Source: Ideonella dechloratans (GTDB lineage Bacteria > Pseudomonadota > Gammaproteobacteria > Burkholderiales > Burkholderiaceae_C). From it: 64,000 bases of DNA. Under the pieces are notes generated by a model. The model ran no database searches. It saw only the letters and a list, made by a program, of their open reading frames with translations, and was not told the origin of the DNA. The stretch's first letter is position 1; every line of letters begins with the position of its first letter. Location of the stretch: positions 1,550,001 through 1,614,000 of the forward strand of contig NZ_CP088081.1 of NCBI RefSeq assembly GCF_021049305.1, in the 5' to 3' direction. This document shows positions 1 to 64,000 of this stretch, piece by piece. A program made the position numbers and the translations under genes.

Positions 1-2
1 TG

Positions 3-1342
<1,340 letters not shown>

Positions 1343-1346
<4 letters not shown>

Positions 1347-4297
1347 CGGCACCGCAGCAGCCCCTCGTGCCGCCGGCGACCGCGGCCGTGGACGTGAGCG
1401 CCCTGGTGGTGCCCGAAGGCGCCTCGCTCCCGTGGTTCGCCGCGGTGCTGGAGCACTCCGAGGTCGCGCTGGTGCTGGCGCAGGCCCAGGGCGTGCGCTA
1501 CGCCAATCCGGCCGCCCGCCGTCTGCTGGGCTGGGACGGCAGCCCGCTGGAGGGCCACCAGCTCTCCGACTGGGTGGCGCCCGAGGACCGGCCGCGCATC
1601 GCCGAGCAGTTGCGTCGGCGCCTGGGAGGCCAGTCGGGCCAGTTCTGGGAGGTGCAGGGCCTGCGCCGGGACGGCAGCCGATTCGATGTGCGTCTCTGTG
1701 GCCAGCCTGTCGTGGTGGACGGGCAGCCGGCCGATCTGGTGACCCTGTTCGATGTCAGCGAGACCCGCCAGGCCCTGCGCCAGGCGCAGTGGAACGCAGA
1801 GCTGCTGGACCACAGCGAGCAGCTGTCCCGCTCGGGGTCCTACGTGCTGGCCTGGCCCGAGGGCCGCCTGCGGCCCTCGGCCGGGCTGCGTCAGCTGGTG
1901 GGCACCCTGGCCGATGCCGGCGCCGCCGACCCGGACGAGGCCTGGGCCTGGGTGGCCCCGGAAGATCGCATCCGGGTGATGCAGGCCTGGCGCGAGGCCC
2001 GACCCGACCAGCCCTTCCAGCTCCAGCACCGGGCCCTGGGCGCCGAGGGCCAATGGTTGCAAGTGGTGCACCGCGGCGTGCTGCACACGCAGACGCCGGG
2101 CGACACCCCGCAAGGCATCGGGCTGGTGCAGGACATCACCCGCCAGCACGAGGCCGAGCAGAAGGTGCAGACCCTGGCCCAGTACGACGTGCTCACCGGT
2201 CTGCCCAACCGGGCCCACTTCATCCAGCAGCTGGCCGCGCGCATGCAGATCGCCCGATGGGACCGCAGCGGCTTTGTGCTGACGGTGGTGGAACTGCCCC
2301 AGCTGCAGGAGTTGCGTGTCACCCTGGGCCACGAGGCCGCCCAGACCGTGCTGCGCACGCTGGCCCAGCGGCTGCAACAGCAGGCGCAAGAGCAGGAGCT
2401 GGTGGCGCGGGTCAGCGGCCAGGGCCTGGCCCTGATGGGCCGGGCGGCGCCCGAGGTCCAACCCGAGGCCGCTCTGGAGCAGGCGCACCAGCTGCGCAAG
2501 TGGCTGCAAGCCCCCATGCTGATCGATGCGGCCGAGGTCCTGCCCCGCTGCCGCATCGGGCTGGCCATGTTCCCCGGCGATGGCCAGGACGGTGCCACCC
2601 TGCTGGAGGCGGCGGAGAAGGCCTGCGCACTGGCCGACGAGGCCGGCGGCGTGGCCTTCGCCCGCGCGGAGGCCCATGCCCATGCGCTGCGCGAGATGCA
2701 GATGGCCAGCGCGCTGCGCCATGCCCTGGAGCGCCAGGAACTGCGCCTGGTCTACCAGCCCCAGGTGTCGCTGAGCAGCGGGGCCATCGTCGGTCTGGAG
2801 GCCCTGGCGCGCTGGCACTCGCCGCAATGGGGCGAGGTGCCACCCACCGAATTCATCGGCGTGGCCGAGCGCAGCGGTCTGATCGGCGCGCTGGGCCAAT
2901 GGGTGCTGGACACCGCCTGCCGCCAATGGGTGACCTGGCGGGCCGCCGGCCTTCAGGCCCCGCGGGTGGCGGTGAACGTGTCACCCCACCAGCTGCGCCG
3001 GGGTGATCTGGCCCTGGCCGTGCAGCGCGTGCTGCTGGACACCGGCATGGACCCGCGGGGCCTGGGCATCGAGCTGACCGAGAGCGCGGTGATGGACGAC
3101 CCGGCCCGGGCCGGTCAGGCGCTCAGCGAGTTGCGAGCCCTGGGCGTCGAGGTGGCGCTGGACGACTTCGGCACGGGCTACTCCAGCCTGGCCTGCCTGC
3201 GCAGCCTGCCCATCGATGTGGTCAAGCTCGACCGCAGCTTCGTGAGCGACCTGGACAGCGCACCCGAGAGCATGGCCCTGACCCGGGCCATCCTGACCAT
3301 GGCCCACGGGCTGGGCATGCAGGTGCTGGCCGAGGGCGTGGAGAACGAGGAGCAACTCAACCTGCTGCGGTCCAAGGGCTGCGACCTGATCCAGGGCTAC
3401 TGGTTCAGCCCCCCCGTGGCCGCCGAGGCCCTCGCCGAACGCCTGGCCACCGGCTGGCGCCTGGCCGCGCGGCATCTCTCCCGCGACGACGGCCGCCGCA
3501 CCCTGCTGCTGGTGGACGACGAGGACAACATCCTGTCCGCGCTCAGGCGCCTGCTGCGCCGCGACGGCTACGAGATCCTGACCGCCCGCAACGGCGAAGA
3601 GGCCCTGCGCCGCCTGGCCGAGCACCCGGTGGACGTGATCCTGAGCGACCAGCGCATGCCCGGCATGACGGGGGTGGAGCTGCTGCACCGTGCCGCGGCC
3701 CTGTACCCGGACACCGTGCGCATGACCCTGTCGGGCTTCACCGATCTGCAGTCCATCATCGATGCCGTCAACGAAGGCGCCATCTACAAGTTCCTGACCA
3801 AGCCCTGGGACGACGACCGCCTGCGGGCCCATGTGGCCGAGGCCTTCCGGCGCAAGGGCATGGCCGACGAGAACCGGCGGCTGAGCACCGAGGTCGAGAC
3901 CACCAACGCCTTGATGGCCCATGTGAACAGCCAGCTCAGCGCCGCGCTGGACCGCCAGCGCGAGCAGGCCCTGCTGCTGCAGGCCAGCGTGGGGGGCGTG
4001 CGGGAGATCCTGGACAGCCTGCCGCTGGCGGTCATCGGCGTCGATCCCGACGGGCTGCTGGTCTATGCCAACGCCCAGGCCCACCGGCTGTTCCCGCCCG
4101 AGACGCTGGCGCTGGGCGTGCCTGCCCGCGCCGGCATGCCGGGTCTGGCTTCGGCCGGCAGCCAGGAGCACTGCGAGATCCAGGGCCAGGCTTGCCGCGT
4201 CTGGCGCCATCGGTTGGGCGCCGAGTCCGGGGCCTGGCGGGGCGACGTGCTGATCTGCCTTCCCATTTCCGAGGACCTCTGCCATGAATCCGCCTGA
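1343..4297 (+). CDS. PAS-GGDEF(degenerate)-EAL-receiver-PAS signalling protein
   Basis: 984 residues with at least five domains: PAS-type sensors (about 25-140 and 150-265), a GGDEF fold (275-440), an EAL domain (452-700), a response-regulator receiver (717-840) and a C-terminal PAS-like segment (from about 888). The GGDEF signature is replaced by SGQGL, so it should not make c-di-GMP. The EAL domain keeps GLEALARW, VNVSPHQL, ELTES, DDFGTGYSS, KLDRSFV and AEGVEN, so an active c-di-GMP phosphodiesterase is expected. The receiver has LSDQRMPGM (phosphoacceptor Asp) and the TKPW switch lysine seen in RpfG-like receivers. It is coupled to the upstream kinase by an ATGA overlap, which makes that kinase the natural phosphodonor. 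Confidence 0.92.
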
Positions 4298-4463
4298 CGC
4301 GCCGCCTGCACCGGTGCCCGGCCCGCCCGCTGCGGCCGGGCCCGTGCACCCTCCGGGTGAGGACCGCCTGGCCCACCTGTTCCGCCACAGCCTGTGCGAG
4401 GGGCGGCTCCACCCGCTCTACCCCTTGCTGCGCAAGTACCGGCAGGAGGCCGGTCAGCCATGA
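4284..4463 (+). CDS. small 59-residue protein between EAL and HDOD genes
   Basis: An ATG at 4284 opens a 59-codon frame ending at the TGA at 4461-4463. It overlaps the end of the EAL gene by 14 bases and the start of the HDOD gene by an ATGA. The first 25 residues are Pro/Ala-rich. The rest (EDRLAHLFRHSLCEGRLH then PLYPLLRKYRQEAG) looks like amphipathic helix. Being exactly bridged between two coupled genes favours real translation, if only as a coupling device. I recognise no family. It is too short and compositionally biased to exclude a chance frame. Confidence 0.5.
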   Translation: MNPPDAPPAPVPGPPAAAGPVHPPGEDRLAHLFRHSLCEGRLHPLYPLLRKYRQEAGQP

Positions 4464-5317
4464 GCACCGCCGCCATCTCGCTGGACAAGGTCCAGTCCTG
4501 CGTCGACGCTTTGCCGGCCCTGCCGCAGGCCGTGCGCGAGGTCATGCAGGCCCTGCAGCGGGACGATGTCTCCGTGGAGCGCAGCGTCCACCTGATCGAA
4601 CAGGACCAGTCCCTGGCCGCCCGCACGCTGCGGGTGGCCAACTCGGCCTTCTACGGCATGTCAGGGCGGGTCGGCCGCATCGGCGATGCCGTCACCCTGC
4701 TGGGCCTGCGGGCCGTCTCCGGCGTGCTGCTGGCCGTCTCCTTCACCCACGGCCTGGACACCCTGCGCTGCAGCGGCTTCAGCTTTCGCAGCTACTGGCG
4801 ACACAGCATGGCCACCGCACTGGCGGCCCGCCTGCTGGCGCCGCGCCTGCGGCTGGACCCCGACGAAGGTTTCGTGGCGGGGCTGCTGCACGACATCGGC
4901 AAGCTGGTGCTGGCCGCGCACTTCCCGGCCGAAGGCGCCCAGGCCCTGGCCCTGGCCCGCAGCGCCGATGTGTCGGATGTCGAGGCCGAGCGGGCGACCC
5001 TGGGGCTGAGCCATGCCGAGATCGGCGCGGTGCTGGTGCGCCACTGGCGCTTCCCGGCCGAAGTGGCGCAGGCCGTTGAACACCACCATCAGCCCACCGC
5101 TGCTGCCGATCCGGCCGCACGCAGTCTCGCCGAGTTGATCGAGGTGGCCAACGCCGTGGCCCATGCACTGGACCTGGCCGAGGACCCGCTGGAGGTCGTG
5201 CCGCCACTGGATCCGGCCCTCTGGCTGCGGCTGGACCTGAGCGACGCTGCGGCCCTGGCCCTGCTGGCCGGGGTGGAGCGGGGCGTGGACGACATGTGCC
5301 GTGCCCTGACCCTGTGA
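4460..5317 (+). CDS. HDOD domain signalling protein
   Basis: 285 residues from ATG 4460. A longer frame exists from 4394, but the 4460 start fits the HDOD N-terminus (SLDKVQSCVDALPALPQAV) and overlaps the small upstream ORF by ATGA. HDOD proteins are output domains related to HD phosphohydrolases; many have lost catalysis and act as scaffolds under two-component or c-di-GMP control. The characteristic region LLHDIGKLVLAAHFP (about residues 140-155) keeps an HD pair, so hydrolase activity cannot be dismissed. The gene belongs to the kinase/EAL operon, which suggests it relays that signal. Confidence 0.88.
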   Translation: MSTAAISLDKVQSCVDALPALPQAVREVMQALQRDDVSVERSVHLIEQDQSLAARTLRVANSAFYGMSGRVGRIGDAVTLLGLRAVSGVLLAVSFTHGLDTLRCSGFSFRSYWRHSMATALAARLLAPRLRLDPDEGFVAGLLHDIGKLVLAAHFPAEGAQALALARSADVSDVEAERATLGLSHAEIGAVLVRHWRFPAEVAQAVEHHHQPTAAADPAARSLAELIEVANAVAHALDLAEDPLEVVPPLDPALWLRLDLSDAAALALLAGVERGVDDMCRALTL

Positions 5318-5355
5318 TGCGGCACCCTGATGCCTGAGTGACCCTGGAGACGACC

Positions 5356-5910
5356 ATGCCCCGACTGCTGCTGGTGGACGACGAACCTTCCCAGCTCAAG
5401 GCCCTGCAGCGCACCCTGCGCGGCCTGTGCCCCGACCTGCACCTGGATCTGGCGTTGGGCGCGGAGGAAGCCCTGGCCCATGTGCGGGCCCGGACCCATG
5501 ACGTGATCGTGGCCGACCTGCGCATGCCCGGCATGGACGGCCTGGCCCTGCTGGGCGAGGCCGCGCGCTGGCAGCCGCTGGCGGTGGCCATGCTGCTGAC
5601 CGGCGTGGCGGACTTCGGCACCGCGCAGCGGGCCCTCAACGAAGCCGGCGTCTTCCGCTACCTCACCAAGCCCTGGGAGCCCGAGATGCTGCGCAGCCAG
5701 GTGCGCACGGCCTTGGCCGAATTCCAGCGGCGGGCGACCCAGCAGGCGCAGGCCACGGCCTGGCAGGCCGGGCAGGGCCAGCTCACGCCCCAGGAGTTGG
5801 AGCGACTGCGGTTGGAGCAGGAGGAGCCCGGCCTGACCCATGTGGAATGGGCCGATGACGGTGCGGTGCTGATGCCGGCCCTGGATGCCGACCTGTCCGC
5901 CCCGCGCTGA
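5356..5910 (+). CDS. single-domain response regulator (receiver)
   Basis: 184 residues. The ATG at 5356 is chosen over an in-frame GTG at 5338 because GGAG lies 7 bases upstream and the receiver begins MPRLLLVDDE. The acidic pair is D8/D9, the phosphoacceptor D54 lies in VADLRMPGMDG, and the switch lysine is in LTKPW. It lacks a DNA-binding or enzymatic output. After residue 120 there is a helical, Gln-rich tail and an acidic C-terminus. It follows the HDOD gene by 38 bases and most likely takes phosphate from one of the cluster's kinases. The receiver is of the same KPW type as in the EAL protein. Confidence 0.9.
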   Translation: MPRLLLVDDEPSQLKALQRTLRGLCPDLHLDLALGAEEALAHVRARTHDVIVADLRMPGMDGLALLGEAARWQPLAVAMLLTGVADFGTAQRALNEAGVFRYLTKPWEPEMLRSQVRTALAEFQRRATQQAQATAWQAGQGQLTPQELERLRLEQEEPGLTHVEWADDGAVLMPALDADLSAPR

Positions 5911-5922
5911 CCTGGGGGCTGC

Positions 5923-5935
5923 GGGGGGGGGGGGG
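5923..5935. repeat. poly-G tract (G13)
   Basis: Thirteen consecutive G between the receiver stop (5910) and the diguanylate cyclase start (6027). A second run, eight C, lies at 6016-6023 directly before that start codon. Tracts this long are slippage-prone and could tune expression of the cyclase, or could simply be an assembly weak spot. Confidence 0.85.
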
Positions 5936-6026
5936 TGTCGCGTCTGCCTGTCAAGTTTCCGGCCCCGCCGGCCGATATGACGAACAGCATCCGAAGCGGG
6001 TGCATTGAACCCTCGCCCCCCCCTTC

Positions 6027-8108
6027 ATGCGCGCCATTTCCCCACCATCCGCCGCGCACGTCACCTCCCGGTGGCGTGGGTGGATGCCTGCGCGCTGGCG
6101 CGGCTCGCTGCTGCTGCGGCTCACCCTCGGGTCGCTGCTGGTCGGCGTGCTGGCCACAGCCATGATCTCGGGCCTGCTGATCCGCGACGCCGAGCGGGAG
6201 ACCGAAGCCCGGGTGCGGCAGGTCGTGCTGCAGGACGCGGTGCACGGGGCGGCCGCCCTGTCGCGGCGGCTGATCGAGCGGCAGCAAAGTCTGCAGGCCG
6301 CCGCGCAGACGGTGCGCGATCCCGCGCGCTGGGACGCCTCCAGCGACGCCCATCCCGGCCTGGCCGTGATGTTCGACGACATCTTCGTGGCCGACCCGCA
6401 GGGGCGGGTCTTCCCCTCGCCCAATGACGATCCGCCACTCGGCATCCCGCCGGGGGCCCTGGCCCGGCAGGCCGGCTTCCTCACCACGGTCCAGGAAGCC
6501 CGCCCCCTGATCTGGTTGCTGCAGAGCGACGGCATCTCGCCGGGCCGGCCCGGGGCCGCCACCGCGGGTGCGCTCGCGGTCTTCACCGAGCCGGTGCTCC
6601 GCGCGGGCCATGTGCAGGCCGTCCTCGGGGGCGTGCTGCGGCTGGGTCGCACCGGGCTGATGGGCGATGTGGTCGAGGCCGGCCCCGACTTCGGCGAGGG
6701 GGCGATTTCCCAGCTGCTGGCGGTCACCGATGGCCAGGGGCGCCGCCTGGTGGAGGGCGAGGCGGCACCGGGCGTGTCGCCTGCGGCCTCCGCGCAGTGC
6801 TTGTCCGAGGCCATGCGCCGGTGGCGGGCCCAGGGCAGCCCGGTGGAGCCTGCCGGCGTGGTCTGGCTCGACGGCGACCAGATCGTGGTGGCCGCGGGTG
6901 TTCCGGGGCCGGACTGGGTGGTCTGGCGAGCCTATTCCCGTGCCGTGATGGTGGCCCCGCTGGACGTGCTGCGCGAGCGCTCGCTGCGCTGGGCGCTGGG
7001 CACCTGGGCGGGCCTGTCGCTGGTGCTGTTGCTCTACCTGGGCTGGCAGCTCAGTCCGCTGGCCAAGCTGGAGCGGCGCGTGGTGGCTCTGCTCGATGGC
7101 GCACAGGCTGCTGACGAGGGCTGGCCGATCGCGCGTGGCGAGATCGGTGCGCTCAGCGCCACCCTGCACAGCGTGGCCCTGGCGCTGGCGGACAAGGACA
7201 ACGAGAACCGGCAGCTGCTGGAGCGGCTGGAGAGCGTGATGGCGGCCGCCCCGCTGGGCCTGGCCTTCCTGCGGGGCGACCGGCTGAGCCTGGTCAACGC
7301 CGAGATGGCCCGCCTGCTGGGCTACGAGCCACGGGCGCTGAGCGGCCTGCCCGCCCGCGTGCTGCTGGCCGATGCCGGCGAGGCCGACCGGGTGCTGGGC
7401 GCCATCCAGGGCGCGCTGCGCACCGGCCAGGCCTATGTGGGCGAGCACCGCTTCCTGCGCCTGCAGGGCAGCAGCTTCTGGGGCCAGCTGCACGCCAGCG
7501 AGGTGCGGCCGGGCGAGCCCGAGGCCGGCATGGTCTGGACCCTCAGCGACATCACGACCCAGGTGCAGTCGCGCCATCAGCTGGAATGGTCCGCCACCCA
7601 CGATGCGCTGACCGGCCTGCTCAACCGCCGGGGCTTCGAGGAGCGCATGGCGCGCTTTGTCGAGGGCCGGCAGCGTCGCCCCACGGCCCTGCTCATCATC
7701 GACCTGGACCATTTCAAGCCCATCAACGACAGCGAGGGCCACCCCGCCGGCGACGCCATGCTGCAGGCGGTGGCCGCGGCCCTGAGCGAGGGCGTGCGGG
7801 CCAGCGACGCGGTGGGGCGGCTGGGAGGCGACGAATTCGCGGTGCTGCTGGAAGGCTGCCCGCCCCAGTGGGCCCAGCGGCTGGCGCAGAAGCTGCTGGA
7901 ACGGGTGCAGGCCGCGCGCGTGCCCTGGAACGGGCGCGTGCTGCAGGTCGGCGCCAGCATCGGCCTGGCCATGTGGGACGAGCGCATGGGCAGCGCCCAG
8001 CGCTGGAACCACGCAGCGGACCAAGCCTGCTACGAGGCCAAGCGCTCAGGCCGGGCGGCGGTGCGGTGCAGCAGCGCCGAGGCGCTGGACGAAGCCCTGC
8101 CGGGCTGA
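6027..8108 (+). CDS. membrane diguanylate cyclase with PAS domain
   Basis: 693 residues that should make c-di-GMP from two GTP. A membrane segment (about 25-50) is followed by a periplasmic sensor region of roughly 270 residues, a second membrane segment (about 325-344), a HAMP-like linker, a PAS domain (about 400-510) and a GGDEF domain (520-680). The active-site loop is intact GGDEF, and RASD lies five residues before it, a canonical inhibitory I-site, so product feedback is expected. No good ribosome site precedes ATG 6027; ATG 6084, after a GT-rich stretch, is an alternative. The G13 tract lies 92 bases upstream. It acts opposite to the EAL protein in the same cluster. Confidence 0.92.
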   Translation: MRAISPPSAAHVTSRWRGWMPARWRGSLLLRLTLGSLLVGVLATAMISGLLIRDAERETEARVRQVVLQDAVHGAAALSRRLIERQQSLQAAAQTVRDPARWDASSDAHPGLAVMFDDIFVADPQGRVFPSPNDDPPLGIPPGALARQAGFLTTVQEARPLIWLLQSDGISPGRPGAATAGALAVFTEPVLRAGHVQAVLGGVLRLGRTGLMGDVVEAGPDFGEGAISQLLAVTDGQGRRLVEGEAAPGVSPAASAQCLSEAMRRWRAQGSPVEPAGVVWLDGDQIVVAAGVPGPDWVVWRAYSRAVMVAPLDVLRERSLRWALGTWAGLSLVLLLYLGWQLSPLAKLERRVVALLDGAQAADEGWPIARGEIGALSATLHSVALALADKDNENRQLLERLESVMAAAPLGLAFLRGDRLSLVNAEMARLLGYEPRALSGLPARVLLADAGEADRVLGAIQGALRTGQAYVGEHRFLRLQGSSFWGQLHASEVRPGEPEAGMVWTLSDITTQVQSRHQLEWSATHDALTGLLNRRGFEERMARFVEGRQRRPTALLIIDLDHFKPINDSEGHPAGDAMLQAVAAALSEGVRASDAVGRLGGDEFAVLLEGCPPQWAQRLAQKLLERVQAARVPWNGRVLQVGASIGLAMWDERMGSAQRWNHAADQACYEAKRSGRAAVRCSSAEALDEALPG

Positions 8109-8118
8109 GCGGGCTTCT

Positions 8119-8853
8119 TCAGGCCTTCAGGAACAGCCCGATCGTCAGGGCCACGCCCAGGGCCACGATGGCCATGCGCAGCAGCCGCTCGTTGACGCGG
8201 TGCAGGGCCCAGGCCCCGGCCAGGCCGCCCACCATCGCACCCGCGCCCAGCACCAGGGCCTGCAGCCAGTGCACCTGGGGCGACAGCACGAACAGCGCCA
8301 CCGCCGAGGCGTTCATCACGCCGGCCAGCGCGTTCTTGGTGGCGCCGGCATTGCGGGTGGCCATGCCGGCCATGGTCAGTGCTGCCAGCATCAGAAAGCC
8401 GATGCCGCCGCCGAAGTAGCCGCCATAGATCGCGATCAGGAACTGCGCCACGCCCGCGCCCACCGGGCCCAGATGGGCCCCGTCGGCCCCGGGCTTGCGG
8501 AAGAAACTGCCCCAGGCGAACACCGTGGTGGCGAACAGCACCAGCCAAGGCACCAGCCGGGCGAAGATCGAGGAGGGCGTGTTCAGCAGCAGCAGGCCGC
8601 CCAGCGCACCGCCCACCAGACTCAGGATGAACAGGGCCTTGAAGGGCAGGGGGCCGCAGCCGCTGACCATCTTGCGCCCGGCCAGGCCGGAGCTGACCTG
8701 CCCGGGGAACAGGGCGACGGTGGAGGTGATGTTGGCCGCCAGCGGCGACATGCCGGTGAGCATCAGGGCCGGCAGGGTGACGAAGGAGCCACCGCCCGCC
8801 AGGGCGTTTTGCAGGCCGGCCCACAGGCCGGCCACCAGGACGATCCACAGCAT
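8119..8853 (-). CDS. TauE/SafE family membrane permease
   Basis: 244 residues, nearly all hydrophobic, with about seven to eight predicted membrane helices. It has the family's Gly-rich signature near the N-terminus (GLWAGLQNALAGGGSFVTLP) and a second half beginning around YGGYFGGGIGFLML. TauE/SafE proteins export or import sulfonates, sulfite and related organic anions; the substrate cannot be read from sequence. It ends 10 bases from the cyclase stop (convergent) and lies downstream of the HiPIP and MFS genes on the same strand. Confidence 0.9.
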   Translation of the reverse strand: MLWIVLVAGLWAGLQNALAGGGSFVTLPALMLTGMSPLAANITSTVALFPGQVSSGLAGRKMVSGCGPLPFKALFILSLVGGALGGLLLLNTPSSIFARLVPWLVLFATTVFAWGSFFRKPGADGAHLGPVGAGVAQFLIAIYGGYFGGGIGFLMLAALTMAGMATRNAGATKNALAGVMNASAVALFVLSPQVHWLQALVLGAGAMVGGLAGAWALHRVNERLLRMAIVALGVALTIGLFLKA

Positions 8854-8887
8854 CGGGAATTCCGCAGAGAGAGGGGGAAAGGGGAGA

Positions 8888-9217
8888 TCAGGGGGCCTTG
8901 GGCTTCCAGGCCGAGCACCAGCCCGCGGCCTTCACCTCGACCCCGTAGAACAGCTGGCAGCCGCCCTGGCTGTCGGCGGCCTCACCGCCGTACAGCTCGC
9001 AGTTGCGGCAGGTCTGGCCGGGGGCGTACTGGGTGAAGCGCTGGCGGTCCACCCGCAGCGCGTCGGCCACATAGCCCAGTTGCCGGGCGGTCGGGTTGTC
9101 TTCCTGCAGCAGCGGCAGCGATTGCGCCTGGGCGCCCAGTGGCGACAGGCCGACCGCAGGCAGGCAGACCGCAGGCAGAGCGCGCAACAAGGTGCGGCGG
9201 GTGGGGTGGTGGGGCAT
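8888..9217 (-). CDS. high-potential iron-sulfur protein (HiPIP)
   Basis: 109 residues. The N-terminus has a Tat-type signal (TRRTLLRA then a hydrophobic stretch ending GAQAQ). The mature part has the four cluster ligands C70, C73, C87 and C101 in the HiPIP pattern, ending GWCSAW. HiPIPs are periplasmic one-electron carriers with a 4Fe-4S cluster exported folded by Tat. They feed photosynthetic reaction centres or terminal oxidases in purple bacteria and relatives. The gene lies 34 bases from the TauE gene and 32 from the MFS gene, so the three may be co-transcribed. Confidence 0.93.
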   Translation of the reverse strand: MPHHPTRRTLLRALPAVCLPAVGLSPLGAQAQSLPLLQEDNPTARQLGYVADALRVDRQRFTQYAPGQTCRNCELYGGEAADSQGGCQLFYGVEVKAAGWCSAWKPKAP

Positions 9218-9249
9218 GTCCGTCCTGGTGGGGTGGGGCGCACCGGCCG

Positions 9250-10530
9250 TCAGGCTGCGGTCGCACCCAGGGCCTTGGCGTGGCTGCGCGAGCGTACGAC
9301 AAGCAGCGCCCCGGCGAAGACCAGCAGCCCCAAGACCCCGATGCCTGCTTCGACATTCAGCATGGTGGCCATGCCCCAGCGGTCATAGGCCTGGCCGTCG
9401 ATCCAGGTCACGTAGCCGATGGGCACGTTCGACAGCGAGGCCATGATGTTGTACTTGGTGGCGGCGGCACCACGGCCGATGACCTCCAGCACCAGGGCCG
9501 AGAAGCCGGCGTAGGCCATGCCCACCGCCACGTTGTAGGCGCTGGCCAGCACGATGAAGCTCGTCTCGCTCTTGGGCGCCAGGGCCATCACCACCGCCAG
9601 CACCACCTGCAGCAGGCCGAACAGGCAGTAGGCCGTCTTGCGCTCCAGCCGGTCGCAGACCCAGCCGCCCAGCAGGCAGCCCGCGGCCGAGGCCAGCCCG
9701 CCCAGGCCGCCGTTGACCAAGGCCACCGTGTTGGCGCTGGCATGCCAGTCGCCCGCCATCACCGACCAGAGGTTGGACACCGCGCCGCTGCCGATGGGCA
9801 GGAAGCAGACGATCAGGGCCAGCAGGCCCGAGCGCGAGGCGATGACCGACCACAGGTCGCCCCACAGCCCCCAGAGCACGCCCTTGAAACGGGCCAGCAC
9901 GCTGGCGTGGGCCGCGCGCGATTCATGCGGCGTCTTGGCCGGCTCCGGCAGAAACAGCAGCGGCACGCAGCTCAGCACGCACAGCGCGGCCATCACCCAG
10001 CCCGAGGCCAGCACCGAGACCTGCCAGTCCTGCACCAGCCACAGGGCCAGGCCGCCACCCAGCGCCCCGCCGCCCAGGTTGCCGGCCTGGAACCAGCCGG
10101 CAGCGCGCCCCTTTTCCTCGTCGGCGGTGCTGTGGGCCATCAGGCTGTCCACCGCCATGCCGGAGACGGTGCTGGTGACATTGGTGATCAGCATCACCAC
10201 CGTCAGCGCGCCCCAGTGCAGCGCATCGCGCGAGAACCAGGCCATGCTCACCATGCCCAGGCCGGTCACCAGGGTGGAGGCCAGGTACCAGTGGCGCCGC
10301 GTCCAGCTCAGGTCGACCAGCGGTGCCCACAGGAACTTCCAGGTGTTGGGCACGTAGCTCAGGGCGATCAGGCCAGCGATGGCGGCGGCCGAGATGCCCG
10401 CCTGCTTCAGTTCGTAGGCCAGGGCCACGCCCAGAAAACCGCCCACCAGCCCGAAGGGCACGATCAGCACCATGAAGATCCACGGCGGGGCCGAAGGGCT
10501 GGCGTGCGGGGCGGCGGAGTGGGAGGCCAT
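9250..10530 (-). CDS. MFS transporter, AmpG/PAT-like
   Basis: 426 residues from ATG 10530. The frame extends further upstream, but that part is Gly/Arg-rich shadow coding. About 12 hydrophobic helices are seen, with the short charged loop WTRRHWYLAS after helix 2-3 and a D-R-L-E-R-K motif midway. The order of helices and motifs resembles the AmpG/PAT branch, which imports muropeptides or acyl-CoA-like compounds. The assignment to that branch is by overall feel, so the substrate is unknown. It is the first gene of the minus-strand MFS-HiPIP-TauE group. Confidence 0.85.
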   Translation of the reverse strand: MASHSAAPHASPSAPPWIFMVLIVPFGLVGGFLGVALAYELKQAGISAAAIAGLIALSYVPNTWKFLWAPLVDLSWTRRHWYLASTLVTGLGMVSMAWFSRDALHWGALTVVMLITNVTSTVSGMAVDSLMAHSTADEEKGRAAGWFQAGNLGGGALGGGLALWLVQDWQVSVLASGWVMAALCVLSCVPLLFLPEPAKTPHESRAAHASVLARFKGVLWGLWGDLWSVIASRSGLLALIVCFLPIGSGAVSNLWSVMAGDWHASANTVALVNGGLGGLASAAGCLLGGWVCDRLERKTAYCLFGLLQVVLAVVMALAPKSETSFIVLASAYNVAVGMAYAGFSALVLEVIGRGAAATKYNIMASLSNVPIGYVTWIDGQAYDRWGMATMLNVEAGIGVLGLLVFAGALLVVRSRSHAKALGATAA

Positions 10531-10638
10531 GGTGCTTGCGGGGGACAGCTGTGAAGCCGCGGATGGTAGCCGGCGGCCGGGCTCGGGTCCTTCCCCAGTT
10601 CCCCTGGGGCGCCGCCGGCTCCCGTCCGCGCGGCCCCG

Positions 10639-10644
10639 TAAAAT
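10639..10644 (+). promoter_or_regulatory. possible -10 element ahead of DUF3348 locus
   Basis: TAAAAT lies 25 bases before the GTG start of the DUF3348 gene, followed by an unusual T6 stretch. No convincing -35 is visible. It is the only AT-rich spot in the 138-base divergent gap and the likely promoter for the four-gene locus. Confidence 0.3.
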
Positions 10645-10668
10645 CAGGGGTTTTTTCCGTCCGCACCC

Positions 10669-11433
10669 GTGAACTCCCCGACGGCGCGTTCTGCGCGCCC
10701 CGTGTCCTCCTCTGCCATCACCGCCACCAGCGCCCTGGCCGGCTCGGATTTCCTGCGCCTGCTGGCCGCCTGGGGGCTGGCCGCGCCTGCGACGGCCCCG
10801 GAGGCCTTCGGCCAGCGCCTGGCCCAGTGGTTCAGCTGGACGGACGCCATCGCCCTGTCCGGCGCCCTGGGCGGCCCGGCCGAGCCCGTGCCGGCCGGCC
10901 TGCTGACGGCCGCCGAGCGCCTGGCGGTGGAAACGCGGGAGCTGGCCCGGGTGCGTGCGCAGCTGCTGGGCCACATCCGCGGCGAGCCGGCCGGCGCCCG
11001 CAGCCGCCCGGCGGCGCGGGTGGCGGTGTCGCCCCGCGTGCAGGCCCGCCTGGCGGCCGAGCAGCTGGGCGACGAGGGTTTCGCTCCCCACCGCCAGCGC
11101 TGCCTGGCCGTGCACAAGGCCATGGACAACGCCATCGGTGCGCTGCGCCAGCGCGTGCGCGACGCGGTGGCCGCGGCCTCGCCCGCGCTGGCCCACCTGG
11201 CCACGCTGGACGTGGTGATGGAGGACGTGGTGGGCGGCCGCGAGCGGGCCCTGCTGGCCCAGCTGCCCGGCCTGCTGGCCCAGCGCTACGAGCGCCTGCA
11301 GGCCGAGGGCACCGAGGACCTGAACCCGCGCTTCCAGCGCGAGCTGCAACAGCTGCTGGAAGCCGAACTGGACTTCCGCCTGCACCCCGTGGAGGGCCTG
11401 CTGGACGCCTTGCGCCAGGCCGCCACGCACTGA
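10669..11433 (+). CDS. DUF3348 family protein
   Basis: 254 residues starting at GTG 10669. It has no membrane segment and no signal peptide; it is a largely helical, Arg/Leu/Ala-rich cytoplasmic protein. The conserved part (about residues 120-250) includes SPRVQARLA, CLAVHKAMDNAIG and a C-terminal block FQRELQQLLEAELDFRLHPVEGL. DUF3348 genes sit beside DUF802 genes in Burkholderiales; the function is unknown. It is the first gene of the motor-like locus, 19 bases before DUF802. A cytosolic partner or regulator of the DUF802 tail is the simplest inference. Confidence 0.8.
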   Translation: MNSPTARSARPVSSSAITATSALAGSDFLRLLAAWGLAAPATAPEAFGQRLAQWFSWTDAIALSGALGGPAEPVPAGLLTAAERLAVETRELARVRAQLLGHIRGEPAGARSRPAARVAVSPRVQARLAAEQLGDEGFAPHRQRCLAVHKAMDNAIGALRQRVRDAVAAASPALAHLATLDVVMEDVVGGRERALLAQLPGLLAQRYERLQAEGTEDLNPRFQRELQQLLEAELDFRLHPVEGLLDALRQAATH

Positions 11434-11452
11434 TCTGATCGACAAGGAACCG

Positions 11453-13756
11453 ATGAACCGCACGCTGCAACTGCTTGTCTTCCTCGCCGGCCTGGCGGGC
11501 ATCGCCTGGGTGGGCGCCGGCTACCTGGGGGTCAACTCCCTGGCCCTGGCGGTCACGGCGCTGATTGGCGCGCTCTACGCCACCGGTGCCCTGGAGCTGC
11601 GCCGCTTTGCCGGCGACACCGCCGCGCTGGACCAGGCCGTGGCGGCCCTGGACGGCTCGCCCGCCACCCTGGCCCCCTGGCTGGACGGCCTGCCCGCCGG
11701 CCTGCGCAGCGCGGTGCGCCGCCGCGTGGAAGGCGTGCCGGCGGCGCTGCCAGGCCCGGCGCTGGCGCCCTCGCTGGCGGGCCTGCTGGTGCTGCTGGGC
11801 ATGCTGGGCACCTTCCTGGGCATGGTGCTGACCCTGCGTGGCACCGGCGCCATGCTGGAGCTGTCCACCGACCTGAGCGCCGTGCGCGACGCCCTGGTCA
11901 CCCCGGTCAAAGGCCTGGGCCTGGCTTTCGGCACCTCCATCGCAGGCGTGGCCGGCTCGGCTGCGCTGGGCCTGCTCTCGGCCCTGCTACGGCGCGAGCG
12001 CCAAGCGGTGGTGCAGCGGCTGGATGCGGTCATCGCCGGCCCCCTGCACACCTTCTCGGCGGCGGCCCAGCGCGAGGAATCGCTGCGTCTGCTGCAGCAG
12101 CAGACCGCGCTGATGCCGGCCCTGGTGGACCGGTTGCAGGCCCTGGTGGAAGGGCTGGACCGCCGCAGCCAGGACCAGCAGACCCAGCTGCAGGCCGGCC
12201 AGGCCGAATTCCACGCCCGGGCCGAAGCTGCCTACACCGGTCTGGCGCGCTCGGTCGAGCAATCCCTGCAGCAGAGCCTGGACCGCGCCTTGACTGAGAG
12301 CGCCCGCGCCACCAGCGCCACCCTGGCCCCGGTGGTGGAGAGCACCCTGGGTGGCATTGCCCGCGAGGCCCAGGCCCTGCAGCAGACGCTGGCGGGTGCC
12401 GTGCAGACCCAGCTGGCCCAGCTGGGCCAGGGCTTCGAGGCCAGCCAGGCCCGCGTGGCCGAGGGCTGGCAGGCCGCCCTGGCCGAGCAGGCCCGCGCCC
12501 ACCAGGCCCAGGCCGAGACCCTGGGCCAGACCTTGCAAGGCTTCAGCCAGCAGTTCGAGGCCCGGGCCGAGGCCCTGGTCAGCGCCCTGGCCGCGCAGCA
12601 GCAGCTGGGTCAGGCCGACCAACTGGCCCAGTGGCAGGCCCAGATGGACCAGGCCCGCGAGGCCCAGCAGGCCGCGGCCCAGCGCTTCGAGCAGCAGGCC
12701 GCCGCGCTGGTGGAGCGCCTGGCCCAGGCCCAGGCCACGCTGGCCGACGAGGCCCGCCGCCGCGACGCCGCCCAGCTGGCCGAGGTGCAGAGCAGCCTGC
12801 AAACCCTGAGCGAGCGCCTGCACGCCACCTGGACCGAGGCCGGCCAGCAGGCCCTGGCCCAGCAGCAGCAGGTGGGCCAGGCGCTGGAAGGCGCCGCCAC
12901 CCGCTTCGAGACGCACGCCGCCACCCTGGTGGCCGGCATCCAGCAGGCCCAGTCTGCGCTGGAGACGGCCGCCGGCGAGCGCGACGCCGCCCGCCTGAGC
13001 GCCATCACCCAGGCGCTGGACGGCGTGTCCGCCCAGCTGCGGCAGCACTGGACCGAGGCTGGTGCGCAGAACCTGGCCCAGCAGCAGCAGATCTGCGAGA
13101 CCCTGGCCCGCACCGCCCAGGAGATCAGCGCCCAGGCCGAGGCCCATGCCCGCAGCACGGTGGGCGAGGTGGCCCGCCTGGTGGACACCGCGGCCCAGGC
13201 CCCGCGCGCCGCCGCCGAGGTGATTGCCGAGCTGCGCCAGCAGCTCTCGGCCAGCATGGCGCGCGACAACGCCCAGCTCGACGAGCGGGCCCGCCTGCTG
13301 CAGACCCTGGACACCCTGCTGGGCGCCGTGACCCAGGCCGCGCAGGAACAGCGCGGCGCCATCGACGCCCTGGTGGCCTCGTCGGCCCAGACGCTGGAGG
13401 CCGCCGTCACCCGCTTCAGTGAGACCCTGGCCGCCCAGGCCCATCCCCTGGGCGAGGTGGCCGCGCAGCTGAGCACCGGCGCGGTGGAGGTGGCCAGCCT
13501 GGGCGAGGCCTTCGGCCAGGCGGTGCAGCTCTTCACCCAGTCCAGCGGCCAACTGGCCGGTCAGCTGGAGCGCATCGAGGCGGCCCTGGGCCAGTCCCTG
13601 GCGCGCAGCGACGAACAGCTGGCCTACTACGTGGCGCAGGCGCGCGAGGTCATCGACCTCAGCATCCTGTCGCAGAAGCAGATCCTGGATGACCTGCAGC
13701 GCATCGCCGAGCGCTCCACCCAGGCGGCCGAGCGGGTGGAAGGGGCCGCCGCATGA
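11453..13756 (+). CDS. DUF802 protein: MotA/ExbB-like channel with long coiled-coil tail
   Basis: 767 residues. Four hydrophobic segments lie near 6-24, 28-48, 101-125 and 155-180. The third pair carries ExbB/TolQ/MotA-like features: GMLGTFLGMVLTL, and then PVKGLGLAFGTSIAGVAGSA, which matches the conserved pore helix pattern. From about residue 185 to the end it is a Gln/Ala/Glu-rich coiled coil of some 580 residues with two tandem 73-residue repeats (408-480 and 481-553). This is the architecture of ZorA of Zorya: stator-type A subunit plus long cytoplasmic tail. The next gene supplies the matching B subunit with an ATGA overlap. Confidence 0.85.
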   Translation: MNRTLQLLVFLAGLAGIAWVGAGYLGVNSLALAVTALIGALYATGALELRRFAGDTAALDQAVAALDGSPATLAPWLDGLPAGLRSAVRRRVEGVPAALPGPALAPSLAGLLVLLGMLGTFLGMVLTLRGTGAMLELSTDLSAVRDALVTPVKGLGLAFGTSIAGVAGSAALGLLSALLRRERQAVVQRLDAVIAGPLHTFSAAAQREESLRLLQQQTALMPALVDRLQALVEGLDRRSQDQQTQLQAGQAEFHARAEAAYTGLARSVEQSLQQSLDRALTESARATSATLAPVVESTLGGIAREAQALQQTLAGAVQTQLAQLGQGFEASQARVAEGWQAALAEQARAHQAQAETLGQTLQGFSQQFEARAEALVSALAAQQQLGQADQLAQWQAQMDQAREAQQAAAQRFEQQAAALVERLAQAQATLADEARRRDAAQLAEVQSSLQTLSERLHATWTEAGQQALAQQQQVGQALEGAATRFETHAATLVAGIQQAQSALETAAGERDAARLSAITQALDGVSAQLRQHWTEAGAQNLAQQQQICETLARTAQEISAQAEAHARSTVGEVARLVDTAAQAPRAAAEVIAELRQQLSASMARDNAQLDERARLLQTLDTLLGAVTQAAQEQRGAIDALVASSAQTLEAAVTRFSETLAAQAHPLGEVAAQLSTGAVEVASLGEAFGQAVQLFTQSSGQLAGQLERIEAALGQSLARSDEQLAYYVAQAREVIDLSILSQKQILDDLQRIAERSTQAAERVEGAAA

Positions 13757-14484
13757 TGGGCGAGGCCCAGCACGGCGACGTGGCCGAGGCCGATCTGGAG
13801 GCCAACGCGCCGGTCTGGCCGGTGTTCGCCGACCTGATGTCCGGCCTGGTGGGCGCGCTGGTGCTCATCCTGCTGTGCGTGCTGGGCGCCCAGTACGAGC
13901 TGAGCAGCCGGCTGGACCGCGAGGTGCAGCAGCGCCAGCTCGAAGCCCAGCGCCGCCAGGCCCTGGAGCAGGCCCTGGCCGGCCCGCTGGCCGCCGGGCG
14001 GGTGACGCTGGACCACGGCCGCATCGGCATCGCCGGCAGCGTGCTGTTCGCCTTCAACTCGGCCGATCTGCAGCCCGAGGGGCGCCAGCTGCTCAAGAGC
14101 CTGGCCGCGCCACTGGGTGCCTACCTGAAGGCCCGCGACGAGGTGCTGATGGTCAGCGGCTTCACCGACGACCGTGCCGTGCGCGCCGGTGGCAAGGCCG
14201 GGGGCAAGGGCGGCGAGCGGCCCTTTGCCGACAACTGGGAGCTCTCCGCACAGCGGGCGCTCACCGTCACGCGGGCGCTGATCGAGGAGGGCGTGCCGGC
14301 GGCCAATGTGTTTGCCGCCGCCTTCGGCGCGCAGCAGCCGGTGGCCTCCAACGCCGATGCCGAGGGCCGGGCCCGCAACCGCCGGGTGGAGATGGCGCCG
14401 ATGGCGCGGCCGGCCCGTGGCGGGGCCCCGGCCGCGTCTGCCGCCGCTGCTGTCGCTTCCTCTGCCCAGTCCGACCATGGCTGA
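13753..14484 (+). CDS. OmpA/MotB-like stator protein
   Basis: 243 residues. A short acidic cytosolic N-terminus precedes a single membrane helix that starts with WPVFADLMSGLV, closely matching the MotB/ZorB helix in which the Asp carries the ion (here about residue 27). After a charged helix (about 50-80) comes an OmpA peptidoglycan-binding domain with LFAFNSADLQPEG, VSGFTDD, NWELSAQRA and a C-terminal NRRVEM block. It should pair with the DUF802 protein to form a peptidoglycan-anchored ion-driven complex. It overlaps DUF802 by 4 bases and the DUF2894 gene by 8. Confidence 0.88.
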   Translation: MMGEAQHGDVAEADLEANAPVWPVFADLMSGLVGALVLILLCVLGAQYELSSRLDREVQQRQLEAQRRQALEQALAGPLAAGRVTLDHGRIGIAGSVLFAFNSADLQPEGRQLLKSLAAPLGAYLKARDEVLMVSGFTDDRAVRAGGKAGGKGGERPFADNWELSAQRALTVTRALIEEGVPAANVFAAAFGAQQPVASNADAEGRARNRRVEMAPMARPARGGAPAASAAAAVASSAQSDHG

Positions 14485-15115
14485 GCCCTGGTCGCCCGAA
14501 GCCGAACTGGCGGCGCTGCGGGCCGCGGGCCTGGACCGGGCCGACCCGGTGCGCTTTGCCTACCTGCAGGCCCTGGCCCGGCGCCTGCCAGCACAGCCCG
14601 CGCGGGCTCAGGCCCTGCTGGCCGAGCGGCTGCAGCAGGCCGCCGCCGCGCTGCGCGCCGCCAGCACCCAGCATGGGGCCCAGGCGCCCGTACCAGCACC
14701 CGCCCAGGCCGGTGCGCTGGCGGGCCTGCTGGCCCGGCTGACGCCCCCGCCCTCTGCGCAAGCGGCCCCCGCTGCGGCGGCTGCGGCCGTCCCGGGCCGG
14801 GCACCGGCTGCGACCCCGGCCGTGTCCGCCACCGCGGCCCCGGCCGAGCTGAAATCCGTGCGCCATTTCCGCCAGGCCTGGAAGCGGCTGAACGCCGAGC
14901 AGCGTCTGGCCCAATCGCGCGCGGCCCTGCCGCAGAACGCCGGGCCGCTCAACTCCCAGCACCTGGTGCACAAGGCGCTGCAGCAGATGCGCCAGCTCTC
15001 ACCGGCCTGCTTCGAGCGTTTCGTCGCCCAGGTGGATGGGCTGATGTGGCTGGAGCAGGCCCTGGGCGAGGCCGCGCCGCGCGAACCGGCCGGCAGCAGC
15101 CGCCCCCGGCGCTGA
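14477..15115 (+). CDS. DUF2894 family protein
   Basis: 212 residues from ATG 14477, which overlaps the OmpA stop by 8 bases; a longer in-frame start at 14306 would lie inside the OmpA gene. The middle (80-120) is Ala/Pro-rich linker. The C-terminal block (about 125-200) holds the recognisable family sequence SVRHFRQAWKRLNAEQRL then LPQNAGPLNSQHLVHKAL and MRQLSP. It is soluble, with no known catalytic motif. The function is unknown; in Burkholderiales it is the fourth gene of the DUF3348-DUF802-OmpA set, which suggests a cytosolic component of the same machine. Confidence 0.8.
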   Translation: MAEPWSPEAELAALRAAGLDRADPVRFAYLQALARRLPAQPARAQALLAERLQQAAAALRAASTQHGAQAPVPAPAQAGALAGLLARLTPPPSAQAAPAAAAAAVPGRAPAATPAVSATAAPAELKSVRHFRQAWKRLNAEQRLAQSRAALPQNAGPLNSQHLVHKALQQMRQLSPACFERFVAQVDGLMWLEQALGEAAPREPAGSSRPRR

Positions 15116-15136
15116 GCCGCCGAGGCGGGCGGCCGC

Positions 15137-15691
15137 TCAACCCTGCGGCGGGCGCAGGCTGGCGGCGATCTCGTCCAGCCGGGCCAGCATGGCCCGCATC
15201 AGCGCCAGTTGCTCGTCCTGCGGGCCGGTGGCGGTGCCGGCCTGGGCGTGGCGCTGCCGCAGCACATCCCGCTGGGCCAGGATGCGCTGGCGCAGCAGCG
15301 CGGCGTCGATCACCCCCACCAGCTTCATCTCATTGCCCTGGTTGGCGCTCTGGCCGGCCGTCTCGAAGCGCAGCACGCTCAGGTTGAAGCGCCGGAGCAG
15401 CGGACCTTCGATGAAGGTCACATCCTGGATGTTGTCCAGCGGAATGGTCTTCTCCACCTGCACCAGGATGCCCTTGCGAAAGCGCAGCGCCGTCTCGCCC
15501 AGCTCGCACTCCAGCCGCTCGAAGTAGTGCCGGGCCCACCACTGGCCCACGCCGCACAGCCACAGCAGCGCCAGCGGAAGGCCCACCAGGGTCATGGCCA
15601 GCACACCGGCGCCGTAGATCACGAAGTAGGGGCGCAGCAGCGGGTTGAAGGCTGCGCGCTGGGGCAGGTCGGGTGGGGTGGGGGACAGCAT
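15137..15691 (-). CDS. bacterial PH-domain (YdbT-like) membrane protein
   Basis: 184 residues from ATG 15691; the frame extends to 15838 but that part is unlikely. Two close membrane helices (about 25-60: YFVIYGAGVLAMTLVGLP and the following LLWLCG) are followed by a bacterial PH-like domain: RFRKGILVQVEKTIPLDNIQDVTFIEGPLLRRF, typical of the bPH_2/DUF304 family. The C-terminal 50 residues form a charged helix. Function is not established for this family; a membrane-bound scaffold or lipid-sensing role is usually assumed. It is divergent from the 84-residue gene at 15813. Confidence 0.82.
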   Translation of the reverse strand: MLSPTPPDLPQRAAFNPLLRPYFVIYGAGVLAMTLVGLPLALLWLCGVGQWWARHYFERLECELGETALRFRKGILVQVEKTIPLDNIQDVTFIEGPLLRRFNLSVLRFETAGQSANQGNEMKLVGVIDAALLRQRILAQRDVLRQRHAQAGTATGPQDEQLALMRAMLARLDEIAASLRPPQG

Positions 15692-15812
15692 GGTGGGCGC
15701 AGGGTAACCCAGGCGTCCGGTACCGCTTGAGGGACAATACAAACCCTGATCTTGATCCGGAGCAGGGCCGGCGCCGTCCAGGCGTTGTCCACTGTCCTTC
15801 GGGAGGTCCGAG

Positions 15813-16047
15813 ATGAACGGTATCGCGCAGTTGAACATGCTCCCTGAACACCTGCACCAGGCCCTGGATGGCTACCCGGTGGAGGAACTCTTCCAGATGG
15901 GGCTGGACCCCTCGTCCGCCCAGCGCACGGTGCGGGCCTGGCTCGACACACTGGAGCACGATCTGGCGGTGTTCCCGCCGGCGTCCACCGATGTGCTGGT
16001 GAACATCAAGAGCCAGATGGAGATGGCCCGCGAAGGGCTGGCCGAGG

Positions 16048-16067
<20 letters not shown>
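15813..16067 (+). CDS. small uncharacterised protein (84 residues)
   Basis: 84 residues with a strong ribosome site (GGGAGG, 15801-15806) before ATG 15813. It is acidic, has no membrane helix, and reads as two or three helices (LPEHLHQALDGYPVEELFQM; VNIKSQMEMAREGLAEVIE). I recognise no family. Its last 20 bases overlap the 3' end of the hybrid kinase on the other strand. The good ribosome site and ordinary codon use make it a likely real gene. Confidence 0.7.
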
Positions 16068-18102
<2,035 letters not shown>

Positions 18103-18314
18103 GGTATGCCGAGCCTGTGGCAGACCATGCCCTGCAGAACCCGCCGGAACTGTGTGACATCTTCACCTTGGCCGGCCCGCCCCGCCGCCGTGGCCGGCCT
18201 GGCGCCAGGGCGGAACCGGGCCCGGTGCAGAATCAGGCGCGATGGCCAGGCGCCAGCCGCCACACCCGAAGATCGGCGGCCCGTCGCCCAGCCCGGAAGT
18301 ACCCCAGATCCCGC

Positions 18315-19889
18315 ATGAACCAAGACCTCAAGAAGACCCTCTGGGCCGCGGCTGACAAGCTGCGTTCCAGCATGGACGCGGCCGAGTACAAGCACATCGT
18401 CCTCGGCCTCATCTTCCTCAAGTACATCTCCGACGCCTTCGACCAGCGGCAGCAAGAGCTCTACGCCGCCTTCGAGGATGAAGCCCACGAGCTCTACCTG
18501 CCCGATGCCGAAGACCGCGTGCTGGCCTCCGAGGAGCGCGACTTCTACACCATGGCCAACGTCTTCTGGGTGCCGGGCCCGGCCCGCTGGGAGACCCTCC
18601 GCGCCAATGCCAAGCAGGCCGACATCGGCACCCGCATCGACCTGGCACTGGACGCCATCGAAGCCGACAACCCGCGCCTCAAGGGCATTCTGGACAAGCG
18701 CTTCGGCCGCGCCCAGCTGGAGCCCGGCAAGCTGGGCGAGCTGATCGACCTCATCTCCACCATCGGCTTTGCGGACACCGACGGCCATGCCGCCAAGGAC
18801 CTGCTGGGCGAAGTGTACGAATACTTCCTTGGCCAGTTCGCCAATGCCGAGGGCAAGAAGGGCGGCCAGTTCTACACGCCCGCCAGCGTGGTCAAGGTAC
18901 TGGTGGAGGTGCTGGCGCCGCACAAGGGCAAGGTGTACGACCCCTGCTGCGGCAGCGGCGGCATGTTCGTGCAGAGCGAGAAGTTCATCGAAAGCCACGG
19001 CGGCCGGTTCGGCGACATCTCCATCTACGGCCAGGAAGCCAACCCCACCACCTGGCGCCTGGTGGCCATGAACCTGGCCATCCGCGGCATGGACTTCAAC
19101 CTGGGCAAGGAGCCAGCCGACACCTTCCACCGCGACCAGCACCCCGACCTGCGCGCCGACTACGTGCTGGCCAACCCGCCCTTCAACATCAGCGACTGGG
19201 GCGGCGACCGCCTGCTGGACGACCGCCGCTGGGTGTATGGCACCCCGCCTGCGGGCAACGCCAACTACGCCTGGCTGCAGCACATCCTGCACCACCTGGG
19301 CCCGCGCGGCCAGGCCGGCGTGGTGCTGGCCAACGGCAGCATGTCGTCCCACCAGAACAGCGAGGGCGAAATCCGCCGCGCCATGGTGGAGGCCGACGTG
19401 GTGGAGGTGATGGTGGCCCTGCCGCCGCAGCTCTTCTTCAACACGCAGATTCCGGCCTGCCTGTGGTTCCTGGCCAAGGACAAGCGCCAGAACGGCCGCG
19501 ACCGGCGTGGCGAGGTGCTGTTCATCGACGCCCGCAAGCTGGGCCGGCTGGAAACGCGCGTGAACCGCGTGTTCGACGACGAGGAGGATGTGAACCGCAT
19601 TGCCAGCACCGTACACCGCTGGCGCGCCGACGGCAAAGCTGGTTCGGACGAGCCCTATGCCGACGTGCCCGGCTTCTGCCGCGCCGTGACGCTGGCCGAG
19701 ATCGCCGAACACGGCCATGTGCTGACGCCGGGGCGCTATGTGGGCGCCGAAGCCACCGACGATGACGACGAGGCCTTCAGCGAGAAGATGGAGCGGCTGA
19801 CCGCGCAACTGGCGGAGCAGATGGCCCGGGGGGCGGAACTGGAGGCGGTGATTCGGGAGAAGCTGGGAGGACTGGGGTATGCAGTCTGA
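18315..19889 (+). CDS. hsdM: type I restriction-modification methyltransferase subunit
   Basis: 524 residues from ATG 18315 ([17 protein letters not shown], the usual HsdM beginning). The earlier in-frame start at 18096 would run into the kinase promoter. The N-terminal HsdM helical domain is followed by an adenine-N6 methyltransferase with SAM motif [13 protein letters not shown] (about residue 208) and catalytic NPPF (about 287). With HsdS it methylates the recognition site; with HsdR added it forms the restriction complex. It overlaps hsdS by 11 bases. A 212-base gap upstream holds no gene and must contain the operon promoter. Confidence 0.97.
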
Positions 19890-21183
19890 AGTCCGTCAGC
19901 TCCGCGAACTTTGCATCCTGATCGCTGACTGCCCTCACAGTACGCCCGTCTGGACTGACTCTGGCTACGTTGTCGTTCGGAATCAGAACATCAAGAGCGG
20001 GCGACTCGACTTGAGTGCCCCATCTTTCACTGATGCCGAGCACTTTGCGCACCGTGTCCGACGGGCGAAACCTACTGCCGGCGACATCATCTTCACCCGC
20101 GAGGCCCCGATGGGCGAGGTGTGCATGGTGCCGCCTGGGCTCGAATGCTGCGTTGGGCAACGTCAGGTTTTGCTTCGCCCAAACCCAAAGGTGGTTGACG
20201 GCCGCTTTCTGCTCTTTGCGCTGCAGTCTCCTCAGGTTCAACACGAAATCGGCTGGAACGAGGGAACAGGATCGACAGTCAGTAATGTCCGGATTCCGGT
20301 ATTGGAGGCGCTTCGCATCCCCACGCCCTCGCTTGAGACTCAGCGAGAGATTGGGGAGGTTCTAGGAGTGCTTGACGATCGGATCGACCTCCTGCGCCAA
20401 ACCAACGCCACCCTCGAATCCATCGCCCAAGCCCTGTTCAAGAGCTGGTTCATCGACTTCGACCCGGTGCGCGCCAAAGCCGAAGGCCGCGAGCCCGAGG
20501 GCATGGACGCGGCCACGGCGGCGCTGTTTCCGGCGGAGTTCGAGGAATCGGCGCTGGGGTTGATTCCGAAGGGGTGGTGTGTGGGCACCTTCGGAGACTT
20601 GGCCGTATTAGGCAAGGGGTCCGTGAATCCCATGGACTTCCCGACGAGCACGTTTGAGCACTACAGCCTGCCGGCCTTCGACGCGGGGCAACTGCCAATA
20701 TTGGAAGAAGGGGCGTCTATCAAGAGCAACAAGACGCGTGTGCCACGTCGTGCAGTGCTGCAGTCGAAGTTGAACCCTCACATCCCCCGGGTTTGGCTCA
20801 TTGGCGATGCTGACAAGCAGGCAGTGTGTTCGACCGAGTTCCTGCCATGGATGGCCCGCGAGGGTGCAAGCCCAGCATTGATCTACTGCACGCTTCGCAG
20901 CCCCAGCTTTGAGGCTCAGGTCCGCACCCTGGTCACCGGCACGTCGAACAGCCACCAACGCGTGAAACCAGACCAAGTCGCGTCTTTGGCAGTTGTCGCC
21001 GCGCCGCCGGTTGTCGCTAGCGCGTTTGCCGCTCTTGTCGAGCCGATGCTTGGCAAGGTCCTGGCGAACCGTTTGAAGGCACAGAATCTCGCTGAGCTCC
21101 GAGATGCACTTCTCCCCCGCCTCATCTCCGGCAAGCTCCGCCTGCCCGAAGCCCAAGAACAACTGGACGACGCCCTCGCATGA
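19879..21183 (+). CDS. hsdS: type I restriction-modification specificity subunit
   Basis: 434 residues with two target-recognition domains, each followed by a conserved helical spacer. TRD1 is about 1-150, spacer 1 contains [19 protein letters not shown] and [16 protein letters not shown]2 is about 225-385, spacer 2 holds [20 protein letters not shown]. The TRD segments (roughly nt 19900-20390 and 20580-21100) are visibly lower in G+C than the spacers and neighbours, the usual sign of TRD exchange between strains. The methylation site cannot be derived from sequence alone. Confidence 0.95.
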
Positions 21184-22130
21184 GCAAAGCCCCCCTCGGC
21201 AAACTGGAGCGCATTCCGCTGCGCAAGGCCTGGGCCCATGAGGCCGGTGAATTCACGCCCTGGCTGGCACAGGCCGACAACCTGACCCTGTTGGCCGAGA
21301 CCCTGGGGCTGGACGAGCTGGAGTTGGTGGGCACCGAGCACCCGGTGGGCGACTTCAAGGTGGACATCCTGTGCTCCGACAACGGCGGCAAGGTCATCAT
21401 CGAGAACCAGCTTGAGAAGACCAACCACACCCACCTGGGCCAGATCCTCACCTACGCGGCCGGCGTGGGCGCGCGCAAGGTCATCTGGCTGGCCGAGTCC
21501 TTCCGCACCGAGCATGTGGCGGCGCTGGAGTTTCTGAACCAGCACACCACCGACGAGCTGGACTTCTTCGCGGTGGAAATCGAGCTCTGGCGCATCGGCG
21601 ATTCGCCCATGGCGCCCAGCTTCAACGTGGTGGTCAAGCCCAATGACTGGGCCAAGACCGGCCAGCAGAACGCCAAGGCCGCGGCCACCATGACGCCCAC
21701 CAAGCAGCGTCAGCTGGCCTTCTGGACGGGTTGGCAGGCCTGGCTGCAGGCCAAGGGCTCCACGCTGCGCACGCAAAAGCCGCTGCCCCAGCACTGGACC
21801 AATCTTGCGCTGGGCCGCGCCGGCGTTCACCTGGCCGCCACCGTGAACTCGCGCGAAAAGCGGGTGGGCATGGAGGTCTACATCGACCACGACAACTCCA
21901 AGGCCATGTTCAAGCAGCTGGAGGAGCAAAAGGCCGCCATCCAGGCCGAGCTGAACGCGACCCTGGACTGGCTGGAGCTGCCCGACGGCCATGCCTGCCG
22001 CATCATCCAGTACAGGCCGGATTCGCCGCTGGAAGACGAGGCCCAGTGGCCGGCCTATTTCGCCTGGCTGGAGGCGGCGGCGCTGGGCATGTCGGCGGCT
22101 TTCCGGCCGCGCATCAAGACGCTGGGGTAG
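21180..22130 (+). CDS. DUF4268 protein, probable PD-(D/E)XK-type fold
   Basis: 316 residues, ATGA-coupled to hsdS. The N-terminal part (about 30-120) reads GDFKVDILCSDNGGKVIIENQ then NHTHLGQILTYAAG, the pattern D...(I/V)IENQ seen in restriction-like nuclease folds. A tryptophan-rich C-terminal DUF4268 part begins around QRQLAFWTGWQAWL. Family members often lie in type I restriction operons, but their role is not established. Full coupling to hsdS suggests it is made with the restriction enzyme. The catalytic Lys is not obvious (ENQ instead of ExK), so activity is uncertain. Confidence 0.82.
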   Translation: MSKAPLGKLERIPLRKAWAHEAGEFTPWLAQADNLTLLAETLGLDELELVGTEHPVGDFKVDILCSDNGGKVIIENQLEKTNHTHLGQILTYAAGVGARKVIWLAESFRTEHVAALEFLNQHTTDELDFFAVEIELWRIGDSPMAPSFNVVVKPNDWAKTGQQNAKAAATMTPTKQRQLAFWTGWQAWLQAKGSTLRTQKPLPQHWTNLALGRAGVHLAATVNSREKRVGMEVYIDHDNSKAMFKQLEEQKAAIQAELNATLDWLELPDGHACRIIQYRPDSPLEDEAQWPAYFAWLEAAALGMSAAFRPRIKTLG

Positions 22131-22195
22131 GCTCCCGCCGGGGAGATGGCCGTGCAAGGCGGGCTGCCTTCGGCGGATAAGACAGGGAGCGGAAG

Positions 22196-23131
22196 ATGGA
22201 AACACAAGAGCTTGATGAGCAGGGCAGGGCGGGGTGGCAGCGGGCTGTGGAGCACGCTCGCCATTTCGCTGACGAGCATGGTTGGCAACTGGGCGTGCTG
22301 GAGATGGCGCTGGGGGCGGGCCTGCTGGCCTGGGGCATCCAGGATGGCGTGATCGACATGGGCACACAGCTGGTGGCTTCTGTGCTGGACCACGGCACCA
22401 CGGAAGGCGCCATCGGGGCCGCGACAGGCGGAGCCCTGGGGGTGTTGCCAGGGCTGGTGCTCAAGTCCATCGGCGTAGCCGCCATGGGGACTGCGTTCTC
22501 TGTGCCCGCGGTGGTCTTGATGGGGGGCGGCGCATTGCTCATGGGCTTGGCAGGCTATGGCGCGGGCCGGTTGGCGGCCGACTTTTTGCACCCAGCGCCC
22601 TCTCTGGGGGAGTTCATCGGCCCGGCGTGCCTGGCAGCGGTGGGTGTTGCCTTGTTGCTTGATGGTGCCCGGCGTTTGGCCCGCGATGAAGAGCTGCGAG
22701 GTGCTGTCTCTCGCTTCGCGGATGGCGTTCTCTACCTGCGGCATCTGCCCTTGCAACAGGTGTTGGACAACCGTGAAGCCTTGCTGGCCAGTCTGTCTGC
22801 CGAACTGACCGCGTTGTCCAAGAGCCCAGTGGGCATGGGCGGCGTGGCCACGGCCACGGCGGCGGGTGCCGCGGCCGGCAGTGCGCTGGCCGCCGGCTCC
22901 GTTACCGTGGTTGGCTCTCACGCCCTGGGTGGGGCGGCGCTGGCCCTCGGTCTGGTTTCTGCGCCCGTCTGGCCCGTGGTGGTGGGTGGTGCGGCCGCCG
23001 GTGGGGCGGCGTATGCGGCGTGGCGCTGGTGGCGCAAGTCCGGTACGGAGAGCCCTGAGTTTCAGATGCCTGTGTTGCCGCGCATGACGCCGCTGGCGAT
23101 TGAGTTCGATCCCCCCATCGGGGACAAATGA
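22196..23131 (+). CDS. unknown Gly/Ala-rich membrane protein inside restriction operon
   Basis: 311 residues between DUF4268 and hsdR on the same strand, with gaps of 65 and 39 bases. About five to six hydrophobic segments are seen: near 30-48, 72-98, 103-125, 138-158 and two in 213-280. They are rich in GxxxG/AxxxG patterns (glycine-zipper-like). Between them is a soluble helical stretch (165-210: EELRGAVSRFADGVLYLRHL). No enzyme motif and no family that I recognise. The position inside a complete hsd operon suggests an accessory or abortive role, but a chance passenger is possible. Confidence 0.75.
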   Translation: METQELDEQGRAGWQRAVEHARHFADEHGWQLGVLEMALGAGLLAWGIQDGVIDMGTQLVASVLDHGTTEGAIGAATGGALGVLPGLVLKSIGVAAMGTAFSVPAVVLMGGGALLMGLAGYGAGRLAADFLHPAPSLGEFIGPACLAAVGVALLLDGARRLARDEELRGAVSRFADGVLYLRHLPLQQVLDNREALLASLSAELTALSKSPVGMGGVATATAAGAAAGSALAAGSVTVVGSHALGGAALALGLVSAPVWPVVVGGAAAGGAAYAAWRWWRKSGTESPEFQMPVLPRMTPLAIEFDPPIGDK

Positions 23132-23170
23132 CAGGTGAGGTTGATGCGCTGATGGCCGCGAGGAGCTGAC

Positions 23171-26100
23171 ATGGCAATGGGGGTCACCGAAGACGCACTT
23201 GAGCAAGCCCTGCTTGCATGGCTGCTCGGGCTGGGCTGGGAGGTTGGCCACGGCCCGGATGTCTCGCCCCCGGACGCCAAGACCCCCGGCACCGAGCGCG
23301 ACAGCTACCGCGAGGTGCTGCTCAAGCACCGGCTGCGCGACGCCATCCGGCGGCTGAACCCGCACATTCCGGCGGGTGCACAGGACGAAGCCGCGCGCAT
23401 GGTGCAGAGCCCCAACGTGCCTGGACAGGTGCAGGCCAACCGGGCCATGCACCGCTGGCTGGTGGAAGGGGTGCCGGTGCAGTACCAGAGGGACGGCGAG
23501 ACCCGTGGCGACCGGGTGAAGCTGGTGGACTGGGACGACCCGGCGGGCAACGACTGGCTGGCGCTCAACCAGTTCAGCATCCAGGGGCCCAAGCAGACGC
23601 GCCGGCCGGATGTGGTGCTGTTCCTCAACGGCCTGCCGGTGGTGGTGCTGGAGCTGAAGAACCCCGGCGACGAGAACGCCGACCTGTGGGCGGCCTTCAA
23701 CCAGTTGCAGGCCTACAAGGAGGACGTGCCCGACTTGTTCATCGCCAACGAATTGCTGGTGATCAGCGATGGCATCGAGGCGCGGGTGGGCTCGCTGACG
23801 GCCGACCGGGAGCGCTTCATGGCCTGGCGCACCATCGACGGGGTGACGGTGGACCCGCTGGGCGGCATGCGCGAGCTGGAGACGCTGGTGCACGGCCTGT
23901 TCCAGCGCGAGCTGCTGCTGGACTACCTGCGGCACTTCATCCTGTTCGAGGACGAGGGCCGGCTGGTCAAGAAGGTGGCCGGTTACCACCAGTTCCATGC
24001 GGTGCGGGCGGTGGTGGAGAGCGTGCTTGTCGCGTCCAGCCCGAAGGCCGAGGCCGCACGGCGCGGCAAGGGCGGGGTGGTGTGGCACACGCAGGGCGCC
24101 GGCAAGAGCATCGAGATGACCTGCCTGGGTGGCAAGCTGATGCAGCACCCGCAGATGGGCAACCCGACCTTGGTGGTGGTGACCGACCGCAACGACCTGG
24201 ACAACCAGCTGTTCGGCGTGTTCGCGGGGGCCACCGAGCTGCTGCGCGAAACCCCGGTGCAGGCCGACACCCGGCCCAAGCTGCGCGAGCTGCTGGCCCA
24301 CCGTCCTTCAGGCGGCATCATCTTCACCACCATCCAGAAGTTCACGCCGGGCGAGGACGAGGACAGCTTCCCGGTGCTTTCCGACCGGCACAACATCGTC
24401 GTCATCTGCGACGAGGCCCACCGCAGCCAGTACGGCTTTCAGGCCAGCATGCCCAAGCTGCAGAAACAGCTGAGGGATGCCCGCAATGCCTCAGCCGCGA
24501 ACGAGCCCATGGCGCTGCAGGCTGCGGAGCCCGCCGCGGACTACGGCGGCCTGCGCAACGTGCGCTACGGCTACGCGCAGCATCTGCGTGATGGCCTGCC
24601 CAACGCCACCTTCGTGGCCTTCACCGGCACGCCGGTGTCGCTGGAAGACCGGGACACCCGCGCGGTGTTCGGCGACTACGTCCACATCTACGACGTCGAG
24701 CAGGCGGTGAAGGATGGCGCCACCGTGCCCATCTACTACGAGAGCCGCCTGGCCCGCCTGGAACTGCAGGAGGCCGAGGCCCCCTTGCTGGACGACGAGG
24801 TGGAGGAACTGACCGAGGACGAAGAGGACGACACAGCCAAGGCGGCCCAGCTGCGCCGCTGGGCCGCGCTGGAGAAGCTGGTGGGTGCACCGCCGCGCAT
24901 CCAGAAGGTGGCGGCCGACCTGGTGGAGCACTTCGAGAACCGCCTGGCCAGCCTGGAGGGCAAGGCCATGGTGGTGGCCATGAGCCGGGAGATCTGCGTT
25001 CACCTGTACGACGCCATTGTCGCGCTGCGCCCCGGCTGGCACGACCCGGACCCGGAGAAGGGCGTGGTCAAGATCATCATGACCGGCTCGGCCTCGGACA
25101 AGGCGCTGCTCAAGCCCCACATCTACAGCAAGGACGTCAAGAAGCGCCTGGAGCGCCGCTACAAGGACCCGGCCGATCCGTTCAAGCTGGTCATCGTACG
25201 CGACATGTGGCTGACCGGCTTTGACGCCCCGTGCATGCACACCATGTACGTGGACAAGCCGATGAAGGGCCACAACCTGATGCAGGCCATTGCCCGCGTG
25301 AACCGGGTGTTCAAGGACAAGCCGGGCGGCCTGGTGGTGGACTACATCGGCATCGCCAATGAGCTGAAGGCTGCGTTGAAGGACTACACCCAGGCCAAGG
25401 GCAAAGGCAAACCGACCATTGCCGCCGAGGATGCCCTGGCCGTGCTGCAGGAGAAGATGGACGTGCTGCACGACATGCTGCACGGCTTCGACTACAGCGC
25501 TTTTCGCACCCAGGCCTGGCAACTGCTGCCGGGGGTGGCCAACCATGTGTTGGGCTTGGAGGATGGCAAGAAGCGCTTTGCCGACACGGTGCTGTCCGCC
25601 AGCAAGGCCTTCGCCCTGTGCTGCACCCTGGACGAGGCGCTGAAGCACCGCGACGAACTGGCCTTCCTGCAGGCGGTGAAGGCTGCGCTGACCAAGTTCG
25701 GCAGCTCCGGCAAGAAGCTCAGCGACGAGCAGAAGGAACACGCGCTGCGCCAGATCATGAGCAAGGCCGTGGTCAGCGCCGAGGTCATCGACATTTTCAA
25801 GGCGGCCGGACTGAACCGACCGGACATCGGCATCCTGTCCGATGAATTCCTGGAAGACGTGCGCCACATGAAGGAGCGCAACCTGGCAGTCGAACTGCTG
25901 GAGCGCTTGCTGAAGGACGACATCCAGTCACGCTTCAAGACCAATGTGGTGCAACAGGCCAAGTTCTCGGAGCTGCTGCAGCTGAGCCTGCAGCGCTACC
26001 GTGCCCGAGCCATCGAAACGGCCCAGGTCATCGAAGAGCTGATCGAGATGGCCAAGAAGTTCCAGGAGGCGGCGCTGCGCGGTGAGCGCCTGGGGCTGAA

Positions 26101-26377
26101 TGCGGACGAAGTGGCCTTCTATGACGCCTTGGCGGCCAACGAAGCGGCGGTGCGGGAACTGGGGGACGAGACCCTCAAGAAGATCGCCGTGGAACTGACC
26201 CAGCAGCTGCGCGCCTCGGTGACCGTGGACTGGTCGGTGCGCGAAAACGTACGCGCTGCCCTGCGGGTGAAGGTGCGGATGCTGCTCAAGCGCTACAAGT
26301 ACCCGCCGGACCGACAGGACGAGGCCACGGAAACCGTGCTGAAGCAGGCTGAGACGCTGTCGGCGAACTGGGCTTGA
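23171..26377 (+). CDS. hsdR: type I restriction enzyme, endonuclease/translocase subunit
   Basis: 1068 residues with ribosome site AGGAG (23161-23165) before ATG 23171. The N-terminal nuclease has RRPDVVLF (about residue 144) and LELKNP (about 161), the PD...ExK triad. Superfamily 2 helicase motifs follow: Walker A TQGAGKS (about 310), ICDEAHRSQ (about 414), FTGTPVS, and later VRDMWLTGFDAP and QAIARVNRVF. The C-terminal helical domain (from about 740) has KEHALRQIMSKAVV and should bind HsdM. The protein translocates DNA with ATP and cuts at a distance. It is intact, so the system is probably active. Confidence 0.97.
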   Translation: MAMGVTEDALEQALLAWLLGLGWEVGHGPDVSPPDAKTPGTERDSYREVLLKHRLRDAIRRLNPHIPAGAQDEAARMVQSPNVPGQVQANRAMHRWLVEGVPVQYQRDGETRGDRVKLVDWDDPAGNDWLALNQFSIQGPKQTRRPDVVLFLNGLPVVVLELKNPGDENADLWAAFNQLQAYKEDVPDLFIANELLVISDGIEARVGSLTADRERFMAWRTIDGVTVDPLGGMRELETLVHGLFQRELLLDYLRHFILFEDEGRLVKKVAGYHQFHAVRAVVESVLVASSPKAEAARRGKGGVVWHTQGAGKSIEMTCLGGKLMQHPQMGNPTLVVVTDRNDLDNQLFGVFAGATELLRETPVQADTRPKLRELLAHRPSGGIIFTTIQKFTPGEDEDSFPVLSDRHNIVVICDEAHRSQYGFQASMPKLQKQLRDARNASAANEPMALQAAEPAADYGGLRNVRYGYAQHLRDGLPNATFVAFTGTPVSLEDRDTRAVFGDYVHIYDVEQAVKDGATVPIYYESRLARLELQEAEAPLLDDEVEELTEDEEDDTAKAAQLRRWAALEKLVGAPPRIQKVAADLVEHFENRLASLEGKAMVVAMSREICVHLYDAIVALRPGWHDPDPEKGVVKIIMTGSASDKALLKPHIYSKDVKKRLERRYKDPADPFKLVIVRDMWLTGFDAPCMHTMYVDKPMKGHNLMQAIARVNRVFKDKPGGLVVDYIGIANELKAALKDYTQAKGKGKPTIAAEDALAVLQEKMDVLHDMLHGFDYSAFRTQAWQLLPGVANHVLGLEDGKKRFADTVLSASKAFALCCTLDEALKHRDELAFLQAVKAALTKFGSSGKKLSDEQKEHALRQIMSKAVVSAEVIDIFKAAGLNRPDIGILSDEFLEDVRHMKERNLAVELLERLLKDDIQSRFKTNVVQQAKFSELLQLSLQRYRARAIETAQVIEELIEMAKKFQEAALRGERLGLNADEVAFYDALAANEAAVRELGDETLKKIAVELTQQLRASVTVDWSVRENVRAALRVKVRMLLKRYKYPPDRQDEATETVLKQAETLSANWA

Positions 26378-26430
26378 GGGGCTCACCCGGGCCAAGATTC
26401 GGTCCGGTCGACCGGCGCCCCAAAAGCACA

Positions 26431-26451
26431 GGGCCCGCACATGGCGGGCCC
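26431..26451 (-). terminator. hairpin terminator after tRNA-Thr
   Basis: Perfect 8-bp stem GGGCCCGC / GCGGGCCC with a 5-base loop. On the minus strand it is followed seven to eight bases later by a TTTT run (complement of 26422-26425). It lies between the convergent hsdR gene and the tRNA and probably ends the tRNA transcript. Confidence 0.55.
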
Positions 26452-26461
26452 CGGAAAAGAT

Positions 26462-26537
26462 TGGTGCCGGTGAAAGGAGTCGAACCCTCGACCTTCGCAT
26501 TACGAATGCGCTGCTCTACCAACTGAGCTACACCGGC
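26462..26537 (-). tRNA. tRNA-Thr (anticodon CGT)
   Basis: A complete cloverleaf on the minus strand: acceptor GCCGGTG / CACCGGC, D-arm GCTC..GAGC, anticodon loop TTCGTAA giving anticodon CGT for codon ACG, T-loop TTCGACT, and an encoded CCA end (26462-26464). The top pair of the anticodon stem is a G-A mismatch. Its 3' end faces the restriction operon, 85 bases from the hsdR stop. Confidence 0.95.
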
Positions 26538-26680
26538 ATCGCAGGCCTGGGGTGAAGCCCTCGGCGGATGCGAGCCCGCGATGATAGCGGGAAATTTCGT
26601 GGGTGGGAAGGCCGTGTGGGGCCGGCAGGGCTCGGGACAATCCGGCGACGCCGCTGCCGGCGCACGCTGGAAGGACTCCC

Positions 26681-27775
26681 ATGCCCCACACCCCGGACGC
26701 CACATTGCCGCCCGCCAACACCACTCCGCTCTCCCGGCCGTTGCAGGGCCTGCGGGTGCTGGAGTTCGAAGGCCTGGGCCCGGGGCCGCTGGCCGGGCGC
26801 ATGCTGGCCGACCTGGGGGCCGAGGTGACGGTGCTGGTTCGCCCGGGCGACGGTGGCGTCGCCGCCCGGCTGGGGGGCGGCAGCCAGCCGCTGCGGCGGG
26901 GCAAGCGGGTGCAGGTGCTGGACCTGAAGAGCGAGGTCGGGCGGGCCGCCGCGCTGGACGCCGTGGCCCGGGCCGAGGCTCTGATCGAGGGCTTTCGGCC
27001 CGGTGTGATGGAGCGTCTGGGCCTGGGGCCGGCCGATTGCGCGGCACGCAACCCGGCCCTGGTCTATGGCCGCATGACGGGCTGGGGCCAGACGGGCCCG
27101 CTGGCCCAGGCGGCCGGGCATGACCTGAACTATGTGGCGCTGAGCGGCCTGCTGGGCCTGGGGGCGCGGCCGGAGACCCCACCGCGGGTGCCGCCCACGG
27201 TGCTGGGCGATGCGGGCGGCGCGCTGGCGCTGGCCTTCGGCATTGTCAGCGCGGTGCTGGCTGCGCGGGCGACGGGGCAGGGGCGGGTGGTGGATGCGGC
27301 CATCGTGGACGCGGTGGCCATGCTGGGCGGCCTGGCCCAGTGGATCGGCGCCAGCGGCCAGTTGGGCGGGCCGGCACCCAGCCCTTTCCACGATTCCCCC
27401 TTCTACGACAGCTACCGCTGTGCCGATGGCCGGGACATCACCGTCGGGGCGCTGGAGCCGGCCTTCTATGCCGAACTGCTGCGGCGTCTGGGGCTGGATG
27501 ACGTGGACCCGGCGCAGCAGCACGACACGGCGGCCTGGCCGGCGCTGAAGGCGCGCTTCACGGCCCTGTTCGCCAGCCAGCCGCGCGCCCACTGGGTGGC
27601 CTTGCTGGAGGGCACGGACGCCTGCTTTGCGCCAGTGCTGTCGCTGGACGAGGCCGCGGCGCATCCGCAGCTGGCGGCCCGGGCCGTCTATCGGCGTGAC
27701 GGGCAGGGCGCCTGGCAGGCGGCCCCGGCGCCGCGCTTCATGCCGCTGACGGAGCCCGGGGATGTCCAGGGCTGA
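26681..27775 (+). CDS. alpha-methylacyl-CoA racemase-like (CaiB/BaiF family)
   Basis: 364 residues; AAGGA sits 5 bases before ATG 26681, while the longer frame from 26603 overlaps the tRNA promoter side. The N-terminus (LQGLRVLEFEGLGPGPLAGRML ADLGAEV) is classic for this family. The segment AAGHDLNYVALSGLLGL with a later VLGDAGGALALAFG carries the His/Asp pair used by alpha-methylacyl-CoA racemase rather than the formyl-CoA transferase pattern. It probably racemises 2-methyl-branched acyl-CoAs for beta-oxidation. The gene stands alone. Confidence 0.88.
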   Translation: MPHTPDATLPPANTTPLSRPLQGLRVLEFEGLGPGPLAGRMLADLGAEVTVLVRPGDGGVAARLGGGSQPLRRGKRVQVLDLKSEVGRAAALDAVARAEALIEGFRPGVMERLGLGPADCAARNPALVYGRMTGWGQTGPLAQAAGHDLNYVALSGLLGLGARPETPPRVPPTVLGDAGGALALAFGIVSAVLAARATGQGRVVDAAIVDAVAMLGGLAQWIGASGQLGGPAPSPFHDSPFYDSYRCADGRDITVGALEPAFYAELLRRLGLDDVDPAQQHDTAAWPALKARFTALFASQPRAHWVALLEGTDACFAPVLSLDEAAAHPQLAARAVYRRDGQGAWQAAPAPRFMPLTEPGDVQG

Positions 27776-27860
27776 GGCCGGGAACTGGGCGGTGGCGGCG
27801 GCGTTGTTCGGCGCATGAAGGCTTCAGCAAGCTGACACCATGCCGATATCGTGAAATATG

Positions 27861-27881
27861 TCCGCAGGAAGGTCCTGCGGA
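27861..27881. promoter_or_regulatory. perfect inverted repeat upstream of SIS-domain gene
   Basis: Arms TCCGCAGGA and TCCTGCGGA (9 bp each) are separated by three bases, ending 25 bases before ATG 27907. The AT-rich GTGAAATATG just upstream could be part of a promoter. It could be an operator or an mRNA hairpin; no T-run follows, so it is not a terminator. Confidence 0.45.
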
Positions 27882-27906
27882 TGAACGCTCCGCCCAGGAA
27901 CCGGCC

Positions 27907-28500
27907 ATGGCCTTGCTGACCGAACCCCTGCAGTTCCTCGTCCCCGCCGCGCACGGACTCAGCGTCCCCGTGGGTGGGTTCCTTCGTGCCTGGCAGGCGC
28001 AGCGCGTGCTTTTCGACGAGTTGCGGGGCCTGCAGGTCGCCCTGGAGCTGACGGCCCAGCGCCTGGCCAACTGCCTGGGCGCCGGGGGCAAGCTGCTGTG
28101 GTGCGGGCAGGGGGCTTCGGTGGCCACGGCCCAGCGGCTGGCCGCCATGCTCAGCGGCGTGCTGCGCCCCGACGGGCGCCCGCTGGCCGCGCTGGCGCTC
28201 AGCGGCATGGGCATGGATGTGCTGGCCCGACAGGTCCAGGCCCTGGGCCGGCCGGGCGATGCGATCGTGATGCTGTCGGCCGGCGTGGCGCCGGGGCCGC
28301 TGCTGGAGGCGGCGCGTGCCGCGGCCGACGGGGCGCTGCTGGTGGTGGGCCTGCTGGGCCCGGCCCCCGAGGAGCTGGCCGCCGATTGCCACCTGACGCT
28401 GCAACTGCCGGAGGCCCCGCCGGAGCGGCGGGAAGAGGCCGAGCTGTTTCTCGGCCACTGCCTGTGCGGGCTGATCCGCGACCAGCTGGCCGGCGCCTGA
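27907..28500 (+). CDS. SIS-domain protein, GmhA/DiaA-like
   Basis: 197 residues with a single sugar-isomerase fold. The phosphosugar loop, normally GNGGSAADA in sedoheptulose-7-phosphate isomerase and its relatives, reads CGQGASVATAQ here (about residues 63-73). Later SIS strands IVMLSAG and LLVVGLLG are present. The altered loop and missing GmhA catalytic residues make isomerase activity doubtful. A regulatory role like DiaA (DnaA-binding) or a diverged isomerase are both possible. It is convergent with fbp, 25 bases apart. Confidence 0.78.
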   Translation: MALLTEPLQFLVPAAHGLSVPVGGFLRAWQAQRVLFDELRGLQVALELTAQRLANCLGAGGKLLWCGQGASVATAQRLAAMLSGVLRPDGRPLAALALSGMGMDVLARQVQALGRPGDAIVMLSAGVAPGPLLEAARAAADGALLVVGLLGPAPEELAADCHLTLQLPEAPPERREEAELFLGHCLCGLIRDQLAGA

Positions 28501-28525
28501 ACGGTCACCGGCCAGCGGGCGGGGC

Positions 28526-29554
28526 TCAGCCGCCCTTGGCTTCCTGGTGGTAGGCGGTGACCCGCTCCACCTCGTTCTTCGAACCCAGGATTACGCTGAC
28601 GCGCTGGTGCAGCTTTTCGGGCTGCAGGTCCAGGATGCGCTGGTGGCCGTTGGTGGCGGCGCCGCCGGCCTGCTCGATCAGGAAGCTCATGGGGTTGGCT
28701 TCGTAGAGCAGGCGCAGCTTGCCGGGCTTGTCCGGCTCGCGCTTGTCCCAGGGATACATGAAGATGCCGCCGCGGGTCAGGATGCGGTGCACGTCGGCCA
28801 CCATGGAGGCGACCCAGCGCATGTTGAAGTCCTTGCCGCGCGGGCCTTCCTGGCCGGCCAGGCATTCGTCCACGTAGCGCTTGACCGGGGTGTCCCAGTG
28901 GCGCATGTTGGACATGTTGATCGCGAACTCCTTGGTGTCGGCCGGCACCTTGACGTTCTCGGCGGTCAGCACCCAGGAGCCGGTTTCGCGGTCCAGCGTG
29001 AACATGGCCACGCCGTCGCCCACCGTCAGCACCAGCATCGACTGCGGGCCGTAGATGCAGTAGCCCGCGGCGGCCTGCTGGCTGCCCGGCTGCAGGAAGT
29101 CGGCCTCGCTGACCGGCTCGATCTGGTTGGGGTCGTCGTTGGGCTTCTTCAGCACCGAGAAGATGGTGCCGATCGAGACGTTGACCTCGATGTTGGACGA
29201 GCCGTCCAGGGGATCGAACAGCAGCAGGTATTCACCGGCCGGGTAGCGGTTGGGCACCGTGTGGATGGTGTCCATCTCTTCCGAGGCCATGGCCGCCAGG
29301 TGGCCGCCCCATTCGTTGGCCTCGATCAGCACCTCGTTGGAGATGATGTCCAGCTTCTTCTGGACCTCGCCCTGCACGTTCTCGGTGCCGGCCACGCCCA
29401 TCACTTCACCCAGCGCGCCCTTGTTGACCGCGATGGCGATGCGCTTGCAGGCGCGGGCCACCACCTCGATCAACAGGCGCAGCTGGCCCGGGATGTGGCC
29501 GTGCAGCCGCTGCTGCTCGACCAGGTACTGCGTGAGACTGACGCGTTTGCTCAT
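28526..29554 (-). CDS. fbp: fructose-1,6-bisphosphatase, class I
   Basis: 342 residues, the usual length. It hydrolyses fructose-1,6-bisphosphate in gluconeogenesis and, in autotrophs, the Calvin cycle. Metal and substrate motifs are present: ASEEMD (metal-binding Glu), DPLDGSSN (about 113-120), [14 protein letters not shown], and the C-terminal [21 protein letters not shown] with the AMP/substrate region. It starts 16 bases downstream of the pepN stop, so prfB-pepN-fbp may share a transcript. A GGAGGA ribosome site lies just before its start. Confidence 0.97.
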
Positions 29555-29569
29555 GACTTGTCCTCCTGA

Positions 29570-32242
29570 TCAGTCCTGCAGCGCACGCTCGATGATCTCG
29601 CGCGTGTCGCTGGAGAGTTCGGCCTTGGCGGCCACGCGGGCGATGGCCTCGCGGGCGGCGCTGCGGTAGGGCTCGGCCAGGTTGCGCCAGCGGTCCAGCG
29701 AGCGCGCGAAGCGCGAGGCCAGCTGCGGGTTGATCGCATCCATCTCGATGACCTTGTCGGCCCACAGCACGTAGCCGGCGGCATCCGTGCGGTGGAAGGC
29801 GGCCGGGTTGGACGCGGCCAGCACAAACAGCAGGGCACGGGCGCGGTTGGGGTTGCCCAGCGTGAAGTCCGGGTGCTTGAGCAGGGCCTTGACCTGGGCG
29901 AAGACCTGGCCGTTCTTCTCGGGGGCGCGGGCCTGCAGCATGAACCACTTGTCCAGCACCAGCGGCTCGTGGCGGAACAGCGCGTAGAAGCGCTCCAGCG
30001 CCGGCTGGGCCAGCTCGTGGTGGGCACCGACCAGGGCTTCCAGCGCGCCCAGGCGGTCGGTCATGTTGGTGGCGTCCTTGAAGCGCTGGTAGGCCTTGCC
30101 CGGCCAGACCGGCTCGCCGCTGAGGGCCGCGGCGCGCACCAACATGGCCAGGGCCTTGTTGGCCAGGGCGCGGCGGCCGCTCTGCTCGGCGTCGGGGCGG
30201 TAGCCGCCCTGCACCTGGTGCTCGTCCCAGGCCCAGGCCCAGTCGGCCTGCAGGGCGGTGGCCAGCTGGTCCAGCATGGCTTCGCGCACGGTGTGCAGGC
30301 GCTGCGGGTCCACGTCGCTGATCTGTTCGGCCACGTAGATTTCCGAGGGCAGGGTCAGGGCCAGGTCCTTGAAGGCCGGGTCCAGGCCGGGCTCGCGCAG
30401 CAGGCTGCGCATGGCCTCGACGAAGGGCGCGTCCAGTTGCACCGCCTCGCCATGGCCCAGGGCCGCCTTGATGCGGTTGAGCGCCAGGCGCTGACCGGCT
30501 TCCCAGCGGTTGAAGGCGTCGCTGTCATGGGCCAGCAGCACCAGCAGGTCGGCGTCGGTCAGACCATCGTCCAGCACCACCGGGGCCGAGAAGTTGCGCA
30601 GCAGCGAGGGCACGACCTCGGCGCCGATGCCGATGAAGGTGAAGCTCTGCTCGGCCTCGGTCAGCACCAGCACGCGCTCGGTGCCCTGCGGGGCGTCCTC
30701 GCCCTGCAGCTGCAGTGGCAGGGCCTGGCCTTCGCGGCTCAGCAGGCCCAGGGCCACCGGCACCAGCTGCGGCTGCTTGCCGCTCTGGCCCGGGGTGTCG
30801 GGCAACTGCTGGCTCAGGGTCAGGGTGTAGGTGGCGGCCTCGGCGTTCCAGTTGCCGCGGGCGTTCAGGCGCGGCGTGCCGGCCTGGGCGTACCAGCGCT
30901 TGAAGCTGCCCAGGTGCTGGGCCAGGGCGCTGGCCGGATTGGCATCGGCCATGGCCTGGGCGAAGTCGTCGCAGGTCACAGCCTGGCCGTCGTGGCGCTC
31001 GAAGTACAGCGCCATGCCGGCGGCAAAGCCCTCGCGGCCCACCAGCGTGTTCATCATCCGCACCACCTCGGCGCCCTTTTCGTAGACGGTGGCGGTGTAG
31101 AAGTTGTCGATGGCCTGGTAGGCGTCCGGGCGCACCGGGTGGGCCATGGGGCCGGCGTCCTCGGGGAACTGGCGCTCGCGCAGCGCGCGCACGTCGCCGA
31201 TGCGGCAGACGGCCCGGGCCGAGGGGCTGCCGGCCATGTCCATGCTGAATTCCTGGTCGCGGAAGACGGTCAGGCCTTCCTTCAGGCTCAGCTGGAACCA
31301 GTCGCGGCAGGTCACGCGGTTGCCGGTCCAGTTGTGGAAGTACTCGTGGGCGACCACGCTCTCGATGCCGTCGAAGTCGACATCGGTGGCGGTGGCGGGG
31401 CTGGCCAGCACGTACTTGGTGTTGAACAGGTTCAGGCCCTTGTTCTCCATCGCGCCCATGTTGAAGTCGGGCACCGCCACGATCATGAAGCGCTCCAGGT
31501 CCAGCGGCAGCTTGAAGCGGGCTTCGTCCCAGACGATGGAGGCGATCAGCGAGTTCATCGCGTGCTCGGTCTTGTCCAGCTCACCGCGGGTGACGTAGAC
31601 CTGCAGCAGATGCTCCTTGCCCGAGCGGGTGCGCACCCACTGCTCGCGCGCCACCAGGTCGGCCGCGACCACGGCGAACAGGTAGCTGGGCTTGGGGAAG
31701 GGGTCGTGCCACTTGGCGAAGTGCTTGCCACCGTCGAGCGTGCCCTGTTCCACCAGGTTGCCGTTGGACAGCAGCACCGGGTACTTCTTGGCGTCGCCGC
31801 GCAGGGTGACGGTGTAGACCGCCATCACGTCCGGCCGGTCCAGGAAGTAGGTGATGCGGCGGAAGCCCTCGGCCTCGCACTGGGTGAACAGGCCCGAGCC
31901 CGAGGCGTAGAGGCCGCTGAGCTGGGTGTTTTTCTCGGGCGAGATGGTGTTGCGGATCTCGAGCGTGAAGGCATCGGCCGCCGGGGCGTCGATGACCAGC
32001 AGGCCGTCCTCGTGGCGGAACGAGACGCTCTGGCCGTCCACCAGCACGCGCAGCAGGTTCAGGTCCTCGCCGTGCAGGCGCAGCGGCTGCACGGGCAGGG
32101 CGCTGTTGCGCTCGATGGCGAGCTTGCTGGAGACGATGGTCTTGGTCGCGTCCAGGTCGAAGGTCAGGTCCGCGGTACGGATCCAGTAGGCCGGGGCGAG
32201 GTAGTCTTCCCGGCGCACCAGGGTGGTGGTGCCTTCACGCAT
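29570..32242 (-). CDS. pepN: aminopeptidase N (M1 family)
   Basis: 890 residues, near the 870 of the E. coli enzyme. Zinc site HEYFH (about 296-300) with the downstream Glu in LKEGLTVFRDQE, exopeptidase motif GAMEN (MGAMENKGLNLFN), and the helical C-terminal domain with DRLGALEALV. It removes N-terminal residues from peptides in the cytosol. It lies 32 bases downstream of prfB. Confidence 0.97.
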   Translation of the reverse strand: MREGTTTLVRREDYLAPAYWIRTADLTFDLDATKTIVSSKLAIERNSALPVQPLRLHGEDLNLLRVLVDGQSVSFRHEDGLLVIDAPAADAFTLEIRNTISPEKNTQLSGLYASGSGLFTQCEAEGFRRITYFLDRPDVMAVYTVTLRGDAKKYPVLLSNGNLVEQGTLDGGKHFAKWHDPFPKPSYLFAVVAADLVAREQWVRTRSGKEHLLQVYVTRGELDKTEHAMNSLIASIVWDEARFKLPLDLERFMIVAVPDFNMGAMENKGLNLFNTKYVLASPATATDVDFDGIESVVAHEYFHNWTGNRVTCRDWFQLSLKEGLTVFRDQEFSMDMAGSPSARAVCRIGDVRALRERQFPEDAGPMAHPVRPDAYQAIDNFYTATVYEKGAEVVRMMNTLVGREGFAAGMALYFERHDGQAVTCDDFAQAMADANPASALAQHLGSFKRWYAQAGTPRLNARGNWNAEAATYTLTLSQQLPDTPGQSGKQPQLVPVALGLLSREGQALPLQLQGEDAPQGTERVLVLTEAEQSFTFIGIGAEVVPSLLRNFSAPVVLDDGLTDADLLVLLAHDSDAFNRWEAGQRLALNRIKAALGHGEAVQLDAPFVEAMRSLLREPGLDPAFKDLALTLPSEIYVAEQISDVDPQRLHTVREAMLDQLATALQADWAWAWDEHQVQGGYRPDAEQSGRRALANKALAMLVRAAALSGEPVWPGKAYQRFKDATNMTDRLGALEALVGAHHELAQPALERFYALFRHEPLVLDKWFMLQARAPEKNGQVFAQVKALLKHPDFTLGNPNRARALLFVLAASNPAAFHRTDAAGYVLWADKVIEMDAINPQLASRFARSLDRWRNLAEPYRSAAREAIARVAAKAELSSDTREIIERALQD

Positions 32243-32274
32243 GTGGTGGTGTCCTTGGATGGGTTGAGGTGGGC

Positions 32275-33379
32275 TCAGAGGCCCTGCTTCAGACTGGCGG
32301 CGATGAACGCATCGAGGTCACCGTCCAGCACCTTCTGGGTGTTGGAGATTTCCACGTTGGTCCGCAGATCCTTGATGCGGCTCTGGTCCAGCACATAGGA
32401 GCGGATCTGGTGACCCCAGCCGACGTCGGTCTTGGTGTCTTCCAGCTTCTGCTGCTCTTCCATGCGCTTGCGCATCTCGTGGTCGTACAGGCGCGAGCGC
32501 AGGCGGCGCCAGGCCACGTCCCGGTTGCTGTGCTGCGAGCGGCTGTCCTGGCACTGCACGACGATGCCCGTCGGGATGTGCGTCAGGCGCACGGCCGAAT
32601 CGGTCTTGTTGATGTGCTGGCCGCCCGCGCCGCTGGCACGGTAGGTGTCGGTGCGCACATCGGCCGGGTTGATGTCGATCTCGATCGAGTCGTCGATTTC
32701 CGGGTAGACGAACAGCGAGGCAAACGAGGTGTGGCGGCCGCCGGCCGAGTCGAAGGGGCTCTTGCGCACCAGGCGGTGCACGCCGGTCTCGGTGCGCAGG
32801 TGGCCGTAGGCGTACTCGCCTTCGACCTTGATGGTGGCGCTCTTGATGCCGGCCACGTCGCCCGGCGTCTCGTCTTCCATCGTGGTCTTGAAGCCCTTGC
32901 GTTCGCAGTACTTCAGGTACTGGCGCAGCAGCATGCCGGCCCAATCGCAGGCCTCGGTGCCACCGGCACCCGCCTGGATGTCGATGAAGCAGTTGCTCGG
33001 GTCGGCCGGGTTGCTGAACATGCGGCGGAATTCCAGCCGCTCCACGATCTCGCGCAGCTTCTCCGCGTCGGCCTCGATGGCCTCCAGCCCGGCCACGTCA
33101 TTTTCTTCCTTGGACATCTCGAACAGCTCGGTGTTGTCCGAGAGGTTCGCGGTCAGGTGGTCGATGGTGCCGACGACTTCATCGAGCTGCTTCTTTTCCT
33201 TGCCCAGTTCCTGCGCCCGCTTGGGGTCGTTCCAGATGTCCGGGTTCTCGAGGGTGGCGTTGACCTCGTTCAGCCGCAGTGCTTTGCGGTCGTAGTCAAA
33301 GATACCCCCGTAGGTCGAGCGTGCGCTGGGTCAGGTCGGCCAGCGTGGTGCCAATGGCATTGATGCGTTCGACGTCCAT
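32275..33379 (-). CDS. prfB: peptide chain release factor 2, with programmed +1 frameshift
   Basis: Frame 1 starts at ATG 33379 and meets TGA at 33298-33296 after 27 codons; frame 2 continues to 32275 and gives 340 more residues, 367 in total against 365 in E. coli. The slippery site CTT TGA C is preceded by a Shine-Dalgarno-like CGGGGG six bases upstream, exactly the autoregulatory RF2 arrangement: low RF2 lets the ribosome shift by +1 and make more RF2. Stop-codon recognition motif SPF (KSPFDSAGG) and the GGQ motif ([11 protein letters not shown]) are intact. This is not a broken gene. Confidence 0.97.
33295..33310 (-). promoter_or_regulatory. RF2 programmed frameshift signal
   Basis: On the minus strand CGGGGGTATCTTTGAC: SD-like stretch, spacer, CTT slippery codon, in-frame TGA and following C, which makes TGA a poor terminator. 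It matches the canonical prfB signal in every essential position. Confidence 0.95.
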
Positions 33380-33559
33380 GGTGTGTGTCCTCGTTGACTT
33401 GTGTTCAAACCCCGGATTTTCGCTCAAGAAGCCGGGGTCGCGACGCCCCATCGTCCCCGAGGGCTTGCCCGGCCCCGGGGGTGGCGTCGCGGCGGCTCAT
33501 TTGCCGCGACAATGGCGGCTTTCCGGGGGCGTGCGGCCTCCGGCCAGAGGCAGCAGCAG

Positions 33560-33877
33560 GTGGCAGTCACAGAGCTTCGCAGTCACGACGCAGGCACGGC
33601 AGCGGTGCCCTCGCCGGCGGCCCAGGCCGCGGCGCGGCGGCGGGACCATTGGCAGGCCGTGCGGCGCTGGACGGCGGTGTCCCTGCTGATCTGGTTGCTG
33701 GGCAGCTTCGGCGTGCCCTTCTTCGCCCGGCGGTTGGATTTCCCCTTCGGCGGCGGTCCCTTCAGCTTCTGGTGGGGCGCGCAGGGCGCCATGCTGGTCG
33801 ATCTGGCCCTGGTGGTGCTGTATGCCTGGGCCACGCACCGCATGGACCTGGCCCACGACTTGGACGAAGAGGACTGA
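33560..33877 (+). CDS. DUF4212 protein, putative symporter small subunit
   Basis: About 105 residues if GTG 33560 (after AGAGG) is the start; ATG 33512 and GTG/ATG codons further up to 33401 are in frame but give low-complexity N-termini with no ribosome site. Core: WQAVRRWTAVSLLIWLLGSFGVPFF, FPFGGGPFSFWWGAQGAMLVDL ALVVLYAWATHRMDLAHD, two membrane helices typical of DUF4212. This family is almost always encoded just before a sodium:solute symporter of the VC_2705 group, as here (8 bases). It probably forms a small subunit or assembly partner. Confidence 0.85.
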   Translation: MAVTELRSHDAGTAAVPSPAAQAAARRRDHWQAVRRWTAVSLLIWLLGSFGVPFFARRLDFPFGGGPFSFWWGAQGAMLVDLALVVLYAWATHRMDLAHDLDEED

Positions 33878-33884
33878 GCGCACG

Positions 33885-35993
33885 GTGAGCACCCGGCTTG
33901 TTCCTCCCCGCCCCAAGGCGCTGGCCAGCATGAGCTTCCGGCGCCGCCTGCACGCCCTGTACCTGGGCTACACGGTGTGTTTCCTGCTGTTCCTGCTGGG
34001 CATGGGCCTGCTCGAACGCTGGGGCGTGGCGCACCAGTACATCGGCTTCATCTTCCTGGCCGCGCCGCTGGTCATCTACGCGGTGGTGGGGGTGCTCGGG
34101 CGCACCACGGATCCTTCCGAGTACTACGTGGCCGGGCGCCGGGTGCCCGCGCTCTACAACGGCATGGCCGTGGGGGCCGACTGGCTGAGCGCGGCCTCCT
34201 TCATCGGCCTGGCCGGCACGCTCTACCTCAGCGGTTACGGCGGCCTGGCCTTCGTGATGGGCTGGACCGGCGGCTTCGTGCTGGTGGCCCTGCTGCTGGC
34301 ACCCTACCTGCGCAAGTTCGGCCAGTTCACCATCCCCGATTTCCTGGGCACCCGCTACCAGGGGCAGCTGCCGCGCTTCATCGGCCTGGTGGCCACCATC
34401 CTGTGTTCCTTCGTCTACGTGGTGGCGCAGATCTACGGCGTGGGCCTGATCACCACCCGGCTCACCAGCATCGCCTCCTTCGAGATCGGCATCTTCCTGG
34501 GCCTGGGCGGGGTGCTGGTCTGCTCCTTCCTGGGCGGCATGCGCGCCATCACCTGGACCCAGGTCGCCCAGTACATCGTGCTGATCTTCGCCTACCTGGT
34601 GCCGGTGATCTGGCTGAGCGTGAACCAGACCGGCGTGCCGGTGCCGCAATGGGCCTCCAGCCTACAGTTGCCGGCGGTCAGCCAGGCCGAGGCCCGGCTC
34701 GAGGCCGATCCCGGCGAGCAGGAGGTGATCCGCCTGCTGCGCGACCAGGCGCGGGTGCTGGAGTACAAGATCGCCCATGCCGACACGGCCCTGCAGGCCG
34801 ACCGCGACAAGGCCTGGCGCGAGGTGGAGGCGCTCAAGCGCAGCCGCGCGCCGCAGTACGAGATCCAGGCGGCCGAGCGCGCGCTGGCCCAGCTGCCGGC
34901 CACCTCGGCGCAGGCCATGGCCCAGTGGAAGACCGAGCGCGACGACCTGCTGGCCCGCGCCCGCCCGTTGGGCGGCATGCCCGAGCATGCGGCCCAGTTC
35001 GATGGCAACCCGGACGGCACGCCGGCCGAGCAGGCCCGCTACGACGCCTCACGGCGCAACTTCCTGGCCCTGGTGTTCTGCCTGATGGTGGGCACGGCCG
35101 GGCTGCCGCACATCCTGATGCGCTTCTACACCACGCCCTCGGTGCGGGAGGCGCGCGCTTCGGTGGGCTGGTCGCTGCTGTTCATCGTGCTGCTCTACAT
35201 GACCGCGCCGGCGCTGGCCGTGCTGATCAAGTACCAGATCTTCACCCATGTGGTGGGCACCCGCTTCGACGCCCTGCCGGCCTGGATCGCCAACTGGAGT
35301 CGGGTGGACCCGAGCCTGCTGTCGGTCAGCGACATCAACCACGATGGCGTGCTGCAACTGGGTGAGCTGCACATCGGCAGCGACATCCTGGTGCTGGCCA
35401 TGCCCGAGATCGCCGGTCTGCCCTATGTGCTGACCGGCCTGGTGGCGGCCGGTGGGCTGGCCGCGGCCCTGTCCACCGCCGATGGCCTGCTGCTGACCAT
35501 CTCCAACGCGCTGTCGCACGATTTCTACTACCGCATGGTCTCTCCGCGGGCCATCAGCTCGCGCCGGGTGATGCTGTCCAAGCTGCTGCTGCTGCTGGTG
35601 GCGCTGTGCGCGGCCTGGGTGGCCTCGCAGAAGCCGGCCAACATCCTGTTCCTGGTGTCGGCGGCCTTCTCGCTGGCGGCGTCGGCCTTCTTCCCGGCCC
35701 TGGTGCTCGGGGTGTTCTGGAAACGGGCCAACCGCTGGGGCGCGGTGGCCGGCATGCTCAGCGGCCTGGGGGTGACCTTCTGGTACATGGTCACCACCCA
35801 CCCCTGGCTGCGCGGATTGTTCGGCATCCGGTCGCCGGTTCAGCTCTGGTGGGACATCGACCCCATCTCCGCGGGCGTCTTCGGCGTGCCGGTGGGCTTC
35901 GCGGGCATCATCCTCGTGAGCCTGCTGACCCCGCCGCCACCGCCCGAGGTGCGCGAGTTCGTCGAGCGCCTGCGTTATCCGCGCTACGACTGA
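33885..35993 (+). CDS. sodium:solute symporter, VC_2705/ActP-like
   Basis: About 702 residues from GTG 33885; ATG 33930 is an alternative. About 13 membrane helices, with SSS family landmarks YYVAGRRVPALYNGMAVGADWLSAASFIGLAG and ALSTADGLLLTISNALSHDFYY. A long soluble insertion (about residues 265-385) is charged coiled coil. A second extramembrane loop has DINHDGVLQLGEL, which fits an EF-hand calcium loop (D-x-N-x-DG-x-L-x-x-x-E). Relatives take up acetate or other short carboxylates with sodium. It is coupled to DUF4212. Confidence 0.9.
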   Translation: MSTRLVPPRPKALASMSFRRRLHALYLGYTVCFLLFLLGMGLLERWGVAHQYIGFIFLAAPLVIYAVVGVLGRTTDPSEYYVAGRRVPALYNGMAVGADWLSAASFIGLAGTLYLSGYGGLAFVMGWTGGFVLVALLLAPYLRKFGQFTIPDFLGTRYQGQLPRFIGLVATILCSFVYVVAQIYGVGLITTRLTSIASFEIGIFLGLGGVLVCSFLGGMRAITWTQVAQYIVLIFAYLVPVIWLSVNQTGVPVPQWASSLQLPAVSQAEARLEADPGEQEVIRLLRDQARVLEYKIAHADTALQADRDKAWREVEALKRSRAPQYEIQAAERALAQLPATSAQAMAQWKTERDDLLARARPLGGMPEHAAQFDGNPDGTPAEQARYDASRRNFLALVFCLMVGTAGLPHILMRFYTTPSVREARASVGWSLLFIVLLYMTAPALAVLIKYQIFTHVVGTRFDALPAWIANWSRVDPSLLSVSDINHDGVLQLGELHIGSDILVLAMPEIAGLPYVLTGLVAAGGLAAALSTADGLLLTISNALSHDFYYRMVSPRAISSRRVMLSKLLLLLVALCAAWVASQKPANILFLVSAAFSLAASAFFPALVLGVFWKRANRWGAVAGMLSGLGVTFWYMVTTHPWLRGLFGIRSPVQLWWDIDPISAGVFGVPVGFAGIILVSLLTPPPPPEVREFVERLRYPRYD

Positions 35994-35999
35994 ACCGCT

Positions 36000-36977
36000 T
36001 CAGGGCAGGTCCAGGAAGGCCTGCAGATGGCGCGCGAGCGCATCGGGCTGGTCGTGGTGCAGCATGTGGCTGGCGCCGGCCAGGGTGTGGCGTTCCAGCC
36101 AGCCCACCACCGCCAGCCGGGCCTCGAACTCCTCGCGCGGGAAGCGGTCGCCCCACCAGCGGCTGGTCTCCGACTCGGCCCCTTCCACCCACAGCACCGG
36201 GGCGGTGATGCGGGCCCAGCAGGCCAGCACCTCTTCCACCCGGTAGACCAGGGGGTTGATGTTCTTGTGGGCCTCGTCGGCCAGGATGTGCCACTGGCCA
36301 TCGCTGCCGGGTTCGGCCCACTGGTGGGCCAGCCACAGGGCGCGCTCGTCGGGCAGACGGGGGTTGTTCTCCTGCAGCCGGGCCTTCACGCCGGTGACGC
36401 CGGCAAAGGTGCGCAAGGGCCGCGGGTGGCGCAGGTGGTTGAGCCAGCGCGCCATGCGGCTGGGGGCTTCCGAGGCCTCGGCCCGCGGCAGGCCGAAGCC
36501 TTCCAGGTTGACCAGGCGGCGCACCCGGGCCGGCTGCACCCCGGCGTAGTTCATCACGATGTTGCCGCCCATGCTGTGCCCCAGCAGGTCCACCGGCCTC
36601 TTGCCGTCCAGGCCCAGGGCTTCGCAGCAGAGCAGGGCGTCCAGGTCGGCCAGGTAGTCGGGGAACCAGTAGGCGTCCGTGGCCGGCCCGCGGGTGCGAC
36701 CGAAGCCGCGCCAGTCCATGGCCAGGATGTAGCGGTTCTCGCCCTCGTGGTCGGCCATCGCGTCCACCAGGAACTGGAAGGAGGCCCCGATGTCCATGAA
36801 GCCATGGCACAGCAGCAGCGGCGGGCGCTGGGCTGTCACCAGGCTGGGGTCGCCCCATTGGCTGATGTGGTACTCCAGGCCGCGGATGTTCACCCAGCGG
36901 TGGCTGGGGGCGCGGCGGGGTTGGTACATGGGCGCGGGCTTGGGCGCGGCGGCGGCGCTGGGGTCGGCGGGCGTCAT
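36000..36977 (-). CDS. alpha/beta hydrolase
   Basis: 325 residues from ATG 36977; an in-frame ATG at 37013 would sit close to the divergent GNAT start. The oxyanion-loop LLCHGFMDIGASFQ, nucleophile elbow LLGHSMGGN (Ser), acid-containing strand PVLWVEGAESE and catalytic His in GASHMLHHDQP are all present. The sequence resembles epoxide-hydrolase or lipase-like members; the substrate is unknown. It is convergent with the symporter, 6 bases apart. Confidence 0.88.
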   Translation of the reverse strand: MTPADPSAAAAPKPAPMYQPRRAPSHRWVNIRGLEYHISQWGDPSLVTAQRPPLLLCHGFMDIGASFQFLVDAMADHEGENRYILAMDWRGFGRTRGPATDAYWFPDYLADLDALLCCEALGLDGKRPVDLLGHSMGGNIVMNYAGVQPARVRRLVNLEGFGLPRAEASEAPSRMARWLNHLRHPRPLRTFAGVTGVKARLQENNPRLPDERALWLAHQWAEPGSDGQWHILADEAHKNINPLVYRVEEVLACWARITAPVLWVEGAESETSRWWGDRFPREEFEARLAVVGWLERHTLAGASHMLHHDQPDALARHLQAFLDLP

Positions 36978-37042
36978 GCGGCAAATGTAGGGCCAGGGGA
37001 CCCCTAGGGACATCCCCAGGTCGATGACAGAATCGCCGCATC

Positions 37043-37525
37043 ATGACCCAGATCCATGTTTTGCGCGCGGCCGAACCGCGCGACGTGCCCGCCATCGTCG
37101 GCCTGATCCGCGAACTGGCGGACTTCGAACAGCTCAGCCACCTGGTGCAGACCACGCCCGAGAAGCTGATGCCCCACCTCTTCGGCGAGCGCCCGGTGGC
37201 CGAGTGTCTGGTGGCGGAGGTGGATGGGAACGTGGTGGCTTTTGCGCTCTTCTTCACCAACTTCTCCACCTTCCTGTGCCAACCCGGGCTGTACCTGGAA
37301 GACCTCTATGTGCAGCCGGGCCACCGTGGGCAGGGCATCGCGAAGGCGCTGCTGCAGCGCCTGGGCCAACTGGCCGTGGAACGCGGCTGCGGCCGTTTCG
37401 AGTGGAGCGTGCTGGACTGGAACGCCAACGCCATCGCCTTCTACGAACGCATGGGCGCCACGGTGCTGCCGGACTGGCGCATCTGCCGGGTGACGGGCGA
37501 GGCACTCAGCGCGCTGGCGGCTTGA
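37043..37525 (+). CDS. GNAT family N-acetyltransferase
   Basis: 160 residues. Acetyl-CoA motif LEDLYVQPGHRGQGIAKALL (the RGQGIA pyrophosphate loop) and the C-terminal WSVLDWNANAIAFYERMGA match the diamine N-acetyltransferase (SSAT-like) branch. It probably acetylates a small amine or amino acid in the cytosol. It is divergent from the hydrolase gene. Confidence 0.9.
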   Translation: MTQIHVLRAAEPRDVPAIVGLIRELADFEQLSHLVQTTPEKLMPHLFGERPVAECLVAEVDGNVVAFALFFTNFSTFLCQPGLYLEDLYVQPGHRGQGIAKALLQRLGQLAVERGCGRFEWSVLDWNANAIAFYERMGATVLPDWRICRVTGEALSALAA

Positions 37526-37561
37526 GGACCGTTGCTGCCGGAAGCGGACGGATGAGCGCGT

Positions 37562-38233
37562 TCAGCGCGGGCAATCACCGCTGATCACGCGCGCGGCCAG
37601 CCAGGGCAGGGCCAGCAGGCCGGCGGGCGAAGTGTCGCGCAGGCAGTCGCTCTTGGCCGACTGCCCAACCCCTTCGGACAGGCGCTGCGCCTGGGTGCGC
37701 GGCACGATGCCGGTGGCCGAGGCCGCGCGCTCGGACAGCAGGGGTTGGCGGGCCGCCTCGCGGATGGCGGCCTGGGTGGCCGCGTTGTCCAGCAGCCGCC
37801 CGCGGGATGGGGCGGGCGCCGATGGCGCCGGCGCCGTGGCTGGCGGAGCCTCCGCCGCGGGGGCCGACCACTGCAGCGGCGCGGTTGGCGGCGCGTCGGG
37901 GCGCTCCGCGGCCGGCGCCCCGGGGCGCACCTGGGCCGGTGCAACTTGGGCCGGTGCAACTTGGGCCGGTGCCACTTGGGCCGGTGCCACTTGGGCCGGT
38001 GCCGCCAGCGGCCGGGTCGGCTCGCGCCGAGGCGATGCCGCGGCCGGCACCGGCGCCGGCAAGTTCAGCCACACCAGCGGTGACGTGGCGGCGAGCGGCA
38101 CGGCGACTTCGGTCTGGTGCAGGGCCTGCCGCCACAGCCCCAGCAAGGCCAGGTGCAGGGCCAGCACGCCCAGCCAGCCGCGGCGCCAGCCGGACGCGGG
38201 GCGGAACTCAGAGGGGCTCGCCGTGGCCTGCAT
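37562..38233 (-). CDS. TonB-like membrane-anchored Pro/Ala-rich protein
   Basis: 223 residues. Residues 17-38 form one membrane helix (GWLGVLALHLALLGLW) followed by a Pro/Ala/Val-rich periplasmic stretch, as in TonB N-termini, with a five-fold APAQV repeat. The C-terminus (about 165-223) has two Cys (KSDCLRD, SGDCPR) and no TonB fold. Its start overlaps the HTH gene by 26 bases, so it is probably the last gene of the DUF2975-HTH operon. The function is unknown. Confidence 0.65.
   Translation of the reverse strand: MQATASPSEFRPASGWRRGWLGVLALHLALLGLWRQALHQTEVAVPLAATSPLVWLNLPAPVPAAASPRREPTRPLAAPAQVAPAQVAPAQVAPAQVAPAQVRPGAPAAERPDAPPTAPLQWSAPAAEAPPATAPAPSAPAPSRGRLLDNAATQAAIREAARQPLLSERAASATGIVPRTQAQRLSEGVGQSAKSDCLRDTSPAGLLALPWLAARVISGDCPR
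37931..38005. repeat. five tandem 15-bp units (APAQV codons)
   Basis: Five in-frame copies of a TTGGGCCGGTGCAAC-like 15-mer inside the TonB-like gene, differing only at the first base and near the end of the unit. A change in copy number would alter the linker length by five residues without a frameshift. Confidence 0.85.
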
Positions 38234-38444
38234 CGCTGCCGTCGGGCTCGTAGCTCAGCAGGTCGCCGGGCTGACAGTCCAGGGCCTGGCAGATGGCCTC
38301 CAGGGTGTCGAAGCGCACGCCCCGCACCTTGCCCGACTTGAGCAGCGAGATGTTCTGCTCGGTGATGCCCACCCGCTCGGCCAGTTCGCGCGAGCGCATC
38401 TTGCGCTTGGCCAGCATCACGTCCAGGTGTACGACGATGGGCAT
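38208..38444 (-). CDS. XRE-family helix-turn-helix regulator
   Basis: 78 residues from ATG 38444. The HTH region reads AKRKMRSRELAERVGITEQNISLLKSGKVRGVRFDTLEAIC, then QALDCQPGDLLSYEPD, typical of the short Cro/C1-type regulators (YozG-like) that accompany DUF2975 membrane proteins. Its start overlaps the DUF2975 stop (TGATG). It probably controls its own operon; the inverted repeat at 39010-39044 is a candidate operator. Confidence 0.9.
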   Translation of the reverse strand: MPIVVHLDVMLAKRKMRSRELAERVGITEQNISLLKSGKVRGVRFDTLEAICQALDCQPGDLLSYEPDGSDAGHGEPL

Positions 38445-39013
38445 CAGACGAAGCCCTCGTTCTCGGCGGCCGCCCGGGCCGCCTCTTGCATCACCCGCGC
38501 CAGGGCCAGCACCAGCAGGGCGAACAGCAGTTGCTGGTAGTCGGTGGAGCCGACGCTGAGCGTGAGCATGCGCTGGCCGGGCGGGTTGTCCCAGGTGCGG
38601 GCCACGCTGGCCGCGGCATGGATCAGCGGGCCGGCCACCCAGTCGGCCAGCAGCCAGGCGCCCAGGCGGCGCAGCGACTGCACGGCCCGGTCGGAAAAGA
38701 GGCGCCCCTGGCCGTACTCGCCGAACAGGCACCAGAGCTGCCAGGCCATGCCCAGTGCGAACACCAGGCCCAGGTAGGTCAGGCCCAGCAGACGCAGCTG
38801 GGCGGGGGCGGGCAGGCTGGCATCGCCCAGGCCCAATGAATCGGTGCCGTCCAGGGGGATGGCGCCCGGGCGCCACCACAGCCACAAGGGCGAGAGCAGC
38901 AGCAGCGGCAGGCCGATCAGCAGCAGGCCGCGCACCAGGCGGCTCAGGCCGCGCAGGCGAGCGGCCAAGGCCTGTTCGTGAGGTGAGGCGGTAGAAATGG
39001 TTGTCGGATGCAT
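38444..39013 (-). CDS. DUF2975 membrane protein
   Basis: 189 residues from ATG 39013. Four membrane helices (about 28-48, 75-100, 115-140, 155-175), with the DUF2975 look: LFGEYGQGRLFSDRAVQSLRRLGAWLLADW, which is the conserved (G)xxFs xxxv xxlrrig part. The family forms two-gene units with a small HTH protein; the membrane partner may modulate the regulator. The longer frame up to 39688 is antisense to the aldo-keto reductase and is rejected. Confidence 0.85.
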   Translation of the reverse strand: MHPTTISTASPHEQALAARLRGLSRLVRGLLLIGLPLLLLSPLWLWWRPGAIPLDGTDSLGLGDASLPAPAQLRLLGLTYLGLVFALGMAWQLWCLFGEYGQGRLFSDRAVQSLRRLGAWLLADWVAGPLIHAAASVARTWDNPPGQRMLTLSVGSTDYQQLLFALLVLALARVMQEAARAAAENEGFV

Positions 39014-39044
39014 AAAATTTAATGTAAAACAGTAAATGTTATGC
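39010..39044. promoter_or_regulatory. AT-rich inverted repeat spanning two divergent starts
   Basis: Arms GCATAAAATTTA (39010-39021) and TAAATGTTATGC (39033-39044) match 11 of 12 bases, with an 11-base spacer. Each arm contains one of the two divergent ATG codons. It is by far the most AT-rich spot nearby and is a good candidate for promoter and operator of the HTH/DUF2975 operon. Confidence 0.55.
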
Positions 39045-39223
39045 GTCAAACAAGCATTGATGAGCTGCCTGGCCCCAGCCATTGGCGGCGCTGGGTGGCC
39101 GCACTGCTGCTGGCCCTGCTGGCGCTGGGCCTGTGGTGGCTCGCGCCACGGGTGGAGTTGGAACTGGCCTTGCACTGGGCGGCGCCGCGCCTGACCCTGA
39201 GCCTGGGCGCGGGCCTGCGCTGA
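39041..39223 (+). CDS. small single-helix membrane protein
   Basis: 60 residues: a short polar N-terminus, a strong membrane helix (about 16-35: RRWVAALLLALLALGLWWLAP) and an amphipathic C-terminus. ATG 39041 lies inside the inverted repeat, 27 bases from the divergent DUF2975 start, leaving no room for a normal ribosome site; a leaderless message or a chance frame are both possible. I recognise no family. Confidence 0.45.
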   Translation: MRQTSIDELPGPSHWRRWVAALLLALLALGLWWLAPRVELELALHWAAPRLTLSLGAGLR

Positions 39224-39284
39224 CCGGGGGGCCAACGCCCCTGGGCGCTGCAGCGCCGTGCCGCTTGGGGCACACTGCCGGCCC

Positions 39285-40370
39285 ATGAAAGCCATTCCCT
39301 CCTTGCCGGCGGCCCGCGTGTCGCTGGGCCGCAGCAACCTCTCCGTCAGCCCCGTGTGCCTGGGCACCATGACCTTCGGTGAGCAGGTGGGCCAGGACGA
39401 GGCCCATGCCATCCTGGACCGTGCCCTGGCCGCGGGCGTGAACTTCATCGACACCGCCGAGATGTACGCGGTGCCGGCCCGGGCCGAGACCTGCGGCGCC
39501 ACCGAGTCCATCATTGGCGAGTGGTTTGCCCGCCGCCCCGGGGCCCGCCAGCAGGTGGTGCTGGCCACCAAGGTGGCCGGCCCCAGCCGCAACATGGCCT
39601 GGATCCGCGACGGTGCCAGCGACCTGAAGCCCGAGCACATCGTGGCGGCCTGCGAGGCCAGCCTGAAGCGCCTGCAGACGGACGTCATCGACCTCTACCA
39701 GATCCACTGGCCCAACCGCAATGCGCCGGCCTTCGGGGCCCTGTACTTCGACCCCGCCAAGGAAACCGAGAACAGCACCATCGAGGCCCAGCTGCGGGCC
39801 ATGGAGACCCTGGTGCGCGACGGCAAGGTGCGCCATGTGGGCCTGTCCAACGAGACGCCCTGGGGCGTGATGGCCTTTCTGCGCGAGGCCGAGCGCCACG
39901 GCCTGCCGCGCGTGGAAACGGTGCAGAACCCCTACGCCCTGACCAGCCGCGCGGTGGACAACGGCCTGGACGAGGTGCTGTGGCGCGAGCAGGTGAGCCT
40001 GCTGGCCTATTCGCCGCTGGCCTTCGGCGCGCTGACCGGCAAGTACGACGGCCCCGGACTGGATGCCGACCAGCCGGAGCTGGGGCGCCTGGCGCGCTTC
40101 GAGTCGATGCGCCTGCAGCGCTGGGCCCGTGGCGAGGCGGTCAGCGTGGCCGCGAAGTACAACGCCCTGGCCCGCGCGCATGGCCTGACTCCCACCCAGC
40201 TGGCGCTGGCCTTCTGCTACCGCAACTGGCGGGTGGCCTCCACCATCATCGGCGTGACCAGCGTGGCCCAGCTGGACGAGTGCCTGGCCGCCTGGCCGGT
40301 CACCTTGTCCGACGAACTGAACCAGGCCATCGACGCGCTGCGCTGGCAGCACCGCGACCCGGCACAGTGA
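39285..40370 (+). CDS. aldo/keto reductase, Tas-like
   Basis: 361 residues from ATG 39285. It has the AKR barrel: FIDTAEMYAVPA (catalytic Asp and Tyr), VVLATKVAG (Lys), LYQIHWPNR (His), VRHVGLSNETPWG, NPYALTSRAVDNGLDEV and a C-terminal NADPH site STIIGVTSVAQLDECL. Length and the insertion after the His motif are those of the E. coli Tas group. It reduces aldehydes or ketones with NADPH; the substrate is unknown. The next gene, ybaK, starts 20 bases after. Confidence 0.93.
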   Translation: MKAIPSLPAARVSLGRSNLSVSPVCLGTMTFGEQVGQDEAHAILDRALAAGVNFIDTAEMYAVPARAETCGATESIIGEWFARRPGARQQVVLATKVAGPSRNMAWIRDGASDLKPEHIVAACEASLKRLQTDVIDLYQIHWPNRNAPAFGALYFDPAKETENSTIEAQLRAMETLVRDGKVRHVGLSNETPWGVMAFLREAERHGLPRVETVQNPYALTSRAVDNGLDEVLWREQVSLLAYSPLAFGALTGKYDGPGLDADQPELGRLARFESMRLQRWARGEAVSVAAKYNALARAHGLTPTQLALAFCYRNWRVASTIIGVTSVAQLDECLAAWPVTLSDELNQAIDALRWQHRDPAQ

Positions 40371-40389
40371 GCGGGGAGGGCAGCAGTTC

Positions 40390-40878
40390 ATGGCCAAGAA
40401 GGACAAGCACGTCAGCGAGACGCCCGCCACCCAGTGGCTCAAGCAGCAGGGCGTGGCCTACACCGAGCATGTCTACGAGTACGTGGACCATGGCGGCACC
40501 GGCGAATCGGCCCGCCAGCTCGGCTGGCCCGAGCACGCGGTGGTCAAGACCCTGGTGATGCAGGATGAGAAGGCCGAGCCGCTGATCATCCTGATGCACG
40601 GTGACAAGCAGGTCAGCACCAAGAACCTGGCGCGCGCCATCGGCGTCAAGAGCGTGGAGCCCTGCAAGCCCGAGGTGGCCCAGCGCCACAGCGGCTATCT
40701 TGTGGGCGGCACCTCGCCCTTCGGCACCCGCAAGGCCATGCGGGTCTTCGTCGAAGAGACCGTGCTGGCGCTGGAGCGCGTCCTGATCAACGGTGGCCGA
40801 CGTGGCTACCTGGTGGAGATCGCCCCCGCGGTGCTCATCGGTCCCCTGGGCGCGCAGCCGGTGCACTGCGCGATCTGA
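40390..40878 (+). CDS. ybaK: Cys-tRNA(Pro)/Cys-tRNA(Cys) deacylase YbaK
   Basis: 162 residues, the usual length. It hydrolyses mischarged Cys-tRNA(Pro) in trans. YbaK motifs are present: KTLVMQ, LIILMHGDKQVSTKNLARAIG (catalytic Lys), KPEVAQRHSGYLVGGTSPFGTRKAM and INGGRRGYLVEIAP. It probably shares a transcript with the aldo-keto reductase. Confidence 0.95.
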   Translation: MAKKDKHVSETPATQWLKQQGVAYTEHVYEYVDHGGTGESARQLGWPEHAVVKTLVMQDEKAEPLIILMHGDKQVSTKNLARAIGVKSVEPCKPEVAQRHSGYLVGGTSPFGTRKAMRVFVEETVLALERVLINGGRRGYLVEIAPAVLIGPLGAQPVHCAI

Positions 40879-40884
40879 GCGCCC

Positions 40885-41514
40885 TCAGGCCACGGGCAGC
40901 AGGCCCAGGGCCAGCCGCACCAGGGCGTCCTCGAAGGCCGGCCTGGCGATCAGCGCCGGCTCGTCCAGCAGGGCGGCGCGCACGCTGGACAGCAGCGCAT
41001 GGCCCAGGACGAAGCGCAGTTCGGGGGTCAGCGACGGGTGACCCTGGCCGCCGGTCACCGTGATCAGCCGGTCGGCCACGCGCAGGGCGGCCGGGGAGAA
41101 GCGGCGGTGCACGTCCTGCACGTCCCGGTGCAGCAGCACGGTGCGGATCACGTCGCCCATCACCTTGTGGCGCCCGCCGAAGGCGCGCAGCCACACCGCC
41201 AGCACGGCCCGCACCGCGGCCTCGCGCGGCGCACCTGCCTGGGCCTGCACGACGCCCTCCAGCGCTTGCAGCCCGCGCTCCAGTTCGTCCTCGGCCATGG
41301 CCACCAGCAGTTCCTGCTTGTTCGGGAAGTACTGGTAGAGCGTGCCCACCGCGAAGCCGGCACGCGCGGCGATGCGGTTGGTGCTCAGCCGGTCCAGGCC
41401 TTCGCCTTCCAACAGCTGGGCCGTGGCCTCGAAGATGGCCCGCAGCGTGTCATCGACCCGGGCCTGCACGGGCGCCTTGCGCCAGCGCCCGAGGCGCGAG
41501 GTGGGGGAGTTCAT
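40885..41514 (-). CDS. TetR-family regulator (CecR-like)
   Basis: 209 residues from ATG 41514. N-terminal HTH: ATAQLLEGEGLDRLSTNRIAARAGFAVGTLYQYFPNKQELLVAM, the classic TetR pattern, followed by a ligand domain. It is divergent from the outer-membrane factor/YbhGFSR-like operon, the same neighbourhood as E. coli cecR (ybiH) with ybhGFSR, so repression of that operon is expected. The palindrome at 41693-41702 is a possible operator. Confidence 0.92.
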   Translation of the reverse strand: MNSPTSRLGRWRKAPVQARVDDTLRAIFEATAQLLEGEGLDRLSTNRIAARAGFAVGTLYQYFPNKQELLVAMAEDELERGLQALEGVVQAQAGAPREAAVRAVLAVWLRAFGGRHKVMGDVIRTVLLHRDVQDVHRRFSPAALRVADRLITVTGGQGHPSLTPELRFVLGHALLSSVRAALLDEPALIARPAFEDALVRLALGLLPVA

Positions 41515-41619
41515 GGGTGGCAAGGGCACTGAAAACTGAGCATGGGGATCGCCGCGCATCCGGCCGGCGGCCGCGTCGGCCCGAGGCCCACCGCCGCCGG
41601 GTGGCTGAGGATGATCTGC

Positions 41620-41633
41620 TTGATGCGCATCAA
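41620..41633. promoter_or_regulatory. perfect FNR/Anr-type box
   Basis: TTGATGCGCATCAA is an exact match to the TTGAT-N4-ATCAA site of FNR-family regulators and part of a perfect 16-bp palindrome (41619-41634). Its centre is about 60 bases upstream of the start point predicted from the -10 at 41674, close to a class I activator position. It could also act on the divergent TetR gene. Confidence 0.65.
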
Positions 41634-41673
41634 GGCCGCTGGAATCTGAGCACCCGAAGGCGGCCCCGCTTCC

Positions 41674-41679
41674 TAGAAT
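41674..41679 (+). promoter_or_regulatory. possible -10 of the efflux operon
   Basis: TAGAAT, 57 bases before ATG 41736, with no recognisable -35, which suits an activator-dependent promoter using the FNR-type box upstream. Confidence 0.4.
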
Positions 41680-41692
41680 GAATTTCATGCTG

Positions 41693-41702
41693 CGTTGCAA
41701 CG
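41693..41702. promoter_or_regulatory. palindrome, candidate TetR operator
   Basis: Perfect 10-bp palindrome CGTTGCAACG just downstream of the predicted start point of the efflux operon, the usual place for a TetR-type repressor to block transcription. It is short, so chance occurrence is possible. Confidence 0.4.
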
Positions 41703-41735
41703 ATGGCGCGGCGCCCGTCACTTTGCCACAACCCC

Positions 41736-43025
41736 ATGTCGCAGCCTCTGTCCGACTTCCGCTGGCGCCTCGCGCCCGTCCTGCTGGCCTGCCTCTCCAT
41801 GCCGGTGGGGCTGCACGCCGAGACCCTGGCCCAGGCCATGGACCAGGCGGTGCAGGTCGATGGCCAGTTGCAGGCCAGTGAACACCAGGTCAGTGCCGCC
41901 CAGGCCGCATTGGCTGCGGCCCAGGGCCAGGCCCTGCCCAGCTTCGCGGTGGATGGCCTCTACAACCATTGGTCTCAGGCCCCGGCCGTGCAAGCCACCG
42001 TGCCCATGCTGGGCACGCTGCAGATGCCGGTGATGGAGGTCAACGGCGGCGTCTACCGCGCCGGCGTGAGCGTGCCGCTCTACACCAGTGGGGCCTTGAG
42101 CAGCAACGCCCAGGCTGCCGAGGCCACGGTGGGCGCGGCGCGCAGCGCCAGCGAGCGCAGCCGACAGGACCTGCGCCTGCAGGTGGCCGAGGCCTACATC
42201 AACGTGCTGCGCGCCCGCAGCCTGCTGGACCTGGCCGACAGTGGCGTGCAGACCCTGGCCTCGCACCTGACCGACGTGAAGGCCTACCTGGACAAGGGGC
42301 TGGTGGCGCGCGGCGACCTGCTGGCGGCCCAGGCCGCGTCCGACAACGCCCGCCAGGACCGCATCCGCGCCCAGACCGCGCTGCAGATCGCCGAGTCGGC
42401 CTACAACCGCCTGCTGGGCCGGCCACTGGCGCAGCCGGTGGTGATCGACGAGATCGCCGTCAACCCGGCTGAGCTGGCCACGCTGGACACCGGCCGCACC
42501 CGCGCCGAGGTGACCGCGCTGATCCGCCAGACCGAGGCGCTGCGCGCCCAGTCCGACGCCGCGCGCGCCCAGGGGGGCCCGCAGGTGCTGCTGAGCGCCG
42601 GCTTCAACCAGATGGACAACCGCTACCTGGCCAAGGAAGGGCTGTGGAACGTGGCGGTGGGCCTGCACTGGTCGCTCTTCGATGGCGGCGTGTACAGCAG
42701 CCAGGCCGATGCGCTGGCGGCCAAGGCCGATGCGGTGGCCGCCCAGCGGGCCGATGCCGAGACCCAGATCGCGCTACAGCAGCGCGCCGACCGCCTGCGG
42801 GTGGACGAGGCGGCCGCCCGCATCGACGCGGCCCAGAGCGCCGTCGCCCAGGCCGACGAGAACCTGCGCGTGGCGCGCGATCGCTACCAGTCCGGCGTGG
42901 GCACCAACACCGAGGTGCTGGACGCCGAGACTCTGCGCCTGAAGAGCCACAACAACCTGAGCAACGCCCGCCACGACCATGCCCTGGCGGTGCAGCGGCT
43001 CAAGCGCGACTACGACGCCCTGTGA
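41736..43025 (+). CDS. TolC-family outer-membrane efflux protein
   Basis: 429 residues from ATG 41736; a signal peptide is seen (LLACLSMPVGLHAETL, cleavage near residue 25). Two repeated helical-hairpin halves have AYINVLRARSLLDLADSGVQTL, LVARGDLLAAQAASDNARQDRI and, in the second half, RYQSGVGTNTEVLDAETLRLKS, the TolC signatures. It forms the outer-membrane channel for the HlyD/ABC transporter encoded next. The E. coli ybh operon lacks such a gene, so here the system is self-contained. Confidence 0.93.
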   Translation: MSQPLSDFRWRLAPVLLACLSMPVGLHAETLAQAMDQAVQVDGQLQASEHQVSAAQAALAAAQGQALPSFAVDGLYNHWSQAPAVQATVPMLGTLQMPVMEVNGGVYRAGVSVPLYTSGALSSNAQAAEATVGAARSASERSRQDLRLQVAEAYINVLRARSLLDLADSGVQTLASHLTDVKAYLDKGLVARGDLLAAQAASDNARQDRIRAQTALQIAESAYNRLLGRPLAQPVVIDEIAVNPAELATLDTGRTRAEVTALIRQTEALRAQSDAARAQGGPQVLLSAGFNQMDNRYLAKEGLWNVAVGLHWSLFDGGVYSSQADALAAKADAVAAQRADAETQIALQQRADRLRVDEAAARIDAAQSAVAQADENLRVARDRYQSGVGTNTEVLDAETLRLKSHNNLSNARHDHALAVQRLKRDYDAL

Positions 43026-43068
43026 CCCCGCCTCTTCCACTCCATACCGCACTCCATACCGATCTGCC

Positions 43069-44175
43069 ATGAAACTCTCCAAACCTGTCGTGCTGGGAAT
43101 CGGGGCTGCGGCCGTGCTCGTGGCCGCCGTGCTGGGTTGGCGTCTGGTGCTGGCGCACCGCGCGCTGCCGGAAGGGCTGATCCAGGTGAACGGCCGCATC
43201 GAGGGCGACCAGGTCAGCGTGGCCAGCAAGCTGGCTGGCCGCATTGCCGAGCTGAAGGTGCGCGAGGGCGACAGTGTGCAGGCCGGCCAGGTGCTGGCGG
43301 TGATGGATGCGGCCCAGATCCAGGCCAAGGTGGAGCAGGCCCAGGCGGCCGTGACCGCGCTGGCCTCGCAGCGGGCGGCGGTCGAGACCTCGCTGGGGGC
43401 GCTGCGCCGCCAGGTGCCGCTGGACCAGGCCGCGGCCGACACCGGCGTGTCGCAAGCGGCCGCGGTCAAGACCAAGGCCGATGCCGCCCGGGCCCAGGCC
43501 GAGCGCGATGCGCAGCGCCTGGAAGACCTGGCCCAGCGCGGCTCGGTGCCGGTGCAGCGCGCCGAGCAGGCCCGGCTGGCGGCCACCGCCGCCGCAGCCG
43601 ATGCCGCCGCAGCCCAGGAGGCCCTGGCCCGTGCCAAGGTGATGTCGGCCCAGGCCGGCCTGGGGGCGGACAAGATCCGCGCCCAGGAAAGCCAGCTGGC
43701 GGCCGTCACCGCCCAGCAGGCCCAGGCCCAGGCCACACTGGCCGAGGCCCAGAGCGTGCTGAACGACCTGAGCCTGAAGGCGCCCAGCGCCGGCGTGGTG
43801 GTCACCCGTGTGCGCGAGCCCGGCGAGATCGTCGGCGCCGGCAGCCCCATCGTCGAGCTGGTGGACCTGGACCACCTCTACCTCAAGGCCTATGTGCCCG
43901 AGGCCCAGATCGGCCGCCTGCGCCTGGGCCTGCCCGCCCAGGTCTGGACCGACGCCTTCCCCGGCCAGGCCTTTGCCGCCACGGTGAAGAACATCGGCCA
44001 GCGCGCCGAGTTCACGCCCAAGGAAGTGCAGACGCCCGATGAGCGGGTCAAGCTCACCTACGCGGTCAAGCTCTACCTGGACCAGAACCCCGAACACCGC
44101 CTGACCCCCGGGGTGCCGGCCGACGCCGTGGTGCGCTGGAAGGACGGTGTGGCTTGGCAGCAGCCGCGCTGGTGA
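43069..44175 (+). CDS. HlyD-family periplasmic adaptor (YbhG-like)
   Basis: 368 residues from ATG 43069. One N-terminal membrane helix (about 5-24), a biotinyl-lipoyl half (IQVNGRIEGDQVSVASKLAGRIAELKV), a long coiled-coil hairpin (85-235, Ala/Gln-rich), the second lipoyl half (LKAPSAGVVVTRVREPGEIVGAG) and a beta-barrel domain. It links the inner-membrane ABC transporter with the TolC-like channel. The sequence matches YbhG best. Two 11-bp direct repeats (ACTCCATACCG) lie in the gap before it. Confidence 0.93.
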   Translation: MKLSKPVVLGIGAAAVLVAAVLGWRLVLAHRALPEGLIQVNGRIEGDQVSVASKLAGRIAELKVREGDSVQAGQVLAVMDAAQIQAKVEQAQAAVTALASQRAAVETSLGALRRQVPLDQAAADTGVSQAAAVKTKADAARAQAERDAQRLEDLAQRGSVPVQRAEQARLAATAAAADAAAAQEALARAKVMSAQAGLGADKIRAQESQLAAVTAQQAQAQATLAEAQSVLNDLSLKAPSAGVVVTRVREPGEIVGAGSPIVELVDLDHLYLKAYVPEAQIGRLRLGLPAQVWTDAFPGQAFAATVKNIGQRAEFTPKEVQTPDERVKLTYAVKLYLDQNPEHRLTPGVPADAVVRWKDGVAWQQPRW

Positions 44176-44183
44176 GCCGCCCC

Positions 44184-46151
44184 ATGACCGGAGATGCCAC
44201 CGCCTCGCCGCTGGTGCTGCGGGCGCAGGGCTTTGGCAAGCGCTATGGCCGGACCCAGGCGGTGCAGGGCCTGGACCTGGAAGTGCGGCGCGGCGAGATC
44301 TTCGGCCTGATCGGGCCGGACGGTGCGGGCAAGTCCAGCCTGATGAAGGCCGCGGCCGGCGTGCTGAGCTTCGAGGAGGGCAGGCTGGAGGTCTTCGGCA
44401 CCTCGCTGGACAGCGACGCCGCGGCCGAGCGCATCAAGGACCGCATCGGCCTGATGCCCCAGGGCCTGGGCCAGAACCTCTACGCCGACCTCTCCATCGA
44501 GGAGAACGTCGACTTCTTCGCCCGCCTGCGCCTGGTGCCCAAGGATGAACTGGCCGAGCGCAAGCAGACCCTGCTGGCCATGACCCGGCTGGACAAGTTC
44601 CGCGACCGGCCGATGAAGCAGCTCTCGGGCGGCATGAAGCAGAAGCTCGGCCTGGTCTGCACCCTGATCCACCAGCCCCAGTTCATCATCCTGGACGAGC
44701 CCACCACCGGGGTGGACCCGGTGTCGCGGCGCGACTTCTGGGCCATCCTGGCCGAGCTGCTGCGCAGCCAGGGCACGACGGCGCTGGTTTCCACCGCCTA
44801 CATGGACGAGGCCAGCCGCTTTTCCCGCGTGGCGCTGATGTTCGGCGGCAAGACCCTGGCCGTGGGCGCACCGGACGAGCTGCGCCAGCTGGCGCGCGGG
44901 GTGGTTGTCTCCGTCACCGGCGGCGAGCAGGTGCGCACGCTGGACCGCATTGGCGAGCGCCATCCGCAGGTCGAGGCCCTGGGCCCGGCGGTGCGCGTCT
45001 TCGTGGACGACCAGGACGAGGCCGGCGGCCGCGCCGAGATCGAGCGCACGCTGGACGGCCAGTCCCAGGGCTGCGCGTTGGACGTGAGCGCGCCCGAGCT
45101 GGAAGACGTCTTCATCGCCATGCTGCGCCGGCGCGAGCTGGTGACGCTGGTGCCGCCCAAGCTGCCGCCCGCCCGCCGCGCCGCGGCGCAGAACCACGAC
45201 GGGGTGCTGGCCATCGAGGCGCGCGGCCTGGGCCGGCGCTTCGGCGACTTCAAGGCCGCCGACGACGTCAGCTTCCAGGTGCGGCCGGGCGAGATCTTCG
45301 GTCTGCTGGGGGCCAACGGCGCAGGCAAGAGCACGGTGATCAAGATGCTCACCGGCATCCTCTCGCCCACCAGCGGCAGTGGCCAGGTGGCCGGGGCCGA
45401 CATGCGCACGGCCGGCTTTGCCATCAAGGAGCGCATCGGCTACATGTCGCAGGCCTTCTCGCTCTACATGGACCTGACGGTGCTGGAGAACATCCGGCTC
45501 TATGCCGCGGTCTATGGCCTGAACGAGGCCCGCACCCGCGAGCGCACCGCCTGGGTGCTGGAGATGGCCGGCCTGGGCGGGCTGCAGGGCATGCGGGCCT
45601 CGCAACTGCCCATGGGGCAGCGCCAGCGTCTGGCCCTGGGCTGCGCGCTGGTGCACGAGCCGCAGGTGGTGTTCCTGGACGAGCCCACCTCCGGCGTGGA
45701 CCCGGTGGGGCGGCGCAGCTTCTGGGACATCCTGTTCCGCCTCTCGCGCGAGGAGGGCATGGCCGTGCTGGTGACGACCCACTACATGAGCGAGGCCGAG
45801 CACTGCGACCACCTGGCGCTGATGTACGCCGGCCGGGTGGTGGCCGATGACTCGCCCGCCGGCATGAAGGCCGCGGTGGAGCGTGAGGCCGGCCACCTGC
45901 TGGAGATCCGCAGCGGCCAGCCCACCGAGACCCTGGCCTGGCTCAAGCAGCAGGGCTGGCGGCACAGCGCGCTGTTCGGCACCCTGGTGCACTGCCTGCC
46001 GGCCGACCCTGCGGTGGACGCCGCCACGCTGCAGGCCCGCCTGGGCGAGGCCGGTCTGCCGGCCCAGGCCGTGGCGGCGCGGCCGCTGTCGATGGAAGAC
46101 GTGTTCGTCTACCGCATCACCGATCTGGAAGCCCGGGAGCGCCGCGCATGA
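44184..46151 (+). CDS. tandem ABC ATPase (YbhF-like)
   Basis: 655 residues with two fused ATPase domains. First: Walker A GPDGAGKSS, signature LSGGMKQKLGL, Walker B FIILDEPTTGVDP. Second: Walker A GANGAGKST, Walker B VVFLDEPTSGVDP, but the signature is LPMGQRQRLAL, a weak version of LSGGQ. It powers export through the two permeases that follow. GTG 44172, overlapping the HlyD stop by GTGA, is an alternative start. It overlaps the next gene by ATGA. Confidence 0.93.
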   Translation: MTGDATASPLVLRAQGFGKRYGRTQAVQGLDLEVRRGEIFGLIGPDGAGKSSLMKAAAGVLSFEEGRLEVFGTSLDSDAAAERIKDRIGLMPQGLGQNLYADLSIEENVDFFARLRLVPKDELAERKQTLLAMTRLDKFRDRPMKQLSGGMKQKLGLVCTLIHQPQFIILDEPTTGVDPVSRRDFWAILAELLRSQGTTALVSTAYMDEASRFSRVALMFGGKTLAVGAPDELRQLARGVVVSVTGGEQVRTLDRIGERHPQVEALGPAVRVFVDDQDEAGGRAEIERTLDGQSQGCALDVSAPELEDVFIAMLRRRELVTLVPPKLPPARRAAAQNHDGVLAIEARGLGRRFGDFKAADDVSFQVRPGEIFGLLGANGAGKSTVIKMLTGILSPTSGSGQVAGADMRTAGFAIKERIGYMSQAFSLYMDLTVLENIRLYAAVYGLNEARTRERTAWVLEMAGLGGLQGMRASQLPMGQRQRLALGCALVHEPQVVFLDEPTSGVDPVGRRSFWDILFRLSREEGMAVLVTTHYMSEAEHCDHLALMYAGRVVADDSPAGMKAAVEREAGHLLEIRSGQPTETLAWLKQQGWRHSALFGTLVHCLPADPAVDAATLQARLGEAGLPAQAVAARPLSMEDVFVYRITDLEARERRA

Positions 46152-47305
46152 TGAACTTCAGCCGCATCGTGGCCGTGGCCAGCAAGGAGTGGCGCGAGAT
46201 CGTGCGCGACCGCCTGTTCTTCCTGCTGGCCTTCGTGGTGCCGGCCGTGCTGACGCTGCTGTTCGGCTACGGCCTGTCGCTGGATGTGGAGAACATCCCG
46301 ATGGCCATCGTGGACCACGACCGCACGCCGCTGTCGCGCGAGTACGCCCACCGCTTCATCGACTCGCGCTACTTCCACTTCGAAGGCTATGCCGACGATG
46401 AACGGCAGCTGGACCGGGCCATCACCGCAGGCCAGTTGCGGGCGGTGATCGTCATTCCACCCAAATTCCAGCAGGACCTGCTGGCCAGCCGGCCGGTGCA
46501 GGTGCAGACGCTGATCGACGGCACCTTCCCGTTCCGCGCGCTGACCACCAAGAGCTATGTCACCGCCATCAGCAGCGCGATGACGCTGGACGTGCTGGCC
46601 GACACCCTGGCCCGGGCCGGCGGCATCACCACCGCGCAGGCGCGCGCCACGCTGCAGCCGGTGGCGCTGCAGGTGCGCTACCTCTACAACCAGAGCGTGG
46701 CCAGCATCTGGTCGCTGGCGCCCAAGCTGATCATGGCCATCATGATGATCTCGCCGCCCTTCCTGACCGCGCTGGGCGTGGTGCGCGAGAAGGAGAGCGG
46801 CTCCATCTTCAACATCTACGCCTCCACCGTGCGGCGCAGCGAGTTCCTGATCGGCAAGATCGCGCCCTACGTGGGCATCTCCTGGCTGAACGTGCTGCTG
46901 CTGTGGTTGATCGCCACGCTGGTGTTCGGCGCGCCGTTCAAGGGCGACTTCGCCTTCTTCATGTTCGCCTCGCTGCTGTACGTGACCTGCACCACCGGCA
47001 TCGGCCTCTTGGTGTCGGTGGCGGTGCGCACCCAGGTGGCGGCCATGATGGGCACCGCCATCCTGACGGTGGTGCCGGCGGTGCTGTATTCGGGCGTGCT
47101 GATCCCCATCCCCTCGCTGTCGGCGGCGGCCAAGGTCATCGCCCACCTGCTGCCGGGCATGTACTACACCGACATCGTGCTGGGCGCCTTCCTCAAGGAC
47201 GTGTCCTGGAGCGGGCTGTGGCTGAACATGGTGGTGCTGGCGCTGTACGCCGCGCTGCTGTTCGGCGTGGGCTATGTGCTGTTCCGCAAGCGGGTCAAGG
47301 CATGA
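46148..47305 (+). CDS. ABC-2 type permease (YbhS-like)
   Basis: 385 residues: an N-terminal membrane helix (about 20-42), a large periplasmic domain (45-170) and five C-terminal helices (from about 190) with VVREKESGSIFNIYAS, the conserved ABC-2 loop, and LLPGMYYTDIVLGAFLKD. It forms a heterodimer with the following permease. Related systems export drugs such as cefoperazone or chloramphenicol, or act as sodium/proton antiporters; the substrate here is unknown. Confidence 0.92.
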   Translation: MMNFSRIVAVASKEWREIVRDRLFFLLAFVVPAVLTLLFGYGLSLDVENIPMAIVDHDRTPLSREYAHRFIDSRYFHFEGYADDERQLDRAITAGQLRAVIVIPPKFQQDLLASRPVQVQTLIDGTFPFRALTTKSYVTAISSAMTLDVLADTLARAGGITTAQARATLQPVALQVRYLYNQSVASIWSLAPKLIMAIMMISPPFLTALGVVREKESGSIFNIYASTVRRSEFLIGKIAPYVGISWLNVLLLWLIATLVFGAPFKGDFAFFMFASLLYVTCTTGIGLLVSVAVRTQVAAMMGTAILTVVPAVLYSGVLIPIPSLSAAAKVIAHLLPGMYYTDIVLGAFLKDVSWSGLWLNMVVLALYAALLFGVGYVLFRKRVKA

Positions 47306-47315
47306 GGGGCGTGGC

Positions 47316-48491
47316 ATGAAGGGGTATTTCAGCGGACAGGACATCGGCGTGTGGCTGCGCCGCCTGCGCGCCATGAGCTGGAAGGAGCTGCTGCAGCTCT
47401 GGCGTGATCCGGTGCTGCTGTTCTTCATCGTCTATGCCTTCACGATGGACATCTACAACGCCGGCTCCGGCGTGACGCTGCAGCTCAACAACGCGGCCTT
47501 CGCGGTGCTGGACACCGACCGCAGCGCCGCCTCGCGCGAACTGGCGGGCCGCTTCCAGCCGCCGCACTTCAATCCGCTGGGCCTGGTGGGGCAGGCGGGC
47601 CAGGGTCTTTCGCTGCTGGACAACTCCGATGCGCTGTTCGTGCTGGACATCCCGCCGCAGTTCGAGCGCACGCTTTCGCGCGGTGAGACGGCCACCGTGC
47701 AGATGCAGGTGGACGCCAGCAACTCGGTGCTGGCCACCCTGGCCACGGCCGACGCCACCCAGATCGTGGCCAGCTACGGCCTGGAGACGGGCATCGCCCG
47801 GTTGGGCTTTGCCAGCAGCGGCACCGGGCAGATCGCCGGCGTGCCGATGATCAGCAATGTGCCGCGCGTCTGGTTCAACCCCAACCAGAACGACGCCTGG
47901 TTCATGGCCATCTCCGAGCTGCTCAACGTCATCACGGTGTTCGCCATCCTGCTGCCGGCCGCGGCCATGGTGCGCGAGAAGGAGCGCGGCACCATCGAGC
48001 AGCTGATCGTCTCGCCGCTCACGCCCTTCCAGGTGATGGCGCCCAAGGTGCTGGCCATGACCGGGGTGATCCTGGCGGCCACCGCGCTGTCGCTGGGCGC
48101 CGTGCTGGTGGGGGTGTTCGGCGTGCCGGTGCGCGGCAGCCTGCTGCTGTTCTTTGCGGCCACCACGCTGTATGTCGTCGCCTTGTCCGGCCTGGGCCTG
48201 TACATCGCCACGCTCACCCGCAACATGGCCCAGGCCAGCATGCTGTCCATCCTGGTGCTGGCACCGATGATCTTCCTCTCCGGCGCCTGGACCCCGCCCG
48301 AGGCCATGCCCACCATCGCCCGCTGGCTGATGGTCATCTCGCCGCTGTACTACTACATCGACGTGGCCTACGGCGTGATCCTGAAAGGCGCCGGGCTGGA
48401 CGTGCTGGGCTCCAGCTTCGCCGGCATCGTCGTGATCGGCAGCGTGGTGGTGGGCCTGGGCCTGTGGCGCTTCAGGCGGCAGTTCGACTGA
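47316..48491 (+). CDS. ABC-2 type permease (YbhR-like)
   Basis: 391 residues from ATG 47316; an upstream in-frame start at 47274 overlaps the previous gene and is less likely. Same topology as its partner: one N-terminal helix, a periplasmic domain, then helices with MVREKERGTIEQLIVSPLTPFQVMAPKVL and an LSGAWTPPEAMP loop before the last helices. It is the last gene of the efflux operon, followed by a strong terminator. Confidence 0.92.
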   Translation: MKGYFSGQDIGVWLRRLRAMSWKELLQLWRDPVLLFFIVYAFTMDIYNAGSGVTLQLNNAAFAVLDTDRSAASRELAGRFQPPHFNPLGLVGQAGQGLSLLDNSDALFVLDIPPQFERTLSRGETATVQMQVDASNSVLATLATADATQIVASYGLETGIARLGFASSGTGQIAGVPMISNVPRVWFNPNQNDAWFMAISELLNVITVFAILLPAAAMVREKERGTIEQLIVSPLTPFQVMAPKVLAMTGVILAATALSLGAVLVGVFGVPVRGSLLLFFAATTLYVVALSGLGLYIATLTRNMAQASMLSILVLAPMIFLSGAWTPPEAMPTIARWLMVISPLYYYIDVAYGVILKGAGLDVLGSSFAGIVVIGSVVVGLGLWRFRRQFD

Positions 48492-48510
48492 GTCCCGAGT
48501 CACCATGAAA

Positions 48511-48539
48511 AAAGGGCCAGCCCGGTGGGCTGGCCCTTT
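48511..48539. terminator. bidirectional rho-independent terminator
   Basis: Perfect 13-bp stem AAAGGGCCAGCCC / GGGCTGGCCCTTT with a 3-base loop. An A-run upstream (A6 from 48508) becomes a T-run on the minus strand, so it ends both the efflux operon and the convergent protease gene. Confidence 0.9.
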
Positions 48540-48582
48540 GTCGTGGCGGCCCTGATCGTTCCGATCAGGGCGCGCCTGCGGC

Positions 48583-51500
48583 TCAGTGCTTGGGCAGGCC
48601 CTTGAGCAGTTCCTGCACGCCGGCTTCGAGCTGCTGGTCCTCCCCGCGCACGAGGCGGGCCGGGTCGTTGGCCACCTGCACATCGGGCTGGATCAGCGCC
48701 TTCTCCATGTACTCGCCCTTGGCGTCGCGGAAGCCCACCTCGGGGATGCCGAAGTAGAGGTTCGGGTCCTGCAGCGTTTCCCACCAGACGGCGGTGCCGG
48801 TGCCGGCCACCGGCATGCCGACCAGCTTGCCGATGCCCAGATGGTGGTAGGTCCAGGGGAAGAGGTGGGCGTCGGAGTAGTTGCTCTCGCTGATCAGCAC
48901 CAGCGAGGGCTTGGTCCACTTGCCGGTGGGCTCCCAGCCCAGTTCCTGGCCGCGCGGCACGAACTGCAGGTAGCGCTTGCCGCTGAGCAGGGTGGCCAGC
49001 TCGTCGTGCAGATTGCCACCGCCGTTGAAGCGGGTGTCGACGATCACCGCCTCCTTGCCGCTGTCACGGCCCAGCAGCTCGGAGTAGGTGTGGCGGTAGC
49101 TCTTGTCGTCCATGCCGCGCACATGCACGTAGCCGATGCGGCCGCCCGAGAGCTTGTCCACCAGGGCCCGCTCGCGCTTGACCCAGCGCTGGTACAGCAG
49201 CTCGTTCTGCGCACCGGTGCCGATGGGCTTGACCACCTGCTCGAAGCGCTGGCCCTTGGCCGGGTCGAACACCGACAGCAGCACCCGCTTGCCTGCCTTC
49301 TGGTTGAGCAGCGAGTCCACCTCGGCCCCCGGGGCGATGGCCACGCCGTCGATCTTCTCGATCACCATGCCGGCGGCCACGCGCGGGCCGTCACCAGCCT
49401 CCAGCGGGCTGCCTTCGATGACCTCGGCCACCTTCAGACCTGCGCCGGTGTAGGCGCTGTCGTAGAAGGCGCCGAGCTGGGCGGTGGCGTCCGCATTGGC
49501 CGGATGGCCGGTGTAGCCCGAGCCGGTGTGCGAGACGTTCAGTTCGCCCAGCATCTCGCTGAGCAGCTCGGCGAAGTCCTCGTCGTTGCTCACGAAGGGC
49601 AGCTGCCGCTCATAGACCTGGCGGTAGTAGGCCCAGTCCACTCCGCCCATGTCGGCGGTGTAGAGCTTGGCCTGGGTTTGGCGCCAGACGTGGTCGAACA
49701 TGTAGGCCCGCTCGGCCGCGCCGTCCAGGTTCATCTCGGCGCTGAAGGCCATCGGCTCGGCCTTGATCGGGCCATCCTCCTTGGGCACCTTGAACTTCTG
49801 GATGCGGCCTCCCACCAGCACGAAGCCCATGTCGCCCTTGGCGTCGAGCTGCAGGTCCATGGCCTGCGATTCGCCCCGGCCGCCCTTGGGCGCCGGGAAG
49901 CTGGCCACCTTCTTGTTGTCGTCGGCGCGCGGGCGGTTCACCCACAGGTCCACGCTGTCGGCGGTTTCCACCAGGTAGTACAGCGCCTCGCCATCGTTGG
50001 ACAGGGCCGAGGCGCGGATCTCGCCGGCATTGGGCGTCAGCCGGGCGATGCGGTCCTCCACCTTGCCCAGCTCCAGCTTGACGGGCGGCGGCAGCTTGAC
50101 GGCGTCCTCGTCCTTGGCCTTGGCGTCGTCCTTGCCTTCCTTGTCGCTGGCCTTGGCATCGGCCTTGTCCTTGCCGTCATGCTTGGCCTTGTCCTTCTTG
50201 TCCTCTTCTTCCTTCTTCTTCAGCGCGGCGAACTCGCTCTTGTCGAGCTGGAAGCGGTCCCAGGCCTCGCGGGTGAAGAACATGGCGTAGACATCGCGCT
50301 CGTTGGAGCCCGAGGCGCCGTGCATGCCGGTGCGGTCGGTCTGCCAGGTCATCACCTGGCCGTTGCGGCTCCACTGCGGCAGGAAGTCGTCGTAGCCGCT
50401 CTTCGTCAGGTTCACCAGCGGGCCCTTGCCCTGGGCATCCACCAGGCCCACCTCGGCGCCCCAGCGGTTGCGGTCCACGAACTGCACCAGCAGGTGCTGG
50501 CCATCGGGCGACCAGTCGAACCACTGGTCGCCGTCGGCGTAGGAGTAGGTCTGGTCACCCGGCAGCACGGTGCGGGTCTGGCCGCTGGCCAGGTTCAGCA
50601 CCTTGATGGTGGTGCGGTTCTCCAGGTAGGCCACCTCCTTGCCGTCGGGCGAGTAGCGGGGCTGGAAGTTGTCCTTGCCGTTCTTCAGCAGGGTGCGGAT
50701 CTTGACCTGGGCCGCGCTGTAGAAGTTGGGGGCGTCCTTCTTCTTCCCCGGCAGGCTGGCCTCGTAGAGGTTCCAGGCGCCGTCGCGCTCGCCGGCAAAG
50801 ACCAGGCGGCGGCCGTCCGGACTGAAGCTGACCGAGCGCTCCTGCGTCGGCGTGTCGGTGATGCGCTTGGTGTCGCCGAACTCGGTGGAGGTGACGAAGA
50901 CCTCGCCGCGCACCACGAAGGCCACTTCCTCGCCATCTGGGCTGGGGGCGATCTCGGTGGCGTTGTCGCTGTAGCGCTTGAGGATGCTGCCGCGGGCCAG
51001 GGTGTCGGCCGCGATCTGCACCGCCACCTTCTGCGGCTGGGCGGCGCCGGCAGCCAGGCGGTAGAGCTCGCCGTCGTAGCCGAAGGCCAGGGTGCCGTCC
51101 TGCGCGATGGACAGGAAGCGCACCGGGTTGCGGCTGAAGTGGGTGACCTGCACGGCCGCGTCGGGCTGGTTCAGCGGCATCTTCCAGACGTTGAAGGAGC
51201 CGCTGCGCTCGCTCAGGAAGTACACCGCCTGCTCGTCGGGCGACCAGACCGGGTCGCGGTCCTCGCCGCCGAAGTTCGTCAGCTTGTGGTGCTGGCCGGT
51301 CTTCACGTCGTAGAGCCAGATGTCGTGCGCCACCGGCGAGATGTGGTGCTTGCGCCAGAGGTTCTCGTAGCCCTTCCAGTCCTCGTAGAGCATCTCGGTG
51401 CCGGCGCGGTTCATCTGCGCGGCCAGGGCCGGCGTGCTGAGCAGCTGCACCGGCCGGCGGCCGCCTTCCACCGACACCTCGTAGAGCTCGCTGGCGCCGC

Positions 51501-52020
51501 CGGAGGGGAACATCAGGTTGTCCTTGGCGTCCATGCGGGTGGCCGAGAACAGCACCGACTTGCCGTCGGGCGTGAAGCCCACCGGTGTCTCGTTGGCCGA
51601 GTGGGTGGTCAGGCGCCGGGCCGGGCCGCCTTCGGCCGAGACCAGGAAGACATCGTCATTGCCGTAGAGCTTGGACGAGAAGGCGATGCTGCGCCCATCG
51701 GGCGACCACACCGGGTGGCTGCTGTACTGCCCGTTGGCCACCAGCAGGTGGGCGGTGCCGCCGGCCGTCGGCACGGTGAACAGATTGCCCTGGAAGGCGA
51801 AGGCGATGCTGCGGCCATCGGGCGAGATGGCGGGCGCGCGCATCCACAGCGGCGCCGTGACCGGCCCCAGGCTGGGCAGGGCGGCGGTGGGCGGGGGGCT
51901 GGTGGGGGCCGGGTTGGTGGCGGCCCAGGTGGTCAGCGAGGCCAGCGCCAGGGTGAGGGCGGCGGCCTGGGCCAGGGGGGAGCTGCGGCGGTGTGCCGGC
52001 AGGCGGTGCTTGAAACCCAT
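48583..52020 (-). CDS. tricorn-like protease (S41 peptidase with WD40-like propellers)
   Basis: 1145 residues from ATG 52020; the frame runs to 53385 but that part is antisense shadow. A signal peptide (about 1-35) points to the periplasm. Beta-propeller repeats with [36 protein letters not shown] and SPDGKEVAY fill about 55-520. A Lys/Asp/Glu-rich insert (about 600-645) interrupts. A PDZ-like part (about 870-920) and a C-terminal S41 protease follow with [18 protein letters not shown] and the nucleophile region [10 protein letters not shown]. It degrades peptides. Confidence 0.92.
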
Positions 52021-52190
52021 GGAAGTCCTTTGTGGGGGCGAAAAACTGCCAGTGCCGGCGCGTTGACACCGGGTGGTCGCAGGGTGTGGCGTCACATCCA
52101 AGCGGCTTTGGAGGGCGCACGGTAACGCTTTGTTCCGTGGCCCCCGACTGCAGGTTAGGGAGAGGGTTGGCCCGCGGTGCCCGGGCCGCT

Positions 52191-53570
52191 TCAGTCCACC
52201 GCGTGGTGCATGCGGATGCGGTGCACGAACCAGGCCACGGCGGCCACCACCGGCACCACCGCCACGCCCACCACCACCTCGGGCTGCAGGTGGAAGGGCT
52301 CCAGCCACGGCAGCGTCTTGGCGGCCTTGGCCAGGTAGCCCACCAGGCTCAGCGTGTAGTAGCTGATGGCCACCACCGACAGGCCTTCCACCGTCTGCTG
52401 CAACTGCAGCTGCAGGCGCTGGCGGTGCACCAGGGCCTTGAACAGGGCCTGGTTGCTGGCCTCGCGGGTCATCTCCACCCGCACGCGCGAGAGGCTGAGC
52501 GCACGGTTGATCCGCTCGGCGATGTCGGTCAGGCGGCGGTCGGTGCTGTCGCACAAGGCCATGGCCGGCTGAAAACGGCGACCCAGAAAGCCCGAGAGCG
52601 TGCGCAGCCCGGGGATGCGCTGTTCGCGCAGGCCGTTGACCCGGTCCTCCACGATGGCGTGGTAGGCCCGCGTGGCCGAGAAGCGGTAGCGGGTGCGCGA
52701 GGCGCTGTGCTCCACCTCGGCGGCCAGCCGGGTCAGGGCTTCCAGCGCGCTGGCGTCGTCGTGCTGGTCCTCGTTGGACATGGCGTCCACGATGCCCTGC
52801 AACTGCGCCTCCAGCGCGGCCAGTTCGCCTGCTTCTTTCTGCGCCACCGGAAAGCCCAGCATGGCCAGCATGCGGTAGGCCTCCATCTCGGCCACCCGCT
52901 GCACCGCGCGGGCGCCCTGGTCGGGCGGCAGTCCGTGGTCCAGCAGCACATAGCGCACAAAGCCGTCGCGCCCCAGCTCCAGGCGGGTGAACAGCGTGGC
53001 CCCGCCATCGGCAATGTGCGAGCCGATCAGCGGCGGATGCTCCCGGTCGTCTTCCGGCCGCTCCAGCAGGTGGCGGCAGCGGCTGACGGTGCTGTCGTCG
53101 GCCGGCAGCAGCAGCACATGGGCCGCCGAGAGCAGGGCGCCGGCCTCGTTCTCGGCGTAGAGCGCGCGGGTGAATCTCTCGGGCAGGGCGGCGCAGGCAC
53201 TGGCCTCGCGCCACAGGCTGGCCAGGCGGGCGGTGTCGGGCACCTGGCCGGCGTCCGGCAGCTCCTGGCACATTTGCCAGCTCAGGAATTCGCCATGGCG
53301 CTCGAACTTCAGTGTCCAGCCCGGCGTGACCAGCACATGGTGGCGGCTGCCCGGCGCCGGGGCGGGCTGGCCCTGGGCTTCGCACAGCGCCGTCAGGGCC
53401 CGCTCGGCGCCGGCCGGGTCCATGCGCCAGTTGACCCAGCAGGACACGATGCTGCCCGGGCGCACCAGCAGGGGCGGGCGCGCATGCAGTTCGTCGTGCA
53501 GGGCCGTGTGCTGGCGTGCGGGCCAGAAAGGAGGCAGGGCGGTGGCGTCGGCGTGGGCGTCAGGGCTCAT
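52191..53570 (-). CDS. DUF3422 family membrane protein
   Basis: 459 residues from ATG 53570 (a TTG six bases earlier is in frame). The N-terminus has [14 protein letters not shown], the DUF3422 hallmark; the centre is helical with [20 protein letters not shown]. Two C-terminal membrane helices (about 385-405 and 425-448: [13 protein letters not shown] and [20 protein letters not shown]) anchor it. Similar in layout to bacterial CorA-like helical membrane proteins, but without a GMN motif. The function is unknown. Confidence 0.88.
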
Positions 53571-53660
53571 GGACAAGCAGCAGGGACGGCCGGTTCGGCC
53601 AGGGCAGGGTGGCCCCGCAGCTTACACTCCACGCCCGGCATTGTTGCTGCGCTTGTTGCC

Positions 53661-54380
53661 ATGGATGCACTGATTTCCCTGCTGGCCATCGTGCTGGCCT
53701 ACCTCGTCGGTTCACTCTCCTTCGCGGTCATCGTCAGCCGCCTGATGGGCCTGGACGACCCCCGCAGCTACGGCTCGGGCAACCCCGGCGCCACCAACGT
53801 GCTGCGTTCGGGCAGCAAGAAGGCGGCCATCCTCACCCTGCTGCTGGACGCGGTGAAGGGCGTGGTGCCGGTGCTGGTGGCCCAGGCCCTGGCGCCCACC
53901 CTGCACTGGGGCGAGCTGACCATCGGCCTGGTGGGCCTGGCGGCCTTCCTGGGCCACTTGTGGCCGGTGTTCTTCCGCTTCCAGGGCGGCAAGGGCGTGG
54001 CCACGGCGGCCGGCGTCATCCTGGCGCTGCACTGGCCGCTGGGCCTGGCCGTGCTGGCCACCTGGCTGGCGGTGGCCTTCGTCACCCGCTACTCGTCGCT
54101 GGCAGCCCTGGTGGCGGCCGTGGCGGCGCCGCTCATCCAGCTGCTGGTGTGGCCGCCCTCGGGCCTGGCCCTGCCGCTCATCGCCATGAGCCTGCTGCTC
54201 ATCTGGCGCCATGGCGCCAACATCCGCAAGCTCATCGCCGGCACCGAATCCAAGATCGGCCAGAAGGCGGGCGCCCCTGCGGCGGCCAAGCCCGCCGCGT
54301 CGCACGCGCACGAGAAGCCGCACCGCGACCACCCGCACCGTCACCATTCCCACTCTCATTCCAGCAAAGGAAAACACTGA
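53661..54380 (+). CDS. plsY: acyl-phosphate glycerol-3-phosphate acyltransferase
   Basis: 239 residues from ATG 53661. It transfers an acyl group from acyl-phosphate to glycerol-3-phosphate, the first step of phospholipid synthesis. All three PlsY motifs are present: [34 protein letters not shown] and the C-terminal [21 protein letters not shown]. The last 35 residues are an unusual His-rich tail ([20 protein letters not shown]) beyond the normal end. RidA follows after one base. Confidence 0.95.
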
Positions 54381-54381
54381 C

Positions 54382-54726
54382 ATGATCCAACGCTTCTACG
54401 TCGGCGCCCGCATGTGCGAAATGACCGTCCACAACGGCGTGGCCTACCTGGCCGGCCAGGTGGCCGAAGACGGCTCGCAAGACATCGTGGGCCAGACCCG
54501 CCAGGTGCTGGCTGCCATCGACGCCCTGCTGGCCAAGGCCGGCAGCGACAAGACCAAGATCCTGCGCGCGCAGATCTTCCTGGCCGACCTGGCCGACTTC
54601 CCCGGCATGAACAGCGTGTGGGACACCTGGGTGGTGGCTGGCCACACCCCGGCCCGCGCCACCGTGCAGGCCGCCCTGGCCAAGCCGGAATGGAAGATCG
54701 AGATCGTCATCACCGCCGCGGTGTGA
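54382..54726 (+). CDS. RidA family protein
   Basis: 114 residues. RidA-like proteins hydrolyse reactive enamine/imine intermediates. The conserved NGVAYLAGQVAEDG and RATVQAALAKPEWKIEIVITA are present; the substrate Arg (RATVQ) is kept. An AAGGAAA ribosome site lies in the plsY tail just upstream. Confidence 0.9.
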   Translation: MIQRFYVGARMCEMTVHNGVAYLAGQVAEDGSQDIVGQTRQVLAAIDALLAKAGSDKTKILRAQIFLADLADFPGMNSVWDTWVVAGHTPARATVQAALAKPEWKIEIVITAAV

Positions 54727-54733
54727 ACGTGCC

Positions 54734-55132
54734 ATGCCGTCGGCCCTGACCGCCGCACAGCGCCGTGAACTGGCGCTGTTCGTGGCGGTGGTGCTGACGG
54801 CCACCCTGGCCTGGGAAGGCTGGGGCCTGTGGCGCACGTCACAGCAAGACCAGGCCCTGCGGGCCGTGGTGCAGCCCGGCGACCTGCGGCTGATCTCTTC
54901 CGTGACCTGCCCCTTCTGCACCCAGGCCCGCCTGCGCCTGCGCGAGGCCCAGGTGCCCTTCAGCGAATGCTTCATCGAACGCGACGCCGCTTGCGCTGCC
55001 GAGTTCCAGGCCCATGGGGCGCCGGGCACACCGCTGGTGCTGGTGCGCGGACAGGCCCAGTTGGGCTTCAGGGCCGAGCGGGTGGTGCAGGCGCTGCAGG
55101 CGCGACGTCAAGCCGCTGAACGCGGTCGCTAG
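54734..55132 (+). CDS. membrane-anchored glutaredoxin-like protein
   Basis: 132 residues: an N-terminal membrane helix (about 12-32) then a short thioredoxin fold with LISSVTCPFCTQARLRLREAQVPF, i.e. a CPFC active site, and the cis-Pro segment GTPLVLVRG. It probably acts in the periplasm, or at the membrane, in thiol exchange. It lies 7 bases after RidA and is convergent with the excalibur gene. Confidence 0.82.
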   Translation: MPSALTAAQRRELALFVAVVLTATLAWEGWGLWRTSQQDQALRAVVQPGDLRLISSVTCPFCTQARLRLREAQVPFSECFIERDAACAAEFQAHGAPGTPLVLVRGQAQLGFRAERVVQALQARRQAAERGR

Positions 55133-55139
55133 CGGTGCC

Positions 55140-55574
55140 TCAGTGCGGGCCGCACCATTGCTTCTCGCAGGGCACCCCGTCCCCGTTGCCGTCCATCTTC
55201 ACGTCGGGGCAGTGGGCCAGAAAATACTTCGCTTCCTCGCAGGAGGTCATCTGCGAACAGTACTGCCGCCCGTCGCAACGGAAGCGGCTGCCTGCCGCTG
55301 GTGCGGGCAGGGTTCCGTTGGGCAGGGCCCTGGCCTTGGGGGGCTGAGCCGCTGCCGCAGAAGCGGCTTCTGCACGACGCAGCTTCTGCGCGGCGTTGAG
55401 CTCTTCCAGCGTCGGGTCCTTGCGGGGCTGGTTGGGGGCGCAGGCCGCCTGCTGGTAGGTGACGGAGCCATTCACCACGCACTTGTTCAAGGGGGCGGCG
55501 TGGGCGGAGAAGACAGCGGCCGCGCAGGCGGCCGTTGCAAGGATTCGGGTGGTGCAGCGGATCATCGGCGTCAA
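55140..55574 (-). CDS. exported excalibur-domain protein
   Basis: 144 residues (ATG 55565 is an alternative start). A signal peptide ends at SAHAAP. A DUF4124-like start (NKCVVNGSVTYQQAAC) is followed by a helical linker and a C-terminal excalibur domain with CDGRQYCSQMTSCEEAKYF and DGNGDGVPCEKQWC, whose DxDxDG loop binds calcium. The partner is unknown. Confidence 0.87.
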   Translation of the reverse strand: MTPMIRCTTRILATAACAAAVFSAHAAPLNKCVVNGSVTYQQAACAPNQPRKDPTLEELNAAQKLRRAEAASAAAAQPPKARALPNGTLPAPAAGSRFRCDGRQYCSQMTSCEEAKYFLAHCPDVKMDGNGDGVPCEKQWCGPH

Positions 55575-55601
55575 TCTCTCATCCTGAGTTTGGCAAGGTG
55601 T

Positions 55602-56225
55602 TCATGCCGGGCGGCGCAGCGCCAACAGGCCATCCAGGCCAGCGTGCAGCCCCACGAATCCGGCCACGTTGGCGATGACCGTCACCCAGAACATGGCGAC
55701 GAAGGATGTCTTGCTGGTCTTGTGGCGCAGAAGCTGCTGCGCGACGAGGGCGCCGGGCCATCCGCCGACCAGCGCCAGTGCGTGCAGCGTGTTCTCCTGC
55801 GTGCGCCACCGGTTCTGGCGGGCCGCGGATTTGTCGAAGGCGTAGGCGAAGAAGGTGACGGCGCTGGCGGCTGCGTAGAAGGGCAGCACGTGAGGCATCA
55901 GCCCCCATCGCCTGGCCACCAGGTACGCCAGCACCACAAACGCCGGAATGGCCAGCGTACGCGCCAGTGACCAGGGCGCAGGCGCCTCCGGGCGGGCGCG
56001 GGATGCGCTGCGTGCGCGAACGGGATATTGCACGGCCTGCGCGCGCTTCTTGCCATTGGGGCCCAGGGCCACCTCGAAGCTCAGCACCTGGCCGACCTGT
56101 GGCCGCCCCGTGCCGGCCGGAAAGGCCTTGATGTGAACAAAGATATCCTGGCCGCCCTGCGTGGGCTCGATGAAGCCGAAGCCGCGGTCGTCATGCCAGG
56201 TGGTCAGGGTGCCTTCGAATCTCAT
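55602..56225 (-). CDS. cold-shock domain fused to DUF1294 membrane domain
   Basis: 207 residues from ATG 56225. The N-terminal cold-shock fold (FEGTLTTWHDDRGFGFIEP, DIFVHIKAF) has the RNP1-like GFGFI motif. A linker rich in Arg/Ala precedes four membrane helices of DUF1294 with FAYAFDKSAARQNRWRTQENTLHALALVGGWPGA. The fusion is widespread in Proteobacteria; its role is not known. Confidence 0.9.
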   Translation of the reverse strand: MRFEGTLTTWHDDRGFGFIEPTQGGQDIFVHIKAFPAGTGRPQVGQVLSFEVALGPNGKKRAQAVQYPVRARSASRARPEAPAPWSLARTLAIPAFVVLAYLVARRWGLMPHVLPFYAAASAVTFFAYAFDKSAARQNRWRTQENTLHALALVGGWPGALVAQQLLRHKTSKTSFVAMFWVTVIANVAGFVGLHAGLDGLLALRRPA

Positions 56226-56242
56226 GGTGGGCGGTGACACAT

Positions 56243-56809
56243 TCAAGAAGCGGACGGGCCGGCAAGCCGGACCGACTGAAGAAGACGTTGTGCATCCCGG
56301 GCACTTCGCACCTCGTGCCAGCGCAGGTGCGCGAAGGCCGGCTCCTGCCGGAGACGGGTGTACTTTGCGACGTTCTTGCCGTAAGTGGTGAGCGACCAGA
56401 GCAGGATGCTGTCGCGCGAGAAGAATGCCTTGCGCAGAGACTCCGTGTTGCCGGCCCAGAGCTTTTCCCGCATGAAGCAGCGACGCAAGGTTCTCTTGAG
56501 CACCCGGCTGAAGACGGTCATTCGCCCCATGTTGAGCCACACGATGTCCGTGGCCCTGGGCCAAAGAATGTCGCGGACCACGCTGTAATTCCCGTCAACG
56601 ACCCAGCGTTCGCCCACCGTGGCCTCCGCCACCAGCCGCCGGAACCCCTCGTCGTCACGCTCAACCCAGTTCGGCAGCCAATGCAGTGCGTCGAGTTCGA
56701 TCCGGGGAATCGCCAGTTCTGAGGCGAGTGCCTCGGCCAGGGTGGACTTTCCGGAGCCGCTGGTGCCGACGATGATGATGCGCATGGTGACGTCTGGGGA
56801 GTTCAGCAT
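56243..56809 (-). CDS. P-loop kinase-like protein (adenylate kinase/FlaR-like)
   Basis: 188 residues if it starts at ATG 56809 (TGATG overlap with the upstream stop); ATG 56785, giving MRIIIVGTSGSGKST, is equally plausible by family form. P-loop GTSGSGKS; a D-x-x-H pair in ELDALHWLPNW; DGNYSVVRDILWPRATDIVWL as in the DNA topology modulation (FlaR) group of nucleotide kinases. The substrate is unknown. It may be a passenger at the end of the cassette array, though its G+C is closer to the chromosome. Confidence 0.82.
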   Translation of the reverse strand: MLNSPDVTMRIIIVGTSGSGKSTLAEALASELAIPRIELDALHWLPNWVERDDEGFRRLVAEATVGERWVVDGNYSVVRDILWPRATDIVWLNMGRMTVFSRVLKRTLRRCFMREKLWAGNTESLRKAFFSRDSILLWSLTTYGKNVAKYTRLRQEPAFAHLRWHEVRSARDAQRLLQSVRLAGPSAS

Positions 56810-57153
56810 CAGGCATTCGCGGCATGAATCTGAATGACATGCCTTGCCTCAAAGAAGACCTTCATGCCTGACTTGATGCCTTTTGTGCAGTAAGGATCGT
56901 TGTCGAGTAGACCTTCGTATTGGCCAAGGCCCAAGCGACGCTCGATGATGACCCACATGCGCTCGACTTCTTCCGTCTCGACACCAGCGTCGTCTCGAAG
57001 AGCGATGCGAAACACCAGCTTGACGATCTGTTTCGGGCGAAGCAAATGCCTTTTGAAAACATTTGGAATCCAGAAGGTTTTTGGATGCGCACGATGGAGT
57101 TGAACACCGTCGTCCAACTCCCACCCGTCAATCTGCAGATTCGCAAGCCTCAT
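56809..57153 (-). CDS. DUF2314-like protein, probable cassette gene
   Basis: 114 residues, about 50% G+C against about 70% for the chromosome. The second half (MWVIIERRLGLGQYEGLLDNDPY then IKSGMKVFFEARHVIQI) resembles DUF2314-type small beta proteins. No catalytic motif is visible. Its start lies 22 bases after a degenerate core-like GTTACGC (minus strand, 57181-57175), which would make it the next cassette, but I find no attC after it, so the array may be truncated here. Confidence 0.65.
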   Translation of the reverse strand: MRLANLQIDGWELDDGVQLHRAHPKTFWIPNVFKRHLLRPKQIVKLVFRIALRDDAGVETEEVERMWVIIERRLGLGQYEGLLDNDPYCTKGIKSGMKVFFEARHVIQIHAANA

Positions 57154-57174
57154 ACTGCCGTTGTGGTCATGGAT

Positions 57175-57250
57175 GCGTAACGTAGAAATAAAGGGCGCCG
57201 AGCGCAGCGAGGGGAGCCAAAAGCTTGCTTTGGGCCGTCCCGGTTGATTG
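57175..57250 (-). other. probable distal half of attC interrupted by the IS element
   Basis: Left of the IS, the segment ends (minus strand) in GTTACGC, one mismatch from the core consensus GTTRRRY. It contains GGTTGATT close to the insertion, which aligns with the L'' box GCGTTGAA of the intact neighbours, and self-complementary stretches. With ACCTAAC on the other side of the IS (58752-58758) it reconstitutes an attC of about 90 bases for the HAD cassette. Confidence 0.5.
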
Positions 57251-57341
57251 AATACGAAGGGACTTCCCCAGTCCTGTGACGGTATCGAGGTACCAAGATT
57301 GACCTGTTGCGGAAGTTCAATCTGAACGGAAAGGGGAAGTC

Positions 57342-58439
57342 ATGGCGGAGATTACACGCAGCGCGGTGGCGCGGGTAGGGGTGGATCTGTCCAAGCGCGT
57401 GTTCCAGGTGCATGCGGTGGATCGCGGTGGCCGAGTGCTGGTGGCCAAGCCGATGTCGCCCGAGCGATTCTTTGTCTGGTGTGCCGAACTGCCTGCGGGC
57501 TGTCTGGTGGCGATGGAAGCCTGCGGTGGCGCACATCATGTGGCACGCCGTCTGCGTCTGCTGGGCCTGGATGCGCGGCTGATCGCCGGGCACTTCGTCA
57601 CGCCTTACCGCATGGCCGGACGCAGCGGCAAGAACGACGCCAATGACGCGGCGGCGATCTGCGAAGCCGCGGGCCGCCCGCACATGCGCTTCGTGCCGGT
57701 CAAGACCGCCGCGCAGCAAGGCCAGCTGGCCGTGCACCGGCTGCGCGAGGGCTTCAAGGAAGAACGCACCGCACTCATCAACCGCATCCGCGGCCTGCTC
57801 ACCGAGTTCGGCCTGGTGTTCCCGCAAAGCCCCGAGGCGCTGCGCAAGGTGCTGGCCGAGGTGATCGAAGACGGGGCCAATGAGTTGCCCGGCGTGGCCC
57901 GCCTGGCGCTGCAGCGCGCGCACCTGCACTGGATCGACATCGACCTGCAGATGGCCTGGTGCGACGAGCGCATCGCCAGCCACGTGCGGTCCGATGACCG
58001 TGCCAAGGCAGCGGCCACCTTGCAGGGCATCGGCCCGGTCACCGCCTCGGCCCTGGTGGCCAGCGTGGGCGACTTCAGCCAGTTCGACAACGCCCGCCAG
58101 TTCGGTGCCTGGCTCGGCCTGGTGCCCAGCCAGAACTCCACCGGCGGCAAGGCCTGCCTCGGGCGCATCACCAAGCGCGGCGACGACTACCTGCGCACCC
58201 TGCTGATCCAGGGCGCCAAGTCCGCCGTGATGAGTGCCGGCAAACGCACCGATCGCATCAGCCTGTGGTTGGTGCAACTCAAGGAGCGCGTGGGCTGGCA
58301 AAAGGCTGTCGTCGCGCTGGCCAACAAGAATGCCCGCATTCTGTGGGCCGTTCTGACGCGTGGCGTGGCGTTCAACCCCGACCACATCCCCGAACCACCC
58401 GCGGCACGCTGCTGTCTCCGACCCCAGCCCGCGGCCTGA
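57342..58439 (+). CDS. IS110-family (IS1111 group) transposase
   Basis: 365 residues. The N-terminal RuvC-like DEDD domain has VGVDLSKRVFQVHA (Asp), MEACGGAHHVAR (Glu) and KNDANDAAAI (Asp pair). The C-terminal Transposase_20 domain has LQGIGPVTASALVASVGD and FGAWLGLVPSQNSTGGKACLGRITKRGDDYLRTLL, with the likely nucleophile Ser in SQNSTGG. Enzymes of this family recombine DNA guided by a bridge RNA made from the element itself. It appears intact and possibly active. Confidence 0.95.
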   Translation: MAEITRSAVARVGVDLSKRVFQVHAVDRGGRVLVAKPMSPERFFVWCAELPAGCLVAMEACGGAHHVARRLRLLGLDARLIAGHFVTPYRMAGRSGKNDANDAAAICEAAGRPHMRFVPVKTAAQQGQLAVHRLREGFKEERTALINRIRGLLTEFGLVFPQSPEALRKVLAEVIEDGANELPGVARLALQRAHLHWIDIDLQMAWCDERIASHVRSDDRAKAAATLQGIGPVTASALVASVGDFSQFDNARQFGAWLGLVPSQNSTGGKACLGRITKRGDDYLRTLLIQGAKSAVMSAGKRTDRISLWLVQLKERVGWQKAVVALANKNARILWAVLTRGVAFNPDHIPEPPAARCCLRPQPAA

Positions 58440-58732
58440 GCCCGAAGACAAAACCCTCGATTCCACAACCGGACGTGCGCCCGAAGATGCCCACCACAGG
58501 TCAGACCGGCGGCAGGTGAACTCGATAACCCTTGCGTGCGCAAAGCACGTCGAGTGAATGGAGCCCTGCCGAGCGGTTCGTATCTGGGGCCTCGGTGAAC
58601 ACCACCGACACAAGCCCGCCTGTAGATGTGCAGTCTGTCCTTCCACGGTGGCGCCTTCGATCACCACGTCCTGCTATTCACCTGAAAGGAATACGGCTTG
58701 GGAAGAAGAACACTGAACACCGTTGACTCAGC
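58440..58732 (+). ncRNA. 3' noncoding region of the IS, candidate bridge RNA
   Basis: There is no gene in these 293 bases between the transposase stop and the right inverted repeat. IS1111-type elements carry their bridge RNA in this position, whereas IS110-type elements carry it upstream of the gene. The segment has several short self-complementary stretches (for example around 58525-58555) but I cannot fold it reliably. The call rests on position, not on a recognised RNA structure. Confidence 0.4.
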
Positions 58733-58751
58733 GGGAAGTCCCTGTAGAAGT

Positions 58752-58758
58752 GTTAGGT
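58752..58758 (-). other. proximal core (R'') of the HAD cassette attC
   Basis: ACCTAAC on the minus strand, matching RYYYAAC, overlapping the stop codon of the HAD gene (TAA, 58755-58753). The rest of this attC has been separated from it by the IS. Confidence 0.6.
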
Positions 58759-59400
58759 GCTTGTTTTTGCATTTGGAAACCATGCTTCAATGTGCTGGAC
58801 AGCGTGATTAAGTGAGTCAAGTTCTATTAAACAATTAGAAGTGTCTGGTTTTATAAGGTCGGGCACTGCTACAACCTGCATTCCTGCTGACACGGCTGAT
58901 TTTATCCCGTTCTGACTATCTTCAAACGCCAGACATTTTTCAGGAGAAATGCCTAACCGCAGTGCTGCGAGTAGATATACAGATGGGTCGGGTTTGCCTT
59001 TTGGAACTTCATTTCCACCTGCAAAGGAATGGAAATACTCCGCTAGACCAACGGCTTCAAGCCGCTGTTTGATTTCAGTGGTGCTGCTTGATGATGCAAT
59101 TGCACAAGGAATTTCACGTTTTCTTAAACCAGTTAGAAGTTCTGTTGCGCCTGGTTTGGCAGGGAAAACTCTCAGTTTGGAAATGACAACTTGGCGAATT
59201 TCTTCAAGGGCTTTTTCCCCACCAAGAAATGATGCAAGTTGGGCATCGGCTTCTGCCGAGGCTCGCCCAACGACAGAAGTGTATTGCGAAGTGGAAATGG
59301 TAATTCCACGTTCCTGAGCTGCGGATTGCCATGCATCTCTTATCGCTCGCTCGGAGTCAATTAAAAGACCGTCCATATCGAATACCGCAGCGCTGAACAT
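58753..59400 (-). CDS. HAD-superfamily phosphatase (cassette gene)
   Basis: 215 residues, about 45% G+C, far below the chromosomal background. HAD motifs are complete: AVFDMDGLLID (nucleophile Asp), ASSSST (motif II), KGKPDPSVY (Lys) and FEDSQNG (motif IV), with a helical cap as in beta-phosphoglucomutase and 2-deoxyglucose-6-phosphatase types. It probably dephosphorylates a small sugar phosphate. The start ATG lies 12 bases from the attC core split by the MITE, and the stop overlaps its own attC. Confidence 0.92.
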   Translation of the reverse strand: MFSAAVFDMDGLLIDSERAIRDAWQSAAQERGITISTSQYTSVVGRASAEADAQLASFLGGEKALEEIRQVVISKLRVFPAKPGATELLTGLRKREIPCAIASSSSTTEIKQRLEAVGLAEYFHSFAGGNEVPKGKPDPSVYLLAALRLGISPEKCLAFEDSQNGIKSAVSAGMQVVAVPDLIKPDTSNCLIELDSLNHAVQHIEAWFPNAKTST

Positions 59401-59412
59401 AAGGCACCTAAC

Positions 59413-59570
59413 GAGGCTGTAGAAAAAGTCTGATCATGAAGAACCACCCAAAACCCAGGGGATCTTCACCCCTTGCCCATCCCTCGATCGGCGATCCTGG
59501 ATCGATCTGAGCGGTCGATTTTTCAGCCCAAGCATCCAATCAGCGCTTCAAAGGGTTTTGCTACGGCCTC
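59413..59570. mobile_element. 158-bp MITE-like element splitting an attC core
   Basis: Terminal inverted repeats GAGGCTGTAGAAAAA at the left and, read inward from the right, GAGGCCGTAGCAAAA (13 of 15 match). Both sides carry AAC (59410-59412 and 59571-59573), i.e. GTT on the minus strand, a 3-bp target duplication. Removing it with one copy restores GTTAGGT, a perfect attC core. No coding capacity; the interior has palindromic CGATC-rich sequence. It must be mobilised by a transposase encoded elsewhere. Confidence 0.75.
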
Positions 59571-59683
59571 AACGCCTGGTTAACCGGCACCGGAAGCCGT
59601 TAGGCTGGAGGGTGCCAATAGCGGGCATAAAAATGCCGAAGGCATGCCCGCTGTTGGTGTCCGCGTTGAACCCCCAGTTAGGC
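59571..59683 (-). other. attC site of the DUF2971 cassette (core split by MITE)
   Basis: On the minus strand GCCTAAC (59683-59677) opens the site, followed by an imperfect palindrome with arms GGTTCAACGCGG / GGTTAACC and a long internal hairpin around GCGGGCAT / ATGCCCGC; it ends in GTT where the MITE enters. It is homologous along its whole length to the attC at 60390-60506, as expected in a species-specific integron array. A second, internal GTTAGGC lies at 59599-59605 on the plus strand. Confidence 0.85.
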
Positions 59684-59726
59684 TGGGGAGCGTAGGCACA
59701 GTGTTGCACTTGCACTATTTGATTCT

Positions 59727-60383
59727 TCAAGATGCATCTGCCTTTGTTGCTGCTTGGTTCTCAAGCACCTCAAAGCGAATGAAGGCGATTCGCGCCTGGA
59801 TGACCTTAGCATCTGATGCTCGTTTTGCCAGCAACTCCTGAACACCCTGAAGAGGTAGATCGCACTTGGGGCCCAGTATTACCTCCCGAAGATTGATGTT
59901 GTCCGAGAATGGCATGAAGTATTTTCCAGCCTCGACCGAATCATGATCTAGTTCGACGAAAAGGCGAACTTCGTTTTCATACTTCCAATCGTGGAACTTC
60001 GTTCGGATGAGCCTGTCCACGAGTTCTCGTGGTGGACGGCCTTTGCTCAGATGAAGATCAACGTTGAGTAGGCTTTTGGCGTAGATAACGGTGGCAAGGT
60101 AGGAGTCAGGTATGTCGAAACCTAACGCGATGCCACTGTGCTTTTCTGCGTAGTGTCCCCACAGAACAGGGTTCTTCCAATTTCGGCTGAAACAAATCAG
60201 GCCTTTGGATTGGTTCAGTTCATCCTTGACCCGCTTGAATGCGGCTCGCTTTGTCTTGTCGGCCAGGTTGACGGCGAGCAGTTCAAATGGGTCATTCAAC
60301 TCAGCAAACCGCGAAATCTTTATCCGTCGCAGCGCAATGTTGCTGATTCCGTATTGAGCACCAGTAAGGTCGTAGACGCGCAT
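59727..60383 (-). CDS. DUF2971 protein (cassette gene)
   Basis: 218 residues, about 48% G+C. DUF2971 hallmarks: ISRFAELNDPFE, GLICFSRNWKNPVLWGHYAEKHSGIALGFD, and FHDWKYENEVRLFVEL. The family is common in integron cassettes and genomic islands; its biochemical function is unknown, and a nuclease-like or toxin-like role has only been guessed at. The start codon is 12 bases from the cassette boundary (TTAGGC, 60395-60390), leaving little room for a promoter, so expression depends on read-through. Confidence 0.88.
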   Translation of the reverse strand: MRVYDLTGAQYGISNIALRRIKISRFAELNDPFELLAVNLADKTKRAAFKRVKDELNQSKGLICFSRNWKNPVLWGHYAEKHSGIALGFDIPDSYLATVIYAKSLLNVDLHLSKGRPPRELVDRLIRTKFHDWKYENEVRLFVELDHDSVEAGKYFMPFSDNINLREVILGPKCDLPLQGVQELLAKRASDAKVIQARIAFIRFEVLENQAATKADAS

Positions 60384-60389
60384 GAAAAA

Positions 60390-60506
60390 GCCTAACGCCC
60401 AGGTTAACCGGCGCCGGAGCGCGAAGCGCGTAGGGTACCAACACTGGCCATGAAAATGCCGCAGGCACGGCCAGTGTTGGCGTCCGCGTTGAACCGACAG
60501 TTAGGC
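60390..60506 (-). other. attC site of the 139-residue-protein cassette
   Basis: 117 bases bounded by GCCTAAC and GTTAGGC (minus strand 60506-60500 and 60396-60390), both perfect matches to RYYYAAC and GTTRRRY. L-boxes GGTTCAACGCGG and GGTTAACC pair, and the inside forms a long hairpin (CCAACACTGGCC / GGCCAGTGTTGG). It is homologous to the attC at 59571-59683. Confidence 0.92.
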
Positions 60507-60543
60507 TGAGGACAGGTGTTTGGCATAGAAAAATTGCCCCACT

Positions 60544-60963
60544 TTAATGATCTTGGTGGCTATTAGGCGTCCGTTGCCAACGCTTTGCCAAAGCAAAAGC
60601 TCGGTGCCTATCCGCTTGGCTGAATCGCTTGTTTTGAGCAACTCGCTCTAGCGCCGTGGCTAGAGGCTCATTTATATGAAGTCCTTGTTCTAGCCAAGTG
60701 ATGGCAAGTGTGCCCCAGTAAGTGCTCAAGTCGTCCTTGGTCAGCGCAAACAGAGTAATGTGCTCAACTGATGCGCGATCAATCTCCTGCCGCGAGAGTC
60801 CGACGATAGCTAATGCGCTGGAAATGGTTGATTGCACTTGCTGCAATGGATATTCAAGAAGCGCCAGAAGGGGAATGAAGGACTGTCCAGAACGCACCGC
60901 CTCAAGCCCTTCGCGGTGAGTCGCGAGGATCTGGAAAATGGACTCGATTGGCTTGTTGTTCAT
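60544..60963 (-). CDS. unknown cassette protein (139 residues)
   Basis: 139 residues, about 48% G+C. It is all-helical by appearance, with no signal peptide, membrane helix or catalytic motif: ESIFQILATHREGLEAVRSG, PLLALLEYPLQQVQSTISSAL, ALERVAQNKRFSQADRHRAFALAKRWQ. I recognise no family. The start codon is 12 bases from a cassette core (GTTAGGC, 60981-60975) and an attC follows, so it is a bona fide gene cassette and probably the first in the array relative to the missing integrase side. Confidence 0.8.
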   Translation of the reverse strand: MNNKPIESIFQILATHREGLEAVRSGQSFIPLLALLEYPLQQVQSTISSALAIVGLSRQEIDRASVEHITLFALTKDDLSTYWGTLAITWLEQGLHINEPLATALERVAQNKRFSQADRHRAFALAKRWQRTPNSHQDH

Positions 60964-60974
60964 GTGCGCAAAGG

Positions 60975-60981
60975 GCCTAAC
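60975..60981 (-). other. cassette core site upstream of the first cassette gene
   Basis: GTTAGGC on the minus strand, a perfect core at the same 12-base distance from the start codon as in the next cassette. It is the end of either an attI or a further attC whose other half is not clear. Confidence 0.65.
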
Positions 60982-61242
60982 TGGTTATATATGTCAAAAG
61001 TGACGCATAACATCCCGACGTGACGGATAACATTCCAGTGCATTGCAGGCCAAGTGCTTGTCGGGATTGAAAAATTTTGCTTGCGTGCAGAATAACATCC
61101 CGTACAGAAGCGTCAAAAGCATCAGAATCCCCCCATTTGGGGGTGAGCGGAGCGCTGCTTAGCCGTGTTCGGCCCACGGCGCGGGCTGCGCCGGCTGTTA
61201 GGGCCACAGGCCGGAGCGGGTTCTTGGAGGGAAAGGATGGGG
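60982..61242. repeat. noncoding boundary region with short direct repeats
   Basis: No gene. Two adjacent 20-base units, GTGACGCATAACATCCCGAC (61000-61019) and GTGACGGATAACATTCCAGT (61020-61039), match at 15 positions; a third AATAACATCCCG lies at 61091-61102; GTCAAAAG occurs at 60993-61000 and 61112-61119. ATCCCGAC (61012-61019) and GTCGGGAT (61060-61067) form an inverted pair. A GTTAGGG resembling a core is at 61197-61203. It could be the attI side of the array or the remnant of an insertion sequence end. Confidence 0.5.
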
Positions 61243-61260
61243 GGCGCCTTCCCAGGCGCC
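61243..61260 (-). terminator. hairpin downstream of yciO
   Basis: Stem GGCGCCT / AGGCGCC with a 4-base loop, five bases after the yciO stop on the minus strand. The following T-run is weak, so it may be only a transcript-stabilising hairpin. Confidence 0.45.
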
Positions 61261-61265
61261 CGCCC

Positions 61266-61889
61266 TCACAAACCCAGTTTCGCCGGGTCGCCGCGTCCTG
61301 GGCGCACCACGGTCGGCTCGTCGCCGGTCAGGTCGATGATGGTGGAGGGTTGGCCCGGGCAGCCGGGGGCGCTGATGACGCCAGCAAGTTGTTTTTCAAA
61401 CCGGGCGCGAATCTCGTCCGGGTCGTTCAGCGCGTCGGTTTCGCCGGGGGGGATGAAGGTGGTGGCCAGCACGGGCTGGCCCAGTTCTTCCAGCAGGGCC
61501 TGCATCACCGGGTGGTCGGGCACGCGCAGGCCGATGGTGCGGCGCGAGGGGTGCGAGAGCCGGCGGGGCACTTCCTTGGTGGCCTCCAGGATGAAGGTGA
61601 AGGCGCCGGGCGAGCCCAGTTTGACCAGGCGGAACTGGCGGTTGTCCACCATGGCGTAGGTGGACAGCTCGGACAGGTCGCGGCACAGCAGGGTCAGCAG
61701 GTGCTTGTCGTCCATCTGCCGGATGCGGCGCACCTGGTCCACGGCGTTCTTGTCGTCCAGGTGGCAGACGAGGGCGTAGCTGGTGTCGGTGGGCACCGCC
61801 AGCACGCCGCCCTTCTGGATGAGCTGCACGGCCTGCTTGATCAGGCGGGGCTGCGGGGTTTCAGGGTGGATTTCGAAATACTGGGCCAT
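61266..61889 (-). CDS. yciO: Sua5/YciO/YrdC family protein (YciO type)
   Basis: 207 residues from ATG 61889 (ATG 61898 also in frame). The YrdC fold is clear: PTDTSYALVCHLDDKNAVDQVRRIRQMDDKHLLTLLCRDLSELSTYA, then GSPGAFTFILEAT and RTIGLRVPDH. It is the YciO branch, a paralogue of the TsaC threonylcarbamoyl-AMP synthase whose own role is unsettled. It lies 18 bases downstream of rnm, the same pair as in E. coli. Confidence 0.92.
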   Translation of the reverse strand: MAQYFEIHPETPQPRLIKQAVQLIQKGGVLAVPTDTSYALVCHLDDKNAVDQVRRIRQMDDKHLLTLLCRDLSELSTYAMVDNRQFRLVKLGSPGAFTFILEATKEVPRRLSHPSRRTIGLRVPDHPVMQALLEELGQPVLATTFIPPGETDALNDPDEIRARFEKQLAGVISAPGCPGQPSTIIDLTGDEPTVVRPGRGDPAKLGL

Positions 61890-61907
61890 GCCCAGCATTG
61901 TGCGCGC

Positions 61908-62792
61908 TCAGGCGTCGCACAGTGGCGCCGGGGCGCGTTGGGCGGGCAGGCGGTCCTGCCACAGGCTCCAGATGGGGGTGACTTTGCCGGGCAGGTCGGG
62001 CAGGCTGCCAGGCTCCACGCGGCTTTCGCCGGGGGCGTGGAAGTCGCTGCCGCGCGAGGCCAGCAGGCCGAATTCGCGGGCCATGTCGGCGTACTTGGCC
62101 ACTTCGTCGGGGAAGTGGCTGGCGCAGGTCACTTCCACCCCCTGGCCGCCGTGTTCCTTGAACTCGGAGAACAGGGCGTATTCGGCCGTGGGGCTGAAGC
62201 GGTAGCGCGCCGGATGGGCGATGGCCGCCACGCCACCCGCGGCGCGGATCCAGCCCAGCGCCTCGCCCAGGCCGGCCCAGCGGTGTTCCACGAAGCCGGG
62301 CTTGCCTTCCTTCAGGTAGCGCTGGAAGACCTCGTGCACGCTGCTGCAGTGGCCGTGGTCCACCAGGAAGCGGGCGAAGTGGGTGCGCGAGACCAACTCC
62401 GGGTTCTCGGCGTAGGCCAGGGCGCCTTCGTACGCACCGGGAATGCCGGCGCGGGCCAGGCTCTCGCCCATGGCGCGGGCGCGGCCTTCGCGGCCGGCGC
62501 GCAACTCGTGCAGGCCTTGCACCAGGGCCGGGTGCGCGGGGTCCACGTCCAGGCCCAGGATGTGCACGGTTTCACCGGCAAAGGTGACGGACACCTCGAC
62601 GCCGGGGATGTAGACCATGCCCAGGCGCCGCGCCTCGGCGGCGGCTTCGGCCTGGCCGGCCAGCTCGTCGTGGTCGGTCAGGGCCCACAGCTGCACCCCG
62701 CCCGCGTGGGCACGCCGCGCCAGTTCGCTGGGGCTGAGGCTGCCATCCGACGCGGTCGAGTGGCTGTGGAGGTCGGCGTTCAAAAGGTGCAC
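61908..62792 (-). CDS. rnm: PHP-domain 5' exonuclease RNase AM / 3',5'-bisphosphate phosphatase
   Basis: 294 residues from GTG 62792. PHP metal motifs: NADLHSHSTASDG, ALTDHDELAG, PGVEVSV, IAHPARYR, EVTCASH and GSDFHAPGE, complete for a three-metal site. E. coli YciV (RnaM/TrpH) removes 5' nucleotides from short RNAs and 5S rRNA and dephosphorylates pAp-like nucleotides. The neighbouring yciO supports the assignment. Confidence 0.92.
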   Translation of the reverse strand: MHLLNADLHSHSTASDGSLSPSELARRAHAGGVQLWALTDHDELAGQAEAAAEARRLGMVYIPGVEVSVTFAGETVHILGLDVDPAHPALVQGLHELRAGREGRARAMGESLARAGIPGAYEGALAYAENPELVSRTHFARFLVDHGHCSSVHEVFQRYLKEGKPGFVEHRWAGLGEALGWIRAAGGVAAIAHPARYRFSPTAEYALFSEFKEHGGQGVEVTCASHFPDEVAKYADMAREFGLLASRGSDFHAPGESRVEPGSLPDLPGKVTPIWSLWQDRLPAQRAPAPLCDA

Positions 62793-62836
62793 TGCAGCAT
62801 TGTAGGAAGCGGGGGCGGGCGCGCTGGGCGTGGGGT

Positions 62837-64000
62837 CTATGCCTTGCGCGCCAGGCCGGTGTGGATGCACTGGGCATCGTCGGCGCGGAACTGCTGCACC
62901 AGGTCGGCCCGGTCCAGGGGCTTCCATTCGGGGTGGGCCAGGTCGATGACGCACCAGTCCAGCGGCAGGGCCTCGGCCAGCTGCCGGGCCAGTTCAGGGC
63001 CCCAGACCTGCGGATCCGGCTGCACCAGGGTGCGCGAGCGTTCGATCACCAGCAGGTGCAGGGCCCAGCCCTTGGCCATGGTGGAGGTCTTGCGCCAGTG
63101 CCAGGCGCGGCCCACGGCATGTTCGCCCTGCAGCAGGGCCAGCACCGGTCGCAGCACCCGGGTGGGCAGGCCGCCGGGCAGGAATTTCTGCTCGCCCTGG
63201 CAGTCGTGCAGCACGGTCAGGGCGGCCTGGGCCTCGTCTTCCAGCGCACGCAGGCGCACGCGGGCGGCCTGCAGGGCGGCAAAGTCCTCGCGCAGGCTCA
63301 GCTGCTGGATGAGCAGCCGGGCGGCGGGCACCCGCCAGCGCGGGTCGGCGGCCAGGGTTTCGGCATAGGTGGCCGAGGCGCGGCCCTCGTCGGCCAGGGT
63401 CTGCAGCAGGCGCAGGGCCTCGGCCTGCTCGGGCAGCAGTTCCGGCTGGCAGGTCAGGGGCTCGACGGGCGGCACCCCGGCCAGCAGGGCGCGGGCCAGG
63501 CCCAGGCGGGCCTCGGCGGGGGCCGCGTGGCGGTCGATCACCCGGCGCCAGGCGGCCGCGGCCTCGGCCGGCGTGCCCAGGGCCTGAGTCAGGCGGCCTT
63601 GGAACAGGGCTTCGGATTTCTCGAGCGGGCCGTCGGCATCCGCCGCGTTCAGTTCGTCCAGCCACTGGGCCTGCTGGCGCCAGATCTGGTGGCGCTGCAG
63701 CCAGGTGTCGGCCTGCTGGGTCTGCCAGGCGCTGTCCAGGGCATCGGCCAGGCGGGGCAGGGCCTGGCCCAGCAGGATCTCGCCCGCGCTGACCGCGGGC
63801 ACGGTCAAGGGCGAGAGCTTCTCCACCAGGGCCTGCACGCGCACGCGCAGGCTGAAGTCGGGCGCATCCGCCGCGGCGGGCGTGCGCAGGGCGTCCTGGG
63901 CCCATTGCGGGGCTTCGGGGTGGCGCAGGCTCTGGCGCATCAGCACCCGCAGGTCGCGCATGGGGTGGGCGTTCGGGCGGCGTTCGCTGCGGGCGGCGGC
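62837..64000 (-). CDS. unrecognised protein, possibly C-terminal part of an M48-type metalloprotease (5' end outside window)
   Basis: The frame is open through the right edge, so at least 387 codons of a longer gene. ATG 63961 is possible, but the reading frame upstream (ERRPNAHPMRDL) has no stop and looks coding. It is helical, Leu/Ala/Gln-rich, with segments like LGQALPRLADALDSAWQTQQ and AAWRRVIDRHAAPAEARLGLARALL that suggest TPR-like repeats. No HExxH is in the visible part. Similar C-terminal regions occur behind some membrane M48 peptidases; this is a weak guess. Confidence 0.6.
   Translation of the reverse strand, partial: AAARSERRPNAHPMRDLRVLMRQSLRHPEAPQWAQDALRTPAAADAPDFSLRVRVQALVEKLSPLTVPAVSAGEILLGQALPRLADALDSAWQTQQADTWLQRHQIWRQQAQWLDELNAADADGPLEKSEALFQGRLTQALGTPAEAAAAWRRVIDRHAAPAEARLGLARALLAGVPPVEPLTCQPELLPEQAEALRLLQTLADEGRASATYAETLAADPRWRVPAARLLIQQLSLREDFAALQAARVRLRALEDEAQAALTVLHDCQGEQKFLPGGLPTRVLRPVLALLQGEHAVGRAWHWRKTSTMAKGWALHLLVIERSRTLVQPDPQVWGPELARQLAEALPLDWCVIDLAHPEWKPLDRADLVQQFRADDAQCIHTGLARKA

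Follow-up and report, generated by a model that had tools for sequence, protein, structure and literature searches.

A Zorya type III locus of Ideonella dechloratans: a probable anti-phage stator complex with two partner proteins modelled as helical

What does a stator-type membrane complex accomplish when it is encoded together with no effector that can be recognised? This question is raised by a four-gene locus of Ideonella dechloratans found in the 64,000 nucleotides of contig NZ_CP088081.1 analysed here (the window). A preliminary description, made from the letters alone, read the locus as an ion-driven, peptidoglycan-anchored machine with the Zorya body plan, in which DUF3348 and DUF2894 proteins take the place of ZorC, ZorD and ZorE, and considered either defence or envelope maintenance as its role. 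Our analysis retains the stator-type ZorA, the ZorB with an ion-site Asp and the replacement of ZorC/D/E, but not the novelty of the arrangement, which is already known as Zorya type III. In the papers that we found, structures have been solved for Zorya I and II, which have nuclease-type partners, whereas Zorya III is defined and phage-tested but not mechanistically studied. As the subtype with a motor and no recognised effector, it offers a clean place to ask what ZorAB does alone.

The four genes occupy positions 10669-15115 as proposed, all on the same strand and closely spaced (Table 1), and the claimed coupling of zorA3 to zorB3 was confirmed as an ATGA overlap at 13753-13756. The family names assigned by eye agree with the Pfam matches for DUF3348 (PF11828, 6.9e-52), OmpA (4.5e-20) and DUF2894 (PF11445, 1.1e-43); a DUF802 match was also present (3.7e-13), but it covers 52 residues of the ZorA3 tail (325-376) and not the channel part to which that name had been given. 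Promoter and terminator scans found none, and such scans say little in GC-rich DNA.

Table 1. Features of the Zorya locus and of the downstream defence cluster, in window coordinates
Feature	Position	Strand	Remarks
DUF3348 gene	10669-11433	+	254 aa; GTG start as called
zorA3, stator-type protein	11453-13756	+	767 aa
zorB3, OmpA/MotB-like protein	13753-14484	+	243 aa
ZorB Asp27 codon GAC	13831-13833	+	predicted ion-binding residue
DUF2894 gene	14477-15115	+	212 aa; ATG within 3' end of preceding zorB3
HsdM	18312-19889	+	PADLOC and Pfam
HsdS	19879-21183	+	PADLOC and Pfam
DUF4268/PDC-S11	21180-22130	+	PADLOC and Pfam
Protein without match	22196-23131	+	PADLOC and Pfam; between PDC-S11 and HsdR
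HsdR	23171-26377	+	PADLOC and Pfam

Each of the four proteins matched a type III model of PADLOC, namely ZorG3 (the DUF3348 protein, 5.7e-63), ZorA3 (9.5e-272, covering residues 1-761), ZorB3 (3.8e-104) and ZorF3 (the DUF2894 protein, 1.1e-55), with bit scores of 902 for ZorA3 versus 28 for ZorA2, and 345 for ZorB3 versus 60 for ZorB1. The features of type III membership were all observed: a ZorA3 with a long tail, a ZorB3 with the Asp and an OmpA domain, flanking DUF3348 and DUF2894 genes, and the co-occurrence of these components. The antiphage ZorA models of NCBIfam matched weakly and below cut-off (ZorA_1, 23 bits versus 190), and among the best 25 of 40 NCBIfam matches only PRK09040, a 'hypothetical protein', was above cut-off for ZorB (344.7 versus 194). 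According to PMC8565338, 6,401 such gene sets were described and named Zorya type III in 2021, and a Stenotrophomonas nitritireducens locus placed in E. coli BL21-AI lowered plaque formation by one or more of the phages tested. The window copy resembles that system in all four proteins and in their arrangement, and no material difference was seen. We consider it very likely that the four genes constitute an anti-phage system of Zorya type III, a judgement that takes identity and anti-phage role jointly and ends before the output step. Type III is likewise described by DUF3348 and DUF2894 in a 2025 paper, in which types I and II are those studied (PMC11890865). The naming of the accessory proteins is discordant, since both papers call DUF3348 ZorF and DUF2894 ZorG, the reverse of the PADLOC models.

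ZorB3 displays one hydropathy membrane stretch (residues 20-52) plus an OmpA-type peptidoglycan-binding domain, and the expectation of a single-helix OmpA protein with an Asp in the motif WPVFADLM (residues 22-29), placed as in MotB and ZorB, was borne out: in a profile of the ZorB N-terminal part (19 sequences), Asp27 aligned with Asp24 of 8vvn_B (E 5.5e-7) and Asp26 of 8qyd_F (E 0.00073). We take 8vvn to be the Shewanella and 8qyd the E. coli Zorya I complex. Asp27 is invariant in 29/29 aligned ZorB3 sequences, the window included (29 aligned out of 57 loci), and so are residues Thr138, Asp139, Asn161, Arg168, Asn209, Arg210 and Arg211 of the OmpA domain, which are of the peptidoglycan-binding type. 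In type I, D24 is the ion residue of ZorB, and types I and II need the Asp, peptidoglycan binding and the tail, as stated in PMC11890865. Judging from its alignment and invariance, Asp27 is the predicted ion-binding residue. When the own genome was searched with the ZorB protein, four weak matches of OmpA type (E 1e-9 to 9e-8) were obtained besides the protein itself.

ZorA3 carries approximately four membrane stretches, read from overlapping hydropathy segments (about residues 4-27, 29-49, 97-130 and 157-179), and these precede a tail of 582 residues (186-767), rich in Ala, Gln and Leu and with 5 prolines, so that the giant tail of about 580 residues announced for this channel-type protein is indeed present. 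When compared with the PDB, the profile of the ZorA N-terminal part produced a single significant match, 8vvn_C (4.6e-7). Residues Thr120, Ser162 and Ser169, invariant in 26/26 aligned sequences including the window, align with Thr and Ser in 8vvn_C. These are, in part after PMC11890865, the positions at which the polar ring of MotA and ZorA would be expected. Among 89 distinct ZorA sequences of at least 500 aa, length ranges from 530 to 1048 residues (median 749, the window copy being of mid-length), while ZorB stays near 218 residues (204-282, 57 loci), and the tail length is thus free to change within the subtype.

A motility stator, whether flagellar or accessory (MotA/MotB or MotC/MotD), would have in common with the window proteins the membrane plan, the OmpA domain and the helix bearing the ion-site Asp, and MotB-type NCBIfam models do match ZorB3. 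However, these matches lie far below their cut-offs among the best 25 of 40 (the best, MotD, 86.1 bits versus 283), no MotA was matched by the profile that recovered 8vvn_C, and MotA5B2 differs from the window proteins, which include the long cytoplasmic tail and two partner genes, DUF2894 and DUF3348, co-occurring in the same genomes (see below); we regard this alternative as highly improbable. The Zorya assignment, in turn, places the locus beside types I and II (PMC11890865), with which it shares the ZorA channel part, the long tail, the ZorB helix with the Asp and the OmpA domain, but from which it differs in that neither ZorC nor the ZorD helicase nor the ZorE nuclease was recognised by PADLOC in the four genes and 10 neighbours, DUF3348 and DUF2894 being found instead.

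The joint occurrence of the genes in other genomes, on whose presence the preliminary description had staked its reading, was observed: ZorB3, DUF3348 and DUF2894, the three components covered by this count, coincide in 43 genomes out of the 150 from the own family (115 genera), where a strong ZorB3 match was one with an E value of 5.5e-89 or better (the next match being 3.5e-29), DUF hits were those above cut-off, and the candidates scored per genome for ZorB3 were up to 18 in the family or 10 in the class. One genome outside the 43 had a DUF2894 match below cut-off (G134); in G124 a contig end truncates zorA, and the DUF3348 match is a fragment on a different contig. The four-gene order was the same in 54/56 relatives of a first set (53 by tblastn; in L076, DUF3348 by profile only), the two exceptions (L103, L126) being cut by contig ends, and in 33/36 relatives of a second set, composed of the loci with a strong ZorB3 among at least 80 loci listed, where the contigs of L169, L170 and L177 end in or just before zorA. 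The proposed conservation of gene neighbours therefore holds within the four-gene unit, whose order is recurrent and not due to chance.

As for the two accessory proteins, the AlphaFold2 model of DUF3348 contains helices only (pLDDT 85.6, pTM 0.77), and that of DUF2894 consists of a helical N-terminal part, a low-confidence linker and a helical C-terminal part (pLDDT 80.3, pTM 0.43). The DUF2894 alignment likewise displays a variable linker and a conserved C-terminal part with a GPLNS-like motif, followed by a mostly basic tail whose net charge is at least +3 in 76 of 86 motif carriers and 0 in six (3/89 are without the motif); a charge of about +3 is likewise seen in the final 30 residues of ZorB, which makes this basic tail weak evidence. 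Neither model had a Foldseek match in the PDB at E 0.001, no enzyme domain exceeded the Pfam or NCBIfam cut-offs in either protein, and PADLOC gave strong matches to Zorya models only, with a BrxC match at 0.0064 besides. Searches with Pfam, NCBIfam, PADLOC and Foldseek recognised neither a nuclease nor any other effector in the locus, unlike types I and II, which act through nuclease-type partners (PMC11890865). The most likely role of DUF3348 and DUF2894 is that of helical adaptors or regulators acting at the ZorA tail, and both were proposed as ZorAB regulators in PMC8565338.

A hidden fifth gene was also considered, and rejected, as single-linkage clustering of the ORFs of at least 60 aa within 4 kb on each side of 91 distinct loci yielded no widely shared family (two duplicate loci were dropped; 84/91 loci had 3 kb upstream and 88/91 had 3 kb downstream). 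The largest flank clusters were the family of the histidine kinase of the window (12/91) and a family that appeared LysR-like by eye (10/91), both in both orientations; comparison of the flanks of 57 loci led to much the same result.

By homology with Zorya I and II, the steps as far as the tail may be proposed as follows. Within the inner membrane, ZorA and ZorB would make up a stator-like complex driven by ions, the OmpA domain of ZorB would sense or grip the peptidoglycan once a phage perturbs the envelope, and the passage of ions at Asp27 would be converted into movement along the ZorA tail into the cytoplasm, where the two helical adaptors would receive it. Because no catalytic domain was found, the output would probably be exerted either on the ion path of ZorAB, which would be made to leak or to stall, or by recruiting a host factor or nucleic acid, perhaps via the basic DUF2894 tail; this last step is a guess. 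A narrower form of the first option, which refines the Zorya type III reading and is compatible with it, is an abortive-infection device that acts by ion leak with no separate effector, DUF3348 and DUF2894 gating ZorAB. The lack of enzyme domains above cut-off, the helix-only accessory models, the absence of a fifth shared gene and the published proposal of ZorAB regulators are all in its favour, but the nuclease-type partners of types I and II raise the possibility that a host protein supplies the missing function, and the DUF2894 tail, basic in most sequences, could bind nucleic acid. We hold this refinement as a tentative possibility, with the balance somewhat against it.

The distribution of the locus bears on whether it is kept for defence. 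In the own genus, DUF3348 was found in 10/14 genomes; in the class, a strong ZorB3 was found in 8/281 genomes (6/278 outside the own family); in a second family, DUF3348 was present in 53/150 genomes and 16/44 genera, and five of these genera contributed 7, 7, 6, 6 and 6 hits as bare counts. A soil strain of Variovorax that carries Zorya type III is named in PMC11953036. Carriage by phages or plasmids was rejected: the DUF3348 query matched none of 50,697 phage records and 23 of 72,556 plasmid records, each of the latter a large replicon (0.59-3.2 Mb) of a Burkholderiales genus. On viral contigs, the ZorB3 profile gave 38 weak matches (23-44% identity), mostly to the OmpA region, and in two contigs (L246, L247) the weak match spanned residues 8-215 at 23% identity. 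A fixed genomic address was also rejected, since the flanks differ between genera (91 loci) and the left flank of the window is common only to its near relatives L121, L123 and L124; close relatives of the MFS neighbour also flank the locus in G004, G008 and G010, and those of the PH-domain neighbour do so in G008 and G010.

Retention within lineages was assessed with the 33 genera represented by exactly two species in the 150-genome draw (one genome per species). Zorya III was present in both species in seven genera, in one in three and in none in 23, while random placement of the 43 genomes gave a mean of 2.7 genera with both, and 118/20,000 shuffles reached seven. In the same genomes, the both/split counts were 1/8 for Wadjet JetD (25/150 genomes) and 0/6 for PglZ (10/150), with a Fisher P of 0.0017 for Zorya III against the two pooled, and 16/14, 8/12, 5/14 and 2/12 for HsdR (HSDR_N) at E 1e-3, 1e-20, 1e-30 and 1e-40 (106, 64, 58 and 37 of 150 genomes, respectively), with no excess over shuffles. 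Zorya III is thus more lineage-stable than JetD, PglZ or HsdR in these genomes, a contrast built on small numbers and three comparison families. The own genus is outside the pair counts, three species having been drawn, two with the locus and one without. A tree built from ZorA+ZorB had 35 rows (34 of the 36 second-set loci and the window), and in it six Lysobacterales form one clade (100/98) among Burkholderiaceae, which suggests, from the gene tree alone, one old cross-order transfer; in the same tree two Marinobacter pair outside, and Comamonadaceae appear in at least three places. The pattern is one of retention within genera and relocation or transfer between genera, and no statement of such lineage retention turned up in our searches of open-licence papers on Zorya.

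On the question of defence or envelope maintenance, these observations lean to defence while being mixed. The lean is due to the patchiness of the locus (43/150), to its lack of a fixed address between genera and to the adjoining type I restriction system, which together with PDC-S11 constitutes a small defence cluster 3 kb downstream (18312-26377) that is not part of Zorya. The lineage stability and a null CRISPRi screen pull in the opposite direction. In that screen, carried out in B. cenocepacia with phage Bcep176, activity was detected for none of the predicted defence systems, Zorya III among them, 3 of 34 genes having too few guides, although the Zorya I and III operons showed a transcriptional change in their first one or two genes (PMC12584637). 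Accordingly, the locus could be a resident machine for envelope integrity or stress, kept for host physiology and protecting from phages as a by-product. The both/split contrast with the other defence families, the abundance of DUF3348 in the second family, its restriction among plasmids to large replicons with no phage record, and the outcome of the only native-host screen that we found would all fit such a resident. It would sit poorly, however, with a presence in 43/150 family genomes and in 6/278 class genomes outside the family, with the absence of a shared neighbourhood between loci, with the phage protection published for E. coli and with the restriction system next door, and we deem it distinctly unlikely. 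A broader and speculative proposal, which we also rate as rather unlikely, is that Zorya III, rather than being a defence cassette that travels in the usual way, is a resident machine for surveillance of the envelope, stable within lineages of Burkholderiales and Lysobacterales and working with no dedicated nuclease, whose two helical adaptors would turn ZorAB motion into an output of a new type, either by controlling the ion path or by capturing incoming DNA or a host factor. The stability contrast also permits a test of whether a system catalogued as defence benefits its host in further ways.

The remaining surroundings of the Zorya type III locus include, upstream (1343-8108), a signalling run of PAS-GGDEF-EAL-receiver, HDOD, response regulator and PAS-GGDEF proteins, and a gene for a high-potential iron-sulfur protein (HiPIP) at 8888-9217. 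On the other side, a hybrid histidine kinase gene on the minus strand (16048-18102) adjoins the locus; members of its cluster lie downstream in 12/91 loci in mixed orientation and are probably paralogues, perhaps representing an old neighbour in the nearest clade. Farther away, the window contains a gene for an IS110-family transposase at 57342-58439.
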